Source: Lentisphaeria bacterium (lineage in GTDB: Bacteria > Verrucomicrobiota > Lentisphaeria > Oligosphaerales > Oligosphaeraceae). From it: a stretch of 64,000 bases of DNA. The notes under the pieces were generated by a model. The model searched no databases, had not been told where the DNA came from, and worked only from the letters and a program-made list of their open reading frames with translations. Position numbers and translations under genes: made by a program. Positions 1 through 64,000 of the stretch are shown here, one piece after another. The number at the start of each line of letters is the position of its first letter. The first letter of the stretch is position 1. Location: assembly GCA_016287975.1 (NCBI GenBank), contig JAEEXV010000170.1:1-64000 (forward strand). The letters are read 5' to 3'.

Positions 1-320
1 GAATCCGGAAGGCCAGCCGGCGGGCAAGCCCGCCGGCACACGCCGGGCAAATGCATGGCCCGGGAGAATCCGGAAACCCAGCCGGCGGGCAAGCCCGCCG
101 GCACACGCCGGGCAAATGCGGGGCCCGGGAAAATCCGGAAGGCCAGCCGGCGGGCAAGCCCGCCGGCACACGCCGGGCAAATGCGGGGCCCGGGAGAATC
201 CGGAAGGCCAGCCGGCGGGCAAGCCCGCCGGCACACGCCGGGTCAATGCATGGCCCGGGAAAATCCGGAAGACCAACCGGCGGGCAAATGCGGGCCCGGG
301 AAAATCCGGAAGGCCCGGCT
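1..320. repeat. Tandem repeat, 65-bp unit
   Basis: The unit start (AATCCGGAA) recurs at about 1, 66, 131, 196 and 261, an exact 65-bp period. A last copy at about 302 follows after 41 bp, so one unit carries a 24-bp internal deletion. Each unit contains the palindrome CCGGCGGGCAAGCCCGCCGG, which could fold into a hairpin. The array continues off the left edge of the window. Open reading frames across it are low-complexity and are not genes. There are no unique spacers, so it is not a CRISPR array. From 321 to 437 I see nothing more than the 3' flank of the minus-strand operon. Confidence 0.9.
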
Positions 321-437
321 GTTTATTCCCCCTGCGGGGCGGCAATAGGAATAGCCTGGCACAGAACCCCGCTGGAGGCGATGCCGCTGAATAGGGCGGC
401 ATCCGCATCCGGGGGGCGGGGATTGGCTAGTGCCGCG

Positions 438-1799
438 TTATGCGGACGTCGTTTCATTGAATTGGATGTCGGCTTGGACCAGGTAGTCCCGCTTGTCGTC
501 GCTGGCGCGCTGGCAGGCGTCGCGCATGCATTGTTCGAGTTCGCGGAAGTTTCCCTTGCACCCGTTGGCAAAGTGGTTCCATAGGCAGTCGAAGGCCTTT
601 TCCCCGACTTCCTGGATTTTGAAATCGGCGAAATCGCCATCCTGGAGGACGCAGTCGAGGATGTATTTGAAATTGTCCTTGCATCCGGCAAGGCGTTCCT
701 TCAGATTGGGAATGGGGAGCTGGTGATCGAAGCGATTGATGAGGTCGTTGCGGAATTCGACCGAGTTGCGGATTTTCTCGGTCTCGTTGCTGGCGGCGAC
801 GATGAGTGTGGGGCAGAAGATGGAATTGCCATTGAGGCCTCGGGGGCGGATCATGTAGTCGTCAAGGTAGGCGAGGAGCTTGCCTTGGATGATGGAATTG
901 GCGGCGCCGATTTCGTCGAGGAAGACGACCTGTCCGAGATTTCGCGCGAGGAGGCCGCAGTTGCCGTCCGCGGAACCGCCGGTGTAGGCGCCTTTGGCAT
1001 ATCCGAAGAGGTGGTATTCGAAGTCGTCTTCCTTTCGGTTGAATTCGGGGATGGGGATGCGCGGCGGATGGTGCTGGTCCTGCTTGGAACTCTTGAACAA
1101 AGGCTGGAGTTCGATGCGGATGCGTTCCTGGAGGTAATTGGCGATCAGCGTCTTGCCGACGCCGCTGTCGCCGAGGAGGAGGACCTTTGGCAGGCGGAGG
1201 ATGTCGGTTCCCTTGGAATCCATCTTAGCCTTGGGGTTTTTGACTTTTTCCTTGATTTTATCGCGGTAGGCTTCAAGGTCGCGTCCGCTCGGGAAGAGGC
1301 GACGGATTTGATCCGCGAAAATCTTGGCGATGCGCTGGAGCTGGAGGAGGAGTTTGCCCATGTGGGCGAAGACCGCGGTGGAATAGAGGTGGTTGGTGGA
1401 ATCGCGGCTGGTCGACTGGAACTTGACATAATCCTTGGTTTTCAAGGCGGGGTTCTCTCTTTCCGGGCACTGGTTCCATTTGACGCACTGTTCTTGGATC
1501 TGCGGAAAGACCTCTTCGGGGGACTCCTTGAAATGGAGATGCACGACTTCGGAGGCGCCTTGCTCGACGACGGTCTCGCTGACGTTCTTCAGTTCGTCGA
1601 CATCGATGGGGCGCTGGCAAAGCAGAAACACCTTTTCAAAATCTTTGCCTGCAAGAGGGAGGGATTCGTGGTCGCGGTCGAAGAGGCAGAGGAGGTGCAC
1701 CTTGAAGCGACTGACTTCGGGGATTTCAATGGCGGCGAGCTGGTCGTATTGTACTTTGTTGCCGTTGGTCAACACGTGGTCTTTGCCGATGGTCGTCAT
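438..1799 (-). CDS. Sigma-54-activator-type AAA+ ATPase, RtcR-like, no DNA-binding domain
   Basis: The 453-residue protein carries a bacterial enhancer-binding-protein type AAA+ domain: Walker A GDSGVGKT (about 210-217), a GAYTGG loop (about 270-275) where GAFTGA is usual, Walker B VVFLDEIG (about 291-298), arginine-finger region FRNDLINRFD (about 349-358) and sensor II GNFRELEQ (about 416-423). The family remodels sigma-54 RNA polymerase by ATP hydrolysis. The chain stops about 30 residues after sensor II, so the usual C-terminal Fis-type HTH is missing. Residues 30-160 have a Rossmann-like pattern with an FLLCQ strand and an LHFKESPEEVF stretch. These resemble the CARF region of RtcR, but this is only a by-eye match. 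The start ATG overlaps the stop of the upstream gene by 4 nt, so it is the third gene of the operon 2781-8024 / 1796-2767 / 438-1799. It could instead be a generic AAA+ chaperone, but the GAYTGG loop and the neighbours favour an activator. Confidence 0.85.
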   Translation of the reverse strand: MTTIGKDHVLTNGNKVQYDQLAAIEIPEVSRFKVHLLCLFDRDHESLPLAGKDFEKVFLLCQRPIDVDELKNVSETVVEQGASEVVHLHFKESPEEVFPQIQEQCVKWNQCPERENPALKTKDYVKFQSTSRDSTNHLYSTAVFAHMGKLLLQLQRIAKIFADQIRRLFPSGRDLEAYRDKIKEKVKNPKAKMDSKGTDILRLPKVLLLGDSGVGKTLIANYLQERIRIELQPLFKSSKQDQHHPPRIPIPEFNRKEDDFEYHLFGYAKGAYTGGSADGNCGLLARNLGQVVFLDEIGAANSIIQGKLLAYLDDYMIRPRGLNGNSIFCPTLIVAASNETEKIRNSVEFRNDLINRFDHQLPIPNLKERLAGCKDNFKYILDCVLQDGDFADFKIQEVGEKAFDCLWNHFANGCKGNFRELEQCMRDACQRASDDKRDYLVQADIQFNETTSA

Positions 1800-2767
1800 G
1801 GTAGAACTCCTGTTGCGTGCATTTGGGCGAGTTCGACGAGTTTGGAATTGTATGTGACTCCCGCAAGAGCGCAGTAGTCTTTCAGGGATTGCTCCAGGTT
1901 GGGGTCGTCGTCGTCAAGGCGTTCGGGGAGCGGCGCGCCGTATTCCAGGCACCGCCGGAGGCAGGCCTGGGCGGCCCAGGCGAGCTTTGCGTCTTTGCTG
2001 AAGAGAATCTTCTTCAGGTCGCATTGTCCGTCGTCCCAGACAAGCCGGACATGGGAGAGATAGCGCGCGAACGTCTCCGGGTTGGTTTTTGTGGGTAGCT
2101 TGTCCCACAGGAAAGTGCGTTTATCTTTTGTTTGTGTTGTTCCACCGGTATTGGCGATGACCGGGACGAAAGATTCTTTGCCTTCCACGTGGGCATTTGC
2201 GCCGAGGTCCCACGGATCGCCGGAGCAGAGGAATGCCTGGCGAGATTCTTCGAGCCACTGGGCGAGCGCTTTGAGGAGGCTATGCCGCCGATACAGGTAG
2301 TCGAGGATGTTTTTGCTTCGGGGGGTCTTGGGGGTGGCGGCAAGGCCGTCGATGCCGTTGAAACGGCAGGTGGCCTTGCCGTCGGCAATCCGGACGCGGA
2401 ATACGAAGTTGTCCGCTGTGCCATCCTGCGGCAGGTCATCGGGCTGGACGAGCGTGCCGTTGCCGTATACGGGCGTTGCCTCGTCGGAAGGGTCATCGAC
2501 ATCGAGGGCGTCTTCATCGTCCAGGGAGAGTTCGGGATCGTCTTCGCCGAGGGAATCGTCGAGGTCGTCGGGATCGACGTTGTCGGTGTCGGCATCGACC
2601 AGGGGGATGGGGATAATCTCCCCGTGTTTTTCGAGGTCTTGAAGGAGGTGCGCGATCTCCGAAGGGGATGCCTCGTTGCAGAGCGTCTGGTCGGCGCGAT
2701 TGATCGTGAGAGGTGCCTTGGTCGCGGCTGGTTCGGGGGCCTGAGTTTGGACGCGAGCGGTAGCCAT
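1796..2767 (-). CDS. Divergent sigma-54 (RpoN)-like factor
   Basis: This 323-residue protein shows the block order of sigma-54. A short N-terminal helical segment (about 34-50, EIAHLLQDLEKHGE) is followed by a very acidic stretch (about 57-98), as in RpoN regions I and II. Residues about 120-146 read like the RpoN segment PDVxV-xxxNGxWxVELN (here FVFRVRIADGKATCRFNG). Residues about 152-185 (YLYRRHSLLKALAQWLEESR) read like the core-binding helices around RxxTLLKVAxxIVERQ. The C-terminus (about 283-323) aligns with the end of RpoN: an acidic DDDDP patch, a helix, then KLVELAQMHATGVLP in place of the RpoN box and its GIPS tail. The RpoN box sequence itself (ARRTVAKYRE) is not conserved. The gene lies 13 bp after the polymerase gene and overlaps the AAA+ activator gene by 4 nt. 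Family assignment is inference from layout and short matches; a profile comparison would decide it. Confidence 0.55.
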   Translation of the reverse strand: MATARVQTQAPEPAATKAPLTINRADQTLCNEASPSEIAHLLQDLEKHGEIIPIPLVDADTDNVDPDDLDDSLGEDDPELSLDDEDALDVDDPSDEATPVYGNGTLVQPDDLPQDGTADNFVFRVRIADGKATCRFNGIDGLAATPKTPRSKNILDYLYRRHSLLKALAQWLEESRQAFLCSGDPWDLGANAHVEGKESFVPVIANTGGTTQTKDKRTFLWDKLPTKTNPETFARYLSHVRLVWDDGQCDLKKILFSKDAKLAWAAQACLRRCLEYGAPLPERLDDDDPNLEQSLKDYCALAGVTYNSKLVELAQMHATGVLP

Positions 2768-2780
2768 TTTTGGACGGGGG

Positions 2781-5700
2781 TTAGAAGTCGGCGAAGAAGA
2801 CGTGGGCGACGGGGGAATCGCGGCGAATGGGGATTTGGCTGGCGGCGGCCTCCAGGAGTTTCTGGCAGGTCTGGGTGTGTGCGATGGAGGTCAGCAGGTC
2901 GTGGTCGTCGTTGGCGGCGGCGGCGGAAGACAGGGTGCGCTTGTCGCTCTTGCTGATGACGCGCCAGAGCAGCCGGAAATAGGCGGGATTGAGTTTTTCG
3001 TAAGGGGAGCCGTCTTTTTGGAATTCCGTGCAGAAGTCGTCTTCCGCGGCGCTGTCCTTGCCATCTTGGCTTTTCAGTTCAAGCAGGGCTTTGACCCATT
3101 TGAGGTCGCAGGCGGTGGTGCCGGTGTGGAAGCTCTGCATGGAGAGCTGGGTGCCGCGTTCGCCGATGGACTGGGCGGCGACCAGGCCGATGGGGAAGAG
3201 GGCGTCGTCTTTGATGGCTTCGCGCAGTACGTCCTTTTCGTCCTTTTCGTCCTTTCCGTCCTTGAAGAGGTCCTCGGCAGGGCAGAGGATGGAGTTGTCG
3301 AGGATGGAGCGGATTTTGCCGCCATCGACGACATAAGGCCAGAGGGCGAAGACGAGGCGGCGGGTGATGGCGCCGGCCTGGGCGGTCCCCAGTTTTTTGT
3401 CGCAGAAGGAATGGCGGGCGTTCATCGCGGCGGAGAAGGAGTCGGAGGCGTTTAGCCCATCGCACAAGGTCCTTTTGAAAAATATGGGTTTGCCGTCGGG
3501 GCCGAAGGTCTGGAGATCGCCGCGGGCGGCGATGAGCTGCCGCAGCTGCTCGGGCTTGCCGCGGGCGCCGGAAGTGGACATGGCGGCGATATGGAGGCCT
3601 GGCGTCGCCCAGTCAACTTTTTCAGGTTTGCAGACTTCTTCCAAGTGCTTCTTGACCTTGTCCTCCAGGATCGAGTTGTCGTCTTCGGGGCATTTCTGCT
3701 TGGCGAGGTCTTTTTGCAGGCTGAGGCAGTCATAGAATCCGAAGGAGACTCCCGCGCGGGTGCAGGCTTCGAGAGCGAGGCGCATCCAGCGTGAGATGAT
3801 GGATATCGCCGAATCGCTGGGTTTGTTGCAGATTTTCGGGAGGAGCTCTTTATGTTCATCTTTCGAAGGCGTGGAGGATATGCCTGCACCTTGCAGTAGA
3901 TTTTGAAAGTCTTCGCAGAGGTCTTCGAGGCCGGAGGGCTTCGTGAGGAGCCAGTAGGTGCCCATGACGAAGTCCTGTTCGTAATGGGCGGTGGGTTTGC
4001 CATTGGCGAGGGAGAGGAGATTGTGGTCGGGGAGGAGGCGCCTGGCATCTTCCTGCGCCTCGGGCGAGAGGGGGAAGTGCAGGACCATTTCGTCGCCGTC
4101 GAAGTCGGCGCCGAAGTCTTTGCAGGCGAGAGGGGAGAGCTGGATGACCTCGGTGTCGCCGGGGATGGGGACGGGGTGGAAGGCGTGGAAACTGTAGCGG
4201 TGGAGGGAGGGCTGGCGGTTCAGGAGGACGAGGGTGTCGGGATGGTCTTCCAGGAAACGCGTGAGGAGCCGTTCCTGGCGGTCGGCGATTTCGGGGGTGC
4301 GTGGGGTGCGCCGATTCCATTTTGCCAGCTGTTCCAGCGCTTTTTGTTCCTGTGCCAACTGCTGGCTGGCGCGATCGGAGGTGATGGCGTCCTGCCCCTC
4401 CAGCCGTTCGCCGATGACGCCGATGCCGGCTGGCGGCGTATTGGATTGAAGGACTTGATCGCCCATCAGTTCCCAGAGGACTTGCACGGGGATGCCGGCT
4501 TGGTTCCAATTGAGTTCCGGATTGGGGGCGATGACCATTCGGGCGGAGCGGTCGACGCGGCGGCCGAGGCCATTGTAGCGCACGAAGCCGGTCTTCCCGT
4601 CGAGGAATTGCATGATGATCTGAAAGAGCCTCGTGACAGCTTTTTTCAGTTGTTCTTTTTTCTTTGGAGCGTTCTTTGAGTTGTCTTTTCCTTTCGTGTA
4701 TGCCTTGCAGGCTTCCAGGACGGGCAGATAACCATCCTGATCCAGCGTATCCAGGTTGATTCTATCGGGATGGATGGCGAGAGGGCGATGGCAGAGCGGG
4801 AGAACGGGGAGGATGGTGATTTCCGGGGCGCCTTTCGGGACGGTGAAGCCGTTCAGTTTTTCAGGATAGGGGATGGGGACGGGCAGTTCGATGAATCCCC
4901 ATTGGCTGCGGGATTTGGCGGATGTTTTTTGGACATCCCCGAAGATGGCGGGGTCGAAAAGCGAGTGCTTCGTGGGGGTGAGTGTCGAAGCGGCGCCTGC
5001 GCGGGCGTGGCCGCGCAGCTCCTGGCTTTGGTGCTTTTCGCAGACGACGGAAATTTCGCCGAGTTCGGCAGGCCTGGTCTTCAATTTATCCCACAGGGTT
5101 TGCGCGTTTCCGTTGTTCTTTCCTTCCTTCTTATCGCCTTTGAATGTGCGGCGGCAATGGATGACAATGTTGTCGGGCCAGCGGGCGGGCGGGGTGCCTT
5201 CGGGGGTGAGCGTCGCGTTGAAGAATTTCTTTTGGGGGTTGAAGTCTTGGGCTTCGAGGAGCAGCGTTCCGGCGGGGGCGCCGGTCGCGCAGTCTTGGAT
5301 GGGGAAGGCGAGGGAATGTTCGGAGCGCGGGGTGGCGTTTTCCGCCGAATATCCCCATGAGCGGAGGAGCCAGCCGAGTTTCAGGCTGGGGGTATCGTTC
5401 TTTTGGGCGTTGTCGAGGGGGACGCGGATTTTCTCGAAGTGCGTGCCGTCGCATTCTTCGTGCTGGCAGCGGAAGTCGAAGACAACGCTCTTGTCCAGGG
5501 ATTCCACCGAGGAGACCTGGTGGGTTTCGCCGCCAAGGAGATTCTTCAGAGCCTTTGGATCGCGGGAGAACTGGAGGTGGCCGTCCTTCCATTCGATGAG
5601 CAGGGCGCGGAGGTAGTCCCGGAGGAGTTCGGGGAATTTGGCGGGCGCTTGCGGGGCGGCGGCCTTGGGCCCGAGCATTTCATCGAGGATATGGTTGGCG

Positions 5701-8024
5701 TTGTAGGCGGCGAGGGCCCAGACCTCCATTTCGCCGAGGCGCTGGCCGCCGCCCAGGCGGCGGCCATGGATCGCCTGCCCCGTCTTGCTGCTGTAGAGAT
5801 AGGAATCGCCGCCGCGGCGGGCCTGCTCCTTCAGCATCGGGATGTGGGCGAGGCGGACGATGTGCTCGTAGCCGACCAGCACGGGGGAGAGGGTTTGCTT
5901 GCCGTCGGGCAGCGTCAGGCGGATTTTCCCGTAGCGGTCGAGGCCGGATTCTTCCAGAAGCTGCTGGATTTTATCGTGGTCGAGGCGGTCGATGTCGGGA
6001 TAGCCGCAGGGGCGCCGGTCGGACGGCGTGAGGAATTCGGCATCCCGGTGATTGTGGTGCAGAAGCCATGCCAGGTGGGTTTCGAGGAGCTGCCCCGGAT
6101 TCATTCGGGAGATGACGCCGTGCGGATTGAGCAGGATTTCAATGGGGCGGTTCCGCCATTCGCCCAGTTCGGCCGCATCCGGCAGGCGCGGCATCTGTTC
6201 GTCGGGGAGAATCTGTCCGACGACGCCCTTGTTGCCGTGGCGCCCCATCAGCTTGTCGCCGAGACGGAGCGGGATCTGGAACTCGACTTCATAGGTGAAG
6301 ACGCCGTCCATGTAAGGCTGCTTGCGCTGGAGGGCGATGGCGGCCACGAGACCCGGCGCGTCCTCCTCGTAGGAGACGGTGAAAGTTGTGCCGTCCTGGG
6401 TGCGGAATCTGGCGACGGGATCGCCGTGATGAAGAAGGGTGCCCTTGGGGACCATTCCTTCGACTAGATAGCCTGTACTGCAATCCTTGTCCAGTTCGAC
6501 GCCGACGGGGATGGTCCGTGTGAAGCGCCTGGTGGCCTGGTGTCCAATCCCCATTTTGTCGGCGGCGCTTTCGCTGATGACGATGGCGTCCTCCATGTTC
6601 CAGCCTTTCCAGGGGAGATAGGCGGTCAGCAGATCCACGCCGAGCTTGAGGGTGTCTCCGTCGTCGGGGAAGAGGCCAAGGCCTGCAAACGGTCGCATGA
6701 AGTCCGCCAGGGTCTTTTCGCCGCCGGAGAGGACGGCGGGGGCCTCGCGGGCTGCGACCGGGAGGGCCTGGCGCAGATTTTTGGCGCCCATCATATTTCG
6801 GGCGCCGTCGTTGTGCGGGTAGAAGGGGATGAGGCCAGCGCCCCAGCCCAGTTGCGCCAGCGGGTCATTTTCGGGGGCGGGGCGGATGAGTCCCTGGGCA
6901 TTGACGGTGGCGCCCTGTGCGAGCTGGAGGGCGAGGCCGACCCATTCGGACTCGGGGCTGTCCACGGGGCAGAGGCGGCCTTTGAACGACGGGTGGATCT
7001 GCCGGTAGGCCTCCGGAATGCTCTTGGCGGACTGTTGGGTGATGCGCAGGCGCTTCACATGGGTCAGGCGGGCCGCCAGTTCGAGGGCGTTCCGGGGCTC
7101 GACAAAGACCAGCCCGGCCTGCGAGGCATAGTGCGGGTTCTGGATGGGAATGAGGCTGTTTTGGAGGCGGGGGCGATCATGGGAGCGATCCTCCTGGAGG
7201 GCTTCCAGAAGTGCGTCGGGCCAGTAGCGGGCGTCCTTGGTCTGATCGCTGGCCATCTGGAAGAGCTGCCGTGCGAGCTGGAATTTGAGCCAGACGGGGA
7301 AGGTGATGAGGATGCGATGCTCCAGGTCGTCCAGGTCGGAGGCTCCTTTTTCCTCCTTTGGCAGGGAAGAAAGCAAGCCGAGCAAGTCTTTCCAGGTGTT
7401 CACCGTCTCCATCTTCACATCGGGATAGAGACCGGAGTTATTCTGGATGAACTCCTTGAGGAATGGGGGAATCTTCTTGGGCGTTCCTTTGCCGGCCTTT
7501 TGGGTGGACTTGCGGGAGCTTTCCTGTCCGGATTCAACGCTTGCGGTGGGTGTCCCTGTTTTTTTGCCGGCCTTCTGGGTGGACTTTAGGAAGCCGCCGC
7601 CTGGCAGGCCGAGGCGCCATTCCAATTTCTGGCGCTGCTGCTCGTTCTGGCCTTCCTGTTGTGGAAGTCGGACCAGACGGAGGCCCGGCATTTCATCCAG
7701 CCAGGAGTTCCAGACCATGATTAAAGGGCGTTGGCTGTTTTCCTTGTGGCGAACAAACAGCCCCTCATAGGGGAGGAGGATTTGATCCACGTCGAAGGAT
7801 TTGCCGAGGTCGTCGAATGTCAGGGTGATCTTGCCGTGTAGATCGGTGTTTTGGGCCAGCGCTTGGCGTGCGTCATCCTTGGTCGGCAGCGTGATGGCGC
7901 ATTGGATGGAAGTGTGCAGCAGGTCGGTCAGGAGGCGGCTGGCTTCCTGGTTCCATTCCGCCGTCATGGATTCGGAAAAGAAGAGCCAGTTTGCGCGGGA
8001 TTCGTCAGCGGAAGAGGTAGTCAT
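2781..8024 (-). CDS. Single-chain beta/beta-prime RNA polymerase (RpoB-RpoC-like fusion)
   Basis: The 1747-residue chain (from ATG at 8024; the open frame runs on upstream to 8354 but that part is low-complexity) contains both large RNA polymerase subunits in order. Beta motifs: HPSFKGRLCPVDSPE (about 344-358, rifampicin-pocket region), LIPFYPHNDGARNMMGA (about 398-414), GWNMEDAIVISE (about 474-485), GDKLMGRHGNKG (about 589-600), SRMNPGQLLETH (about 639-650), GGQRLGEMEVWAL (about 758-770). Beta-prime motifs: LFDPAIFG (about 1022-1029), LGRRVDRSARMVI (about 1153-1165), GADFDGDEM (about 1305-1313, three Mg-binding Asp), the bridge-helix region TSGARGKPEQLRQL (about 1484-1497) and the trigger loop IGERGTQLSMQSFHTG (about 1620-1635). 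All active-site parts are kept, so it should be catalytic. It is far shorter than beta plus beta-prime of bacteria (about 2700). The N-terminal lobes are reduced, the beta-prime zinc ribbon is absent, and residues about 790-1000 are a novel linker. No alpha or omega gene is nearby. First gene of a three-gene operon. Confidence 0.95.
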   Translation of the reverse strand: MTTSSADESRANWLFFSESMTAEWNQEASRLLTDLLHTSIQCAITLPTKDDARQALAQNTDLHGKITLTFDDLGKSFDVDQILLPYEGLFVRHKENSQRPLIMVWNSWLDEMPGLRLVRLPQQEGQNEQQRQKLEWRLGLPGGGFLKSTQKAGKKTGTPTASVESGQESSRKSTQKAGKGTPKKIPPFLKEFIQNNSGLYPDVKMETVNTWKDLLGLLSSLPKEEKGASDLDDLEHRILITFPVWLKFQLARQLFQMASDQTKDARYWPDALLEALQEDRSHDRPRLQNSLIPIQNPHYASQAGLVFVEPRNALELAARLTHVKRLRITQQSAKSIPEAYRQIHPSFKGRLCPVDSPESEWVGLALQLAQGATVNAQGLIRPAPENDPLAQLGWGAGLIPFYPHNDGARNMMGAKNLRQALPVAAREAPAVLSGGEKTLADFMRPFAGLGLFPDDGDTLKLGVDLLTAYLPWKGWNMEDAIVISESAADKMGIGHQATRRFTRTIPVGVELDKDCSTGYLVEGMVPKGTLLHHGDPVARFRTQDGTTFTVSYEEDAPGLVAAIALQRKQPYMDGVFTYEVEFQIPLRLGDKLMGRHGNKGVVGQILPDEQMPRLPDAAELGEWRNRPIEILLNPHGVISRMNPGQLLETHLAWLLHHNHRDAEFLTPSDRRPCGYPDIDRLDHDKIQQLLEESGLDRYGKIRLTLPDGKQTLSPVLVGYEHIVRLAHIPMLKEQARRGGDSYLYSSKTGQAIHGRRLGGGQRLGEMEVWALAAYNANHILDEMLGPKAAAPQAPAKFPELLRDYLRALLIEWKDGHLQFSRDPKALKNLLGGETHQVSSVESLDKSVVFDFRCQHEECDGTHFEKIRVPLDNAQKNDTPSLKLGWLLRSWGYSAENATPRSEHSLAFPIQDCATGAPAGTLLLEAQDFNPQKKFFNATLTPEGTPPARWPDNIVIHCRRTFKGDKKEGKNNGNAQTLWDKLKTRPAELGEISVVCEKHQSQELRGHARAGAASTLTPTKHSLFDPAIFGDVQKTSAKSRSQWGFIELPVPIPYPEKLNGFTVPKGAPEITILPVLPLCHRPLAIHPDRINLDTLDQDGYLPVLEACKAYTKGKDNSKNAPKKKEQLKKAVTRLFQIIMQFLDGKTGFVRYNGLGRRVDRSARMVIAPNPELNWNQAGIPVQVLWELMGDQVLQSNTPPAGIGVIGERLEGQDAITSDRASQQLAQEQKALEQLAKWNRRTPRTPEIADRQERLLTRFLEDHPDTLVLLNRQPSLHRYSFHAFHPVPIPGDTEVIQLSPLACKDFGADFDGDEMVLHFPLSPEAQEDARRLLPDHNLLSLANGKPTAHYEQDFVMGTYWLLTKPSGLEDLCEDFQNLLQGAGISSTPSKDEHKELLPKICNKPSDSAISIISRWMRLALEACTRAGVSFGFYDCLSLQKDLAKQKCPEDDNSILEDKVKKHLEEVCKPEKVDWATPGLHIAAMSTSGARGKPEQLRQLIAARGDLQTFGPDGKPIFFKRTLCDGLNASDSFSAAMNARHSFCDKKLGTAQAGAITRRLVFALWPYVVDGGKIRSILDNSILCPAEDLFKDGKDEKDEKDVLREAIKDDALFPIGLVAAQSIGERGTQLSMQSFHTGTTACDLKWVKALLELKSQDGKDSAAEDDFCTEFQKDGSPYEKLNPAYFRLLWRVISKSDKRTLSSAAAANDDHDLLTSIAHTQTCQKLLEAAASQIPIRRDSPVAHVFFADF

Positions 8025-8595
8025 AATGGGAGAACGTTGATAGAAAGGACGATGCCGGTTGCCGCCACGCCAGAAAGACCTACGCAGGGGGGACGGAAGA
8101 CAATCCGGCACAAAATATAACACAGGAAAAACGTCTTGCCGTATGATGGCGACGCGCCATCCTTCATGTGGCAAATGGCATAGAGGCATTCGCCGCCTTG
8201 TGGCTGGCGCCCGCCTCATGCCTTTGTCGTCTGGTTCTCTCTTCTGGTCGTGCCGGCTTGGCGGGCTGACCACATGCGCCCAGGCAAAAGGGCATCCCGG
8301 AAGGCAGCGCTTTCCCCGTCGGGGCGGAAAAGCGGATGGTCGCTTGTAAAACAACTGGATGAATGTAGATTAAAGGCCATTACGCAGTTGCCGAATGCCT
8401 TGTTCCCCAAGTTGTGCAGGTGGTGGAGAAACGGGCGAAGTCAGGAGACGCGAGACGGGTTCATTTGTTGACCCCCCATGGCCGATCTGCGTGGGGAACA
8501 GAGCGCCGCCAAAATTGGGGACTGCTTCCTGTTTTTGGGGCATTTGGCGCACGCGAATCGAGGCACCTGGCATTTTGCAACCGTTGGAACTCGTC
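8025..8595. promoter_or_regulatory. Divergent intergenic region between polymerase operon and DHH gene
   Basis: This 571-bp region separates two divergent operons. On the minus strand, upstream of the polymerase start, there is an AT-rich patch at about 8108-8125 (TGTTATATTTTG on the minus strand) that could be a -10 element. No clear Shine-Dalgarno sequence precedes the ATG at 8024. On the plus strand there is a TGTTCCCCAAG motif at 8401-8411 that recurs between other modules (16734, 27625, 38812). I see no gene here. The reading frames across it are extensions of the flanking genes without coding character. Confidence 0.4.
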
Positions 8596-9612
8596 ATGGA
8601 TCCTTCTCAGCCTGCCGGTCAAATTGATTCATCGCTGCAAGGAAAGCTGGAGGCTCTGATATTGTCCAGCAGCCATATTGTGGTCACAGGGCACAAGTTT
8701 CCTGACGGCGATGCCGTCGGCGCGGCATTGGCATTGCGGCGGCTGCTCTTGAATCAAGGGAAACATGTGGACGTGCTTCTATGCAAGTCCCATGTCGGGA
8801 CGCCGCGGGTGCTAGAGGATTTTGACCGAATCATTGATCTTCAAGAGTATGATTTTACGAATGAACCGGACTTGTTCATTTGCCTTGACTGTGCGGAGCC
8901 ATCGCGCATTTGCGATGACCGGCTGCGGCATTGGATTGGCAGGGTCCCCACGGTGGATATCGATCATCACGGCAAGATCTTGTTCGGTGATGTGAACTAT
9001 GTGGTAAAGGACTATTCCAGCACCGGCGAGCTTGTTTTCAATCTTGCGAAATGCTTCGGATGGCGGTTGGATCGGCAAACGGCAGAGGCCTTGTGGGTTT
9101 CAATCGCCACAGACACGAACCGGTTTTCAAGGGGAATTCAACCGTCGACATTCATGTGCGCCGCGGAATTGCTTTCGTTGGGAATCCGTGCCACATGGCT
9201 GAATGACGAGCTTTTCCTGCAGGAACCCGCCAATGTGTTCGCGCTGCGGAAACGTGCGATCAACTCACTTGAGCTTTGGCGCGAAGGCATTGTCGCCGCC
9301 ATCTCTTTGACCCCGGAGGACTTTGCCGAGACCCAATGTGCCAAGCAGGACACGGAGGACTTCCCGAATATTCCCCTGTCCATAAGAGGGGCGAAAATCG
9401 CCGTTTTCATCTATCCCCTGCCGGCGGGCGGGGATGAAATCAGGATCAGCCTGCGGAGCCGCCAGGGCGCGCCCGTCACGGCACGACAAATCGCGGAACA
9501 TTTTGGCGGGGCAGGACACGAGCATTCAGCGGGTGCAGTCTTTGTCGGGACGGTCGAGGCTTGTAAAAAGGCGGTGCGTTCATTCATAGAAAAGGGAAAC
9601 TTCCATGAATAG
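8596..9612 (+). CDS. DHH-DHHA1 family phosphoesterase (NrnA-like)
   Basis: The 338-residue protein has the DHH-family signature: THGKFPDGDAVG-type motif I (here GHKFPDGDAVG, about 32-42), CLDCAEPS, and the DIDHH motif (about 122-126). The C-terminal DHHA1 substrate-binding domain carries FGGAGHEHSAG near residue 308. NrnA-type enzymes degrade short oligoribonucleotides, 3'-phosphoadenosine-5'-phosphate and some linear dinucleotides with Mn2+. I chose ATG 8596 because homology starts about 25 residues later and the upstream extension (from 8395) has no coding character. Its end overlaps the start of the next gene (9605), so the two are probably co-translated. Turnover of a nucleotide signal handled by the Csx3-like neighbour is a reasonable inference. 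Confidence 0.85.
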   Translation: MDPSQPAGQIDSSLQGKLEALILSSSHIVVTGHKFPDGDAVGAALALRRLLLNQGKHVDVLLCKSHVGTPRVLEDFDRIIDLQEYDFTNEPDLFICLDCAEPSRICDDRLRHWIGRVPTVDIDHHGKILFGDVNYVVKDYSSTGELVFNLAKCFGWRLDRQTAEALWVSIATDTNRFSRGIQPSTFMCAAELLSLGIRATWLNDELFLQEPANVFALRKRAINSLELWREGIVAAISLTPEDFAETQCAKQDTEDFPNIPLSIRGAKIAVFIYPLPAGGDEIRISLRSRQGAPVTARQIAEHFGGAGHEHSAGAVFVGTVEACKKAVRSFIEKGNFHE

Positions 9613-12295
9613 CGATGTGATTCCAAACGCCGTCCTTCCCGGGCGCAGATTTTTCCTCATGGAAGAGGCGGTCGAAGGACTGTCCATCGACCTGACGGGC
9701 GCGGGCGGCTTTCAAATGCCAGAAGACGCCTACAGTCAGATATTTGACCTCCGCGAAACGGTCGCTGGACGGGATGTCATTCTCACCGGAATCGGGGCGC
9801 GGCCGGTTCATTTTGCGCTTGGATACTACCTGACTCTCTTTGGCGCGCGCGCCATCACATGCAGGAGTGGAGGACCGCATCATTCTTCATTCTCCATCAA
9901 GCGGGCAGATGAGCGTGCGTGCCAGCGGAAGAGGTGGTATGCCTTTTCTTCAGACGGTCCGTTGGATGTGCTCCATGTCGCCGCCAATGCTCCCGATGGA
10001 GAATGGGACGTGGATGAGGCTGCCGATCTTGAAGTCCCCGGGGAAATGCCGTCGCCGCAACACCCAGACAGGCCATTGTGCATTTCCGGCGCTGGCGGCT
10101 CTTTCGGATACGCCGCCTTGGGCGTCTATGCCGCCCTGGCCGGAAAAAACGACATCCGCCTGAAGCAGGAATCCGGCCCGCTTGAATATGTTTTTTCGCC
10201 GGAATTCGCGGGGTCGTTCAATCCTGAGGCTGGTTCCAGGAATGGTTTTGTCGTGGGGATACTTGGAGACCCAGGCAGCGGGAAGTCCGTTTTTTCAAAA
10301 TCATTCGGCAAATGCCTGAGCGGTTTGTTTCCGAACTGGTGCAGAATCTGGGCATGCGGTTGGGAGGCCGGCGCCAAGGATGCCCCCACGCGCGGAAATG
10401 GTCTCCGGAAACGCAAGGGGGATGTCGGGACGGCGGAGCGCATCATTCGGACTATGCAGAGGCTGAAACAGAGCCAGGATATTGCCATCGTCGATCTGCC
10501 CGCCGAAAGCCATCCTGGCGGGGAGGTATTTCCCCGGCCGCCCCTCATGCCAAAGGACGGCGATTGCCCGGAAATGTTGAAAGCCTGCGATGCGTTCATC
10601 ATAGTCTACCGCAAGGACAGACCAGAATCATTGGAAGCCTGGCGTGATGCCTTGTCGGCATTTGGCCTGGCCGGCAAAGTGGTTGCCGGCTTTGCTTCCA
10701 CAACCCCCGGCGGACCGGTTCGTATTTCAGGGGTCTCGCGGAATGCGTCCGGGATGTTTCAGGCGGAAATCGCAGGACTGGCTTGCCGGCAGGAGCAATC
10801 TCGTCTGGTCTTTGAAATGAAGGAGAACCTGGCGGATTTCTGCCGGTTCATTTCCTATCACAACGTCATTGCCGCGGCAAGAGCCGGGGTGGTCAAGTCT
10901 TTCCTGACAGGCGTCAAAGGAACGAGATACGGGGCGGCGGCAAGGTCCGCGGCAACCGGTCGCATTTTTTCGGCTGGCCAGTATTCTTCCTATAACCATT
11001 CAACGAATATACATGCGGAAATGGGGGCGCTGTATCAGGCGACAATGGCCGGCGAACCGGATGTCGATGTGTTGTGTGTCGCCTGTTCCAATGAAGAATC
11101 GGCGATTCCCTGCGGCGTATGCCGGCAGGTGATGATAGAGCATAGCCAGCGTACGCATCGTGATTTTGATGTGGTTCTGACGACGCCGCGGGGTGAAACC
11201 AAGATCATGAAGGTGTCCGAACTACTTCCAGAGGCGTGGAGCGCGGTCAGGCAAACCAGTGGTTCTGGCAATGCAAGGGTCTTGAAACTCAGTGACGCCC
11301 TGTTTGATGATTCACACTGCATGACCGGCGGCTATTGCCTGGATTTAAACCTCCAGGGCAGGAAAGCGTTGGATTTGGTCTGGGACGGGAGATTTATGCA
11401 GGGCTGCATGCTTGTCAAGAGGAAATATGAGTGGCAAGGGGATGATGCGTGGGTGAAGATTCCCCACGCTTTCACAGAGGCGGCAAAATACCAGAAATAC
11501 TTGATTGACAATGCGCTTAATTCCGCCTTGTTTCCGGAGGACGCCATTCTGGGCACGACGGGAGGAGTCCGCTTCAAGAATCCCGAACGGGTGTCTCCCG
11601 TTTTCCTGCCTGAGGCCCTGATCGGACCGCTGAATGAACTTGTCTTCTTGCCTGCCGGCCTTGACGTGCAACGGAATGCGTATATAACCAATTCAAGGCT
11701 CCTGAATCTTCACCGTCCGGATTCCGACTACGACTTGCTGGTGACGGGCTTGCCGGAGGAAATCCAAAAACTGCGCGAACGACTGTCATTGAACTTACGG
11801 CGTGGCGTTTTCAAGGTCTCCAGTAAATCGGGAAGCTGGAAATGCATCAAAGAGGCATTTCCCGGTGGAACCGACGACGGCGGCGGCAAGATCATTTCCG
11901 AATGCCGCTACTGCGAAACATTTCTGTTTCAGGACATCCAGATCTCGCTGATGTATTCGCCGGATCCCGAAAGCCAGCCGTTGGCCTTCAACCGCGATGC
12001 CTCGCTGCATGGAAGAATCCAGGTCAGCGGAGTCATTGCCGCCGCGGATTCAGCCTGCTACAAGCGCTCCGAATGCTGGATCGCCGCAGAGGACGGCACG
12101 ACATACCGGGTGCTTTGCTACCACAAGATCGGGAATATGCTGAAGAACGGTGACCGGGTCGCCATCGGCGGATACCTCGTGGTCGACTCCCCTGCGGTGC
12201 AAGAGACCCGCCCGGGCATCGAATCCAGGCAGGAGCCGAGACGCACGATCCTGCTGTCGTCTTTTTTCACGGACAAGATCGTTTGGTTCAAATGA
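9605..12295 (+). CDS. Five-domain fusion: Csx3-like, P-loop NTPase, cytidine deaminase, nucleotidyltransferase-like, OB-like
   Basis: 896 residues. Residues about 25-90 (DVILTGIGARPVHFALGYY) and again about 140-195 (LCISGAGGSFGYAALGVYA) resemble the Csx3/Crn3 ring-nuclease fold, in which a ISGRGPxWLxxAL strand-helix is typical. A P-loop GDPGSGKS follows at 221-228, as in known Csx3-AAA fusions. Residues about 420-540 are a cytidine-deaminase domain with HAE at 470-472 and PCGVC at 502-506, the zinc site and catalytic Glu. Residues about 690-785 carry a nucleotidyltransferase pattern: NS, then SDYD at 707-710, and a third acid in DIQI at 777-780. Residues about 800-870 look OB-like. Expected activities are cyclic-oligoadenylate binding or cleavage, nucleotide deamination and NMP transfer, but the combined reaction is unknown. 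ATG 9605 follows AAAGGGA and overlaps the DHH gene by 8 nt. Confidence 0.75.
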   Translation: MNSDVIPNAVLPGRRFFLMEEAVEGLSIDLTGAGGFQMPEDAYSQIFDLRETVAGRDVILTGIGARPVHFALGYYLTLFGARAITCRSGGPHHSSFSIKRADERACQRKRWYAFSSDGPLDVLHVAANAPDGEWDVDEAADLEVPGEMPSPQHPDRPLCISGAGGSFGYAALGVYAALAGKNDIRLKQESGPLEYVFSPEFAGSFNPEAGSRNGFVVGILGDPGSGKSVFSKSFGKCLSGLFPNWCRIWACGWEAGAKDAPTRGNGLRKRKGDVGTAERIIRTMQRLKQSQDIAIVDLPAESHPGGEVFPRPPLMPKDGDCPEMLKACDAFIIVYRKDRPESLEAWRDALSAFGLAGKVVAGFASTTPGGPVRISGVSRNASGMFQAEIAGLACRQEQSRLVFEMKENLADFCRFISYHNVIAAARAGVVKSFLTGVKGTRYGAAARSAATGRIFSAGQYSSYNHSTNIHAEMGALYQATMAGEPDVDVLCVACSNEESAIPCGVCRQVMIEHSQRTHRDFDVVLTTPRGETKIMKVSELLPEAWSAVRQTSGSGNARVLKLSDALFDDSHCMTGGYCLDLNLQGRKALDLVWDGRFMQGCMLVKRKYEWQGDDAWVKIPHAFTEAAKYQKYLIDNALNSALFPEDAILGTTGGVRFKNPERVSPVFLPEALIGPLNELVFLPAGLDVQRNAYITNSRLLNLHRPDSDYDLLVTGLPEEIQKLRERLSLNLRRGVFKVSSKSGSWKCIKEAFPGGTDDGGGKIISECRYCETFLFQDIQISLMYSPDPESQPLAFNRDASLHGRIQVSGVIAAADSACYKRSECWIAAEDGTTYRVLCYHKIGNMLKNGDRVAIGGYLVVDSPAVQETRPGIESRQEPRRTILLSSFFTDKIVWFK

Positions 12296-12321
12296 TATCT
12301 TAATACTCGGTTTTCCCATAC

Positions 12322-12346
12322 GGGGCGGCGATTGCCGCCCCTCTTT
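12322..12346 (+). terminator. Hairpin terminator after the deaminase fusion gene
   Basis: A perfect 8-bp GC stem, GGGGCGGC / GCCGCCCC with a GATT loop, lies 27 bp after the stop codon and is followed by TCTTT. The T run is short, so intrinsic termination may be partial. It separates the DHH/Csx3-deaminase pair from the vWA-kinase genes. Confidence 0.6.
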
Positions 12347-12390
12347 GGGAACATTGCGTCCAGAAAAATATGCGAATTTGGGCGCGGGAG

Positions 12391-12430
12391 CCGGAAAATG
12401 GCGGGGATGCGCGCTTAAAGGAGGTGATGA
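12391..12430 (+). promoter_or_regulatory. Leader block A: bipartite motif plus extended Shine-Dalgarno
   Basis: CCGGAAAA at 12391 and CTTA at 12414 lie 23 nt apart. The same pair with the same spacing is found at 27945 and 30784. It is followed by AAAGGAGGTGAT (12417-12428), a perfect complement to the conserved 3' end of 16S rRNA. A tiny frame (ATG 12438, eight codons) lies between this site and the real start at 12466 and ends two bases before it, so coupling is possible. Whether the bipartite part is a promoter is inference. Confidence 0.45.
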
Positions 12431-12465
12431 CAGTTCCATGGCACACCAACCCTCAGGAGAATGAA

Positions 12466-13629
12466 ATGAATACCGAAGCAGAGATCTACGAAGCCGAAAA
12501 CGGATCCGCCCTCATTTGCCGGAATGACATGCCGCATTGCGCGGTGGTGCTGGTGCTGGACACCTCGCACAGCATGTGGGGCAAGGGCCTCCGCGACCTG
12601 AAGCAGTCGCTGCGGGTCTTCCAGCAGACCTTGATCGACACGAGTTTTGCGCAGGCGGAATTGGATTTGGCGGCGATCAGCATGGGCGAAAATCTTGGCG
12701 TGCTGGAAGAGTTCACGCCGTTCCGCGAATCCCGGCTCGCCTCGCTTGCCATCCGCCCCAAGGGCGACACCCCGATCGGCGCCGCCCTCTCCCTGGCACT
12801 GCAGATGCTTGCCGCGCAGAGCGAACAATATCGCCAGGCAGGGCGGCGCCAAGTCACTCCGCAACTGATTCTGCTTTCCGACGGCAAGGATTCCTCCGAC
12901 GACTACACGGCGGTCGCCGCCGACATCCGGAACGCCTGTGCCGCGGGCAAGCTGGTCTGCCACGCGATTGCGCTGGGCGATTCCCCAGACTGCGATGCAC
13001 TGCGCCGGATCGCGGGCACGCAGATCGTCTTTCCGCAGCGCGGCGCCCTCTGCGACGCTTTTGCCGAGGTCGGGCAGACCATCTCCCAGACCTATGAAGC
13101 GGAGGCCAGCGAGACACCGGCCCCCGCCGCCCCCGCGCCAATGGCGCCGGCGGCGTCCGATGGCGTGACCGAGTATCTGCTGGACGGCTCCAACATCCTG
13201 TATTGGGATCGTTTCGGGAGCGGCATCACCCTGCGCTATGTCCTGGGCCTCGCGGATTACCTGGAGCGCCAGGGGTTGCGCTACCGCGTCTTCTTCGACG
13301 CCACCGCGCGCCATATCCTCGCCAAGCGGGACGCCGCGGAGGCGGCGCAGTACGAGGCGCTGCTTCGCGGGCGCCCGGAGCACTTCCTGCAGGTGCCTGC
13401 GGGGACGGCCGCCGACGCGGTGCTGCTGCATCTCGCGGACACGCAACCGGGCAGCGTGATCATTTCCAACGACCTCTTCCGCGACCACGCCGAGCAGTAT
13501 CCGTGGCTCCATGAGAAAACGCAGCGGATCATCTCCGGCATGGTGCTCCAGGATGCCATCTTCTTCCCCTCGATTTCCCTGCAGATTCCAGTGGGGTCGC
13601 CGGAAAACCGCGCGGAGGCGTCCTTATAG
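12466..13629 (+). CDS. vWA domain fused to NYN/PIN-like ribonuclease domain
   Basis: 387 residues. The N-terminal half is a von Willebrand A domain with MIDAS DTSHS (about 32-36), a conserved Thr in KGDTPIG and the ILLSDGKDS strand, as in TerY/YegL-type proteins. An Ala/Pro linker (about 208-222) leads to a C-terminal domain (about 225-387) starting YLLDGSNIL and containing VIISNDLFRDH and YPWL. This matches the Zc3h12a/NYN ribonuclease pattern (DGSN near the start, SNDxxRD later), with acids suited to metal binding. Start ATG 12466 has AGGAG seven bases upstream; longer in-frame starts lack homology. The next gene, a protein kinase, starts 54 bp later, so vWA and kinase likely work together, with the nuclease as effector. 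The NYN call rests on motif reading. Confidence 0.75.
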   Translation: MNTEAEIYEAENGSALICRNDMPHCAVVLVLDTSHSMWGKGLRDLKQSLRVFQQTLIDTSFAQAELDLAAISMGENLGVLEEFTPFRESRLASLAIRPKGDTPIGAALSLALQMLAAQSEQYRQAGRRQVTPQLILLSDGKDSSDDYTAVAADIRNACAAGKLVCHAIALGDSPDCDALRRIAGTQIVFPQRGALCDAFAEVGQTISQTYEAEASETPAPAAPAPMAPAASDGVTEYLLDGSNILYWDRFGSGITLRYVLGLADYLERQGLRYRVFFDATARHILAKRDAAEAAQYEALLRGRPEHFLQVPAGTAADAVLLHLADTQPGSVIISNDLFRDHAEQYPWLHEKTQRIISGMVLQDAIFFPSISLQIPVGSPENRAEASL

Positions 13630-13683
13630 GGAGTGAACCGAACGAAACCATCCCACCATCACCCATCATAGGAGATCATCATT

Positions 13684-14874
13684 ATGACGAGCATCTTTTC
13701 CTCCTTCATGAACATCTTCCGCACCACCTCCCCCGTTGCGCCGTCTCCCGTCCCGCAGTCGTTCCCACAGTTCACGCCCGCGCCGTCGTATGCCCCCCGT
13801 GGCGGGTGGCTGGACGCCGTCGAGGATGCGAGCGTCGCCACGGCCGGCCGGTTCACTCTCTACGATCCCAGCGGCAACCCCGTGCAGTTCGATCCGGACA
13901 GCGCCAAGGGGGCGGGCGGCGAAGGCACTGTCTATGAAGTCCCGAAATATCCCAAGTTCCTGGTGAAGGTCTTCAAGGAGGAAATCCTTCGGGATCCCCG
14001 CAAGGCGGCCCAGCTGCGGCGGCGCATCGAGGACATGGTCGCGCTGGAGGCCTGTGCGCAGATGGACTTCCTGGCGTGGCCGAAGATGAGCGTCTTCGAT
14101 GAGCGGAAGCGCCTGGTCGGCTTCGTCATGAAGAAGTGCACGGGCGCTTCCTTCCTCACCCTGCGCGGGCCGAAGTTCATCCAGATGCGCTTCCCCGGCT
14201 GGACGCGCCGCAATCTCGCCTTGACCGCCCTCGACTTCATCAAGAAGGTGCGGCTGCTGGCCTCGCGGCAGGTCTTCATCAACGACTTCAACCCCGCGAA
14301 CTTCCTGGTCTCGCCCGACGGGAAAGTCTCCTTCATCGACTGCGACAGCTACCAGATTCCCGGCGCACAGGGCGCGAACATCACACGCACCTATTTCCCC
14401 TCGCACGTCGCGCCGGAGCTGCTGCGGAACAAACGCCTGCTGGACGCCCCGCGCGGCATCCACCAGGTCGAATTCGGCGCCGCCCTCACCGTCTTCAATC
14501 TCCTGATGTGCGGCATGCATCCCTACAACTTCTGCGACCCCGTGCATCATGCCAACTGCGGCACCCCCGACGAGAACCTCCTCAACGGGCGCTGCCCCCT
14601 GGGCACGGGCGCGGGCTGCCTGCTCCCCAAGGGCGGATGGTACAACATGTGGAGCTGGCTGACCTACCGGCTCAAGGACGCCTTCATCCGGATGTTCAAG
14701 GACGGCCACGCCAACCCCAATGCGCGTCCCTCCCTCGAAGAACTCGCGAGCGCCGTCGAGGAACTGCTCGTCGTGATGAAAAAGGATCCGCAGCGCCAAG
14801 CCCTCGTCCCGACCACTGCTAAGCCCCCGGAGCGCAAGAGCGGCGGGACGGGCGGCGGCCGCATTGCCGGATAG
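13684..14874 (+). CDS. YegI-like protein kinase
   Basis: 396 residues. After a Pro/Ser-rich N-terminus the kinase core has a glycine-rich loop GGEGTVYEV (about 78-86), the ATP-anchoring Lys in LVKVFK, a catalytic loop INDFNPANFLV (about 198-208) in place of HRDLKPxN, and the metal-binding FIDCDSYQI (about 216-224) in place of DFG. The IDCDS form is characteristic of the YegI/TerY-associated kinase family. Serine/threonine kinase activity is expected because the catalytic Asp, Asn and second Asp are present. Typical relatives sit beside a vWA protein and a PP2C phosphatase. Here the vWA gene is directly upstream, while the phosphatase is 14 kb away in a second cluster. AGGAG lies about 10 bases before the ATG. 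Confidence 0.85.
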   Translation: MTSIFSSFMNIFRTTSPVAPSPVPQSFPQFTPAPSYAPRGGWLDAVEDASVATAGRFTLYDPSGNPVQFDPDSAKGAGGEGTVYEVPKYPKFLVKVFKEEILRDPRKAAQLRRRIEDMVALEACAQMDFLAWPKMSVFDERKRLVGFVMKKCTGASFLTLRGPKFIQMRFPGWTRRNLALTALDFIKKVRLLASRQVFINDFNPANFLVSPDGKVSFIDCDSYQIPGAQGANITRTYFPSHVAPELLRNKRLLDAPRGIHQVEFGAALTVFNLLMCGMHPYNFCDPVHHANCGTPDENLLNGRCPLGTGAGCLLPKGGWYNMWSWLTYRLKDAFIRMFKDGHANPNARPSLEELASAVEELLVVMKKDPQRQALVPTTAKPPERKSGGTGGGRIAG

Positions 14875-15016
14875 CCGGCTGGCCCGGCGGGCCGGATTTA
14901 TTGCCTTCCTCCCGCCGGCTCAATTGGGACGTGCTGAGCCGAGTGACCTACCGCTATTATATTACGAAAGCGTGGTGCGCGGAGGGGGTAGGAAGGCCCA
15001 GATCCGTGGAATCATT

Positions 15017-16534
15017 ATGAATCAAAGTAAAGCAACCGTCTTCGTCGCCTCCATTGGGTTGGGGGACTACATTCCCACTACCTACACGGATGGGAAGCAG
15101 TCAATCCAGGCGAAATTCGTCCAGAACGCGATTCGCAAGATCTTTGCGCCCGACGCACCCGCCTTCATTTTTGCGACGGGAAAGGCATTGGATACGTTTT
15201 TCCCTAAGGATCGCAGCCGGTGCTCTCCTCTTCCACGTCAGAAGAAGGCGAAGGCCCATGCGGAGGAGGATCCGCTGTTTCAGCTCTATCGCCAGAATTT
15301 CTACCAGGAGTGCGAGCGGTTGAAACTGGCTCCCCCGGTGACCATTGAAATCAAGGATGGCAAAAATATGCAGGAACTATGGGAGATTTTCGACGTGCTT
15401 TGTGAAAACATCGAGGAAAATGCGAAAATCTGTTTTGACCCCACTCACGCCTTTCGCCATCATCCCCTCATCATGACGATTCTTTTCAACTATCTGCACG
15501 TGGTCAAGAAGACCGAGGTCGTGCATTGTGAATACGGCGCTTTCGAGGCGAACAAGAAGGGGAGATTTCTCAGGCATCACATTGACAGTTTGCTGGAACC
15601 GGACACCTCAGACTCATCCTCCCAGATAGTTTCTGATCAAGAGGTGGACTGTTCTCCGCTTTTCCCGCTCACGGAGTTCTATCGGCTCAACGACTGGACC
15701 AATGCGATCCACGACTTCCTGGAATACGGCCGGACCAATGCCTTGAAGCATCTGGTGGAAGGGCATTCCAGAGGGATTGACGGCCAGGATGAAACGCTCC
15801 GCTTTGTCAATGCCCTGGATCGACTGGCAGACTATGCGCTCGTCTCCAATTTGCATGCAATTGAACAGTTGGACTACCAGAATGAGATTCTGAACCCCCT
15901 TCACAATATCAATCATTCCATAAAGCAAAGCAACTATTTGCCGCAGCTGATGCCGCTTTTCGTGCAGGTGGAGATGCTGCTCAATCAATTTCAATTCTGT
16001 CCAACCCCATCGTGGAAGAACGGTTTTGCCATGGCGCGATGGTGCGGCGAATTCAAATTGTATCCCCAGCTCTATACCATTCTTCAGGAGACCTGCTTTT
16101 CCGCCGGAGTGGACCTTTTCCTGAATCCCGAGCATGGCATTTGTTCGGAAACAGCGCTAAAAGAGGCGGGGCTGGCCGAAGGAACTGCCCAGAGAACGCA
16201 ACGGGAGAGAAGAGATTTCATCTCGGTTTTACTGGGCATAGAGAGCAACACAGTTTACCAGCATCCAGAGCAATTATACTACCCGTTGGTTCCCAAAAAG
16301 AAAGATGATAACATGCAAAGCCAGCGGATACATTTGGGAGAAATCATCATGAGCAATGCCGGTTTTGCCCAGATTCGCGACGCATACGGAAAAGTCAAGG
16401 CAATCCGGAACTCCATCAACCATGGTTTTACTGGTGGACAAATCGAGTCGTGCGCCATCCAAGAAAAGGCAGACGAATTGATCAGTAGTCTTGCCACGTT
16501 ATTCCTGTCGCTTGCGGGCACACATGGCGAATGA
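15017..16534 (+). CDS. Csx1/TM1812-type CARF-HEPN ribonuclease
   Basis: 505 residues from ATG 15017 (the frame upstream to 14864 is not conserved-looking). The N-terminal Rossmann domain opens with TVFVASIGLGDYIPTTY and carries the family signature CFDPTHAFRHHP (about 139-150), matching the DxTHGFRxxP motif of TM1812/Csx1 CARF proteins. This is followed by a FYRLNDWTNAIHDFLEYG helix typical of that group. The C-terminal HEPN domain has the RNase motif R-x4-H in RNSINH (about 464-469). Such proteins are activated by cyclic oligoadenylate and cut RNA in type III CRISPR immunity. No Cas10, Cas7 or CRISPR array is present within the window, so the activating signal must come from elsewhere or from a non-CRISPR source. 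The Csx3-like protein upstream supports a cyclic-nucleotide pathway. Confidence 0.85.
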   Translation: MNQSKATVFVASIGLGDYIPTTYTDGKQSIQAKFVQNAIRKIFAPDAPAFIFATGKALDTFFPKDRSRCSPLPRQKKAKAHAEEDPLFQLYRQNFYQECERLKLAPPVTIEIKDGKNMQELWEIFDVLCENIEENAKICFDPTHAFRHHPLIMTILFNYLHVVKKTEVVHCEYGAFEANKKGRFLRHHIDSLLEPDTSDSSSQIVSDQEVDCSPLFPLTEFYRLNDWTNAIHDFLEYGRTNALKHLVEGHSRGIDGQDETLRFVNALDRLADYALVSNLHAIEQLDYQNEILNPLHNINHSIKQSNYLPQLMPLFVQVEMLLNQFQFCPTPSWKNGFAMARWCGEFKLYPQLYTILQETCFSAGVDLFLNPEHGICSETALKEAGLAEGTAQRTQRERRDFISVLLGIESNTVYQHPEQLYYPLVPKKKDDNMQSQRIHLGEIIMSNAGFAQIRDAYGKVKAIRNSINHGFTGGQIESCAIQEKADELISSLATLFLSLAGTHGE

Positions 16535-16535
16535 A

Positions 16536-16553
16536 TGCCGCCAAATGGCGGCA
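16536..16553 (+). terminator. Possible hairpin after the CARF-HEPN gene
   Basis: TGCCGCC and GGCGGCA form a perfect 7-bp stem with an AAAT loop just after the stop codon. No T run follows, so it may be a degradation barrier rather than an intrinsic terminator. Confidence 0.35.
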
Positions 16554-16577
16554 ACTCGGCCACGCTCGCTCTCCCAG

Positions 16578-16682
16578 ACCCATCGCGACCCGAGACCCGA
16601 GACCCATCGCGACTCCAGACCCGAGACCCATCACGACCCGAGACCCATCACGACCCGAGACCCATCGCGCCCCCAGACCCCT
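16578..16682. repeat. Short tandem repeat, about 17-bp unit
   Basis: Variants of CCCATCACGACCCGAGA (with CCCATCGCGA and CTCCAGA forms) repeat about five times. It follows the end of the CARF-HEPN gene and is purely intergenic. No function is seen. Confidence 0.8.
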
Positions 16683-16733
16683 TGGTGAACAGCATGTCAG
16701 AATAAAGCCCCTGCATAAAGTTATCTTTTCGCT

Positions 16734-17021
16734 CTGTTCCCCAAGAGGGCAGGCGATTGCCTGATTGAAGATTCCGGAAATGGTTGCCACGGCGGCCTCG
16801 CCGTGGCGGCTCGGTGAATGGGCTGCAGTCGATTCCGAAGCCTTGGCTGCGCCCTGTGGCGAGCCTGATTGGTCACGGCAGGCTCGGCGGACCGCCACGG
16901 CGAGCGGCCGGTGTCGGGCATGAAGCGCGAATTCAAAATCGGCAAAACCATGTATATTTAGATGTCGCCTTGTTCCCAATGGCGACATGACGATGGAACC
17001 GGCTCGCGTAGGGAAAGAGCG
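16734..17021. repeat. Module boundary: dispersed repeat pieces with REP-like palindrome
   Basis: CTGTTCCCCAAGAGGGC (16734-16750) matches the right end of the dispersed repeat at 38812. A perfect-arm palindrome GCCACGGCGG/CCTCGCCGTGGC lies at 16786-16807 and a second CCGCCACGGCG element near 16886. CATGACGATGGAACCGGCTC (about 16985-17005) matches the opposite end of the same repeat, seen at 30709-30745. So both end types of one repeat family meet here between two gene modules. No gene is visible from 16554 to 17068. Confidence 0.55.
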
Positions 17022-17068
17022 TCACGAAAGCATTTTTCTGAAGAAGGAGGGGGGAATGAGGAAGACGG

Positions 17069-18163
17069 ATGGAGATTTTGTATCCCGAGACACTGGTGGC
17101 TCTCTGGAAGTATGCGCACCGGGAAGACTGCGGCTGTTCTCTAGCGGAAATTGTGGATGCCTGGGAGACGATTAAGCGGCGGTTGGCTGCCAAGGCAGCC
17201 GCTATTTTTCAGGGGAGGGCGGACGAAAAGGCCGGGGATCGTGCAAAGGACTTTTTGGTGGAGCTGTTAAAAAAGCCGCTGGCGGCGATCGAAGCTAAGA
17301 CGACGGAGGCATTTCTTTTTCGTGATCTGAGGAAATATCTGGTATACAAGGAAGACCCGGCAGGCTATGAACTCCATCAAATTGTCCGGGAGGCGTTGAG
17401 GGAGCTGGAAAAAAGCGGCGAGGTCATCCGGGATGAGAGTTCGAAAGGCCATGGTATTTCCAACCTCACTATCTTCAAGCTTGCCACTGCCCCGGAACGT
17501 TGTGGAACAGCGGAAGATTATCAGCATGCGGCGGGGACGATTCCGAAGTATCGTCCCCAGAGTCGCAAAGGCAGTCTGGAGCATTCCAAGATTTTGTCTC
17601 CCAATAATGCCTGCGATATTCTGTTGGCGTTGCTGAAAGCCTTCAATGGCTGGGTGTCGGTGTTGACGCTGTTTCAGGCCGTCAGGAAGCATATTCCCGC
17701 AGATTGTCTATTCCGCCAAATTGAAATCGGAGAACCGGAAATTTTGGAGGGAATGGCCAGCACTCTGGTTGAAGACGATGAACCCGGAGTTTTTTGCGAA
17801 AGTCAGGTCGAAATGCTGATTGTGGAGAAGAGCCGGAGCATCTGGCAGGAAATCTTGAGACTCAACGGGACACGGCTTTTCTGCCTGTATCACCTTCCGA
17901 AGCATTATGGCAAGGAGGGGGACGCCAAACCCGTGCTCAAGGATTTCGGGGCGACTTCGACAATGGGCGACCTGGACAAGCGAATCGAGAACTTCTGGCG
18001 GGAGACGCTGGAAGTGATTGCGGGGACGCGGGGATATGACCGGATTGGAGGAGCGGTCAAGAAGGCTGCGGAAGCAGTGCAGACCGGGATTTTCTTGAAT
18101 TTATACCGACGGTGTACGGAAAACGGGTATGATCCGCACTTAAAGGTCTATGAAGAGTTGTGA
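17069..18163 (+). CDS. Hypothetical protein, first gene of a three-gene unit
   Basis: I do not recognise this 364-residue protein. It is soluble, with no signal peptide or membrane segment. Secondary-structure reading suggests mostly helices, with winged-helix-like stretches around 75-125 (LFRDLRKYLVY, LHQIVREALRELEKSGEVIRD), where a helix is followed by a short KSGEVIRDESS turn-strand typical of a wing. A DNA- or protein-binding adaptor role is possible but unproven. Start ATG 17069 has a GAGG/GGAGG stretch within 20 bases upstream. The next gene starts 35 bp downstream after a strong AAGGAGG, so 17069, 18199 and 19074 form one operon whose last product is a paralogue of the C-terminal half of the patatin fusion at 35197. 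Confidence 0.7.
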   Translation: MEILYPETLVALWKYAHREDCGCSLAEIVDAWETIKRRLAAKAAAIFQGRADEKAGDRAKDFLVELLKKPLAAIEAKTTEAFLFRDLRKYLVYKEDPAGYELHQIVREALRELEKSGEVIRDESSKGHGISNLTIFKLATAPERCGTAEDYQHAAGTIPKYRPQSRKGSLEHSKILSPNNACDILLALLKAFNGWVSVLTLFQAVRKHIPADCLFRQIEIGEPEILEGMASTLVEDDEPGVFCESQVEMLIVEKSRSIWQEILRLNGTRLFCLYHLPKHYGKEGDAKPVLKDFGATSTMGDLDKRIENFWRETLEVIAGTRGYDRIGGAVKKAAEAVQTGIFLNLYRRCTENGYDPHLKVYEEL

Positions 18164-18198
18164 AACCGTTGAACGAACAATCAAGGAGGAAGCTTACT

Positions 18199-19077
18199 AT
18201 GAAGCCGAATGTCAACGTGGAACAGGATGCCATGATGGAACTGCAGGCCTTGCGCCAGAAGCTTGCCACGCAGGCGAAACCAACCGCCGAGCAAGGGCTG
18301 AAGTTGTCGGAACCGGCCGAAGGTCAGTTGCACCGGCTGCGCTCCGTTGGGGAGATGCCGGAGGCGTTTGCGCTGGTCACAAAAATCAAGGGGGGAAATT
18401 GCGCGGTAATTCCCGGCAGTTTCGATGCGATGGAAGGCGGGCCGGATGATCTGGTTTTGCCGCGGAGCGTGCTAGGCGACTATGTGACCTTGGCAATGGA
18501 TTTGGCGAGGAATGTCTCGACGCAGGCGCTGGGAACTGGCTTCGCCCGGTTGGATGAGGAGAGCTTCCGGAATGTCTGCGAATCCCTGGCCGAGTTCCAG
18601 GGCACGAAAGGGGCGCGCCAGATGTATCCATACGCCTTGCCATACATTGGCCGCGATGACGAGCGCATTGCCTATCATGCCCAGCTGAAGGAAAGAGTGC
18701 GTGAAAGCCAGACGCAGGCCTTGCTGGAACAGTTTGCAAGCTGGGTTTTGCTGGCGCCCCAGCAGGGCGTGGCGCTGGCTGCCGGCGGTGAGACGGCGAT
18801 GGTCCGAATGGAATTTATCGCCCGTGATGGCCATTTGTCCTTGACGATGGATTTGGATCCGGCGCAAAAACGGTGCTATGTCAGCGTCTATGGCGGCGAT
18901 GGCGAGGAAAGCCACGCGGCCGACGGCTGGCAGTTGCATTTGGCGGCGGATCGCACGTCGCTTGGCACCATTGCCGATGGCGGGTTGGCGTGCGATGTGC
19001 CGGAGATGATTGGAGACCGTTTGTATTTCACCGACGCGGAGGGTGAAATCCAGCCTGGTGAATGGAGACGGCGATGA
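18199..19077 (+). CDS. Hypothetical protein, second gene of the unit
   Basis: 292 residues, not recognised. The start ATG 18199 has AAGGAGG ten bases upstream; an earlier in-frame start at 18160 lacks a ribosome site. It begins with a helical segment (about 8-35) and is mixed alpha/beta afterwards. The C-terminal 80 residues are strand-rich (MVRMEFIARDGHLSLTMDL and RCYVSVYGGD), suggesting a small beta-sandwich or barrel. No catalytic motif stands out. The stop TGA overlaps the ATG of the following gene (ATGA at 19074), indicating translational coupling, so this protein and the 670-residue product are probably made in matched amounts and may bind each other. Confidence 0.7.
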   Translation: MKPNVNVEQDAMMELQALRQKLATQAKPTAEQGLKLSEPAEGQLHRLRSVGEMPEAFALVTKIKGGNCAVIPGSFDAMEGGPDDLVLPRSVLGDYVTLAMDLARNVSTQALGTGFARLDEESFRNVCESLAEFQGTKGARQMYPYALPYIGRDDERIAYHAQLKERVRESQTQALLEQFASWVLLAPQQGVALAAGGETAMVRMEFIARDGHLSLTMDLDPAQKRCYVSVYGGDGEESHAADGWQLHLAADRTSLGTIADGGLACDVPEMIGDRLYFTDAEGEIQPGEWRRR

Positions 19078-21083
19078 ATCGCTTGGAGTTTGCACCGCGG
19101 ACACTTTGCGACATCGCGGTGGAGTGTCCGGAAGACCTCCTGTTTTTCTCGTTGGATACTCTGAAAACCACCGGGTTGAAGGCGTGCCAGGCCCCGAATG
19201 TCCGTGCCGCCGTGGTGGCCGAACTCTGCATCCGGTATTTTCTTTCCAGCGATTCGGATATTCTGGCCATCCTTCAGGATGTGCTGCCGGCCGGGGAATC
19301 CCTGGAGTTTGTCCAGCAGTTGCCGCTCTGGCAGGAAGAGTGCGACGCCGAGCGGCTATGCCAGTGCCTATGGAATCCCCGCACGGACTTTTCGCGGCAA
19401 TGCGTTGACAGATTACGCTGGCGGTTGCGGCATCTGCTGGAAGCGGAAGGCCTCATTCCAGTCATCTGGCAAAGGCGTGGGCCAGAGGATAGGGTGGCGT
19501 ATTTGCTGCCATTTCGTTTTGGCGACAAAAAGCAGGGGGTGGGGGTGTTTGATGCCGACGGGAAGGAGTTGCTCAACCAGGAGCAGCAACCGGAATGGTC
19601 GGGGTATCTGAGGAAGATGGGATTGGAGGCCCGGGTGCAGTTGCTGTGCCGGGTGAGGGAGGGTGTCCCGCCATTCACGGGGGACAGCATGATGCTGCCA
19701 GTGCAGATGGCCTGGTGGCGGAGGCAAGGCGGAAGTCAGGGCTTGTTGAAATATCCGCCTTTCAGCATAGTCGCGACTGGGGCGTTTGATGACGAGGGCC
19801 TGCTGAAGCCGGTGGCGGTTGCGCCGAAGGCGGCGGCCGTGAAGAGGGGATTGTATCGGGCATTGTTCATTTATCCCCGCAACGCCGAAAGTGTGGCGGG
19901 AGACACCCTTCCGCTGGCGCAGAACCTGAGCCGCGAAGAAGTGCATGCGCAAATCCAGAAACAGATTGAACAACGTGTGCATTGGGACTGTGATTATGCT
20001 ATTCGGCGTTTCCAGGACATGGCTATGGAAGTACGGGCCTGGCATTTCTCGGATTGGGGGCCGCTGCTGCGGCGTCTGGATATGGCGAAGATCTGGAACA
20101 AATATGAATTCCCGAAGGAATATATGCTGAACTTGATGTTGCGGAGCGAAGCCTATTGCCATTGCGGCCGGACGCCGGAGGCGCAGCGCCTGAACCAGGA
20201 GGCCCGGGTGTTCGCCGCATCGCAAGGCGAGGACTGCCGTTATTATCTATTGCGGCTGGAAATCGAGCAGATGGTGCAGAGGCAGGACGAGGAGGGGTTT
20301 GGCAAACTCGCGGAACTGGAGGCGGAATTGTCGGGGCGGCTGGAAGAGTTCTCGGACAACGACCTGTGGATGCGTTTCCATGGCACGATGGCGCAGGCAT
20401 ACGCATATGCCTATGTGGCTAAGTTGCCATGGGGGGATCAGGCGAAGGCGCTTCAGCACGCAGAGGCCGCGATTCGATGCGCGGTGCGCGGTGGAGAGGC
20501 GAATGACATCGCCCAGGATCTGAACTACCGCCATCTGCTGTTTGTCTTGTTTGCCCCGGGAACCCCGGAAGAGGATGATGCGTATCAAGAGGCGTTGGCG
20601 AAATGCCGCGAACTCAAACACACGAAGGACAAGTCCTATGTCAAAAACAGTGGCTTTCTGCACCGAGCCAAGGTTATGGCCTGGTATCGACAGTTGCTTC
20701 GGACGGGGATGGCGCCGGCCTATAAGCGTGCGTTGGAGATGGTTGAAGTCTTGAATGCCAGGTATTGGCCGGGCGCCTGCGTCGGCAAGTATCTGGGGGC
20801 GCTGGCGGCGGAGGAAGGGCGGCGCGCGGAGGCGGTGCGTTACTTTGAGAAAGGGGAGGCGGCCATCGCGGATGAAGAGGTGCCGGGAGTGGTGTCGTTG
20901 ATCAAGTTGACCGTGCTGGCCGAGGCCTATCGCTCGCTGGGGGACGCGGCCTGGCTGGAGAAAGCGCGGAAGCTCGCAAAAACGCTGCCCGATTCCATCG
21001 CCCCGATCACCCTCCCGCGCTGGCGCGCCTACCTTGACAACCCCGCAAACGCCGAATTCCCCGGACTGAAATACTGGTATTGA
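19074..21083 (+). CDS. Lon-fold-like plus helical-repeat protein, paralogue of patatin-fusion C-terminus
   Basis: 669 residues. The N-terminal 90 residues are helical. Residues about 130-290 include LPVQMAWWRR, then IVATGAFDDEGLLKPVAV-x-KAAAVKRG and ALFIYP. That order recalls the S16 Lon-protease fold (ATGExxxxGxVxPVGGxxxKxxAA, IxP), with the Lys kept but no clear GPSAG serine motif, so it is probably not a protease. From about 330 to the end it is a TPR-like helical repeat region with conserved blocks EYLMLNLMLRSEAYCH-type, DLWMRFHGTMAQA and DIAQDLNYRH, ending FPGLKYWY. The same blocks, order and C-terminal FPGLRYWY occur in the protein at 35197. Start ATG 19074 overlaps the upstream stop and has GGAG at a good distance. 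Function is unknown; a ligand- or partner-sensing scaffold is plausible. Confidence 0.7.
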   Translation: MNRLEFAPRTLCDIAVECPEDLLFFSLDTLKTTGLKACQAPNVRAAVVAELCIRYFLSSDSDILAILQDVLPAGESLEFVQQLPLWQEECDAERLCQCLWNPRTDFSRQCVDRLRWRLRHLLEAEGLIPVIWQRRGPEDRVAYLLPFRFGDKKQGVGVFDADGKELLNQEQQPEWSGYLRKMGLEARVQLLCRVREGVPPFTGDSMMLPVQMAWWRRQGGSQGLLKYPPFSIVATGAFDDEGLLKPVAVAPKAAAVKRGLYRALFIYPRNAESVAGDTLPLAQNLSREEVHAQIQKQIEQRVHWDCDYAIRRFQDMAMEVRAWHFSDWGPLLRRLDMAKIWNKYEFPKEYMLNLMLRSEAYCHCGRTPEAQRLNQEARVFAASQGEDCRYYLLRLEIEQMVQRQDEEGFGKLAELEAELSGRLEEFSDNDLWMRFHGTMAQAYAYAYVAKLPWGDQAKALQHAEAAIRCAVRGGEANDIAQDLNYRHLLFVLFAPGTPEEDDAYQEALAKCRELKHTKDKSYVKNSGFLHRAKVMAWYRQLLRTGMAPAYKRALEMVEVLNARYWPGACVGKYLGALAAEEGRRAEAVRYFEKGEAAIADEEVPGVVSLIKLTVLAEAYRSLGDAAWLEKARKLAKTLPDSIAPITLPRWRAYLDNPANAEFPGLKYWY

Positions 21084-21119
21084 CGGAGGACACGGGGCCG
21101 GCGTGGAAGTCGGTTTTGA

Positions 21120-21194
21120 GTCCACAAAATACACCGAATCCACAGAAACAATTCCCGGCTGGACAACATCGGTATTTCTGTGTATTCTGTGGAC
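21120..21194 (+). terminator. Long inverted repeat after the unit
   Basis: GTCCACAAAATACAC (21120-21134) and GTGTATTCTGTGGAC (21180-21194) are inverted copies with one mismatch and are followed by TGTTTTGGG. A second inverted pair (TCTTTGGGAG near 21208, CTCCCAAAGA near 21258) lies just downstream. Either could end transcription of the 17069-21083 operon. The rest of 21084-21459 holds only a minus-strand TGTTCCCCA motif (21431-21442) and no gene. Confidence 0.45.
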
Positions 21195-21459
21195 TGTTTT
21201 GGGATTGTCTTTGGGAGACGTGCCCAATGGCAGAGTGGTCCGATGATCTACAGGCCCTCCCAAAGAGAGCGAGAGTTTAAAATCACCTCTATATTATGGA
21301 GCGGGTTTACAACCGGAGGGAGAGGGAAAGCGAATTGAGAGGCGCTGTTTTCCATGAGTCGGCAATTGTCTCAGTTGAAATCCCCGACAATGGTTGAACA
21401 TTCTGCACAGGCGAGGCAATGGCCGCCCCACATGGGGAACAGCACGAATTGCGAAAAAC

Positions 21460-23961
21460 ATGGAAAAGCCGATGGAAGTCAAGGTGGAGAATTGGAAGGC
21501 GCAGTACAAGCGGGCCAGATTGGAAGGGGATCGACCAGGCTGGGAGATCCTTGAACCGCAGTTGCGGAAGGAATTGGGGGAGGAGGGGCTGGTGTTGTTG
21601 GTCCAGGAAGCAAAACGGTATATGCTCGACTGTGAGGCGCTGGCGAATAATGCACGGGAAATGGCTCAACATAACGTCAAACGCGATTCCATGGCCTTTG
21701 ACACCATTCGGAAACGGGCGGCGGCATTGAATCCAAGTGCGGAAGCGTATGTTTGCAGGGTGTATGAGAAGGCGCGCGGCGCATGTTCCCCTTTCTTCCA
21801 CTTGCCTAAGCAGTATCCTCCTCGGTTGGTTCCTCTAAAGCATGGCCAGGGAAATGGCGCGCGGTTGTCGAAGGGTGTCAAGCCAAGGACGGTAACAGTC
21901 CGTCCGGCTGAATCGCGTCCGGGAAATGGCGCACAGTTGCCAGAGGGCATCACTTTGCAAACCACGGGGAAACATGGAATGGATGCGCAACTTGCGCAGC
22001 AGCAATGGCCTGCGAAGGCGACCCTGGCACAATTGATTCCTAGGTTTGTTCGGAAGGACGGACATCATCCCAATTCAATCCTGAGTCTGAAGCCGGCCAA
22101 GCGCTGGGAACTCCATTTTGACGAGACGGGGGAGTGTTTTGATGCCACGCAACCGGAGGACAGGCAAGGTGCGATGACCAAAGGGCGCGGGGTGATAGTG
22201 ATGATCGCGGAGGGAATGAAGCGCAAACTTCAGCCGCTGAAGAAGACGTGGCATTCGACAGGCGAATCGTACAAGCAGATCGTGGCTGCGATCCAGCGGA
22301 TGGTAAGAAGCGGATGCGGGATTTTGGGTGTCGAAGCGGGGGCCATGGCCGAGGCGGCAATTGACGGGGATCGCTGGCTAGGATGCATTGAGACCTTGCT
22401 TTCCTTTGTCCTCCGCATTCTCCCCTTGAATGGCCCGACGGAACTTTCATTGTATGTCGAAAATCGGAGTGAGTGGGATGTAAATAGCTCGACGTTGTTA
22501 CAGGCCATTGTGGAATTGGCGCGCCTGCATCTGGCGCTGGATGATCCGGAACGGGCCGAATGGATTAAGATTCAAGCGCAAGTGGTGGAAAAAGGTGAAC
22601 AACCATACAATGGCTATGCCGATGTCGCGGCCTATTGTTGGGGAGCGTCCTCCATCGGGCGGTTGCTTGAGGCGACGGAGTGGGTCGGGCCTTGCCTGTT
22701 GGAGATGTCCGTCGGCGAGTTCGCCCAGTTGACGTCGTTCATCCGGCATAATGGGGTGCCGAGCCCGGAAGAGTGGAGTGCGCTGTTGATGACTGACGAG
22801 GGAAGCCGTGAGGGGACATTATTGTCGGAACTGATAATGCAACTTGGACGGCAGGTGCAGACAGAAGCGGGGGCAAAGCTGTGGCAAGGGTATTTGGAAC
22901 ATACCTTGCATCATTTGAATTCCAAGTCCATCGACATGGCGATACTGGAGCGTCAGATTGGTTGGTTGAAGTCATGGCAGCCTGCAGGAATCCAACTGCC
23001 TCCGCGTCTCCGGTTGTTATGGTTGACGATGTGTATGGCGGAGGCAAATCACCGTGGCGAATTGGCGTTGGATGATTCTCATCAAGAGGAGCTGGAAGGT
23101 CTGTGCGAGAGGTTGTGGCGGGAGGATGCACCGTTGGTGACCTTTGCGAAGTTACATTGGGCAGTTTCCTGTACCAATGAATTCGCATTTAAGGAGGCGC
23201 AGGAGGTATTGCTTCCGTTGCTGGAGAAATCTCCGGAAACGATGGGTTTGCAATACCATGGACAGATTCTATCCAGTCTTGGGCAGCATGCTGCGTTCCT
23301 GGGTGATTTCAGTCAGGCGGCCAAATGGTTCAAGCAGGCGATTCTGGATTTTAAGGGACTCAGTGATCAGAGTGTGGTGAGGAGGGAGATGCAGCAAACC
23401 CAATCCTATCTTTTGACAGTGTTGATGGATTATGCCGATACCAAGCAAAGGGATCTGGATTTATGGATACACAATTACTACGGGAGTTCTTTGGAAAAAG
23501 TCATTCCGTTCGTGGCCGCTTCGGGGAACCCCGACAAGTATCCTCACCATATCCTGTTGCGTTATCTCTTTTCAAGGTACGGGACTGAAGAGTTGCGTAC
23601 AAAATACCTGTCACACAAAAAAGCATGGCAGAGTGGCCTCGGCCATCCGTGGGAATTAATCGAGTTTTACCGGGCGATGTTGCTGCCAGAGGGGGAAGAG
23701 CGCCAAATGCAGTTGCAAAAAGCGTACAAACTGGCTTGTAAGGGCGGCCCGACGCTGCGCCTGATTGCCGCTGTCATTTTAGGGGCCATCCGTTGCATGG
23801 ACAAGTCCGTCACGGCAGAGTTGGGCAAAGTGGTAGAACAGGTGGAGAAAGATTTGCCGCGATTAGGGGAGGCACGTCTTGCGGCCTTGCGGGCACAAGC
23901 CGAGACTCCGCAGGATCCATTGACTCTGGCCCAGGCAGTCCTCCCCTTCAATTTCCGATGA
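21460..23961 (+). CDS. DUF3800-like (RNase H fold) plus helical-repeat protein, paralogue 1
   Basis: 833 residues from ATG 21460; the frame is open to 21394 and the start is uncertain because no good Shine-Dalgarno is seen. The central domain begins WELHFDETGE and later has NGYADVAAYCW. This matches the pattern of DUF3800 proteins, where a first strand carries an acidic DE pair and a later helix reads xADLxA. These are putative metal ligands of an RNase H-like nuclease fold. From about residue 430 on it is a TPR-like helical array (LKSWQPAGIQLPPRLRLLWL, GQILSSLGQHAAFLGDF, YPHHILLRYLF, GHPWELIEFYRAML) ending VLPFNFR. Paralogues with the same blocks lie at 25308 and 32260. The N-terminal 190 residues are variable. 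Role unknown; an effector nuclease on a variable scaffold is an inference. Confidence 0.7.
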   Translation: MEKPMEVKVENWKAQYKRARLEGDRPGWEILEPQLRKELGEEGLVLLVQEAKRYMLDCEALANNAREMAQHNVKRDSMAFDTIRKRAAALNPSAEAYVCRVYEKARGACSPFFHLPKQYPPRLVPLKHGQGNGARLSKGVKPRTVTVRPAESRPGNGAQLPEGITLQTTGKHGMDAQLAQQQWPAKATLAQLIPRFVRKDGHHPNSILSLKPAKRWELHFDETGECFDATQPEDRQGAMTKGRGVIVMIAEGMKRKLQPLKKTWHSTGESYKQIVAAIQRMVRSGCGILGVEAGAMAEAAIDGDRWLGCIETLLSFVLRILPLNGPTELSLYVENRSEWDVNSSTLLQAIVELARLHLALDDPERAEWIKIQAQVVEKGEQPYNGYADVAAYCWGASSIGRLLEATEWVGPCLLEMSVGEFAQLTSFIRHNGVPSPEEWSALLMTDEGSREGTLLSELIMQLGRQVQTEAGAKLWQGYLEHTLHHLNSKSIDMAILERQIGWLKSWQPAGIQLPPRLRLLWLTMCMAEANHRGELALDDSHQEELEGLCERLWREDAPLVTFAKLHWAVSCTNEFAFKEAQEVLLPLLEKSPETMGLQYHGQILSSLGQHAAFLGDFSQAAKWFKQAILDFKGLSDQSVVRREMQQTQSYLLTVLMDYADTKQRDLDLWIHNYYGSSLEKVIPFVAASGNPDKYPHHILLRYLFSRYGTEELRTKYLSHKKAWQSGLGHPWELIEFYRAMLLPEGEERQMQLQKAYKLACKGGPTLRLIAAVILGAIRCMDKSVTAELGKVVEQVEKDLPRLGEARLAALRAQAETPQDPLTLAQAVLPFNFR

Positions 23962-24031
23962 CGAAGAGAATCTCAGCGAGGAGGGGGCTTTTTGCCACTA
24001 CATGGTGCGTAGGTAAATACTAGGAGTCCTC

Positions 24032-25261
24032 ATGAATGGATATGAATTGTGCAAGGCGGTTTTAGACCATCCGGAAGGCGGAGTGGAAAAGTTGCTTGCC
24101 TTGGCGGGGGATGCGGAATGCGAGTGGCTGGAATTGAAAGCCAGTGTGGCATTGAGCCCGGAGGATCAAAAGAAAGGTGACAAGCCAGAGGATTTATACT
24201 GGTCGATTGCCAATGCCGTCATTGGGATTATGAACACATACGGGGGCGCGGTCATCATTGGCATAGATGACAAGAATCATAAGGTCGTTCCATTGAAAGC
24301 TCATGATCCACGCCATGTCATCCAAACCGAAGGCCTGGAGGCTTATTTGCGTAAGGAAATATATGATCGGATATGGTCAAGTAACAATGGGAACTGGGGA
24401 ACGAAAAATGTTTTTCACACCACGAATCCATTGCCACCTTTGATTGATGTCGAGAAAGCGGTGTATCAAGGAGAATATGTGGCGGTGATTCTCGTCAAAC
24501 CATCGGTTCCATGTCTCAGAATCTGGAAAGGGCAAGTGGAGGAGATTCGTTGCCGTGTCCTTGGCAAAATCGGCGAGACTATTGAAATCATCGGCAGTGA
24601 CAATATGGACAACTATGAAGATAAGAACCGGGGCCTTGTCATTTGTGCTCCCTATCTGCAAAACATTTTTGACCAATTCATAGATAAAACAAGGGGGGGA
24701 AAAGAATGGAAAATTACAAAAGCAGCACACCTGATTTTTGGTATTCTCGGTTTCTTATTCGTTGCGTTTTGCTATATCCTCTTTCTTTTTTTCAAGGAAA
24801 ACATACAAAAACACCCGTGGATTACGGGTATTGTCTTACTTGCCATCGTTCTCGGTTTTTGTTTTTTTTGCACCTCTATCATTTTTACTATATGTGCAAA
24901 GCTAATGGGCCGCAAAGTGGATTATACTCCAATTCCCGGTATGGATTCACCTGACAAGATCCTTGTTGATCATCCATTGTGGACGATTGAATGGCATTGT
25001 GTGGACATGGGATTGTGGTGGCAAACATCCGATGAGCAAGATACTTGCTATGGCACGTGGAAATTGGAGAAGAATCGGGCCTTTGGCAATTATAGAATCC
25101 TGGATCCGCATGGCTTTATGCGTTGCTGGGGGTGGCAACGACAGGTCTTGCCCGTATGGGGGAAGCTCAAGAAGGAGTTAGAGGAGCGGGAATCCGAAAA
25201 AACACCCCTGCGCAGAAACGCTTCAGGTTCAGCAAATGGGGCCGCAGAGGCCTCGCCATAG
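24032..25261 (+). CDS. Schlafen AlbA_2-domain protein with two membrane segments
   Basis: 409 residues. Residues about 25-195 are a Schlafen/AlbA_2 domain: CEWLELKAS, then a helix SIANAVIGIMNTYGGAVIIGIDD (conserved FANxxGGxLxxGVDD type), and VAVILVKPS near the end of the domain. Two hydrophobic segments follow at about 232-253 and 265-290, so the AlbA_2 domain is probably anchored at the inner membrane. The remaining 110 residues face one side and are Trp-rich (WTIEWHCVDMGLWW). The family binds nucleic acids or cleaves tRNA-like substrates in some eukaryotes; bacterial roles are poorly known. The start has AGGAG six bases upstream. The segment encoding the membrane helices is clearly more AT-rich than the flanks. 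The gene lies between two DUF3800-like genes and converges on the second. Confidence 0.8.
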   Translation: MNGYELCKAVLDHPEGGVEKLLALAGDAECEWLELKASVALSPEDQKKGDKPEDLYWSIANAVIGIMNTYGGAVIIGIDDKNHKVVPLKAHDPRHVIQTEGLEAYLRKEIYDRIWSSNNGNWGTKNVFHTTNPLPPLIDVEKAVYQGEYVAVILVKPSVPCLRIWKGQVEEIRCRVLGKIGETIEIIGSDNMDNYEDKNRGLVICAPYLQNIFDQFIDKTRGGKEWKITKAAHLIFGILGFLFVAFCYILFLFFKENIQKHPWITGIVLLAIVLGFCFFCTSIIFTICAKLMGRKVDYTPIPGMDSPDKILVDHPLWTIEWHCVDMGLWWQTSDEQDTCYGTWKLEKNRAFGNYRILDPHGFMRCWGWQRQVLPVWGKLKKELEERESEKTPLRRNASGSANGAAEASP

Positions 25262-25307
25262 GTGTCACGAGCGCGAAGTGCGCCGTCCTTTGCTCCTGCG
25301 CCCCGAT

Positions 25308-27467
25308 TTACTTGTAGTTGAACGGCAGGATGCTCCAGAATTCGGCGTCGGAGAGTTCGCCGGTGGCGGCGCGCCGGAGGGCGTCGCAGCGTGGGGCGGC
25401 GGGCGGGAGGTCGTGCTGGATGGCGTCGAGTTTCGCGCCGAGCCCGTCCAGGCATGGGAAACCGCAGACTCGGGCGACGGCGCAGCGGGCGAATGCCTCG
25501 ATCAACTGGATGGTGCTGCCGCCATTCACCTGCTGAAAGAGCGCCCAGAGGCGGGCGGCCCGTTCGTTCGCCTCGGCAGGATAGACGCGGTAGAGCATCA
25601 GCACGCGGTACAGCTCGATCAGTTCCCAGGGATGCTGCGGTTCGGACTGCCAGTGCTGACGTTGCGCAAGATAGGCGTCCCGGTATTTTTCCGCCTCCGG
25701 GTTGAGGTAGAGGTTCTTGACCAGCAGATGATGATGGTAGGGCTCCAGCAGAGTGCTTCCATATCGGTTAATGGCTTCTTCTATGTTACACTGAAGGACT
25801 GTTTGTGCTGTTTTTAGGGCCATGGTTTTTTGGGGGCAGTCCAAGAGATTATGGGCGCAGTAGACAGCCGTTTGATCGGTTTCGTCCATAAGGTTTGGAT
25901 CGGGATTGAAGAGTTTGAGAGCGCGGATGAAGTATTCGTGGGCCTTCAGGACATCACCGGCAATGGCGTAGCTTTGTCCGATGCTGCTGAGGATGATGCC
26001 CCGGATGCGTATGGTTAGATAAACGAATGCCGGATCATTTTCCCATGGACGACAGATGGAGGAGGCCTCTGCGAAGTCGAAGGAATCGTTGTAGTGGACT
26101 GCGAGATTCATGTCGGTGTAGGCGCAGAGTTCGCGGTTGTCTGGGCGCAGGTTGTCCCGAAGCTGGATATAGCAGTCTAAGCATTTCTTGGCGAGGGCCG
26201 GTTTGCCGTTATGGTTCGCATTCTGAATTTCGATGAGTAGTCGCAGCAGCTTCTGGTGTGGGTGGCGGTTGAAGTATTTCACCGGGAAAGGCCTGACGAG
26301 GGAATCGCACAGGAAAGCCAGGAGATAGGGGTCGCGTCCCTTTTGCTCGAACATCTCCTCGAGTTTTTCGAGCAGGGCATTGCAGAACGTCGGCTGTTTT
26401 TTCGCTTTTTGGACCGCTTGTTCGAGGATATAGTAGAAGATCTTGGTCTTCTGGTAGATGCGGGTGAAATCAAACAATTCATCGGCATATCCGGCGGGGG
26501 AAGCACTGTCCAGGCAATGGAGTCGTTTTAGCAGTGCTTGGTCTATAGGGACATATCCTGGCCACTTCTTCACATCAAAGGATTTTCCCCACATGTTTGC
26601 CTTTTTGCTTGGGGTGGTCAGATAACCTACCGCATCGGCGTAAGGAACGTATTGGAAGTTCTTGTCGGCATGGGAGAGACTGACGAACTTGCTGATTTTC
26701 CAGCGTATTTTCCGACCAGTCAGCAAATGTATGGTCTGAAGGACTTCGGTCAGGCGCGAGGCGTAGTTTTTCCCAGGTTGCATTTGGGCGGTTTGAATGC
26801 CTTCGCAGAAGATCTGGACGTCACAGTCACATCCGTTTTGGGGAAGAATCCAGCAAAGAAGGGTTGCGAGGGCAATCCGAAGCAAGTCCGGATAGTCGTT
26901 CTGGGTGACCTTTGGCTGGATGACTGGGCAGACAAAGGGGAAGGCCTTGCGGCATTGCAGGAGTCGGAGGATGGCCTTATGAAATTGTTTTTCCGACCGA
27001 CACCTCAAATGGGTTTGAATTTGCGGAAGGACATTTTCATCTGGGGAAAGGCCATTCCAGACGATTCCGCTGATGACGCCGACATTTTCGTACTCTTTAG
27101 ATTGCATGCCGGGCCAGGCTTCGTCAATGTAGATGCAGATATGGGTGGCGTTCTGCGAAAAGGCGGTTACACCCAAGCCTTTTGAAGTCGTGTCTTGGAA
27201 GTCGATTTTCGGATTATAGTCGAGACTATGGATGATTCCGTCTCCAGGTGCGGTGGGGCTGCGGGAAAGTTGTGTTTTGGAGACAGGCTTGTGGGATATT
27301 GTAGTCGAGGCCATGGAAGATTTCGTCCCGAGGTGCGGTGGGGCTGGGGAAAGCGGTGTTTTGGAGACAGGCTTGTGGGATGTTGACAACGGAGGGGCTG
27401 GGTTGCCGCCGGAAGATGAAGGGGGTATGGTCCCTGGTAGAACAGGCATTGCGTAGATGGGGTTCAC
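25308..27467 (-). CDS. DUF3800-like plus helical-repeat protein, paralogue 2
   Basis: Up to 719 residues. The 27467 start is a GTG; ATG 27449 is an alternative and neither has a clear ribosome site. Residues 1-95 are a Pro/Ser-rich linker made partly of a duplicated 28-residue block (SHKPVSKT twice). The nuclease-like domain starts ICIYIDEAWPG with the acidic DE pair and continues to YVPYADAVGYL, the xADxxxY helix. Downstream is the helical array with conserved SSIGQSYAIAGD, PYHHHLLVKNL and QHPWELIELYRVLM blocks and the C-terminal ILPFNYK. It is clearly related to the proteins at 21460 and 32260, but is the only one on the minus strand and the most diverged. It converges on the Schlafen gene. 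Function unknown. Confidence 0.7.
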   Translation of the reverse strand: MNPIYAMPVLPGTIPPSSSGGNPAPPLSTSHKPVSKTPLSPAPPHLGTKSSMASTTISHKPVSKTQLSRSPTAPGDGIIHSLDYNPKIDFQDTTSKGLGVTAFSQNATHICIYIDEAWPGMQSKEYENVGVISGIVWNGLSPDENVLPQIQTHLRCRSEKQFHKAILRLLQCRKAFPFVCPVIQPKVTQNDYPDLLRIALATLLCWILPQNGCDCDVQIFCEGIQTAQMQPGKNYASRLTEVLQTIHLLTGRKIRWKISKFVSLSHADKNFQYVPYADAVGYLTTPSKKANMWGKSFDVKKWPGYVPIDQALLKRLHCLDSASPAGYADELFDFTRIYQKTKIFYYILEQAVQKAKKQPTFCNALLEKLEEMFEQKGRDPYLLAFLCDSLVRPFPVKYFNRHPHQKLLRLLIEIQNANHNGKPALAKKCLDCYIQLRDNLRPDNRELCAYTDMNLAVHYNDSFDFAEASSICRPWENDPAFVYLTIRIRGIILSSIGQSYAIAGDVLKAHEYFIRALKLFNPDPNLMDETDQTAVYCAHNLLDCPQKTMALKTAQTVLQCNIEEAINRYGSTLLEPYHHHLLVKNLYLNPEAEKYRDAYLAQRQHWQSEPQHPWELIELYRVLMLYRVYPAEANERAARLWALFQQVNGGSTIQLIEAFARCAVARVCGFPCLDGLGAKLDAIQHDLPPAAPRCDALRRAATGELSDAEFWSILPFNYK
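27213..27381. repeat. 84-bp direct duplication inside the gene 5' end
   Basis: Two adjacent copies of about 84 bp (starting near 27213 and 27298) share blocks such as GGTGCGGTGGGGCT and TTTTGGAGACAGGCTTGTGG. They keep the reading frame of the minus-strand gene and create the repeated Ser/Pro-rich linker in its product. Confidence 0.75.
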
Positions 27468-27944
27468 CGCATGGGCGATATGGACCGTTACTCGCCCATT
27501 GAAGGTGACCGCATTTTCTCTGAGAATGGCCTGTCCAGACGATCCGTTGGGGGCATATACAGAATTACAAGTGAAGAGAGGAGGATGGCTTGTTCTTCAA
27601 TATACCGTGTTTTAGAAATTCGCGCTGTTCCCCATGAGAGTTGGCAATGATCGTAAGCACGCTTCTGGTGACGGCGTGTGCCAAAGTGTATGGAGTGAGC
27701 ACGATCTCCGAAAGATGCGCGGCATTCCTGGCTACGAAAGCCCCTGCAAGGGGCGCTGGAGCATAGTCAGTTGCCAGGAATCGCTCACTTCCCGGAAATG
27801 GGCGGTTTTACCGTCCCCCCTGGGGAACAGGGTGTAGAATTTTGATGGCAATGTGGGCAACTGGGGCGACTGGGTCACAACTGGGGCGGCTGAAACATTT
27901 TTGAGGGAGAAAAGCGTTTTTTCCCCGAAAAATCGCGGTCGGGT

Positions 27945-27984
27945 CCGGAAAAATGCGGGAGTGCGTTCTTAATGGGGGTAGAAC
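27945..27984 (+). promoter_or_regulatory. Leader block B: bipartite motif
   Basis: CCGGAAAA at 27945 and CTTA at 27968 have the same 23-nt offset as blocks A (12391) and C (30784), followed by a degenerate Shine-Dalgarno-like GGGGGTAG. It lies directly upstream of the tRNA-like sequence at 27994. The 27468-27944 stretch before it holds TGTTCCCCA motifs in both directions (27625, 27821) and no gene. Confidence 0.4.
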
Positions 27985-27993
27985 AACCAAGAC

Positions 27994-28074
27994 GGGGCCG
28001 TGGAAGGTTCCCCCGGGGATGAAAGCCGAAGTGAACATCTCCGGGCGCGGGTTCGACACCCGCCGGCTCCACCA
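27994..28074 (+). ncRNA. tRNA-Ala/tmRNA-like RNA element, copy 1
   Basis: The 81-nt stretch begins GGGGCCG and ends CGGCTCC-ACCA. These ends pair over seven positions including G3-U70, the alanine identity pair used by tmRNA and tRNA-Ala. A T-arm GCGGG-TTCGACA-CCCGC (28047-28063) precedes the 3' strand. Instead of D and anticodon arms there is a 12-nt loop and one 9-bp stem, CCGGGGATG / CATCTCCGG (28013-28021 with 28036-28044), with a 14-nt loop. That order (P1, loop, P2, T-arm, P1, CCA) is the tRNA-like domain of tmRNA without the messenger part. It may be a small charged-RNA mimic, or simply a tmRNA 3'-end attachment-site remnant left by an integrating element. No full tmRNA is in the window. 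Confidence 0.5.
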
Positions 28075-28104
28075 GTCTGAATCAAACAGCAAGGAGAAAA
28101 CAAC

Positions 28105-28143
28105 ATGTGCGGACCACTGATCTTTATCTTCGGAGTTCTTTAA
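28105..28143 (+). CDS. Possible 12-residue leader peptide
   Basis: ATG 28105 has AAGGAG eight bases upstream and opens a 12-codon frame for a hydrophobic peptide, MCGPLIFIFGVL, ending at TAA. It lies 34 bp before the first possible start of the vWA gene. A regulatory leader is possible, but a frame this short can arise by chance. Confidence 0.25.
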   Translation: MCGPLIFIFGVL

Positions 28144-28240
28144 CCACCAGTCAAACCCAAACCCGCGAGGAAAAACCATGAATTCTTACAGCAACCAGAA
28201 CCGTTCCTTCCACACCAACCATTCCAACCAGGAGGCTACT

Positions 28241-28933
28241 ATGAATCCGTCCCGCTACGACAACAATTCCCTCGATGAGATGAACGCCGCTCCGCGCTGC
28301 CCCGTGGTGCTTCTGCTGGATGTCTCGGGCAGCATGTACGGCGCGCCGATCGACGAGTTGAACCAGGGGCTGCGGCAGTTCATCCGCGAGACGGCGGAGG
28401 ACGAGGCGGCGAGCATGAGCGTGGAACTGGAGGTCATCACCTTCGACTCCAATGCCAATGTCGCGATGCCGTTCACGCCGATCTGCGATGTGGATCGCGA
28501 CCCGGCGCCACTGGTGGCGGACGGCTGCACGAGCATGGGCGCGGCGCTGCGCCTGGCGACGAAAGACCTCAAGGCGCGCCGCCAGATGTACCGCAAGTCG
28601 GGGATCAGCTCCTACAAGCCGTGGGTGGTCCTGATGACGGACGGGGGGCCGAACGACGACTGGGTGAGCGCCGCGACGGAGATGCGCGAACTCGGGGAGC
28701 GCGGCCGCATCCAGTATATCGGGATCGAAATCGGCCCCAGCGCCGACCACGCCACCATGTGCCAGATCCTGCCGGCGGCGCCCGGTCCGATCAAGCTCCA
28801 GGGGCTTCGCTTCAAGCAGTTCTTCCGGTGGCTCACGGATTCGCTGAGGAGCGTCTCGTCCAGCGCGGTGTCGGAGGAGAGCAATGTCAAGCTGGGCAGC
28901 GTGAAGAGCTGGGCGGATCTGGCGGGCATGTAA
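28241..28933 (+). CDS. TerY/YegL-like vWA domain protein
   Basis: 230 residues from ATG 28241, which has AGGAGG five bases upstream. An in-frame ATG at 28178 (GAGG upstream) would add a 21-residue Asn/Ser-rich tail. The vWA domain has the full MIDAS set: DVSGS near residue 30, a conserved Thr in GCTSMGAAL, and VVLMTDGGPND. The overall pattern (PVVLLLDVSGSMYG, CTSMGAALRLA, MTDGGPND) is that of TerY/YegL. Such proteins are partners of a kinase and a PP2C phosphatase in TerY-P type triads. The phosphatase gene follows after 25 bp in the same operon. A metal-dependent protein-protein interaction role on the cytoplasmic side is expected. Confidence 0.85.
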   Translation: MNPSRYDNNSLDEMNAAPRCPVVLLLDVSGSMYGAPIDELNQGLRQFIRETAEDEAASMSVELEVITFDSNANVAMPFTPICDVDRDPAPLVADGCTSMGAALRLATKDLKARRQMYRKSGISSYKPWVVLMTDGGPNDDWVSAATEMRELGERGRIQYIGIEIGPSADHATMCQILPAAPGPIKLQGLRFKQFFRWLTDSLRSVSSSAVSEESNVKLGSVKSWADLAGM

Positions 28934-28958
28934 GGCGGACAACAAGGAGACGACAGCA

Positions 28959-30476
28959 ATGAACACGACCCTTTGCGAAAACTGGACTGGATTTGCGGCG
29001 TCGATTCCCGGTTCCGGGCACATCCGGCGGGGGCTGCCGTGCCAGGATGCGTCGGCGGCGGTGCTCGCCCCGCGTCCCGCGCTGATCGTGTGCGACGGGC
29101 GCGGCAGCGCCGCCTGCTCGGACGAGGGGGCGCAGGCGGCGGTGCGGGTCTTCCGGTCGCAGGCGGCGGTCTTCGAGCCGATGCTTGCAGGCGCGCTGGA
29201 CGAGGAGGCGCCGTCGGCGGAGCCGCAATGGGAGATGTTCGCGCGGATCATGTATAGGACGCTGATGCAGGCCAAGCTGGATCTGTCGGCCGTGCGCGGC
29301 CTTCCGGAGAAGGAGTTTGACTTCACGGTGGCGTTCGCGGTGGTCGGCACGCGGCGCATCGGCTGCTTCCAGGTCGGGGATGGCGCGATTGTGCTGCGGC
29401 AGCAGGGGCGCACGCTCACGGCCTTCTTGCCGGACAAGGGCGAATACGCGAACCAGACGCATTTCCTGCGGGAAGGCGGCGAGGCGAAAGGGGCTTTCCA
29501 TGCCGCGCTCTTCCCGGCGGCGGAGAACACCGGCATCGCCGTCACGTCCGACGGCCCCGAGCATCTGATGTTCCAGTTGGCGCAGATGAAGCCGGGACGC
29601 GTCTTCGACAAGATGATGGACGACTTGCACGACAACCAGCTGTGCCGCCAGGACATCATGGACTATCTGACCCGTCGCGAATGGGAAAACGATCCCCGCG
29701 GCGGCGATGACCGCTCCCTGGCCATCCTGGTGCCCATCACCTATGCGGAGACGGAGCCCACGCCCGTGTCCGATGCCCCGGCTGCGATCAATCCACCGAC
29801 ACAAACCGCGTCTGCGGAGCCTGTTGCCCCAGCCGACCCAACGGAGGTTGCGGAGCCCACCGCGCCAGTCGCGCCTGCGGAGCCTTCCGCGCCTGCGGAG
29901 CCAACGGAGCCTGCCGGGCTTGCGGCGCCTGTCGAGGCCGCGGCGCCTGCGGAGCCAACGGAGCCTTCCGCGCCTGCGGAGCCAACGGAGCCTTCCGCGC
30001 CTGCGGAGCCAACGGAGCCTTCCGCGCCTGCGGAGTCAACGGAGCCTGTGGAGCTTGCGGAGCCTTCCGCGCCTGCTGTTGGTGCTGTGCCAGCAGACGA
30101 CACGTCCAGTGTTAAGGAGAAGAGTGCGTGTCGTCGTCGGGGGAAGCGGGTGCTGGCGTGCGGTGGAGGGGCGCTGCTGGTGCTGCTTCTGTGTGTCGGG
30201 GCGGTTCAGGAAATGCGGGCGCGGGAGAACGCGAATCTCACGGCGAAGGCATTGCGGTGTCGGAACGAGCAATTGCAGGCCGAGGTGCAGTCTCTGGATG
30301 CGAGGGCGGTGAGGGCCGAGAAGGACGCGGCGGCAGTGCGGCGGGAGAATGAGCGCCTGGCGGCGGAGTTGCGGCAGAAGGAGGACGCCATCATCGAGTT
30401 GCAGGCCGAACTGGAGGAAGCCGCAGTAGCGGGCGAGGTGGAATTCCCAGAGCAGGTGACGGAGGGGGCGCCGTAG
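28959..30476 (+). CDS. PP2C-type protein phosphatase with repeat linker and membrane anchor
   Basis: 505 residues. The first 260 are a PP2C domain: LPCQDAS, VCDGRGS (metal-binding Asp), VGDGAIV, SDGPE and GGDDRSLAIL all fall in family order, as in YegK-like phosphatases. Then come about 120 residues of Glu/Pro/Ala repeats, including four near-identical 9-residue units of type APAEPTEPS. A single hydrophobic segment (about 395-412, LLVLLLCVGAV) follows and a C-terminal coiled coil (about 415-490, with AVRAEKDAAAVRRENERLAAEL). So the phosphatase is probably tethered to the inner membrane by a flexible stalk, with the coiled coil on the far side. It dephosphorylates Ser/Thr and likely opposes the YegI-like kinase at 13684. 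AAGGAG precedes the start. Confidence 0.85.
   Translation: MNTTLCENWTGFAASIPGSGHIRRGLPCQDASAAVLAPRPALIVCDGRGSAACSDEGAQAAVRVFRSQAAVFEPMLAGALDEEAPSAEPQWEMFARIMYRTLMQAKLDLSAVRGLPEKEFDFTVAFAVVGTRRIGCFQVGDGAIVLRQQGRTLTAFLPDKGEYANQTHFLREGGEAKGAFHAALFPAAENTGIAVTSDGPEHLMFQLAQMKPGRVFDKMMDDLHDNQLCRQDIMDYLTRREWENDPRGGDDRSLAILVPITYAETEPTPVSDAPAAINPPTQTASAEPVAPADPTEVAEPTAPVAPAEPSAPAEPTEPAGLAAPVEAAAPAEPTEPSAPAEPTEPSAPAEPTEPSAPAESTEPVELAEPSAPAVGAVPADDTSSVKEKSACRRRGKRVLACGGGALLVLLLCVGAVQEMRARENANLTAKALRCRNEQLQAEVQSLDARAVRAEKDAAAVRRENERLAAELRQKEDAIIELQAELEEAAVAGEVEFPEQVTEGAP
29943..30050. repeat. 27-bp in-frame tandem repeat
   Basis: Units starting GCGCCTGCGGAG occur at 29943, 29970, 29997 and 30024, an exact 27-bp period. 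They encode 9-residue Pro/Glu/Ala units in the phosphatase stalk and should vary in number between strains. Confidence 0.9.
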
Positions 30477-30613
30477 CATCTCCCGGGGAAATCCATTCTG
30501 GGACGCGGGGGAGACGGCTGGAGACGGGGCAGGGCGCCGGTCGGTGGAGAAAGCGACCGTTTTTGATTCCCCAACCGAGTCGGCTATCGCCGCCATCATT
30601 ATGCCCGAAGTTG

Positions 30614-30755
30614 TAGCCACGGCGTCCGCCGTGGCTATGTCCGCCTCGTCAAGCGCGCTTTTCCTCAGGCTGGACGGCAATGAGCCCTTGTGAAGCAGAC
30701 AATCTGGCATGACGATTTGGCGAAATGGCGATGGAACCGACCCGTATGGGGAAGA
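30614..30755 (-). repeat. Dispersed repeat, left inverted copy
   Basis: This roughly 140-bp stretch is the reverse complement, at about 90 percent by eye, of 38812-38953. It carries the palindrome TAGCCACGGCG/TC/CGCCGTGGCTA (30614-30637) at one end and CGATGGAACCGACCCGTATGGGGAA at the other (key part 30731-30752). The pair brackets the four genes 30945-38733. The region 30477-30613 before it holds no gene. Confidence 0.75.
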
Positions 30756-30783
30756 AAACGTTTCAGAAATATTGAGGAAGGGC

Positions 30784-30825
30784 TCGGAAAATTCGGAGGA
30801 TCCGCACTTATAGGAGGTAGACAAC
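30784..30825 (+). promoter_or_regulatory. Leader block C: bipartite motif plus Shine-Dalgarno
   Basis: TCGGAAAA at 30784 and CTTA at 30807 keep the 23-nt offset seen in blocks A and B, followed by TAGGAGGTAG. No start codon lies at a useful distance, so the Shine-Dalgarno-like part may be a relic or part of a structured RNA leader to the tRNA-like sequence at 30831. Confidence 0.4.
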
Positions 30826-30830
30826 CAGAC

Positions 30831-30912
30831 GGGGCCGTGGAAGGTTCCCCCCGGGGATGAAAGCCGAAGTGAACATCTCCGGGCGCGGGTTCGACACCCG
30901 CCGGCTCCACCA
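30831..30912 (+). ncRNA. tRNA-Ala/tmRNA-like RNA element, copy 2
   Basis: Near-identical to the copy at 27994, with one extra C in the loop (82 nt). The 7-bp end stem with G3-U70, the 9-bp internal stem, the T-arm and the encoded CCA are all kept. It ends 33 bp before the ATG of the small membrane protein. Alternative reading: a second tmRNA-derived attachment site, making the DNA between the two copies (28075-30830) an integrated segment. Confidence 0.5.
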
Positions 30913-30944
30913 ATGACAACCCACACTGCAATTGGAGGACAACC

Positions 30945-31382
30945 ATGCGAGTGCGCCACATCCATGCTTCATCAGGGGAATACATCGCCGTGCATCGCAA
31001 CCACGGTTCTTCTGGCCATTCCTCGGCTGGCGGCGGCGACAACGGCATGGGCTGCCTGGTGTTGCTGGTGCTGTGGGGGGTGTGGTGCTGGTGGCAGGAG
31101 ATTCTCATGATTGCCTTGATCCTGGGCGTGGTCACGGCGGTCTGCTGGCTGGGCTGGACGTTCCGGGATGAGATCGCGGATGCGGCCGTGGCCATCGGGG
31201 AGGGCCTGGCGTGGGTTTGCGTCTGGCTTGGCCGCGGCATCTGGTGGCTGCTGAAGCCGGGCTGGTCATTGCTGCAGAGCGGCTGGCAGGCATGCCGTAC
31301 GGGACGGCAGGCTTCCCTGCCTGCGGCCCCGGCGGCCCCGGCCCGGCCAGGGAATTACGGGAAGATCATTCAGAAGCACTAG
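30945..31382 (+). CDS. Small membrane protein
   Basis: 145 residues. After about 34 residues there are two hydrophobic helices (about 35-50 LVLLVLWGVWCWW and 51-70 LMIALILGVVTAVCWLGW), then an amphipathic or third membrane-associated stretch rich in Trp (LAWVCVWLGRGIWWLL) and a basic C-terminal tail. No family is recognised. GGAGG lies ten bases before the ATG. It is followed 16 bp later by the membrane J-domain gene, so the two products may form a membrane complex. Confidence 0.7.
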   Translation: MRVRHIHASSGEYIAVHRNHGSSGHSSAGGGDNGMGCLVLLVLWGVWCWWQEILMIALILGVVTAVCWLGWTFRDEIADAAVAIGEGLAWVCVWLGRGIWWLLKPGWSLLQSGWQACRTGRQASLPAAPAAPARPGNYGKIIQKH

Positions 31383-31398
31383 AAACGGAGGAACGAAC

Positions 31399-32151
31399 AT
31401 GTGTTTGGCTTGTGGCTATTCCTGGAACATCGTCGAGACGATTCGTGACGCCCAGTATGCCTGCACGCGGGTGCAAATGGGGGAGCGGGGCATCCGTATG
31501 CTGGAGCGTTGCATCGACCAGATGGAGTATCGTCGGCAGGAGGCGAAGCACCGGAACTTCGTGGTGGACACGCAGCGAATCCTGACCCTGGTGCCGTTTC
31601 TCGGCATCTTCGCGGTGATCATCTGGCTCTTCTGGACCGGGGCCATCCTGAAGGGGATTCTCGGATTGTTCATCGGGCTGCCGTTGGCGGAACCCCTGGG
31701 CTACGGGGTCGATGCCGCCTTCGCGAAGTCCCGTGAAAACCTGTCGCTTCTGGATCGGGAAGTCGCCGAGGACAACGCGATGATCGCGGAACTGCGCCGG
31801 ATCGTCCAGGAGGCCAAGGATGAGCTGTCGCGCCAGGGCCAGGCGGGAAACGCGGGGCGCCAGTATTCCTCCAGGGGGAATCAGCGGCGCCAAGGCGGTC
31901 ACTCCGATGCCGCGGCGGCATCGGATCCGGCCTTGGCGGACGCATACAGGACGCTGGGAGTCTCGCCGGACATTTCCGACGAGGAACTGAAACGGGTCTA
32001 CCGGCAGACGATGCGCGAGGTGCATCCGGACACTCTGGCGAACTCCGGGCTCAGCCGGCGGCTGCAGGAACTGGCGGCGGAGCAGGCCAAGGCGATCAAC
32101 GCGGCCTACCATCTGATTGTCGAGGAACGCCGCAGACGGGGGGGCGGATGA
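31399..32151 (+). CDS. Membrane-anchored J-domain protein (DnaJ-like co-chaperone)
   Basis: 250 residues. An N-terminal cytoplasmic part begins MCLACGY. Two adjacent hydrophobic segments (about 60-78 and 80-97, VPFLGIFAVIIWLFW and ILGLFIGLPLAEPLG) follow, then a coiled-coil stretch (about 105-145). The C-terminal J domain runs from about 178 (LADAYRTLGVSPDISDEELKRVYR) with the essential HPD motif in REVHPDTL. J domains stimulate Hsp70 ATPase, so this protein should recruit DnaK to the membrane. GGAGG precedes the ATG. J-domain proteins recur in vWA/kinase/phosphatase conflict loci. Confidence 0.85.
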   Translation: MCLACGYSWNIVETIRDAQYACTRVQMGERGIRMLERCIDQMEYRRQEAKHRNFVVDTQRILTLVPFLGIFAVIIWLFWTGAILKGILGLFIGLPLAEPLGYGVDAAFAKSRENLSLLDREVAEDNAMIAELRRIVQEAKDELSRQGQAGNAGRQYSSRGNQRRQGGHSDAAAASDPALADAYRTLGVSPDISDEELKRVYRQTMREVHPDTLANSGLSRRLQELAAEQAKAINAAYHLIVEERRRRGGG

Positions 32152-32259
32152 GGCTTTTTTATGGCCGTCGTATCCGGTTCGGGAAAATGGTGCTACGTTG
32201 TAGATGAGATCTTGATTGTGTGTCTTGAACCTGAAACAGAAAACCCAAGGAGATCGCTT

Positions 32260-35142
32260 ATGTCGAATGTCACGAGAAACCAGAAGGATCTGCTGGATGA
32301 GTATGTGCGGACGTCGCTGTTTGGTCCAGGCGGCAAGAACCGTCGGCCCATGGATGAGATCATGCCGGACCTGCAGGCCGCCTTTGGCGAGCAGCTTCCG
32401 GCGTGCCAGGCGGAGGCCGACGCGAAGGTGAAGAAGGTGCAGGAACTGGGGGCCCAGGCGGCGGAATTGGCGGCGAAGCCAGGCGCGGCGGATTCGACCG
32501 ATCTGGAGAACCTGGATGCGCAGGCGAAGGAGTGCCTGGGAACCACCGGCCATTCCTATGTCCTGCGGACATTCCAGGAGGCCCAGAAGAAAACGGCGGA
32601 GACGCCGGAGGCGAAGCCGTCGCAGACGATTTCGGGCGCGGACTTCTTCGCGGCGCCGGAGCAGGCACCAATGCAGCCGATCTTCCCCGAAGACTGGAAG
32701 AAATGCAAATTTGACTACAAGCTGCAACAGATGGCTGAGCCAAAAACCTTCGGCGAATGGATGTTCCAGTATTGTCGGAGTGGCTTGTGGTATGAGCCGG
32801 CCCGCAGCACCGAGCAGAAGAAATGCGTGGTGGAGCTGAACCGGCGGTTTGGCCAGGACGAGGCGCGGATCCAGCAGGCATTGGCGACGGCGGATGCGTG
32901 GTTGGCGGCGGCGCGGCCGCTCTATGACCAGGCCGTCAAACGGAAGGAAGACAGTGCCGAGGAAGCGGAAGCCATCCAGAGCTTGGGCGGGCCGCTTCAG
33001 GGGCAGATTGACTTCAAGCGGAAAAAGGAGCAGGAACGCGACACGCGCAAGAAGATGATGGGAAAATACGAGTCGAAACTCCCGCCGCGGCTGGTGCCGT
33101 TGACGAAGTCGCAGGCGGTGTCGGTTCCGGCGATGTCGCATGAGACGCGGCGGGTTTCGGCGTATGCGGGGCATCCAAATGACATCTACCACCTGAAGCC
33201 TGCTGCGGAATGGAACCTCTACATTGACGAGTCCTACATGGGGCAGGAGGAGGAGTTCGACCCCAATGGCAAGGGCGTCATCGCGGGGGCGCTGAGCTGC
33301 GTCTCGAATCCGCTGCCGCCGCAGCCGTCGTTGCATGCCTCCACCGATGCCACGCAGGAGTTGTTCGCGGCGGGGGACAAGGTGATCGAGACGCTGGTCA
33401 CGCACGGGCAGTGCGGGGTGCTGGCGGTGCCTGCGAGCGCCTATTCCTCGGCGCAGGGGTGGGGGAGTCTGGTCATCTCCTACGTCGACCTGGTGCTGCG
33501 GCTGCTGCCGCTGCCTGCGGACGGGAGCAAGGTCAAGCTGAACATCTTCATCGAGGGGCGCGCGCCGTACAATCGCTCGGTGGACTTCGACTATCTGCGG
33601 GACGCGTGCAAGTACAATTTGATGCACGTCTTCCCGGAACGTGCGAGGCGCATCGACTTCACGATGGCGGCGATGGGCAAGAACAACCCGCACAACGCCT
33701 ATCCGGATCTGATCGCTCACACCTGCCGGATGCATGGGAAAGGGAATCGGATGGCAACGAAGCGCTACGAGTATGCCGACTGGGCGGGGAAGTGCTTCCT
33801 GAACTATCCGGCGCAGGATCTGCGGAACCTGCTGGAGTACTTCTTCAGCGGGCGGGCGCTGCCGGCCGAGGAGTGGAGCCAGCTGCTCTCGGCCGGCAGA
33901 CCGGCCGAAGGCAGCCTGCTCTCAGCGCTGATGCAGACCCTCGGCACGGAGGCCCAGGGCAATGTCGATCTGTGGAAGAGCTACCTCGACTGCACGGTGC
34001 AGCACCTCTCCTCCAAGGCGATTCACCTGCGCGAACTGAAGGCGCAGCTGAGCTGGCTCAAGAGCTGGCAGCCGGCGGAAGCGGAACTGCCGCCGCGGGT
34101 CAAGCTGCTGTGGCTGACCTCGAAGCTGGCGGAGGCGAACCATCTGGGCGAAGTCGACCGCCATTCTCCGGTGGGCGAGGAGTTCCTGCGGCTGGTGCGC
34201 GACCTCTACGAGGAGGATGCGCCGCTGGTCTGCTGGGCGGTGCTCCACCTGGCCGTCCAGAAGACCAACGCCTACCAGTTCGAGGAGGCGCGCAAACTGG
34301 TCACCGATTTCAGCGACATCGGTTCGCTGCTCTCCAAGGAGCCGCCCTTCACCCGCTTTCTCAAGGCGGTGGCACGGACGCTGGGGGTGGACGGCACGCC
34401 GCAGAACTACGTCCCGGCGGCGATTCCCGGGCTGCGCTACTACGGGCAGCTCTTGTCGTCGTGCGGGCAGCACGAGGCCTTCCTGGGCAACCGTCCGAAG
34501 GCGCGGATCTACTTCCAGGAGGCAATCCGGTGCTTCGAGCGTCTGAGCGAGGGAAAGACGCGGGAGATCGACCAGACCCGCGCCTACCTGGCCACGGCGC
34601 AGATGGACGAGGCTCCGGAGGCTTCGGAGACGCTGGCGGATCTGGAGGCCTACCTTGGGATGGGGCTGATGGAGGCGGCGCGGAAACTGGCCGGTTCGAC
34701 CGAGGACAAGGACAAATACCACCATCACATCCTGCTGCGCTATCTGGCGCAGTGCCGTCCCGCCGAGGCGGTGAAGGCATACCTTGCGGAGGCCGCGAAG
34801 TGGCAGGTCGGGGAAGGGCATCCGTGGGAGATGATCGAGTTCTACCGCGCACTGTTGGTCGAGGACACGGCGGAACGGGCTCGTCGGCTCCAGAATGCTT
34901 ATCGCATCGCGATGGAGGAGCCAGGTGCGACCCTGCATGTCATTGGATGCGTGATTGCGGGCGCAATGCGCTATTACGACGTGTCGTTGAACGACGAGGA
35001 ATACAAGCGACTGGTGGCGGAGGTCGCGACCGATGTGCCGGGGCTGGGAAATGAGCGCATCCGTGCGCTTCAGGAGCAGCAGGCGGCACTGCGGCCGCCG
35101 CTAGAACTGGCCAGCATCGTCCTGCCCTTCAACTTCCGATGA
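32260..35142 (+). CDS. DUF3800-like plus helical-repeat protein, paralogue 3
   Basis: 960 residues. ATG 32260 has AAGGAG seven bases upstream; the open frame extends to 32161 without a ribosome site. Residues 1-300 are helical and charged, with coiled-coil character. The RNase H-like domain starts WNLYIDESYMGQ with the acidic DE pair and includes NAYPDLIAHTCR, matching the xADLxA helix of DUF3800 but with Pro for Ala. The helical array (LKSWQPAEAELPPRVKLLWL, YYGQLLSSCGQHEAFLG, YHHHILLRYLA, EGHPWEMIEFYRALL) matches the paralogues at 21460 and 25308, and the chain ends VLPFNFR. It is the largest of the three. The patatin fusion gene starts 54 bp downstream. Confidence 0.75.
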   Translation: MSNVTRNQKDLLDEYVRTSLFGPGGKNRRPMDEIMPDLQAAFGEQLPACQAEADAKVKKVQELGAQAAELAAKPGAADSTDLENLDAQAKECLGTTGHSYVLRTFQEAQKKTAETPEAKPSQTISGADFFAAPEQAPMQPIFPEDWKKCKFDYKLQQMAEPKTFGEWMFQYCRSGLWYEPARSTEQKKCVVELNRRFGQDEARIQQALATADAWLAAARPLYDQAVKRKEDSAEEAEAIQSLGGPLQGQIDFKRKKEQERDTRKKMMGKYESKLPPRLVPLTKSQAVSVPAMSHETRRVSAYAGHPNDIYHLKPAAEWNLYIDESYMGQEEEFDPNGKGVIAGALSCVSNPLPPQPSLHASTDATQELFAAGDKVIETLVTHGQCGVLAVPASAYSSAQGWGSLVISYVDLVLRLLPLPADGSKVKLNIFIEGRAPYNRSVDFDYLRDACKYNLMHVFPERARRIDFTMAAMGKNNPHNAYPDLIAHTCRMHGKGNRMATKRYEYADWAGKCFLNYPAQDLRNLLEYFFSGRALPAEEWSQLLSAGRPAEGSLLSALMQTLGTEAQGNVDLWKSYLDCTVQHLSSKAIHLRELKAQLSWLKSWQPAEAELPPRVKLLWLTSKLAEANHLGEVDRHSPVGEEFLRLVRDLYEEDAPLVCWAVLHLAVQKTNAYQFEEARKLVTDFSDIGSLLSKEPPFTRFLKAVARTLGVDGTPQNYVPAAIPGLRYYGQLLSSCGQHEAFLGNRPKARIYFQEAIRCFERLSEGKTREIDQTRAYLATAQMDEAPEASETLADLEAYLGMGLMEAARKLAGSTEDKDKYHHHILLRYLAQCRPAEAVKAYLAEAAKWQVGEGHPWEMIEFYRALLVEDTAERARRLQNAYRIAMEEPGATLHVIGCVIAGAMRYYDVSLNDEEYKRLVAEVATDVPGLGNERIRALQEQQAALRPPLELASIVLPFNFR

Positions 35143-35196
35143 CAAACCCAGTCGCGGAGGCGTCCCCGCCGATGGGGCGCCTCCGCGTAGCCTGAC

Positions 35197-38100
35197 ATGA
35201 GCGAACTTTCTTTCTTTGATGATTATGCGATCGTCTTCGCGGGCGGCGGGGCCCGCGGCGCCTGGCAGCTGGGGGTCTGGAAGGCCTTTCACGAGAAAGG
35301 ACTGCCGTCGCCAAGGGTGATTTCCGGCACCTCGGTGGGGGCGTTGAACGCGGCGATGTTCTCCCAAATGGACTACCAGAAGGCCGAGGAGATCTGGTGC
35401 CATGTCGGCACCCTGGAAGTGCTGGAGGGCGTGAAGGAGAGCCATTCGTGGCTGCTGCGCAAGCTGGCGGACTTCGCCCAGCAGAAGTTGACCTGGAATC
35501 CCGTTTCCTGGATGGACCTGCTTGCGGCGTTTCCTGGGGTGTTGGCCAAGGTGGGGGGGACTGCGGTGAAATTGTGCGCGGGAATCTGCAACGCGGATGG
35601 ATTGAAGACGCTGATCGAGGGGGGCGTGGTGTGGGACCAGGAGCATTTTCGCATTCCTGTGTATATCTGCACCCATAACAAAGAAACGGCGCAGGTAGAG
35701 TATTATTTGCTTCAGGACGAGTCGATTCCATTGGAGAGCCGGAAACTTCTCCTGCTTTCCTCGGCTTCGATTCCATTTGTCTTCCCGGAAGTCCGGGTCG
35801 GGAATCGGCGGTATTGCGACGGCGGTTTTGGGGTGAGATTCCCGTGGCTCGACTTGTCGAAGCGGCTGGACAATGTGCCGTTGCGCCCTCTGGTGGATCG
35901 GTGTCCGGACCTTCGCAATGTGCTGGTGCTGGGGCTGAAGCCGCAGGAGATGACCTATCGCGAAGACCCGCGTTATGACCAATGCCGGATTTTCCCTCTG
36001 CTGCCAGAACGCGACCTGGGATTCCCGCTGGACTTTTCCCGCAGTCATACGGAGAAGTTGATGGCGGATGGCTACAGCGATGCCATGAAATGGCTGGGGC
36101 GGCTTCAGGAAAATGGCGAGCAATGCGCGATTTCCATGTCGCATCTGCGGGAATTGCAAGCGCAGCAGGTCGAACTGGGGCAGGTGGAGGAACGGCACCG
36201 GGTGTTTGTGCAGTTCCTGGCGGAGCGTTTGGAAAAAGAGCAGGAAGCGAGTGATTTATTGCGCAATGAGCCGGCGAGCCTGGCGGGGTACGAGGCGTGG
36301 TGCCGGGAGAATCCGCTGCCGGCGCTGACGGAGGCAAGGCCGGTGCGCCTGGGCCGGCTGGAAGAATACCTCAAGGGGGTGCAGCATGTGGTCGAGGACT
36401 TTCTGCAGATGCGGCATCACCTGGATGGACTGCTGGCGGCGCAGAAGGGCTTCAATCTGAATGTGCATGAGAAGGAGGAGCATCGGCAGATGCATCGCCA
36501 GATGACCGACTTCGTGTTGAAGCTTCCGCGGGTCTTCAACGACCTGCTGCATTTGCATGTCCTGAACGCAAAGCAAGCGGGCGAGCTGCTGGACCAGCTT
36601 TGCCAATGCAGCGCCGAGGGATATCTGCACGCATTGCTCGCCGAACGTCGCATGGGCATCCTGCAGATGCGGATCTTCCGGGAATTCCAGGCGGGTTCGG
36701 GGCGGAAGGCATTGCCGCCGCCCTCCGGGATTTTCACCGCGGAGGGACTGGATTCACTGGAGCGGCTGGCGGAGACGGCGGCTGGCCACCCGGAAAACCT
36801 GCGCTTTTTTGCGGCACCGCTTTTGGAACGCGCACTGGAAGGCGTGCCGTCCGCGCGCCCCGTCATCCTGGCGGAGCTGCTGGGGCGGCATTTCCTGTCG
36901 GGGGGCCGGGCACATGGAAACGTGCTGCGGGAGGCCTTGGGCGCGGAGCAGTTCGCGGAAGTCTCGCGCTGGCTGCCCGAAGGCGCGGAACTGCAAGGCG
37001 GGGATGCCGTGGTGCAGCGGCTGGAGGAATGCATTGAGGAAGGGGCCTTGCGGGCTGCGGTGGGGCTGCATTTCCGGCGGCTGCTGGGGGCCGACGGTTT
37101 GGCGCCGATGTTCCTGGAGGGCGAGTGCCAGCGTGCTTTTCTGGTTCCGTTCCGGTTTGAGGAAGCGGCACCTGCAGTGGTGGATATTGCAGGACATGAG
37201 ATCCTGGATGCGGAAGGGGAGGCCGCCTGGTCGGAGGAGTTGAGGCGTCTGGGGATCCCCATGCGGGTGCGTCTGTTGTGCAGTGGAATCGACGGGCTGC
37301 CTTGGGAACGGGGGGCTCTGGCGCTGCCGTGGCAGGTGGCCTGGTGGAGGCGTTGTGGTGGCGAAGGCGGCGTGCCGCGATATGCGCCGATGCAGCTGGT
37401 TGCGACGGGCGCGTTGAATGCCGAAGGGCTGCTGCGGCCGGTTGCCGTGGAGGAAAAGGCGGTGGCGGTGGCCGCGCAGTTGTTCGGGGCGACGCTGGTG
37501 TATCCCGACGATGGCGAGACGGTGCCGCAGGGGCTCTCTGTGCTGGCATTGCGCCAGAATCTGCCGTTGTCGGAGGTGCATCGGGAAATCCGGGAGCAAA
37601 TTGAGGCTACGACCGATTGGGATTGGAATTATGCGCTCCAGCGCTTCCACACGCTTGGGTTGGAGGTGCGCGCGTGGAATGTCAGCCAGTGGGAGACATT
37701 GCGTCGGCGGCTGGAGCATTCGGCGGCGCGGCTCAATCGAGTCGAACATCCTCGGGAGTATCTGCTGAATCTGATGCTTCGCAGCGAGGCGCACTGCCAC
37801 TTTGGGGATACGGCACAGGCCCGGGAACTGCATGCGAAGGCATCCGCCTTTGCCGCCCGGCAAGGGCAGGGGTTCCTTCCATTTCAGCTGCGCCTGGGCA
37901 TCCAGCAACTGGTACTGGAAGAGGACGACGAGGATTTCGCTGCAATCCTGGCGCGTGCGCCGGAGTTGCGCCGCCAACTGGAGGCGCAGGGAGATGCGGA
38001 TCTTTGGATGCGTTTCCATGGAACGATGGGGCAGGCAAATGCATTCGGATGCCTGGCCGGGATACCCGGCTTCTCGCAGGAGGCGTCATGCTCGCATTTT

Positions 38101-38733
38101 GAGCAGGCGGTGCGTCTGGCGGTGGAGAGTGGGCGGGACCACGACATTGCGCAGGACTTGAACTACCGCTATCTCTACCATGCACTCTTCCTTCCTGGAA
38201 GTCCTGAGGAGCAGGAGGCGCTGGAGGATGCGTCGGCGAAGTGCCGCGACTTGCAGGACAAGGGGGATCCGGCCGCCTGGAAAAACCGCTGTTTTCTGGC
38301 GCGTATCCAGGCTTTCTCCTGGTATCGGCAGTTGCTCCGGGACGGAAACGCGCCGCACTATGAGGCGGATTGGACGATGCGGGAATTGCTGCGCCTGCCA
38401 GGCAGGCAGGAGTGGCTGCGCGCCACGGTCGCCAAATATCTCGGCGCCCTGGCTGCGGCGGAGGGGGACCGTTCGCGTTCGGAGGGGCTTTTCGGCAATG
38501 CCTTGTCGGCGCTGGAGCAAGCGGGGCGGACAGGTGTCCTGGCGATGATCCGGTTGACGGTCTGCGCGGAGGCCTGGCGTTCGCTGCACGCGACGGACTA
38601 TTTGCAGGAAGCGCGTGCACTTTGGGACGGCGGCTTGGCGGCAACCGGCGGGAATGGTGTCCTGTCTTGCTGGGGCGACTGGCTGAAGGCGCCGGAGACG
38701 GCGGCCTTTCCCGGGCTGCGCTACTGGTATTGA
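35197..38733 (+). CDS. Patatin-like phospholipase fused to Lon-fold-like and helical-repeat regions
   Basis: 1178 residues. The N-terminal 290 residues are a patatin domain: oxyanion GGGARG (about 16-21), nucleophile Ser in GTSVG (44-48) and the catalytic Asp in CDGGF (about 206-210). It should hydrolyse lipid acyl esters. A middle helical region (about 300-600) follows. From about 630 on it matches the protein at 19074: LPFRF-type strand, ALPWQVAWWRR, LVATGALNAEGLLRPVAV-x-KAVAV, then the TPR-like blocks DLWMRFHGTMGQA and DIAQDLNYRY and the C-terminal FPGLRYWY. The Lon-like part keeps Lys but lacks a serine motif. In conflict systems patatins act as membrane-attacking effectors; here the long C-terminus would sense or hold it inactive (inference). 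Weak ribosome site. Confidence 0.85.
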   Translation: MSELSFFDDYAIVFAGGGARGAWQLGVWKAFHEKGLPSPRVISGTSVGALNAAMFSQMDYQKAEEIWCHVGTLEVLEGVKESHSWLLRKLADFAQQKLTWNPVSWMDLLAAFPGVLAKVGGTAVKLCAGICNADGLKTLIEGGVVWDQEHFRIPVYICTHNKETAQVEYYLLQDESIPLESRKLLLLSSASIPFVFPEVRVGNRRYCDGGFGVRFPWLDLSKRLDNVPLRPLVDRCPDLRNVLVLGLKPQEMTYREDPRYDQCRIFPLLPERDLGFPLDFSRSHTEKLMADGYSDAMKWLGRLQENGEQCAISMSHLRELQAQQVELGQVEERHRVFVQFLAERLEKEQEASDLLRNEPASLAGYEAWCRENPLPALTEARPVRLGRLEEYLKGVQHVVEDFLQMRHHLDGLLAAQKGFNLNVHEKEEHRQMHRQMTDFVLKLPRVFNDLLHLHVLNAKQAGELLDQLCQCSAEGYLHALLAERRMGILQMRIFREFQAGSGRKALPPPSGIFTAEGLDSLERLAETAAGHPENLRFFAAPLLERALEGVPSARPVILAELLGRHFLSGGRAHGNVLREALGAEQFAEVSRWLPEGAELQGGDAVVQRLEECIEEGALRAAVGLHFRRLLGADGLAPMFLEGECQRAFLVPFRFEEAAPAVVDIAGHEILDAEGEAAWSEELRRLGIPMRVRLLCSGIDGLPWERGALALPWQVAWWRRCGGEGGVPRYAPMQLVATGALNAEGLLRPVAVEEKAVAVAAQLFGATLVYPDDGETVPQGLSVLALRQNLPLSEVHREIREQIEATTDWDWNYALQRFHTLGLEVRAWNVSQWETLRRRLEHSAARLNRVEHPREYLLNLMLRSEAHCHFGDTAQARELHAKASAFAARQGQGFLPFQLRLGIQQLVLEEDDEDFAAILARAPELRRQLEAQGDADLWMRFHGTMGQANAFGCLAGIPGFSQEASCSHFEQAVRLAVESGRDHDIAQDLNYRYLYHALFLPGSPEEQEALEDASAKCRDLQDKGDPAAWKNRCFLARIQAFSWYRQLLRDGNAPHYEADWTMRELLRLPGRQEWLRATVAKYLGALAAAEGDRSRSEGLFGNALSALEQAGRTGVLAMIRLTVCAEAWRSLHATDYLQEARALWDGGLAATGGNGVLSCWGDWLKAPETAAFPGLRYWY

Positions 38734-38811
38734 GCGGAGTCGCAGGAGGACATGGCCTTCTCCAGTCAGAAGTCTTTCAATTCCAGTTCCATCGCCTTCT
38801 TTGCATACGCT

Positions 38812-38953
38812 CTGTTCCCCAAGAGGGTCGGTTCCATCGCCATTTCGCCAAGTCGTCATGCCGGATTGTCTGCTTCACGAGGGATCATTGCCGACCCGCC
38901 TGAGGGAGAGTGCGCTTGACGAAGCGGACGTAGCCACGGCGTCCCGCCGTGGC
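38812..38953 (+). repeat. Dispersed repeat, right inverted copy
   Basis: Starts CTGTTCCCCAAGAGGGTCGG and ends in the palindrome GCCACGGCG/TCC/CGCCGTGGC (38933-38953). It is the inverted counterpart of 30614-30755. A second, inverted palindrome CCACGGCG/GGA/CGCCGTGG lies at 39023-39041, so 38931-39043 could also fold on itself. No gene is seen between 38734 and 39152. Confidence 0.75.
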
Positions 38954-39152
38954 GGTCGGGTGAGCCACACAGGATTTGCAATTGGGCGGCGGAATCGTTC
39001 ATTGCGTCGTTAGTCGGGGCGACCACGGCGGGACGCCGTGGCTACCATTTTCGGGACGTTGACCAGGCAATAGCCTACCCTCATGGGGAACCGCGCATGT
39101 ATAAAACGCAGTGTCCCGCCGTATATTCGGATGGGCCGTGTCGGCAAGAATG

Positions 39153-40190
39153 TCATCGGGCATTTCGCGACGGGCCGAACGCAGCGAGTTGCGTGCACAA
39201 TGCGAGATCGTCCGGCACCTGCCTGCCGCGGGTGGTGAGGTATCCTCCCGTCATGAGGGAATTGAGCCCCGAGAGCATGAGCAGCCCCTGGAAATCCTTC
39301 ATGAGCGTCTCGCGGCCGGCGCAGAACTTGAGCGTCATGGAGGGGTTGACGAGGCGGAAAAGCGCGAAGGTCTTGGCTGCGTCCGCGGGGGTGACTGGCG
39401 TCTGCGCCTCAAGCGGCGTCCCCGGGATGGGCAGAAGGAGATTGAGGGGGGAGGCCTCGACCTTGAGCGCGCGGATGGCGAACGCCATGTCCACGCGGTC
39501 CTCCCAGGTTTCGCCCAGGCCGAAGATTCCGCCGGTGCAGTTGGTGATGCCGTATTTCTGCATTCGTCGGATGGTGGCGATCTTCTCCTCGATGGCATGC
39601 GTGGTGGCGACCAGTTCCGCATAGCGCGCGGGGGCGGTCTGGAGGTTCATGTTGTAGCGCCAGACATGATGCAGGGAGAGTTCGCGGGCGCATTCATCGG
39701 AGAGAATGCCCAGGCAGACGCAGAGTTTCAGGTCGGGGAACCGCTCGTGCAGCCGATCCAGGGTGGAGAGGATGCGGCGGAAGTCCGCGTCGGGCTTCTG
39801 CCAGCCGCGTCCGCTGGTGACATAGCCGAAGATGCGCACGCCGCTCTCATAGACCTTCCGTGCGGCGGCAACGACCTCCTCCTCCGACAGGAGCGGGAAG
39901 GTCTCGATGTTCGTGCGGTAATGGCCGCTCTGCGCGCAGAATCGGCAATCCTCCCCGCATTTCCCGCATTTTGCATTGACGATGGAGCAGTTTCCCGCGT
40001 CAGGCGGCGCGAAGGCGATTCTCACCTTGTTTGCCAGGGAGACCAGATCCAGGATGTCCGCGCCCGATATTCCGTGCGCGAGGGCGATGGCCTCGTCGCG
40101 TGAAAGACTTTCCCCGTCCAGGACTTTGTATGCGTTTTCAATCAAGGGGTGCAGTTTCATGTCCATTCCAACGATGCGCTTGCCAGGCAT
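39153..40190 (-). CDS. bioB: Biotin synthase
   Basis: Radical SAM enzyme that inserts sulfur into dethiobiotin, the last step of biotin synthesis. The 345-residue chain has the 4Fe-4S cluster motif CGEDCRFC (C-x3-C-x2-C), the SAM-binding G-rich strand, the YNMNLQTAP segment (family form YNHNLDTS) and PIPGTPLE followed by ALFRLVNPSMTLKFCAGRE, all in BioB order. Several starts are possible (40190, 40166, 40160) and none has a strong ribosome site; homology begins near MKLHPLIENA at 40160. It lies 39 bp after panD on the same strand, so the two vitamin genes are probably one operon. It is the first ordinary housekeeping gene to the right of the island. Confidence 0.93.
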   Translation of the reverse strand: MPGKRIVGMDMKLHPLIENAYKVLDGESLSRDEAIALAHGISGADILDLVSLANKVRIAFAPPDAGNCSIVNAKCGKCGEDCRFCAQSGHYRTNIETFPLLSEEEVVAAARKVYESGVRIFGYVTSGRGWQKPDADFRRILSTLDRLHERFPDLKLCVCLGILSDECARELSLHHVWRYNMNLQTAPARYAELVATTHAIEEKIATIRRMQKYGITNCTGGIFGLGETWEDRVDMAFAIRALKVEASPLNLLLPIPGTPLEAQTPVTPADAAKTFALFRLVNPSMTLKFCAGRETLMKDFQGLLMLSGLNSLMTGGYLTTRGRQVPDDLALCTQLAAFGPSRNAR

Positions 40191-40229
40191 CCAGCGGGAG
40201 CGGCGCCATGCCGCTGAATGCCAAGGCGG

Positions 40230-40586
40230 TCAAATGATTTCAGCCTTGGAGTTGCCGTCGGAAAGCAGGATGGCGCGTGGTTTCCAGGACTTGGCCTCCC
40301 GTGGGGTCATCTGGGCGAAACTCATGACTGTGACCAGGTCTCCAGGCGCGCCCAGACGCGCCGCCGCGCCGTTCAGGCAGAACACCCGCGAGCCGCGTTC
40401 CGCCTCGATGGCGTAGGTCTCCAGGCGGCTTCCATTGTTCTGGTTGACCACCAGCACCTTCTCGAACGGCAGAATCCCCGCCATGTCCAGCAGGTCCCGA
40501 TCGATGGAGATGCTTCCAGTATAGTTCAACTCGCACTGCGTCAGGACGGCACGGTGCAGTTTGGCCTTCAGCATTTGAATGAGCAT
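40230..40586 (-). CDS. panD: Aspartate 1-decarboxylase
   Basis: 118 residues, the normal family length. PanD makes beta-alanine for pantothenate and coenzyme A. The self-cleavage site YTGS lies at residues 22-25, where Ser25 becomes the pyruvoyl cofactor. The N-terminus MLxxMLKAKLHRAxVT and the NGAAARLGAPGD segment are diagnostic. The start ATG 40586 has a GAGG ribosome site. Upstream, the minus strand has an AT-rich TATATTATG patch near 40615 that could be the -10 element. Confidence 0.96.
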   Translation of the reverse strand: MLIQMLKAKLHRAVLTQCELNYTGSISIDRDLLDMAGILPFEKVLVVNQNNGSRLETYAIEAERGSRVFCLNGAAARLGAPGDLVTVMSFAQMTPREAKSWKPRAILLSDGNSKAEII

Positions 40587-40693
40587 TGGTGAATCCTCGG
40601 TTTTTGTCAACCGCCATAATATAATCGGCCCGCCAGGCCCGCCCTGCGGCACACGCCGCCCGCGGAGACGCGCGGCGCACCTTCGGGGCGGCC

Positions 40694-41638
40694 TTATGCG
40701 CAGCACTGCGGGCGGTCGCCGCAGACCGTCTCGCGGGCCTCGAACTCCAGCGTGGCATGGCCGATGCCGCGCTGCGCGAGCAACGCCTTCAGCTTCGCGC
40801 GGGTCTCCTCCTGGCGCGCCACCTCCAGCAGCCGCACATGCGCCGTCAGGGCATTCTCGGTGGTGCTCATCGCCCAGACGTGCAGGTGATGCACGTCCGC
40901 CACATTCTCCACTTCCTCGAGTTCCGACTTCAGGCCCTCGGGGCGGATTCCCCGGGGCGTCCCGTCCATCAGCAGGGTCATGCTTTCGCGGAACAGCCCC
41001 CAGGTGGAGACGAGGATGACGGCGGCGATTCCGAGCCCCACCACGGGGTCGATCCAGGCCGCGCCCGTCAGCATCATCAGCGCCCCCGAGACCACCACCC
41101 CCAGGGAGACCAGCGCGTCCGCCAGCATGTGCAGATAGGCCCCGCGCACATTGAGGTCGCGCTCCTGCCCGTGCGACAGCAGCATGGCGGTGAGGCCGTT
41201 CACGACAATCCCCGCCGCGGCGGTCGCCATGACCACACCGCCTGGCGCGGGGCTGCCGTGCCGCAGATGCTCCACGCATTCCCAGGCAATCCCCGCCACC
41301 GCCCCCAGCAGCAGCACGGAGTTCAGGAACGCGGCCAGCACCGTCCCCTTCCTGAAACCGTAGGTGAACCGCCCGTCCGCCTGGCGCTTCAGCAGCAGAA
41401 ACGCAATCAGCGAGACCAGCAGACCGCTGACGTCCCCCAGGTTGTGCCCCGCGTCCGCCAGCAGCCCCGATGACCCATGGCGGAAGCCCAGCCAGAACTC
41501 CACGCCCACGAAGACCAGGTTCACCGCCGCCGCCGCCACGAAGCGCCCGCCTTGCTCCAGGTGGAACTCCCCGTGATGATGGTGGTGGTGATGGTGGTGA
41601 TGATGCCCCGCCGACTCTGGAAAATCTTTCATAGCCAT
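40694..41638 (-). CDS. Cation diffusion facilitator, zinc/divalent metal exporter
   Basis: 314 residues from ATG 41638 (GAGG upstream). It starts with a run of 11 histidines near residue 13-23, then six membrane segments. The CDF signatures are present: LLADAGHNLGD in TM2 and LHMLADALVSLGV in TM5, supplying the HxxxD and DxxxD metal site. A C-terminal cytoplasmic domain (VHHLHVWAMST) follows. ZitB/CzcD-type proteins export Zn2+ (and Cd2+, Co2+) against H+. Its start lies just before the stop of the ArsR gene, so repressor and pump are co-transcribed. Confidence 0.92.
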   Translation of the reverse strand: MAMKDFPESAGHHHHHHHHHHHGEFHLEQGGRFVAAAAVNLVFVGVEFWLGFRHGSSGLLADAGHNLGDVSGLLVSLIAFLLLKRQADGRFTYGFRKGTVLAAFLNSVLLLGAVAGIAWECVEHLRHGSPAPGGVVMATAAAGIVVNGLTAMLLSHGQERDLNVRGAYLHMLADALVSLGVVVSGALMMLTGAAWIDPVVGLGIAAVILVSTWGLFRESMTLLMDGTPRGIRPEGLKSELEEVENVADVHHLHVWAMSTTENALTAHVRLLEVARQEETRAKLKALLAQRGIGHATLEFEARETVCGDRPQCCA

Positions 41639-41639
41639 C

Positions 41640-41939
41640 CTACCTCGCCCGCTCCGCAACATGCTCACGGCACGTGTCGAACAACTGACGGATGTGTTCG
41701 TCCGCCAGCGAATACACCACCTTCTTCCCCGACCTGCTCGTCTTCACCAGCCGCAACTGCCGCAGCAGACGAAGATGATGCGACACCGCAGGCTGGCTCA
41801 TCCCCAGCAGCCCCGTCAGCCCCCCGACGCACTGCTCGCCCCCCAGCAGCACCTGGATGATCTTCAGACGCGTCGGATCCGCAAAACACTGGAACAACTC
41901 CGACATCTCCAGCAAACCCAGTTCATCCAACTCCACCAT
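41640..41939 (-). CDS. ArsR/SmtB-family metal-responsive repressor
   Basis: 99 residues. The winged helix has LFQCFADPTRLKIIQVLL and the recognition helix MSQPAVSHHLRLL. The C-terminal helix LADEHIRQLFDTCREHVAE has the D-x-H ... H-x2-E arrangement of the SmtB alpha-5 zinc site. Upstream Cys residues of ArsR/CadC type are mostly absent. Zinc is therefore the most likely inducer. ATG 41939 has GGGAG nine bases upstream and is preferred over 41948, which abuts that site. It overlaps the exporter gene region and should repress its own operon. Confidence 0.92.
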   Translation of the reverse strand: MVELDELGLLEMSELFQCFADPTRLKIIQVLLGGEQCVGGLTGLLGMSQPAVSHHLRLLRQLRLVKTSRSGKKVVYSLADEHIRQLFDTCREHVAERAR

Positions 41940-41959
41940 GAAATGCATCTCCCATTCGG

Positions 41960-41995
41960 TTGTGCTTATATAAGCGATTGTTTATAATATAAGCG
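41960..41995 (-). promoter_or_regulatory. Likely ArsR operator and promoter
   Basis: A perfect 12-bp palindrome GCTTATATAAGC (41964-41975) is followed by a second half-site-like TTTATAATATAAGC (41981-41994), giving two CGCTTATAT repeats on the minus strand. AT-rich inverted repeats just upstream of the repressor gene are typical ArsR/SmtB operators, and the TATAAT-like stretch here could be the -10 element. Confidence 0.6.
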
Positions 41996-42037
41996 GCCGT
42001 CGGGGAATTGCAAGCGGCGATTCCTGTGCGCGCGGGG

Positions 42038-43138
42038 TTATGGCTCCTGGAATCGCGCGGCGAAACGTGCTGGGATGTCGGGGGCGCAATAGACGCCGTC
42101 GGAGTTGGGGGCGGCGGGGACGGGGAGGACGGGGCAGGTGCGGTCGGCGAGTTCGACGCAGCGGGTGTGCTCGAGGGCGTTTGCGAGGGTATAGACGGGG
42201 GTCTGGGGGTGGTCGAGGCGGTCGAGGGCGACGCGGAACATGGTGGCGTTGGGGGCGACGGCCTGTCCTGCGGCGATGGTGGCGCCGTCCTCGCCGGTGA
42301 TGGTCCAGTCGGCGTTGTTGTGCCATCGGATGGCGGCCTTTTCGCAGCGGACGACGAGTTCGGGTTCGTGCTTCTGGTCGGAGCAGTGCGCGAACATGAC
42401 GCGGGCGCCGGTGTGGTTGTCGAGGGTGAAGTCGAGGTCGCAGGCGTCGAACATCTCGATGCCTGGGCGTGCGCGCAGGAGGTCCCCCGCGACGGCGGTG
42501 GCGCGGGCGGAGGCGGGGAGGGTGGGGCCGTTCAGGAAGAGGAGCAGGTTGAGGTAGTGCGCGAAGGCGTTGTTGATGGGGGAGTCGAGGACGGGGACGC
42601 CTCGGACGGCGCGCCTGGCGACCCAGGAGTTGCGGCTGTAGTAGACGTCGCCGCGCGGCCAGATGCCCATCGTGGCGGAGCCGAGGATGCGTCCGAACCG
42701 TCCCGATCGGAGGAGCCGCTTGAAGAACTGGATCTCGGGGGCGTAGCCATGCTGGAAGGCGACCGCGACGAACTTTCCCGAGGCCTTTTCGGCGGCCATC
42801 ATGCGCTCGACGGCGTCGGCGGAGCCCGCGGCGGGCTTTTCGAGGAGGACGTTCATGCCCGCCGCGAGGGCGGCGACGGTCAGCGGCTCGTGCGCGTCGA
42901 TGCCCGCGGGGATGCACACCAGGTCGATGGCGCCGCGCTCGGCGGCGAAGAACTCCTCCGCCGTCGGGTAGATTCTCGTGCCGCGGCTGCGCAGCTGCTC
43001 CATTCCCTCGGGGACCTTGGCGGGGGTGCGGACGACGGCGGCGGCGAGTTCGACGAGGCCCGCGTCGGCGAGCGGCAGGAGCAGCTGGAGATGCGAACGG
43101 CCGAAGCCGGCGATTCCGATGATGGCGACTTTCTTCAT
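42038..43138 (-). CDS. Gfo/Idh/MocA-family oxidoreductase
   Basis: 366 residues. The N-terminal Rossmann fold begins KKVAIIGIAGFGRSH, has DLVCIPAGIDAH after the fifth strand and the EKPAAGS motif with the catalytic-site Lys (about residue 98). The C-terminal half is the alpha/beta sandwich. Such enzymes oxidise or epimerise sugars and inositols with NAD(P). It ends 10 bp after the next member upstream (43149-44126), so the two form an operon. Substrate unknown; plant or host sugar use fits the region. Confidence 0.88.
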   Translation of the reverse strand: MKKVAIIGIAGFGRSHLQLLLPLADAGLVELAAAVVRTPAKVPEGMEQLRSRGTRIYPTAEEFFAAERGAIDLVCIPAGIDAHEPLTVAALAAGMNVLLEKPAAGSADAVERMMAAEKASGKFVAVAFQHGYAPEIQFFKRLLRSGRFGRILGSATMGIWPRGDVYYSRNSWVARRAVRGVPVLDSPINNAFAHYLNLLLFLNGPTLPASARATAVAGDLLRARPGIEMFDACDLDFTLDNHTGARVMFAHCSDQKHEPELVVRCEKAAIRWHNNADWTITGEDGATIAAGQAVAPNATMFRVALDRLDHPQTPVYTLANALEHTRCVELADRTCPVLPVPAAPNSDGVYCAPDIPARFAARFQEP

Positions 43139-43148
43139 GGGCAGGGGA

Positions 43149-44126
43149 TCAGAAGTGCAGGGTCGTGAGGGTGTCGGCGCTTTCGCGGGCGAGGAGGATG
43201 GCGCGGGCGAGGGCGAAGGTCTCCTCGTCGGTCACCAGGGAGGGGCGCCCGTCGGCGAGTTCGTGGACGAAGTCGCCGAAGACGTCGCGGTCGGCGGGGG
43301 GCGGGTCGAGGACGCGGTCGCCGTCGGCGTCGATGAGATGCACCTTGCCGCCGAGGACTTCGAGGACGCCCTTGGTGCCCGCGAGGCGGACGCGGTCGTC
43401 GCCGTGAGTGGCGGCGGTGGCGGGGCGCAGGAAGTCGATGCCCGCGTCCGCGATGACGCCGTTTTTGAGGCGGAAGAGGCAGTGGGCGGCGATCTCGAGG
43501 TCGCCGTGGTCGAAGTTGTCGGTGGCGTCGTGGTAGGCGGTGACGCATTCGAAGGCGTCGCCCGTGTAGTAGAGGATCCAGTCGATGGCGTGGCTGCCGA
43601 CCCAGGGGATGGTGCCGCCGTAGGTGTCGCGGCGCTTGTAGAACTCAGGGCGCTTGCCGAGCTTGTAGGACTTCTGCGTGCGCACGAGCTTGATCTTGCC
43701 GATCGCGCCCGCCTGGACGAGGCGGTAGGCGTGCAGGAAGGCGGCGTCGTAGCGCAGGCCGACCATCGAGCGGATGTGGCGCCCCGAGGCGCGCCAGGCC
43801 GCCTCGAGCATCTCCAGCTGCGCGAAGGTGGTCGCGACGGGCTTCTCGCAGAAGACGTGGATGCCGCGGCGCAGCGCCTCGGCGGCCATCTCGGCGTGCT
43901 GCTCGAAGGGGCCGTCGATGCAGACGAGCGCGGGCTGCTCGCGGTCGAGCATCGCGCGCCAGTCGTCGTATTGCCGCGGGTTCCACGGGGCGGTCGCCTG
44001 GATGAGCGACGCCGCGCGGAGGTCGCCCAGCGGGGCGATCGCCGTCAATTGCACTTCGGGGAGGTTCTTCAGCACCTGGTAGGCATAGTACGAATGCCCG
44101 CGGGCGCCAATCATGCAGAATTTCAT
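43149..44126 (-). CDS. Gfo/Idh/MocA-family oxidoreductase
   Basis: 325 residues. The Rossmann start MKFCMIGARGHSYYA lacks the third Gly of the usual GxGxxG. LVCIDGPFEQHAEMA and CEKPVATTFAQLEML follow, with the conserved Lys. The C-terminal half has PWVGSHAIDWILYYTGD, in which His and Asp fit the family's catalytic site. It is the first gene of a two-gene operon with the related dehydrogenase at 42038. Substrate unknown. Confidence 0.88.
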   Translation of the reverse strand: MKFCMIGARGHSYYAYQVLKNLPEVQLTAIAPLGDLRAASLIQATAPWNPRQYDDWRAMLDREQPALVCIDGPFEQHAEMAAEALRRGIHVFCEKPVATTFAQLEMLEAAWRASGRHIRSMVGLRYDAAFLHAYRLVQAGAIGKIKLVRTQKSYKLGKRPEFYKRRDTYGGTIPWVGSHAIDWILYYTGDAFECVTAYHDATDNFDHGDLEIAAHCLFRLKNGVIADAGIDFLRPATAATHGDDRVRLAGTKGVLEVLGGKVHLIDADGDRVLDPPPADRDVFGDFVHELADGRPSLVTDEETFALARAILLARESADTLTTLHF

Positions 44127-44202
44127 GGTTGTTTCCTAAACGGTGGCGGGGGAGAAAAGGGCAATGCGCCTAAGATAATGCATCACAGTCGGGCTGGCGT
44201 TG

Positions 44203-44413
44203 CGGCGCGGGGCACCGCTGTGGAGTGGCGCCTTCATCCAGCCATGCAAACGACGGGGGGCTCCGCTTCGCTTCGCCCCCCGCACCCCCCCGCTCCGCCT
44301 GCGGCGGGCGCGGGGCACCGCTGTGGAGTGGCGCCTTCATCCAGCCATGCAAACGACGGGGGGCTCCGCTTCGCTTCGCCCCCCGCACCCCCCGCTCCGC
44401 CTGCGGCGGGCGC
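44203..44413. repeat. Tandem duplication, 103-bp unit
   Basis: GGCACCGCTGTGGAGTGG occurs at 44211 and again at 44314. The intervening sequence (ATGCAAACGACGGGGGGCTC, GCTCCGCCTGCGGCGGGCGC) is repeated almost perfectly, giving two full copies of about 103 bp. It fills most of the 44127-44446 gap, where no gene is seen. The GCTCCGC...GCGGGC part may fold into a hairpin at the end of the 44447 gene. Confidence 0.85.
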
Positions 44414-44446
44414 GGGGTGGGATGGGGATGCGCTCGGCGGCGGGCA

Positions 44447-46915
44447 CTATGGTTGCTTCGCGTCCTGTTTCGGCTGCTTCTTTCCCTGTTCCAGGTCCTT
44501 GAGTTGCTTCAGGAGCTTGTCGTATTCGGGGTAGTTTCCGCCTGCGACGGAGCCGCCCCAGAGTTCGCGCTGGGAGAGGTCGTACTTGATCTCGGGCATG
44601 ACGAGGTCGAGTTTCCGCATCAGTTCGAGGGTCAGCGGCAGGAAGTAGAGGCCCTGGCTGACGGAGTTGTAGCCCGGGTCGTCGGGGTTGGTGCCCTTGA
44701 GGGGGGAGGCGTAGACTTCGCGGCGGGTCAGCATCTGGATCATCGTGTCGCGGGAGATTTCGAGCGATTCCTTGTCGCCAGTGAGGAGCGCGTCGATGAG
44801 CAGCACGTTGCGCATGGCGGAGCCAGGGCCGGAGCCGTTGCGGGTGCTCTGCTTGCGCCACGGGACGGGGCTGTGGACGAAGCCCCTGCGCTCGGGGAAG
44901 TAGAGGCGGGTCTTCACGTAGTCGGCGGTGGCCTTGAGGTTGTCGCGGAGGGCCTTCTTCAGGTATTCGTCCTGGGTGACCTGGAGGACGAGATACATTC
45001 CCGCGGCCTGGTATCCCGTCGGGAAGGAGAGCGCGCCGAACTTGTACTTCTCGTTCTCCTTGTTCCAGCCCCCAGGCGGCGGCGGCGCGTTGTGCTTGTG
45101 CAGCGGGATCTGGGCGACGCCGCGGCCCTTGGCGTGGGACATGACGATCCAGGCGAGTTCCTCGGCGGCCTTGAGCACCTTGGGGGAGGCGTTCATCCAG
45201 TAGATGGCGGTCAGGTTGACCAGCGCCCAGCCAGGCTCGCGGTGCGTCGCGCTCCAGGCGCGTTTCGTGAAGAGCTCGCTGCGCATGATCCAGTTGCCCG
45301 TGGCGTTGGCGATGTCGCGGAAGCGGCGGTCGCCAGTGAGGACGAAGGCCATGCAGGTGCCGCGGATGCGGGTATGGCCGTTGCTGTGGTGGGCGATGAG
45401 GAACGGGTTGCCGCCGATTTTCCTGACGTCGAGGTCCTGCAGGCGGTAGTAGCCGCCGGTGTGGCCGACGCAGTGGGTGGTGACGGCGCCGTTGAGGGCG
45501 GCGGACTGGCCCTTGACGGTGTCGATCTCCATCTGGTGGCGGGCGGCGCGCAGCCCCGCGCGGAAGTAGTCGGGATTGCGGTATCGCAGGCCCTGTTCGA
45601 GGAGGACCGCCGCGTCGTCGTATTCGTTGTTGAACCAGTTCCAGGTGCGTTCGCCATGGGTGTCGCCGTAGTTCATGAAGCCGTACCAGCGTTCCTCGCG
45701 GATGTGCCTCAGATAGGCGTCGAGGCCGATGCGCACCTCGGGGTCGTAGGGCTTGCTGTACTTGTCGGGGCTGCCGATGGCGTTGAGCCACGCGCCCGAC
45801 CTGCCCAGCTCATCGACGTCGGGCATGCCGACGGGGATCGGCGAGAGCAGTTTCGCGGCGTCCATTTGGGGATCCAGCGCCAGGTACATCGGGAAGGAGA
45901 CCTCGACGCCCGCCTTCATGACATAGTCGCCAGTGTGGATCGCGAAGTAGCGCACCCACTCCTTCTCGCGGTTGGCGTAGCGCGTCCTGGGCGTGATCTC
46001 GGGGAGGAGGTCGACCCGCAGCGCCTGCGGCTCGCTGGCGACGCCGATGGGGAAGCGCTCCGCCATCTCGGGGATGACCAGTTTCGCCTGCCCGAGCAGG
46101 TCGAAGACCCCCAGCGACCCCTTGGCCGCCGTGGTCCTGCCGTCGGCGGTGGTCTCGTAGCCGTCGTCCTCCCACTGGATCGCCGCGCGCGGCGCCTGCG
46201 CAGGCCCCTTTCCGGCGATGCGCAGCGAGGCGGACTTCCAGGCGCGCATCGCAGCATAGTCGTCCGCCGCGGGCTGGTCGAGCGCCACGCCCAGCAGCGG
46301 CTCCAGGCCGACGAAGGGCGAATCCGCCCACAGCGTCACGCGCAGCCGCCAGTAGCGGCGCTCGCCGGCGGGGCATGGCGCGAACTCGCCGCGGAACTCC
46401 AGCCCGGTCTGGACGCGGCCCAGGTCGAAGGGGGAGACCGACTTCAGCACCGCCTTCGGGCGCGCCCCGTCGGGCAGGGTGATTTCAGGGGGCTGGACGG
46501 TGAACTCCCGTTTCCCCGAGCGGATGCGCAGGGCGAAGGGCTCCTGGTCGTAGGTCACGGTGCAGCGCTGGTTGGTGAAGGCGCGCCACTTCTCCTTGCC
46601 GACCTGGACGACGCTGTTCTTCAGCGCGCTCTTGGGGGCGGTGCCAGGGACGACCCGATAGCGGCCCGCGGGCACCTTGGCCAGGACGCGGTACCAGCGC
46701 GCGTCCCCGTTGGGGTATTTGGAGATCAGCAGCGTCTGGGAATCGTAGCGGGCGCCGTCCGCCTCCAGGACGAAGGACTTGACGGGGGCGTCCCCCTGCG
46801 CGGCGGGGACGGTGAATGTGACCACGCGCGGGTCGCCCTTCTCCTTGAAGATGTCGACCTCGACCGCCAGGATCGGCAGCGCGCATACGAGGGCCAGCAA
46901 GACACTTCTCTTCAT
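44447..46915 (-). CDS. Secreted YetA/PcRGLX-like protein, probable polysaccharide-degrading enzyme
   Basis: 822 residues starting with a signal peptide (KRSVLLALVCALPILAVEV, cleavage near residue 17). Beta-rich N-terminal half. From about 400 an alpha/alpha-barrel-like part carries RWYGFMNYGDTHGERTWNWFNNEYD and HHSNGHTRIRGTCMAFVLTGD, patterns I associate with the YetA/PcRGLX rhamnogalacturonan-lyase-like family. The C-terminus is short, charged and Lys/Gln-rich. ATG 46915 is chosen because GGAGG is seven bases upstream; 46921 is two codons earlier. The pseudopilin gene lies 16 bp upstream on the same strand. Exact bond cleaved unknown. Confidence 0.6.
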   Translation of the reverse strand: MKRSVLLALVCALPILAVEVDIFKEKGDPRVVTFTVPAAQGDAPVKSFVLEADGARYDSQTLLISKYPNGDARWYRVLAKVPAGRYRVVPGTAPKSALKNSVVQVGKEKWRAFTNQRCTVTYDQEPFALRIRSGKREFTVQPPEITLPDGARPKAVLKSVSPFDLGRVQTGLEFRGEFAPCPAGERRYWRLRVTLWADSPFVGLEPLLGVALDQPAADDYAAMRAWKSASLRIAGKGPAQAPRAAIQWEDDGYETTADGRTTAAKGSLGVFDLLGQAKLVIPEMAERFPIGVASEPQALRVDLLPEITPRTRYANREKEWVRYFAIHTGDYVMKAGVEVSFPMYLALDPQMDAAKLLSPIPVGMPDVDELGRSGAWLNAIGSPDKYSKPYDPEVRIGLDAYLRHIREERWYGFMNYGDTHGERTWNWFNNEYDDAAVLLEQGLRYRNPDYFRAGLRAARHQMEIDTVKGQSAALNGAVTTHCVGHTGGYYRLQDLDVRKIGGNPFLIAHHSNGHTRIRGTCMAFVLTGDRRFRDIANATGNWIMRSELFTKRAWSATHREPGWALVNLTAIYWMNASPKVLKAAEELAWIVMSHAKGRGVAQIPLHKHNAPPPPGGWNKENEKYKFGALSFPTGYQAAGMYLVLQVTQDEYLKKALRDNLKATADYVKTRLYFPERRGFVHSPVPWRKQSTRNGSGPGSAMRNVLLIDALLTGDKESLEISRDTMIQMLTRREVYASPLKGTNPDDPGYNSVSQGLYFLPLTLELMRKLDLVMPEIKYDLSQRELWGGSVAGGNYPEYDKLLKQLKDLEQGKKQPKQDAKQP

Positions 46916-46931
46916 CGCCATGCCTCCGTTA

Positions 46932-47582
46932 TCACCACTTGGACAGCACGTAGTCGGTGGGCAGGCTCTCCAGCGGGATGCCCTTCAGGGATTCGACATG
47001 GGTGTCGCCGTAGATGACGTTGCCGCGGCCCGCGTGGAGGCGCCCGAAACGGGCGTCGGCCGTGCCCGACGCAAAGACCTTGTTGGTGGCCTCGTTCACC
47101 TGCTCGATCCAGAGCACCTCCTTGCCAGGGGACTGGAGCTGCGTGACGCGCAGCGGCTTGTAGTCCTTGGTGCCCATCAGCTGCGTGTTGGCCAGGTAGG
47201 TGTACCAGCCCTGGTAGAAGCCCTTGTTGCCGACGGGCGCCTGAACCCGCGCGGGGCAGGAAAGCCCGCCCAGGTCGAGCTGCCACCGCGCGTTGCTGTA
47301 TTCCTTGAAGTAGGTCTGCTTGATCGGCAGCGTCGGATAGGCCCATGTGTTGGTGTTGGCGGGGTAGAAGGCGGGGATCAGGCTGTCGTTGTTGTCGTTG
47401 GCGTAGAAGGTGTGCACCGTCGACATCGTCTTCATGTGCGAGACGCAAGAAATCGCCTTCGCCTTGTCCCGCGCCTTGGTCAGCGCGGGCAGCAGCATCG
47501 ACGCCAGGATCGCGATGATCGCGATCACCACCAGCAGTTCGATCAGCGTGAAAAACAGGGAACGGTTGTATCGGGCCATCAT
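46932..47582 (-). CDS. Type II secretion-like pseudopilin
   Basis: 216 residues. The N-terminus [20 protein letters not shown] is the prepilin cleavage/methylation segment with Glu at +5, followed by [20 protein letters not shown]. The rest is a globular domain with a C-terminal [13 protein letters not shown], the DGHV-type loop common in planctomycete/lentisphaera pseudopilins. GGAGGA precedes ATG 47582. It sits directly upstream of the YetA-like gene, a pairing repeated elsewhere in the window, suggesting surface display linked to polysaccharide handling. Confidence 0.9.
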
Positions 47583-47799
47583 GGATTCCTCCTTTGTCGA
47601 CACGGCGCTTGTCCAAACACCAAAAACCTGGCGCGGCGAAACCAAAGCCATTGCAAACAGCCTCGAAAGGCCCCCCGACGCCGCGCTTGTGCTTATTATA
47701 CTCTGGAAACCGCGCCAAACCAACCCTATTTTCTGCTATTTTTTTATAATATTATGCTGTGTCCCCGCAAATATCACATAAACTTTTTCAATTTGGGGG

Positions 47800-48195
47800 A
47801 CGGGACTTTGGACTTTGGACGCTGGACTTTGGACGGGACTTTGGACGGTGGGACTTTGGGACTTGGGGTGATGGGACTTTGGACTTTGGACGCTGGACTT
47901 TGGACGGGACTTTGGACGGTGGGACTTTGGGACTTTGGATGGGGTGATGGGACTTTGGATGGGGTGATGGGACTTTGGACTTTGGACGCTGGACTTTGGA
48001 CGGGACTTTGGACGGTGGGACTTTGGATGGGGTGATGGGACTTTGGACTTTGGACGCTGGACTTTGGACGGGACTTTGGACGGTGGGACTTTGGGACTTG
48101 GGGTGATGGGACTTTGGACGGTGGGCGCGGCGTTCTGTGCCGGCCCATTTTTGGGCCGGTCAGGGTGACGGGGCTTTGGACTTAGGACGCTGGAC
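47800..48195. repeat. Complex tandem repeat of GGACTTTGG units
   Basis: A roughly 390-bp array of GGACTTTGGAC, GGTGGGACTTTGG and GGGTGATGG elements. Higher-order blocks, each marked by GACGCTGG, start near 47821, 47892, 47988, 48056 and 48187 (spacing 71, 96, 68 and about 131). The reading frames across it are low-complexity. It fills most of the 47583-48217 gap; an AT-rich patch at 47700-47790 could hold the pseudopilin promoter. Confidence 0.9.
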
Positions 48196-48217
48196 TGGGC
48201 GGGGGGACGCCTCGGTT

Positions 48218-49081
48218 TCATGGAGGGGCCGAAGTCGCTGGCGGTTGCGGGGCCGCCGTTTCGCGGCCCTGGCGGAAATGCAGCGGCGAGAGTCCGAGGG
48301 CGTTCTTGAAGAAGTGGCTGAAGGCATAGATGGAATCGTAGCCGCACTGTTCCGCGACCGCCTGCACGGGGAGCAGCGTGTGGCGCAAAAGGTGGCAGGC
48401 CTTCTGGATCCGCTGCAGGTTGATGTACCTGCCGATGCTGACGTGCATCTCGTTGCGGAAGACCATCCGAAGATGGCTCGGCGAAATGTTCACCTGGGCG
48501 GCGATGCGCTGGATGTCCAGCGGATGCCCGATGTGCTTCAGGATATAACTGATGCTCCTCGCCGTCAGATCCGAGAGCTCCTGCCGCGCCACCGCCTCCG
48601 TGCGGCGCGACAGGCAGCGCAGCACGCGGTAGAGCTGCCATGACAGTTCCTGCGCGGCGCCCTGGCGGTAGAGCGCCAGGAAACGCCGCACTTCACGCCA
48701 GGCGCCCTCGTGGATGTCCACCGTCTGGGACTGCGGGAGATATGCCTGCGGAGTCGGCAGTTCGAAGGTGATGAGGAGGCGTTCGCAGGGCTGGCGCCTG
48801 TCGGCGGAGAGGTGATGGTGGTGCTGCCAGGGGCGCAGCAGGATGCCGATGCCAGGCGCCAGTTCAAAGCGCGCCTGGTCCACGCAGTAGGTGACGGGCG
48901 CGAAGGGGATGGCCAGCACATGCCGCGCGTGGCATTGCTCATTGGCCTCGCCCCAGCGCGGGAAGAAGGCCAGGATGCTGTTCGGCAGCGCGAAGCCCTC
49001 CGGCAGCCGCCGTCCCTGGAAATAGTCTTCGGGCTCTTCAAGCAATCGGCACTTCTCGTAAACGGTCTGGCGGATTTCCAT
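48218..49081 (-). CDS. AraC-family transcriptional regulator
   Basis: 287 residues from ATG 49081 (GAGGTG nine bases upstream; the frame extends to a GTG at 49093). The N-terminal cupin-like sensing domain has PWQHHHHLSAD. The C-terminal pair of HTH motifs covers about 170-270: LDIQRIAAQVNISPSHLRMVFR and VQAVAEQCGYDSIYAFSHFFK with LGLSPLHFR. It probably responds to a sugar or oligosaccharide and controls the divergent FAD oxidoreductase / pseudopilin / GH operon that begins at 49379. Confidence 0.9.
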   Translation of the reverse strand: MEIRQTVYEKCRLLEEPEDYFQGRRLPEGFALPNSILAFFPRWGEANEQCHARHVLAIPFAPVTYCVDQARFELAPGIGILLRPWQHHHHLSADRRQPCERLLITFELPTPQAYLPQSQTVDIHEGAWREVRRFLALYRQGAAQELSWQLYRVLRCLSRRTEAVARQELSDLTARSISYILKHIGHPLDIQRIAAQVNISPSHLRMVFRNEMHVSIGRYINLQRIQKACHLLRHTLLPVQAVAEQCGYDSIYAFSHFFKNALGLSPLHFRQGRETAAPQPPATSAPP

Positions 49082-49378
49082 TGCTGGCGACACCTCGTCG
49101 ATCTAGCCTTTCCCGCCTCCGGCGTCCCCGCAGCCGTCCTTTTCGGCAACTCGCCAGAGTGCATGGAGCCAATGTAGCACGCCTTTCCACGCCCATCCGC
49201 CGTGCCGAACAGCCAAGGGCGTCCCTGGGGCCATGGAATCATCACAATTCACAAAAAGTGCGTCATTATCGTCATTGTGCCTTTGGCGGCGCGGCATTAT
49301 AATTAACACAGTTACGGATGGCCCCGTCCGGGGGGATCCCGCATTGCGAATCTGGACTTCAAGCCGAATGCTTCCAAC
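49082..49378. promoter_or_regulatory. Divergent promoter region
   Basis: Intergenic between the AraC gene and the 49379 operon. On the plus strand, an AT-rich CATTATAATTAAC (about 49299-49311) with TGTGCC upstream could be a -10 element. No repeats or gene are seen. Confidence 0.4.
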
Positions 49379-50677
49379 ATGACCATACCCTACGAACTAT
49401 CCTGCGGACTGCCGATTGTGGCGGAGGCCGACGTGCTGGTCGTCGGCGGCGGACCAGGCGGCTTCTCCGCCGCGGTGATGGCGGCGCGGCAGGGCTGCCA
49501 GGTGGTGCTGGCGGAGGCCAGTGGCGCGCCTGGCGGCATGGCCTGGCTGGGGGAGGTCTCCCCGTTCATGTCGAACTATCTCGACGGCGAGCCGCTGGAC
49601 GCGCCGCTGTTCGTCGAGTGGAACCGCCGCATCTGGGAGCTGGAGGGCAGGGACCCTGGGGCGTTCAACATGACGGCCGCGCTGAATCTCCCGCTGGCGA
49701 AGGATGCGACGATGCTGGCGGCGGAGGCGCTGCTGCAGGAGGCGGGCGTCCGCTGCCTCTACCACCACGCCTTCTTCGACGTGCTCCAGGAGGACGGGCG
49801 CATCACGGCGGCGGTGCTCCTCTCCAAGTCAGGGCTCGTGGCCGTGCGCGCGAAGTGGTTCATCGACGCCACGGGGGACGGCGGTGTCGCGGTCAAGGCG
49901 GGATGCCCCTTCGAATACGGCAACCAGGATGGTTTTGCGCAGCCCATGACACTGTGCTTCAAGATGGCGGGCGTCGACCGCGGCCGCATGCCCTCGCGCG
50001 AGGAGATCAACCGCCGCTACGACGCGGCGCGGTCGCGCGGCGAACTCGACTGCCCGCGTGAAAACGTGCTGTGGTTCGACGCGCCCGCGCCCGACGCCAT
50101 CCACATCAACACCACGCGCGTCCTGCGGAAAAGCGCAATCGACGGCGTCGAGTTCTCGGAGGCGGAGCAGGAAGGGCGTCGGCAGCTGCTGGGACTCGTC
50201 CTCTTCCTGCGCACCCTGCCAGGCTTCGAGCGCGCCCGCCTGGAATCCGTCGGCTCGCAGATCGGCGTGCGCGAATCGCGGCGCATCCTCGGGCTGCACT
50301 ACCAGACTGCGGAGGACTTCACGCGGCACCGCAAATACCCTGATTCCATCGCGCGGGTGCGCTACCACGTCGACATCCACAACCCGACGGGGACGGGGAC
50401 GACCTTCATGCGGCTTCCAGAGGGCGAGTGGTACGAGCTGAGTTTCCGCATCCTCGTCCCGCGCGGCTGCCGCAACCTGCTCATCGGCTGCCGTGCCGTC
50501 TCCGTCGACCACATCCTCTACAGCAGTCTGCGCATCATGCCAGTCGTCTGCTCGATCGGGCAGGCGGCGGGCATGGGGGCGGCGGTGGCGCTGGAACGCC
50601 ATGCGGACAACGGCGCCATCGACTCCGTCGAAGTCCATCGGCGGCTGGTTGAGGCGGGCGCGCCGTTGCGGCATTGA
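49379..50677 (+). CDS. FAD-dependent oxidoreductase (FAD_oxidored family)
   Basis: 432 residues. Dinucleotide-binding [21 protein letters not shown] (GGGPGG at about 23-28) with the acidic E ending strand two (LAEASG), then [20 protein letters not shown] (about 162-173) is the second FAD motif. The C-terminus [34 protein letters not shown] is typical of the FAD_oxidored group common in Lentisphaerota, Planctomycetota and Bacteroidota sugar clusters. Substrate unknown. The next gene, a pseudopilin, starts 40 bp later. Confidence 0.88.
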
Positions 50678-50717
50678 TTTTTCCACCAGACCTGAACCAT
50701 ACCCAAGGAGACCACCC

Positions 50718-51446
50718 ATGAAAAAGCACTTCACCCTGATCGAACTGCTCGTCGTCATCGCGATCATCGCCATCCTGGCCTCGATGCTGCTGCCCGCGCT
50801 CTCGAAGGCGCGGGAGAAGGCCCGGGCCATCTCCTGCACCAACAACCTGAAGCAGCTGAGCCTGGAGATGCTGATGTATGCCCAGGACAACGCGGAGTGC
50901 TACCCGAACCGCGATGAAATCGCCTCGAACAGCTGGCAGAACTTCTCGCCGTTCCGCAAGATGTACGAGCACAACGGCAGCCTTCCGTGCAAGGTCTTCG
51001 CGTGCCCCGCGGACCGCGCCGACTGCCGGAAGTTCCGCGCGTACGGCACGCGCGGCGACAGCACGGGCGTCGGCATCAACAACCTGGGCACGCCGTATGC
51101 CTACAAGCTTCAGCTCAGCTACGGCTACAACAACGGCCTGATGAACAACTACAACGACGGCATCCGACCGGGGCCGCCCATGACCCGCTGGAAGAAGCCC
51201 TCCAAGACCATCGCCATCGCCGACTGCACCTACATAATCTTCGTCTACGATTCCTGGAGCCGCTTCTCCATGGCCAACTGGCCCGACAACTATCCGTCGA
51301 CCTCCACCTACAACCGCAACCCCGACCCCGTCTATGCGCGCCACGGCAGCAACGACAACATCGCCTTCCTCGACGGCCATGTCGCCACCCTCCACGCGCG
51401 GCAGCTGACCCCCGCCAACCTGGACCTGCAGGTCGCCGCCGACTAA
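50718..51446 (+). CDS. Type II secretion-like pseudopilin
   Basis: 242 residues. [20 protein letters not shown] with Glu at +5 and [20 protein letters not shown] is the prepilin signal. The globular part ends [17 protein letters not shown], the DGHV loop. AAGGAG lies 11 bases upstream. It is cotranscribed with the FAD oxidoreductase upstream and the large GH42-like gene 10 bp downstream. Confidence 0.93.
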
Positions 51447-51456
51447 TCCCCAAGCC

Positions 51457-54400
51457 ATGTTGAAGCGCATCCTCCCACTGCTGTCCACATGCCTCCTGGC
51501 GGCCGCCGCGACGCTGGAACTGCGGAACGACTTCCTGCTGCTGGAGGTCGAGCCGACGGGCGGGCGCATCCGCCGCCTGGCGTGGACGGCGGCGCCGTCG
51601 GAGAACCTGACGGCGGAGGACGGGCTGCTGGGCGACCACTTCCACCATCCTGAGGCCGTGAGGGGCTTCCTCACCCAGCGCCCCTACGAACTGGAGCGCG
51701 CGGGGGACGCCGTCCGAATGACCGCCCGCCATTCAGGGGGCGGCATCGACTTCCTGCGGCTCGGCAAGACCGTCACGCTGAAGCCTGGCGAGACGGTGGC
51801 GGGCGTGCGCTATGAGTTCCACAACCTGGCGGCCGCGATGGCGGACAATGAATACGGCTTCTGGTGCCAGAATTTCGTCAACCCCGGCGGCAACGTCAGT
51901 TTCTTCTTCCCCGAGATGAACGGCATCACCCGCGTCCCCGTCAAGCACGCGGGCGCGGATTTCGCCTACTACCGCCGTCCGTCGCGCGGCTGGTGCGGCT
52001 TCGCCAGGGAGGCGGGCGGCGGCCTCGCCTTCGCCATGGACTACGCGCTCCTGCAGCAGTTCTACGGGTGGTACGGGAAGCGCGAGACGACGCAGGAGTT
52101 CTATTTCGACAAGCAGCGGATTCCAGCGGGGAAGAGCGTCGCCACGGAGGTGGAGCTGATCGCCTTCCACACGCTGAAGCGGATTTCGGGCGCGGGCGGC
52201 GGGCTGGTCGGCGACCTGTCGCTGTCGGCGGAGGGGGGCAACCCCGGCAGCCAGGCGGTCGCGCTGCGGCTCTACAGTGGGCGCGCCCAGACCGTGCGCC
52301 TGGTCTTCACCGCGCGGCGCCTGCGCGAGGGGAAGCCCGTTGCGATCCACGAGCGCACGGTCGTCTTTGCGCGCGCCGCCGAGGTGCAGGCCATCCGCTT
52401 CTCCCACGTCTTTCGGGAATACCCCGCCATCTTCGACATCGAATGCCGCGCCTACGGCCCCGACGGCAAACTGCTCGCGATCTTCAACGCCCCGCTGGGG
52501 CTGGGCGCCAGCCTCATCTCCTATCGGATGAAGCCGCAGGGCGAGCGCGCGGGAAAGCGCCAGGCGGAAATCAACCTGCGCGGCTTCGACGCCTCCCGCG
52601 CGACCCCGCACATCGAATGGGCGAAGCCGCTGGCTGGCGGGAGGATCCGCCTGACCGCCATCACCCCGTACCAGTCCTGGCGCGAGGTCGCCGAACTCGC
52701 CCAGCGCATGGACGCGGAGGTGCGCTCCAGCCTCTTCCTCGCCCAGGGACGCCCGCAGAACGCCAGCGGCGACTACTTCGGCCTTCTTTCCGAGGCGGAC
52801 ATCACCAGCAATCTCAACGACCTGCTGCCGCAGGAGTGCGACGTCATCCTGCTGGCAGGCGTCCACCTTGACAAACTGACCGAGGCGCAGCGCCGCGAAA
52901 TCGTCCGCAAGGTCGAGAACGGTTGCGGGCTGGTGCTGGTCGGCTGTTCGGCGAAGAACGCCCGCGAGCTCGACGCGCTTTCGCCGCTGGCGCTGGATTC
53001 GAAGGTGCGGAGCTATCCCAGGGCGGTTCCGCGCAAGGCGCGCGACGGCTTCCCCGCCGCCGCCATCCCGTGGTCGCTGATCCCTGCGGCGACCTGCCTG
53101 CCCTGCGTGGCGAAGGGCGAGGTGCTGGCGACTGTCGGCGGGCTTCCGTACGCCGCCATGCGCGACCACGGCAAGGGGCGGGTAGTCGCGCTCTCGCTTC
53201 TCACCAACGGCGGCGGCGGCAGGATGGTGGGCGGGCTCAGCCCCGAACTCCCCTATCCGCTGCCTGGGGCGCTCTTCCGCGAATACCAGGAGTGCTACCA
53301 GCTGCTCTATGCGAAGCTGATCGCCGCCGCCGCCCGCCGCGACCAGGGCTGCCACTTCGCCACCGTCGGCGTGAGCCGCCAGGGCGCGGTCTACACGGTG
53401 AAACTCACCCTCGCGAACGCTCCCGCGGGCGGCGACGGGCTCTCCCTCGCCCTCTTCTCCCGCAACCGCGACAACGAGGAACTGGCCCGCGCCGTCCACG
53501 CCGTCCAGCCCATTTCAGGAGAGCAGTCCTTCCGGCTGCCTGCGCGGGCCTGGAACGGCCAGACGCTCATCGGGCTCGTGCTGCGCAACGCCAGGGGCGA
53601 GGTGCTGGACTTCGGGGCCGTCTCCGCCGACCGCCTGCCGATGGCGCGCATCCACTCACTGAAGGCCGACAAGGGCCACTACCAGGAGGGCGAGGAGGCG
53701 GTCTTCCAGGTCGCCGCCGCCGTCGAGCAGCGGCCCGCCGAACTGCGCTGGCGGCTGGAGGACGCGCATGGCCGCGTCGTGCACGCAGGGCGCGCGACGG
53801 CGGAGAACGCCGTCTCCTTCCGCGTGCCCGTCCGCAGCGGCGTGCCTTCGCGCCACTACCGCTGCGTCTGCGAGATGGTGCTGGCGGGGGCGGTGGTGGA
53901 CCGCCATGCGGTCAAGTTCACCGCCACGCCCGCCCCCGAGAAACTCCGCTGGGACGACTTCGAGGTAGGCATCTGGATCACCCCGTACTCCTATGACGCG
54001 CTGCGCCCCTGGCTGCGCGGCTTCTTCGCGGAGCCGCTGCGGCGGATGCACGTGCGCACCATCATGGGCAACTCCCGCATGGTCGACCACGACTTCGCGC
54101 TGTCCCAGAACTTCCATCCCACCTGCTACCAGGCCAGCGGCATGCGCCCCGCGCGGGTTCCCGACGAATACGCGCGGACGGGGGACAAGCGGCTGCTGGT
54201 TCGCAGGCCCTGCCTGAGTTCGCCCGCCTTCCGCGAGGGCGTGCGGCGGCAGTTCCGTGAACTCGGCGAACGGGAGAAGCCCTTCGCCAACCGCTTCTAC
54301 TGGTTCGGCGACGAACTCTCCCTGACAGGCTACTGGAGTTCCGCCATCGACTTCTGCTTCTCCCAGGACTGCCTGCGGGGCTTCCGCGACTTCCTGCGCC

Positions 54401-55989
54401 AAAAATACGGCACCGTCGAACAGGCCGCCGCGCAGTGGGGCGTCCCCCACCGCAGTTTCGACGACTTCCTCCCCGAGACCTACGCCGAGGCCAGACGGCG
54501 CCGCGACGGCAACTACAGCGCCTGGGCGGACCACCTGGAGTTCATGGACCGCCTCCTCTGCGACTACATCCGCGCCTTCTGCGACAAGGGGCTCTATCTC
54601 GGAGACCCCGCCGCCGTCGGGTGCATTTCAGGGCCCCAGGCGCCCAGCGCCTACGGCGGCAACGACTGGGCGCTCCAGAGCAAAGCCCACCGCGGGCTGA
54701 TGAGCTACTCCTTTGGAGGGCTGGATGAAATCCTCCGCAGTTTCCATCCGCAGCTGGTCGACATCCCGTGGGTGCTGGGCTACGCCCACTACGACGGCGC
54801 GGTCTGCTTCAACCTCTGGAAGGCGCTGCAGCGCGGCGCGCATGGCGCGATGGGCTTCTCGATGGCCAGCCTGGTGCGCCCCGACGGCACGCTCTCGCGC
54901 AGCGGCCAGGCCGTCGCCGACTACATGCCCGAGATTGCGGCGGGCATCGGCAAACTGGTGCTGAATCCACTGCGCGAGCGTCCCGCGCCCGAGGTGCTCC
55001 TCCTCTATTCCCAGCCCTCCATCCGCGCCGCCTACATCCGCGGCGGCGCCAAACGCCACGAAAACCTGCGCCTCAAGTACATCGACCTCTGCCGCAACTT
55101 CGGCGTCCCCTTCCGCTTCGTCTCGGACGAGGAGCTGGCGGCAGGCGCCCTGCCGCCCTCGGCGAGACTGCTGGTGCTGGCGGATGCCGCCGCCCTCGGC
55201 GACGCGGCGTTGCATCGGCTTGCCGAGTTCCAGCAGGCTGGCGGCACCCTCCTCGTCGACGGCGGCTTCGCCGAAATGGATGCCTCCTGCCGCGTCCGCG
55301 CGCCGCGCCCCCTGGCGGCGGAAGTCGCGGCCAAGGCCGTGCGCCTCCCTGGCGAGGATTCCTACCATGAACTCTTCTCCAAGGCGGCCGCCCTGCGCAC
55401 CGCCGAGGAGGCCGCGAGCCTCGCCAGGCAGCGCGGCGCCTTCGCCCGCCTCCTGCGGCAGGCCCGCATCACGCCCTTCTGCACGCTGGAACGCGCGGAC
55501 GGCACTCCCTTCCTGGAGGCCGAAATCGAGATTCTGCGGGATCCCCAGGGCAACCGCTTCGTCCTGGCGGTCTGCAAGGAGACCGTCGGCACGCAGGTCA
55601 CGCCGCGCTTCGCCGCGCCTGGCGTCGCGCGCGACATCCGCGGGCGCGGCACTTTCCTGAAAAACGACAATCCGCTCTTCTTCGCGCTGCTTTCCGCTGA
55701 GGAGACGCAGCCGATGACGGCCGCCGCCACAGCAGGGGAGAGCGCCGTTGCCATCCACATAGACGCGCATGTCCCGCGCGACACCGTCGTCCATGTCACG
55801 GTGCGCGATCCCTCTGGCCGCGCCGTCGCGCACTACGCGGCCAACCTGCCTGCCCCAGGCGGCCGCGCCGAATGGCGCCACACCCCCGCGCTGAACGACG
55901 CGCCTGGTGTCTGGACCGCCGCGTTCCGCGAAGTCGTCGGCGGCAAGACCGCCACCGCCCATTTCACCGTCCCCGCCGCGGCGCCGTAG
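51457..55989 (+). CDS. Very large secreted GH42-like multidomain protein
   Basis: 1510 residues with a signal peptide (KRILPLLSTCLLAAAA). The N-terminal part is beta-rich. A gatase-like segment with VILLAGVHLDKLTEAQR lies near 463-490. From about 840 the TIM-barrel region includes FYWFGDELSLTGYW (about 945-958), where Glu in GDE is a candidate acid, then QKYGTVEQAAAQWGVPHRSF, typical of GH42 beta-galactosidases. ALLVLADAAALGD...GGTLLVDGGFAEMD (about 1235-1270) fits the GH42 trimerisation domain. A beta-sandwich end follows. Beta-galactosidase-type activity on an exported substrate is likely but unproven. Confidence 0.75.
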   Translation: MLKRILPLLSTCLLAAAATLELRNDFLLLEVEPTGGRIRRLAWTAAPSENLTAEDGLLGDHFHHPEAVRGFLTQRPYELERAGDAVRMTARHSGGGIDFLRLGKTVTLKPGETVAGVRYEFHNLAAAMADNEYGFWCQNFVNPGGNVSFFFPEMNGITRVPVKHAGADFAYYRRPSRGWCGFAREAGGGLAFAMDYALLQQFYGWYGKRETTQEFYFDKQRIPAGKSVATEVELIAFHTLKRISGAGGGLVGDLSLSAEGGNPGSQAVALRLYSGRAQTVRLVFTARRLREGKPVAIHERTVVFARAAEVQAIRFSHVFREYPAIFDIECRAYGPDGKLLAIFNAPLGLGASLISYRMKPQGERAGKRQAEINLRGFDASRATPHIEWAKPLAGGRIRLTAITPYQSWREVAELAQRMDAEVRSSLFLAQGRPQNASGDYFGLLSEADITSNLNDLLPQECDVILLAGVHLDKLTEAQRREIVRKVENGCGLVLVGCSAKNARELDALSPLALDSKVRSYPRAVPRKARDGFPAAAIPWSLIPAATCLPCVAKGEVLATVGGLPYAAMRDHGKGRVVALSLLTNGGGGRMVGGLSPELPYPLPGALFREYQECYQLLYAKLIAAAARRDQGCHFATVGVSRQGAVYTVKLTLANAPAGGDGLSLALFSRNRDNEELARAVHAVQPISGEQSFRLPARAWNGQTLIGLVLRNARGEVLDFGAVSADRLPMARIHSLKADKGHYQEGEEAVFQVAAAVEQRPAELRWRLEDAHGRVVHAGRATAENAVSFRVPVRSGVPSRHYRCVCEMVLAGAVVDRHAVKFTATPAPEKLRWDDFEVGIWITPYSYDALRPWLRGFFAEPLRRMHVRTIMGNSRMVDHDFALSQNFHPTCYQASGMRPARVPDEYARTGDKRLLVRRPCLSSPAFREGVRRQFRELGEREKPFANRFYWFGDELSLTGYWSSAIDFCFSQDCLRGFRDFLRQKYGTVEQAAAQWGVPHRSFDDFLPETYAEARRRRDGNYSAWADHLEFMDRLLCDYIRAFCDKGLYLGDPAAVGCISGPQAPSAYGGNDWALQSKAHRGLMSYSFGGLDEILRSFHPQLVDIPWVLGYAHYDGAVCFNLWKALQRGAHGAMGFSMASLVRPDGTLSRSGQAVADYMPEIAAGIGKLVLNPLRERPAPEVLLLYSQPSIRAAYIRGGAKRHENLRLKYIDLCRNFGVPFRFVSDEELAAGALPPSARLLVLADAAALGDAALHRLAEFQQAGGTLLVDGGFAEMDASCRVRAPRPLAAEVAAKAVRLPGEDSYHELFSKAAALRTAEEAASLARQRGAFARLLRQARITPFCTLERADGTPFLEAEIEILRDPQGNRFVLAVCKETVGTQVTPRFAAPGVARDIRGRGTFLKNDNPLFFALLSAEETQPMTAAATAGESAVAIHIDAHVPRDTVVHVTVRDPSGRAVAHYAANLPAPGGRAEWRHTPALNDAPGVWTAAFREVVGGKTATAHFTVPAAAP

Positions 55990-56073
55990 CGCCCGCGCTT
56001 TTCGGCGCCGCACGGGGGCCCCGTCCCCACTCGCCAAGCCGCCGGTCGTTTTCGGACCGAAAGGAGTTTTCCC

Positions 56074-58044
56074 ATGCTGGATCCCATCGTCCCCTTCAAC
56101 CTGATCGATGACCATGACCTGGAGGAGATGGTGCGCCTCAAGGAGGCGACAGGCATCCATCGGATCGCCGTCATCGGCCTGACCAACAATGTGCGCCTCA
56201 CTGGCGCGCCTGGAGATGAAGACTACCGCGTCTTCGCCGAAAAACTGCGGCGGCTCATCGAGGCGGCGACGCCGCTGGGCATCGAGATCCTGTGGTGGTG
56301 CCTGCCGACCCTGAAGACGGGGGCGGGGCCCTATCAGAGGATTGTCGGTATTGCTGGCGGCGAATCGCCCATCAGCAGCTGCCCGCTGGACGAGCGCTTC
56401 CTCGCCGACTACGAGCGCCACGTCGCCATGGTCGCAAAGGCCGCGCAGCCGCCGATGATCCTCCTGGAGGACGACCTCCAGCTCAGCAACCATCCCCGCG
56501 TCGGCTTCGGCTGCTTCTGCCCGCTGCACCTGGAGAAGTTCCGCGCATACGCGGGCCGCGCCTACACCCGCGAGGAGCTGGAGGCGCTCTTCACCAGGCG
56601 GCCGCTGGAGGCCGTCGAACTGCGGCGTGCGTGGGCCAGGATGTCCCGAGACACCATTGTCGACTTCGCGCGCCGCCTGCGCCGCGCCGTCGACGCCGTC
56701 AGCCCAGGCACCCGCTTCCTCCAGTGCGAGCCAGGCACCACCGACCTGGACGGATGCCTCTCGCGCGAGGTCCCCGAGGCCCTGGCGGGCCCCGCCACGC
56801 GCCCCGCCATCCGCATCTTCGGCACGCAGTACGGCTCCACCGACACCGCCCGCGACCTCCCCGCCAACCTCGCCCACGCCATGTACGAGGCCGAGCATCT
56901 GCCGCGGCATTTTGAACTCTACCACGAGTCCGACACCTATCCGCACAACCGCTTCTTCTCCTCCGCCGCCCTGATGGAGAGCATCCTGACCGCCGCGATG
57001 ATGATCGGATGCGACAGCTCGCTCTTCATCGGCGCCCAGTATCTCGACCACCACCTGGAGGAGTTCGGGTATTTCGACATGTACCGCCGCACCCGCGCGC
57101 GGCTCCTCGAAGTGCAGCGCTTCGCCGCCAGCAGCGCCCTCGACGGCTTCCAGATCCTCTACCGCCCCGACTTCGACTTTCTGCGCTGCCGCCCAGTCTG
57201 GGAAGGCGATTCCGCGATCATCGGCCTCAAACAATACGCCAAATTGCTGGGACGCATGGGCTTCCCATATACGACCCTCGACCGCAAGGTCAAACTGCTC
57301 TGCGGCGCCGCCGCCGAGGCTCTCTCCGACGACGAACTCACCGAAATCGTGCGGGGCGGTGTGCTGCTGGATTCCGAGGCCGCCAGCCTGCTGTGCCGCC
57401 GCGGCTTCGGCCCGCTGCTGGGCGTCCAGGCGGAACTGGTCCAGTCCCTCCCCGCCGTCGCGGAGTACATTCTCGACAATGCGCCGACGGATCTATCGCG
57501 CGGCCGCCGCATCTACAACATGGCCTACGCGCCTTCTGGCAGCGAGGGCGCGCAATACGCCCGCCTCGAACTGGCGGGCGCCGAGGCGCTCACCGTCTAC
57601 CGCGGCCCTGGCGGCGCCGAGGTCTCGCCAGGGCTGACGCGCTTCGTCAACCGCCTCGGCGGGCGGGTCGCCGTGATGGGCTGCTCCATCCTCAACGAGA
57701 GTTCCAACCTCTTCAACTACCGCAAGCGCGAAGTGCTGCGGGGGCTCTTCACCTGGCTCGACGACGGCACGCCGCCTCCCGCCGCCGTCCTGGACGCGCC
57801 CAACCTCTGGCTGCTCTTCCGCGCCTCCGACCGCGAGGCGCTGATCATGGCCACGAACCTCTCCGCCGACCCCGTCGAGGATCTCGACCTGGCGCTTGCC
57901 CCGCAATGGGACGGACGCCAGGCGATGCTCCTCGACGCCGACGGACAGTGGCGGCCTGCCGACGCCGAGGCCGCCCCTGGGCGCCTGCGCGTCAAGGGGC
58001 TCGGGATGCACTATCTGAAGCCCGTGCTGCTGCGCCTCGCCTGA
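56074..58044 (+). CDS. TIM-barrel glycosidase-like protein
   Basis: 656 residues, no signal peptide. AAGGAG precedes the ATG. The N-terminal 380 residues read like a GH-A type barrel (IEILWWCLP, MILLEDDLQLSNHPRVGFGCFC, HFELYHESDTYPHNRFF, IGAQYLDHHLEE), where the Glu residues in LLEDD and YHESD are candidate catalytic acids. The C-terminal 270 residues include a gatase-like domain (LDGFQILYRPD, LTEIVRGGVLLDSEAASLL) and a beta-sandwich. It follows the GH42-like gene by 84 bp in the same direction, so joint use of one polysaccharide is likely. Exact family unknown. Confidence 0.65.
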   Translation: MLDPIVPFNLIDDHDLEEMVRLKEATGIHRIAVIGLTNNVRLTGAPGDEDYRVFAEKLRRLIEAATPLGIEILWWCLPTLKTGAGPYQRIVGIAGGESPISSCPLDERFLADYERHVAMVAKAAQPPMILLEDDLQLSNHPRVGFGCFCPLHLEKFRAYAGRAYTREELEALFTRRPLEAVELRRAWARMSRDTIVDFARRLRRAVDAVSPGTRFLQCEPGTTDLDGCLSREVPEALAGPATRPAIRIFGTQYGSTDTARDLPANLAHAMYEAEHLPRHFELYHESDTYPHNRFFSSAALMESILTAAMMIGCDSSLFIGAQYLDHHLEEFGYFDMYRRTRARLLEVQRFAASSALDGFQILYRPDFDFLRCRPVWEGDSAIIGLKQYAKLLGRMGFPYTTLDRKVKLLCGAAAEALSDDELTEIVRGGVLLDSEAASLLCRRGFGPLLGVQAELVQSLPAVAEYILDNAPTDLSRGRRIYNMAYAPSGSEGAQYARLELAGAEALTVYRGPGGAEVSPGLTRFVNRLGGRVAVMGCSILNESSNLFNYRKREVLRGLFTWLDDGTPPPAAVLDAPNLWLLFRASDREALIMATNLSADPVEDLDLALAPQWDGRQAMLLDADGQWRPADAEAAPGRLRVKGLGMHYLKPVLLRLA

Positions 58045-58058
58045 GGCGCCCGCCCCGT

Positions 58059-60503
58059 CTATTTCGCGGCGGGGGCCTGGCGATGGAGGGTCACGCCGCG
58101 GATCTGGATGATATCGCCCGCCTTGAATTTAGGGAACCAGAGCCGCAGGACGGTGGCGCCCTTGGCGGCGGGGGTGGTGAAGACCAGCGTGGAACCTTTG
58201 CCCTGGATCTTCCGCCCGCCTGGCAGCACGACGGAGCAGCTGCCCGCGTCGGGTTCGGCGTAGCGCAGCACGTAGGCGGTGTCGGGGTCGAGGGTCACTT
58301 TGGCGGAGACCATGAAGGCGCCGTCCTTGGCGACGGAGACGCGCAGGGCGCCGTCCTTCCCGACTTCGACCTTGTGCCCTGCGGGGTTGGGGGACCAGCG
58401 CAGGTCGGCGGGGAGGAGGTTTTCGCCGACGGGTTCGGCGGGGACGAGGTCGGGGGGCGTCGGCGCGCCTTCCTCGAGGAGTTCGCGGACGGAGACGGAG
58501 TCGATCCAGGCGGCCTTGCCCATGGTGGTCTTGGAGCCGTAGACGCAGATGCGGCATTGGGACCTGCCCTCGGGCATGACGAAGTCGCAGGAGAGCGTCT
58601 GCCAGCCAGAGACCTCCTTGGCGCGGACGAGGGCGGAGCGGGAGCCCGACGGGGTGGCCTCCAGGCGCAGGTTGCGGGGCTCCTCGCCCTGGACGACGGC
58701 GGTGGCGCGGTAGCGGCGCCCTGGCTTGAGGACGAGGTTCTGGGTGAGGCGCCATTCGGCGGCCTGGGTCGGGAAGACCACCTTCAGCGAACGGCCGCCA
58801 GTCTGGAAGACGGCGGTGTCGGGGGCGAGGCCGCGCTCCTCCTCGGGGATCTGCTGCTCGCGCGCGGTGCGGCAGGTCAGCGTCCAGCCTGGATACTTGG
58901 GATTGGAGAGGGCGGGATTGTCGGACTTGTCGGTGCCTGACTGGTCGGAGTTGAACATCAGCTCGGGGCCGACGGGCTTGAACTTCGGGACGGGCAGGAG
59001 TTTGCCCTGCAGTTCCATCCAGAGGTACTCGCCGTCCTTGCAGACGCCCAGGAACATCTTGTCGCCGCGCACGAGCTGCCGGCCGTGCCACTGCGGGCCA
59101 GGGTGGGGCAGCTCCTCGTCGTCCCGCAGGCGGGCGGGGGAGGGCAGGAGGACGTCGGTGCCAGTGCCAAGGACGGGGGGATTCCTGCCGTCGAGGGCGA
59201 CGGGGTATTCGACATTGACGAAGCGGTTGCCCGCAATGAGTTCCTGCTCGCCTGGGGCGTGCCCCGAGAGGGCGAAGCCGACCTTGGCGTCGGAGATGAG
59301 GTTGTTGATGAAGGTGTTCTCGTAGCCGCTGCGGACGACGAAGGCCTGGTTCGGCATGTTGTAGACGACGTTGCCCGCCCACAGCGAGCGGCCCGCGTTG
59401 CACTCGAAGCCGAAGCTCTCGTCGATGGCGAGCGAGGAGCCGTCGACGACGTTGTTGACGACGGAGGTGTAGTATTCCTTGCCGCCCGTCTTGATCTCGA
59501 TGACGGAGCGCCAGCCTGAGTTGGTGCAGATGTTTCCCTGCACCAGCGCGCGGTTGCATTTGAGGTAGATCGCCGCGCCCGCGAGGCGGCGGTCCTTGCC
59601 GTTCCACTTGATCTTCTTCCCGCGCAGGGTGGTCCCGTCCTCCATGACGATGTGCTGGCCGATCCGCTCGCCAGGGACGGGGACGCCGCGGTTCACGTCG
59701 CGCACGATGTTGCCCTGGACGGAGACGTTGTTGCCGTAGATGAGGATGCCGTGGATGTAGGAATCCTTGAGGGTGGAGCCGTGGCCGCCCTCGATGAGGC
59801 GGTTGTCGTGGACGATGGTGTCGGGCAGGTGCGTGGTGCAGCCCTCGGCGATCTGGCCGCCCTTGCCGAGCATGATGCCGATGCGCCCGAAGCCGCGCAG
59901 GGTGTTGCCGCGCACGAGGCAGCCGCCAGGCATGGGCACGTTCAGGTTGACGGGGTTGTCGCCGCCGTCGAAGACGCAGTCCTCGATGCGCGCGGTGCGC
60001 ACGGTGACGGAGTTCGCGGCGACGCTCTTCTCGACGCACTTGAAGCGGCATTCGACGATCTGGATCTCGTCGATGTCCTTGCGGCCCGCCTGCTGGTGGT
60101 AGGCGTCGACGCCGTTGTAGCCCTCGACGATGACATTGCGCAGGAAGAAACGCAGCGGCTTTTCACCGCTGGCCTGGTTGAGGTCGAAGACGGCGGCGCG
60201 CTCAGGGGTCAGATATCCGCGCGTGCCCTTCTGGGTGCAGACGATGGCGCCTGGCTTGCCCTGGCCCTCCAGGCGGAACTCGCCGCCCTTGACGCGGAAG
60301 ACGGGGGCGCAGTCGGAGCGCAGCACCGCGCCGTTCTGCAGGACGATGGTGGTGTCGCGGTCGATCTCGACCGTGCGCGTCAGCGTGTATTCGCCAGGCG
60401 CGACAATCGTGAACGGCTGCTTTTCGATGAGGTCTTCGAGGGGGACGGCGTGCGCGAGGACGCCGACAAGCAGGGCGAGCGGCAGGGCGAGGCGAATCTT
60501 CAT
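58059..60503 (-). CDS. Secreted right-handed parallel beta-helix protein
   Basis: 814 residues with a signal peptide (KIRLALPLALLVGVLAHA). Residues about 60-440 show repeating short strands with Asn-rich turns (IVHDNRLIEGG, ILIYGNNVSVQGNIVRDV, LVQGNICTNSGW, VYNMPNQAF), the pattern of pectate-lyase-like beta helices. Residues about 590-700 and 720-814 look like two carbohydrate-binding beta-sandwich modules. It converges on the 56074 gene 14 bp away and is followed upstream by a pseudopilin gene. Polysaccharide lyase or hydrolase is likely; the catalytic residues are not clear. Confidence 0.75.
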   Translation of the reverse strand: MKIRLALPLALLVGVLAHAVPLEDLIEKQPFTIVAPGEYTLTRTVEIDRDTTIVLQNGAVLRSDCAPVFRVKGGEFRLEGQGKPGAIVCTQKGTRGYLTPERAAVFDLNQASGEKPLRFFLRNVIVEGYNGVDAYHQQAGRKDIDEIQIVECRFKCVEKSVAANSVTVRTARIEDCVFDGGDNPVNLNVPMPGGCLVRGNTLRGFGRIGIMLGKGGQIAEGCTTHLPDTIVHDNRLIEGGHGSTLKDSYIHGILIYGNNVSVQGNIVRDVNRGVPVPGERIGQHIVMEDGTTLRGKKIKWNGKDRRLAGAAIYLKCNRALVQGNICTNSGWRSVIEIKTGGKEYYTSVVNNVVDGSSLAIDESFGFECNAGRSLWAGNVVYNMPNQAFVVRSGYENTFINNLISDAKVGFALSGHAPGEQELIAGNRFVNVEYPVALDGRNPPVLGTGTDVLLPSPARLRDDEELPHPGPQWHGRQLVRGDKMFLGVCKDGEYLWMELQGKLLPVPKFKPVGPELMFNSDQSGTDKSDNPALSNPKYPGWTLTCRTAREQQIPEEERGLAPDTAVFQTGGRSLKVVFPTQAAEWRLTQNLVLKPGRRYRATAVVQGEEPRNLRLEATPSGSRSALVRAKEVSGWQTLSCDFVMPEGRSQCRICVYGSKTTMGKAAWIDSVSVRELLEEGAPTPPDLVPAEPVGENLLPADLRWSPNPAGHKVEVGKDGALRVSVAKDGAFMVSAKVTLDPDTAYVLRYAEPDAGSCSVVLPGGRKIQGKGSTLVFTTPAAKGATVLRLWFPKFKAGDIIQIRGVTLHRQAPAAK

Positions 60504-60512
60504 GGCGGGGCT

Positions 60513-61226
<714 letters not shown>

Positions 61227-61262
61227 GGGCGTGGCTCCTTGTTTTCGGGTGGATCGGTTCAG

Positions 61263-62462
61263 TCAGGAAAGCGGCTGCGGCTCGAGGCGGCACTTCTGGC
61301 GCAGGAGTTCTGCGCGGAGGACGAAATAGGCGGGGAAGCCGAGGGCGGCGGCGACGCCCGCCGCCTGGCCAGTCGCCATGCAGACGGGCATCAGGCGCAC
61401 GCCGGAGACGGCGCGGGTCTCGATGCTGATGCAGCGCCCGCCGACGGCGAGGTTGTCGAGGCCCAGCGGGAGGAGCGCGCCGTACGGGATGGCGCGGTGG
61501 CCCTGGGCGGTGGAACGCCAGGGGCTGTCGAAGCAGTTGACGTAGTGGTCGCCGTAGCTGCGCTTGCCGACGGCGACAGGCTCCGCGACGGGCGGGTTGT
61601 CATTGAGGTCGGCGGCGGTGATGACGACCTTGCCCTTGACGTTGCAGGAGGCGCGCACGCCGATGACGGGGGCGACGGCGGTGACGCGGGCCTCCTCGAA
61701 GCCTGGCAGCCTGCGGCGGATCCAGTCGACGATGACGGGGATCTGCTCGCGCAGTTCGATGTCCATGCGGGTGAGGTCGAAGGGGTCGAGGGCGTCGCCC
61801 TTGATGGCGGTGAGGTTCAGGAGGATCTCGCTGCCGTCGCCGACGGGGGTGCCCATGAAGCGGGTCTGGAAGGGATAGGGGAAGTCCAGCGTCGGGAAGA
61901 GATCGAGCAGCTTCTGCTTGTCGAAGCCCTTGACGCCCGAGACGCGGAAGAGGACGGTCTTGGTCATCGACTCCTCGTCGCTGCGGGGCAGGATCTGCGC
62001 GCCCGCGAGGCGCGAGAGCACGGCGTCGCCCGTGGCGTCGACGAAGGCGTCGGCCTCGATGCGCAACGACTGCCCGCAGCAGGCGACGCTGACGGCGCGG
62101 ATGCGCCCGCCCGCGGTCTCGGCGGCGATGAGCGTGGTGTAGAAGAGCAGCGTGACGCCCGCCTCGCGGAGCATCCGCGTCATGCACAGCCCGATCTCGA
62201 ACTCGGAACTGTTCAGGGTGTTGTGGTGGACGATGAAGGCGTGGTCCTTCATCGCGGCCGCGAACTCCCCGCCGACGCCCCCGATCTGATCTGGCTCGAA
62301 GGCGGGGATGCCCGAGAAGACAGGGCAGCCGCTGTAGACGGAGACTCCGCCCGGCCCCGCGTTTCGGTCCAGCAGCAGCACGCGCCTGCCTGCCCGCGCC
62401 GCACCCAGCGCCGCCCCGAAGCCCGCCGGCCCCGCTCCTGCTATCACAACATCGTATCGCAT
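61263..62462 (-). CDS. FAD-dependent oxidoreductase (FAD_oxidored family)
   Basis: 399 residues from ATG 62462 (AGGAGA upstream); the longer frame to 62597 has no homology. The N-terminus YDVVIAGAGPAGFGAALGAARAG (GAGPAG) with LLLDRNAGPGG is the FAD Rossmann motif. ADAFVDATGDAVLSRLAG is the second. The C-terminus RAVSGVRLMPVCMATGQAAGVAAAL matches the family. It is a second copy of the type at 49379 and heads a pseudopilin / beta-helix operon. Substrate unknown. Confidence 0.9.
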   Translation of the reverse strand: MRYDVVIAGAGPAGFGAALGAARAGRRVLLLDRNAGPGGVSVYSGCPVFSGIPAFEPDQIGGVGGEFAAAMKDHAFIVHHNTLNSSEFEIGLCMTRMLREAGVTLLFYTTLIAAETAGGRIRAVSVACCGQSLRIEADAFVDATGDAVLSRLAGAQILPRSDEESMTKTVLFRVSGVKGFDKQKLLDLFPTLDFPYPFQTRFMGTPVGDGSEILLNLTAIKGDALDPFDLTRMDIELREQIPVIVDWIRRRLPGFEEARVTAVAPVIGVRASCNVKGKVVITAADLNDNPPVAEPVAVGKRSYGDHYVNCFDSPWRSTAQGHRAIPYGALLPLGLDNLAVGGRCISIETRAVSGVRLMPVCMATGQAAGVAAALGFPAYFVLRAELLRQKCRLEPQPLS

Positions 62463-62731
62463 CGCTGTTCTCCTGTTGGGATTGCCATTTGCCCATACTA
62501 TAAGTCCCGACAATGGACCAGTTGTTTCTTTTTCTGCTATTTCATTATAATATTCTGCTGTTTTGAAATGTCCATTAGGCAAAGGGTCATCGCTCATCCA
62601 GGCCCGCCCAGGCAGGGCGCCTGGGGAGGTCGCGCCTGCCGAATGGCGCGGACGGAGGGCATCCGTTCACGCAGGCGTTATAGTAAGCGCGCTGTCGATG
62701 TGGTGGAACAGAACATGAAGGGAACGCACAA

Positions 62732-63793
62732 ATGAGAGCCGCCAAATCCATCCGCCCGTTTCATCTGCTGTGCCTCTTTTGCAGGATCGGCCGAGGCGCG
62801 CCGCTGGCGCTGGAACACGGCGGGAGGATCGAAGAACTCCTGGCGTTCGTCAGGGAGCGCCCCGAGGCGATGCTGGAGTTGAACTGCAACTGCGCCAGCG
62901 TCTACTCCGTCCAGAATCCAGGGCGGGGGGATGACGTCGGCGGCCCGCTCCTGAACCAGCGGCGTGACCTCAGGATCCTCCGCCTGCTCGGCATGACGCC
63001 AGGGCAGGCCAAGCCCGCGGCCGATCTGGTGGAGCAGGTCGCCGATGTCATCAAGACCACCGAGGGGCTGTGCGGAGGCGGCTGCGGAAGCGCGTGGCGC
63101 GGCTGCCCCTATGCCGACAAGGGATACTTCGAGCAGTCGTGCAGGGAACCGTACGGCGCCCTGGTGATGGCGCGGCCGCCCGCGGAAACCCGCGCCGAGA
63201 CGAAGCGGGCTTCCGCCGCGGCGACGGCCTCCTGCGCCACGCTCAGGATTCGGCCGCATCATCTGCTGTGCATGTCCTGCTTCTATGGGCGTGGAGTGAT
63301 TTGCGGCAACCTGAAGCCCATCCAGGAGGACAATCTGTTCGAGGCGATTCGCCGAATGCAGGAGAATCCCGACATCCCGGTGGAACTCGTCGAGGGATGC
63401 TGCATGATCTGCCCGCCATGCCCGAGAAACCAAAAGCCAGGCAACCTCTGCCTTGGCGGCGGCATGGCGCTGCGGGATGAACTGAAGGATCTGGAGGTGC
63501 TCTACAGGCTGGGAATGGGCTACGGCGAAGTGCGCCCCGCCAGGGAACTCCTGCGCGCGCTCTTCCGCGCGGTGCCGAACCTCCATGCCATCTGCTCCTT
63601 TGGCGTGGAGCCCGACGCCAACGGGACGCCGTGCCAGACGAACGAGTGGAGGCCTTGCGCCAGCCTCTCGGATCGACCGCAGAGCGGCGAGGCCGCCTAT
63701 CGCATCGCACGCCTCCACAACCTCGGAATCGCCGAGGGGGCCAAGGAGACTGCGGACTGCGGCAGGCGTTCTGGCGAATGCCTGAATCCGTGA
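62732..63793 (+). CDS. Duplicated DUF1284-like cysteine-rich protein
   Basis: 353 residues. Two halves each open with the DUF1284-type motif: RPFHLLCLFCRIGRG at about 8 and RPHHLLCMSCFYGRG at about 172, each followed by a helix and a cysteine cluster (LNCNCAS, and CCMICPPCPR). Up to about 25 Cys in all suggest Fe-S or zinc binding. The function of the family is unknown. The duplication of the domain is unusual, as the known family is about 140 residues. AAGGGA lies nine bases before the ATG. The 62463-62731 gap before it has an AT-rich promoter patch at about 62529-62558. Confidence 0.6.
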   Translation: MRAAKSIRPFHLLCLFCRIGRGAPLALEHGGRIEELLAFVRERPEAMLELNCNCASVYSVQNPGRGDDVGGPLLNQRRDLRILRLLGMTPGQAKPAADLVEQVADVIKTTEGLCGGGCGSAWRGCPYADKGYFEQSCREPYGALVMARPPAETRAETKRASAAATASCATLRIRPHHLLCMSCFYGRGVICGNLKPIQEDNLFEAIRRMQENPDIPVELVEGCCMICPPCPRNQKPGNLCLGGGMALRDELKDLEVLYRLGMGYGEVRPARELLRALFRAVPNLHAICSFGVEPDANGTPCQTNEWRPCASLSDRPQSGEAAYRIARLHNLGIAEGAKETADCGRRSGECLNP

Positions 63794-64000
63794 TTTTTTC
63801 CCCTGGCGGCGCGGGCTTCCCCCAGGGAAGAGTGGCCTCTCCCGCCATCGGCGGGGTTTCCGTCCCGCCATCGGGCGTCGACGCCGCGTGCGGCGTCGCG
63901 GGATGTCTTTCAAGTCATGTTTTGTGCGCGCAGACGGTCGAATCCGGAACGCTTCCCAAAGAGGGTCGGTAACAGCCCCCCATAATACAGAACACGCGAG
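63794..64000. other. Window end, repeat fragment
   Basis: No gene is seen. GCTTCCCAAAGAGGGTCGGT (63951-63970) resembles the end of the dispersed repeat at 38812, so another module boundary may begin at the right edge. Confidence 0.4.

Follow-up and report, generated by a model that had tools for sequence, protein, structure and literature searches.

Three genes of a Lentisphaeria bacterium, which form an operon on the minus strand (438-8024) of the 64,000-nucleotide stretch of DNA analysed here (the window), are predicted to encode a private, ATP-gated transcription machine of the sigma-54 type, separate from the housekeeping polymerase; we regard this as the probable reading of the trio. The operon comprises a polymerase gene, a middle ORF and an AAA+ gene (Table 1). 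The first two are separated by 13 nt and the last two overlap by 4 nt, and third-position GC is raised in all three, as in coding frames. The polymerase ORF stays open to position 8354, and the N-termini of its relatives favour the ATG at 8024. A Pfam scan of 34 ORFs of the window found neither the alpha nor the omega subunit family. In both respects, one operon of three genes and no alpha or omega, the gene content agrees with a preliminary description made from the letters alone. A tandem repeat (65-bp unit, 4.4 copies) lies just downstream of the operon at 1-287, where it is cut by the window edge; nothing convincing was found among repeats upstream of the polymerase gene.

Table 1. Features of the window (residue numbers refer to the encoded protein; L156 is the contig of a second genome that carries the trio)
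Feature	Position	Strand	Remarks
AAA+ ATPase gene, 453 aa	438-1799	-	own N-terminal domain; C-terminal HTH not seen; Pfam Sigma54_activat
AAA+ GAFTGA-type loop, here GAYTGG, residues 270-275	975-992	-	GAYTDS in L156
AAA+ Walker A GDSGVGKT, residues 210-217	1149-1172	-	GETGVGKT in L156 homologue
Middle gene, 323 aa, likely minimal sigma-54-like factor	1796-2767	-	homologue in same position in L156
Middle protein residues 229-257, candidate counterpart of sigma-54 HTH	1997-2083	-	local alignment site
Middle protein residues 149-181, candidate counterpart of sigma-54 extended linear helix	2225-2323	-	33-residue helix in both low-confidence models
Single-chain beta/beta-prime RNA polymerase gene, 1,747 aa	2781-8024	-	Pfam Rpb2_3/6/7 and Rpb1_2/5 in one ORF
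Trigger loop QSIGERGTQLSMQSFHTG, residues 1618-1635	3120-3173	-	GER where canonical is GEP; GE[PR]GTQL 34/37
Bridge-helix segment GARGKPEQLRQLIAARG, residues 1486-1502	3519-3569	-	aligned to canonical beta-prime; strict GARG pattern 27/37
Catalytic Mg motif ADFDGDE, residues 1306-1312	4089-4109	-	invariant in 37-sequence alignment; DFDGD 37/37
Beta catalytic motif GDKLMGRHGNKGV, residues 589-601	6222-6260	-	most positions invariant; RHGNKG 36/37
896-aa protein, weak P-loop kinase-like and cytidine-deaminase parts	9605-12295	+	nucleotidyltransferase-like stretch by eye
vWA domain fused to Zc3h12a-type NYN RNase domain	12370-13629	+	Pfam
Csx1/Csm6-type CARF-HEPN protein	14864-16534	+	PADLOC 2.4e-60

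The polymerase carries its beta domains (Rpb2_3, Rpb2_6 at 6e-36, Rpb2_7) ahead of its beta-prime domains (Rpb1_2 at 5e-26, Rpb1_5 and, more weakly, Rpb1_4) in one chain, and NCBIfam assigns it to no family (top score 274 bits against a cut-off of 5,372). A protein search scored 7,997 candidates, at least 3,182 of them at E <= 1e-10, with housekeeping subunits presumably among these. The best 120 matches extend to E 5.5e-260 and include the window's own copy; the other 119 share 34-46% identity with it over 45-100% of its length (best local alignment). Apart from the partial P0078 (1,059 aa), the listed proteins are 1,558-2,015 aa long, and the six with an organism name come from Kiritimatiellae or Verrucomicrobia/Verrucomicrobiota (five) or simply from a 'bacterium' (one). 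In an alignment of the window copy with 36 of these 119 matches (n=37), bridge helix and trigger loop are in register with those of host enzymes, and most members have the trigger loop GERGTQL (GEPGTQL in 0/37). Judged by these motifs, the protein belongs to the multisubunit-type (beta/beta-prime) enzymes, its active centre is intact, as the preliminary description had proposed for the Mg-binding, bridge-helix and trigger-loop motifs, and it is predicted to synthesise RNA.

By pattern counts, the flap-tip motif was found in none of the 37 family polymerases, against 59 of 71 host beta subunits, and the clamp-helix motif in none, against 71 of 74 host beta-prime subunits; the first zinc motif, which 68 of the 74 host beta-prime subunits possess, was likewise absent from all 37. 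The flap-tip and clamp-helix motifs are docking sites of sigma-70-type factors, and since both signatures are gone, the core would not be expected to use the host sigma-70 factors. A tree was built from 36 family polymerases (35 of the 37 aligned and one from the genome G039, described below), 30 of 70 host beta-prime sequences and one phage sequence; it unites the family in a single clade with support of 1.0 and a long branch, deeply separated from the rest.

Phages too can encode single-chain or fused polymerases (PMC5467207), and it could be argued that the window enzyme is a domesticated phage-type single-chain polymerase (of the YonO/jumbo-phage kind), the operon being left over from a mobile element or carried by one. 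We consider this quite improbable. Among PHROG families the polymerase does partially match beta-like (best 1.2e-49) and beta-prime-like (best 8e-46) ones from phages, and its spread is patchy, with 1 of 68 genomes positive in the only group with a match. One viral scan returned locus L001, which is 26% identical and scores 226 bits with the family model, and another 73 loci, among them L140 (219 bits, best segment identity 52%) and a best ORF of 397 bits. These scores are far below those of the 37 members that built the model, which reach at least 1,801 bits, and two family-specific motifs found no relative in viral contigs (IMG/VR). The distinctness of the clade also speaks against a phage origin, though the tree took in just one phage sequence. 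Eight viral contigs (L095, L096, L089, L102, L112, L100, L099 and L127) each have one ORF, about 1,900-2,950 aa long, with matches to the beta as well as the beta-prime half (352-397 bits); these are probably phage fused polymerases, far from the family clade, and long viral ORFs of this kind are part of what makes the phage explanation conceivable.

Among plasmids, 66 records had partial polymerase matches (30 listed), all below 60% identity and none covering 80% of the query, and the middle protein had no match there. A genome-contig scan gave at least 593 matches, the best 80 of which look like housekeeping polymerases; one locus from the scan, L038, has ribosomal genes behind it. Genome searches were positive in 0/18, 1/68, 0/35 and 0/5 genomes, and in further sets in 0/237, 0/145, 0/296, 0/297, 0/377 and 0/400, these last six zeros being soft, with two or three candidates scored per genome in the rows shown. 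Some centre genomes were counted twice across the searches.

The one positive genome, G039, belongs to a set of 68 from the Hydrogenedentota group (an inferred phylum). On its contig, L156, the polymerase is cut by the contig end and present as the beta-prime half, followed by homologues of the middle and AAA+ proteins in the same order and strand as in the window and with overlapping frames; at both loci the AAA+ gene overlaps the middle gene. Identity to the window is 42% for the polymerase (residues 928-1743), 31% for the middle protein (E 3e-24) and 40% for the AAA+ protein. The last approximately 130 bases of L156 encode a proline run and then a stretch resembling a translated sequencing adapter, so the truncation of the polymerase gene is probably an assembly artefact. 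Two further pairs agree in the length of their longest contig, namely the middle homologue P0125 with the polymerase match P0020 (46,808) and P0124 with P0052 (17,147), which indicates that each pair resides on one contig.

G039 has a second polymerase, presumably its housekeeping enzyme, which is likewise a single open frame (2,681 codons), so a beta/beta-prime fusion is by itself not unusual; it also carries a canonical sigma-54, and the trio is therefore an addition in that genome. The deepest split of the family tree separates the window polymerase from that of G039, so the trio probably matches the sampled family in age. The preliminary description had suggested looking for the three genes elsewhere and had held that a middle product unlike RpoN, together with no recurrence of the trio, would speak against it; recurrence was found, with order and strand conserved, in this one genome.

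The AAA+ protein is, by sequence, a member of the sigma-54-activator clade, which bears out its original identification. Pfam Sigma54_activat matches it at E 3.5e-20 and its L156 homologue at 7.7e-27, and both have in common Walker A, FLDEIG (Walker B), FRxDLxxR and GNFR[EQ]LE. The best PDB matches of the window protein are NifA and NtrC-family activators, and its GAYTGG loop, which differs from strict GAFTGA, aligns with the GAFTGA stretch of NifA and NtrC1 chains. Searched with a profile made from the window protein and its homologue, the PDB gave 38 sequences: 34 are NifA, NtrC-family, PspF, FleQ, LuxO and similar proteins, which we count as sigma-54 activators, and the remaining four are ClpC, Clp or FtsH. 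A Fis-type C-terminal HTH is usual in bEBPs, though not universal; in the window and L156 proteins no such family was matched, and both end soon past the lid. Models of RtcR (the best NCBIfam match, and found with PADLOC) cover only the AAA+ part. Residues 1-200 gave no convincing PDB match (best E 0.44) and none to a CARF domain, which, if divergent, could escape such a search.

We consider the middle protein likely to be a sigma-54-like factor. None of the libraries searched recognised it: it matched no Pfam family at the normal cut-off, and at E <= 10 neither the window nor the L156 copy matched any Pfam family, sigma-54 domains included. At E <= 1, a profile of these two copies retrieved both of them and five other proteins that closely resemble the G039 copy (seven in all), giving six homologues of the window copy. 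In PDB sequences the family profile had just two matches, both pICln (E 0.52 and 0.75). Two AlphaFold models were obtained, each with a mean pLDDT of about 44: in the first, sigma-54 chains fill the 18 best structure-match rows, while the second, led by P0122, has no sigma-54 rows. A D/E-rich segment (residues about 58-96) follows predicted helices 24-47, such an acidic stretch being a weak sigma-54 feature.

Comparisons of the middle protein with sigma-54 by HHalign and HMMER (--max) were at chance level; the candidate HTH counterpart is the site of local alignment by HHalign and by single-block scoring, and for four relatives by HMMER. With the single HTH block, none of 1,500 background proteins reached the scores of P0122 or P0125, 4.7% reached that of the window protein and 0.3-7.3% those of the other four relatives. 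With three ordered blocks, the share of 1,505 background proteins reaching the score was 0.07% for P0122, 0.13% for P0127, 0.9% for P0126, 1.9% for P0123, 2.1% for P0125, 3.9% for the window copy (whose HTH block was put elsewhere, out of register with residues 229-257) and 16.5% for P0124. Because the blocks were picked after viewing the alignments, these scores lend weak support to a sigma-54 identity. The RpoN box (ARRTVAKYR type) is invisible in the alignment, and 9-77% of 1,500 background proteins score as high for it. The sigma-54 layout seen in this product by the preliminary description, which had proposed structure prediction as a check, thus finds support in the low-confidence first model, but none in the second model, the RpoN box or the profile tests.

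In another arrangement the middle protein, instead of being a sigma factor, would regulate the accessory polymerase or serve it as an adaptor, while the AAA+ protein would work on the host sigma-54 holoenzyme, for instance in expressing the operon. The lack of an RpoN box or a significant profile match, together with the second AlphaFold model, fits this arrangement, as does the canonical sigma-54 of G039, the usual partner of bEBPs. We nevertheless judge it unlikely: the overlap of the AAA+ and middle genes at both loci and the sigma-54 match of one model count against it, no HTH was seen that would carry the AAA+ protein to host promoters, and a polymerase without sigma-70 docking motifs would need another specificity factor.

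For the private sigma-54-type machine that we favour, we infer the following course of events. The core, having lost two docking signatures according to alignment and motif counts, would be spared the host sigma-70 factors. The middle protein would bind it and keep the resulting complex closed at promoters of its own. With its divergent N-terminal domain the AAA+ protein would perceive a signal; it would form a ring, as expected from its family, and its GAYTG loop would remodel the middle protein, so that ATP drives promoter opening. With no HTH seen, the activator would act from solution or by binding a partner. Sigma-54 consensus promoters number 24 in the window, fewer than expected by chance, which says little either way, since the promoters of a private factor may differ in sequence. 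Between positions 1 and 9000, sigma-70-type promoters and terminators are at chance level.

Candidate targets would be the nearby defence-type genes. A row of genes diverging from the trio in the window encodes an NrnA-like DHH protein, the kinase/deaminase fusion, the vWA-NYN RNase, a weakly kinase-like protein and the Csx1/Csm6-type CARF-HEPN protein. When 15 window ORFs were compared with PADLOC, the only other Cas-type matches were those to the CARF-AAA-HTH (RtcR) models. Genes beside the G039 trio match models of PglW, PDC-S02 and PglX, a BREX/Pgl-type set. Such surroundings at both loci suggest a role of the trio in immunity or stress; as the neighbours differ and two loci are no proof of defence, only the three genes are counted as the system. 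Further along the window, two tmRNA-like tRNA-domain elements of about 81 nt without the mRNA-like part (27994-28074 and 30831-30912, both on the plus strand; 60.4 and 55 bits to RF00023, none reported by ARAGORN) lie close to a vWA/PP2C/DnaJ gene set. Next to the first, GC content rises from 56.1% (8025-28000) to 65.9% (28001-64000), the trio region having 61%, and the step at about 28000 is a possible island boundary.

The same neighbours would also suit a polymerase that acts as an effector, making RNA or DNA upon infection without promoter choice and licensed by the other two proteins. We give this very little credence, as a bEBP-type ATPase and the missing sigma-70 docking motifs would fit regulated initiation better. 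A more far-reaching form of the favoured reading, which we put forward only tentatively and think rather doubtful, is a second full transcription system for immunity, in which a phage-proof single-chain polymerase is joined by its own minimal factor of the sigma-54 type and by an AAA+ activator that acts as the sensor. If true, defence genes would be expressed while an invader shuts down or hijacks the host polymerase, a new way of keeping immune genes on under phage attack. The textbook bacterium has a single RNA polymerase core on which sigma factors are exchanged, a rule that would be broken by a further core equipped with a specificity factor and an ATP-driven activator of its own. The trio would moreover reduce sigma-54 transcription to three proteins, open to purification and structure solving, and engineers would gain an orthogonal transcription system. 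Should the middle protein prove unrelated to sigma-54, there would still be a conserved operon that pairs an accessory polymerase with a bEBP-type ATPase, of which the open-access papers searched (PMC) gave no description.

Several known systems resemble the trio in part. RtcR, the CARF-AAA+-HTH activator of RNA repair, provides the best NCBIfam and the only PADLOC matches of the AAA+ protein, but the likeness is limited to the AAA+ part, the window N-terminus being unmatched and the HTH not seen. YonO (approximately 100 kDa) and the jumbo-phage polymerases are likewise private enzymes related to multisubunit RNAP, the promoter needs of YonO being left open in a passage of PMC5467207; they differ in that the two family motifs did not find the present family in viral contigs. 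Housekeeping bacterial RNAPs, natural beta/beta-prime fusions included, have the same catalytic core motifs, whereas the family forms a separate deep clade without the flap-tip, clamp-helix and first zinc motifs, and in G039 comes on top of another polymerase. With the sigma-54 (RpoN) system the trio would share the three proposed roles, and its AAA+ protein is of the same family as the activators there, with Walker A and a GA[FY]T loop. The trio differs from it in an activator without a C-terminal HTH, in a middle protein of 323 aa without RpoN box or Pfam match (canonical open frames here have 408-641 codons) and in possessing a private, single-chain core.
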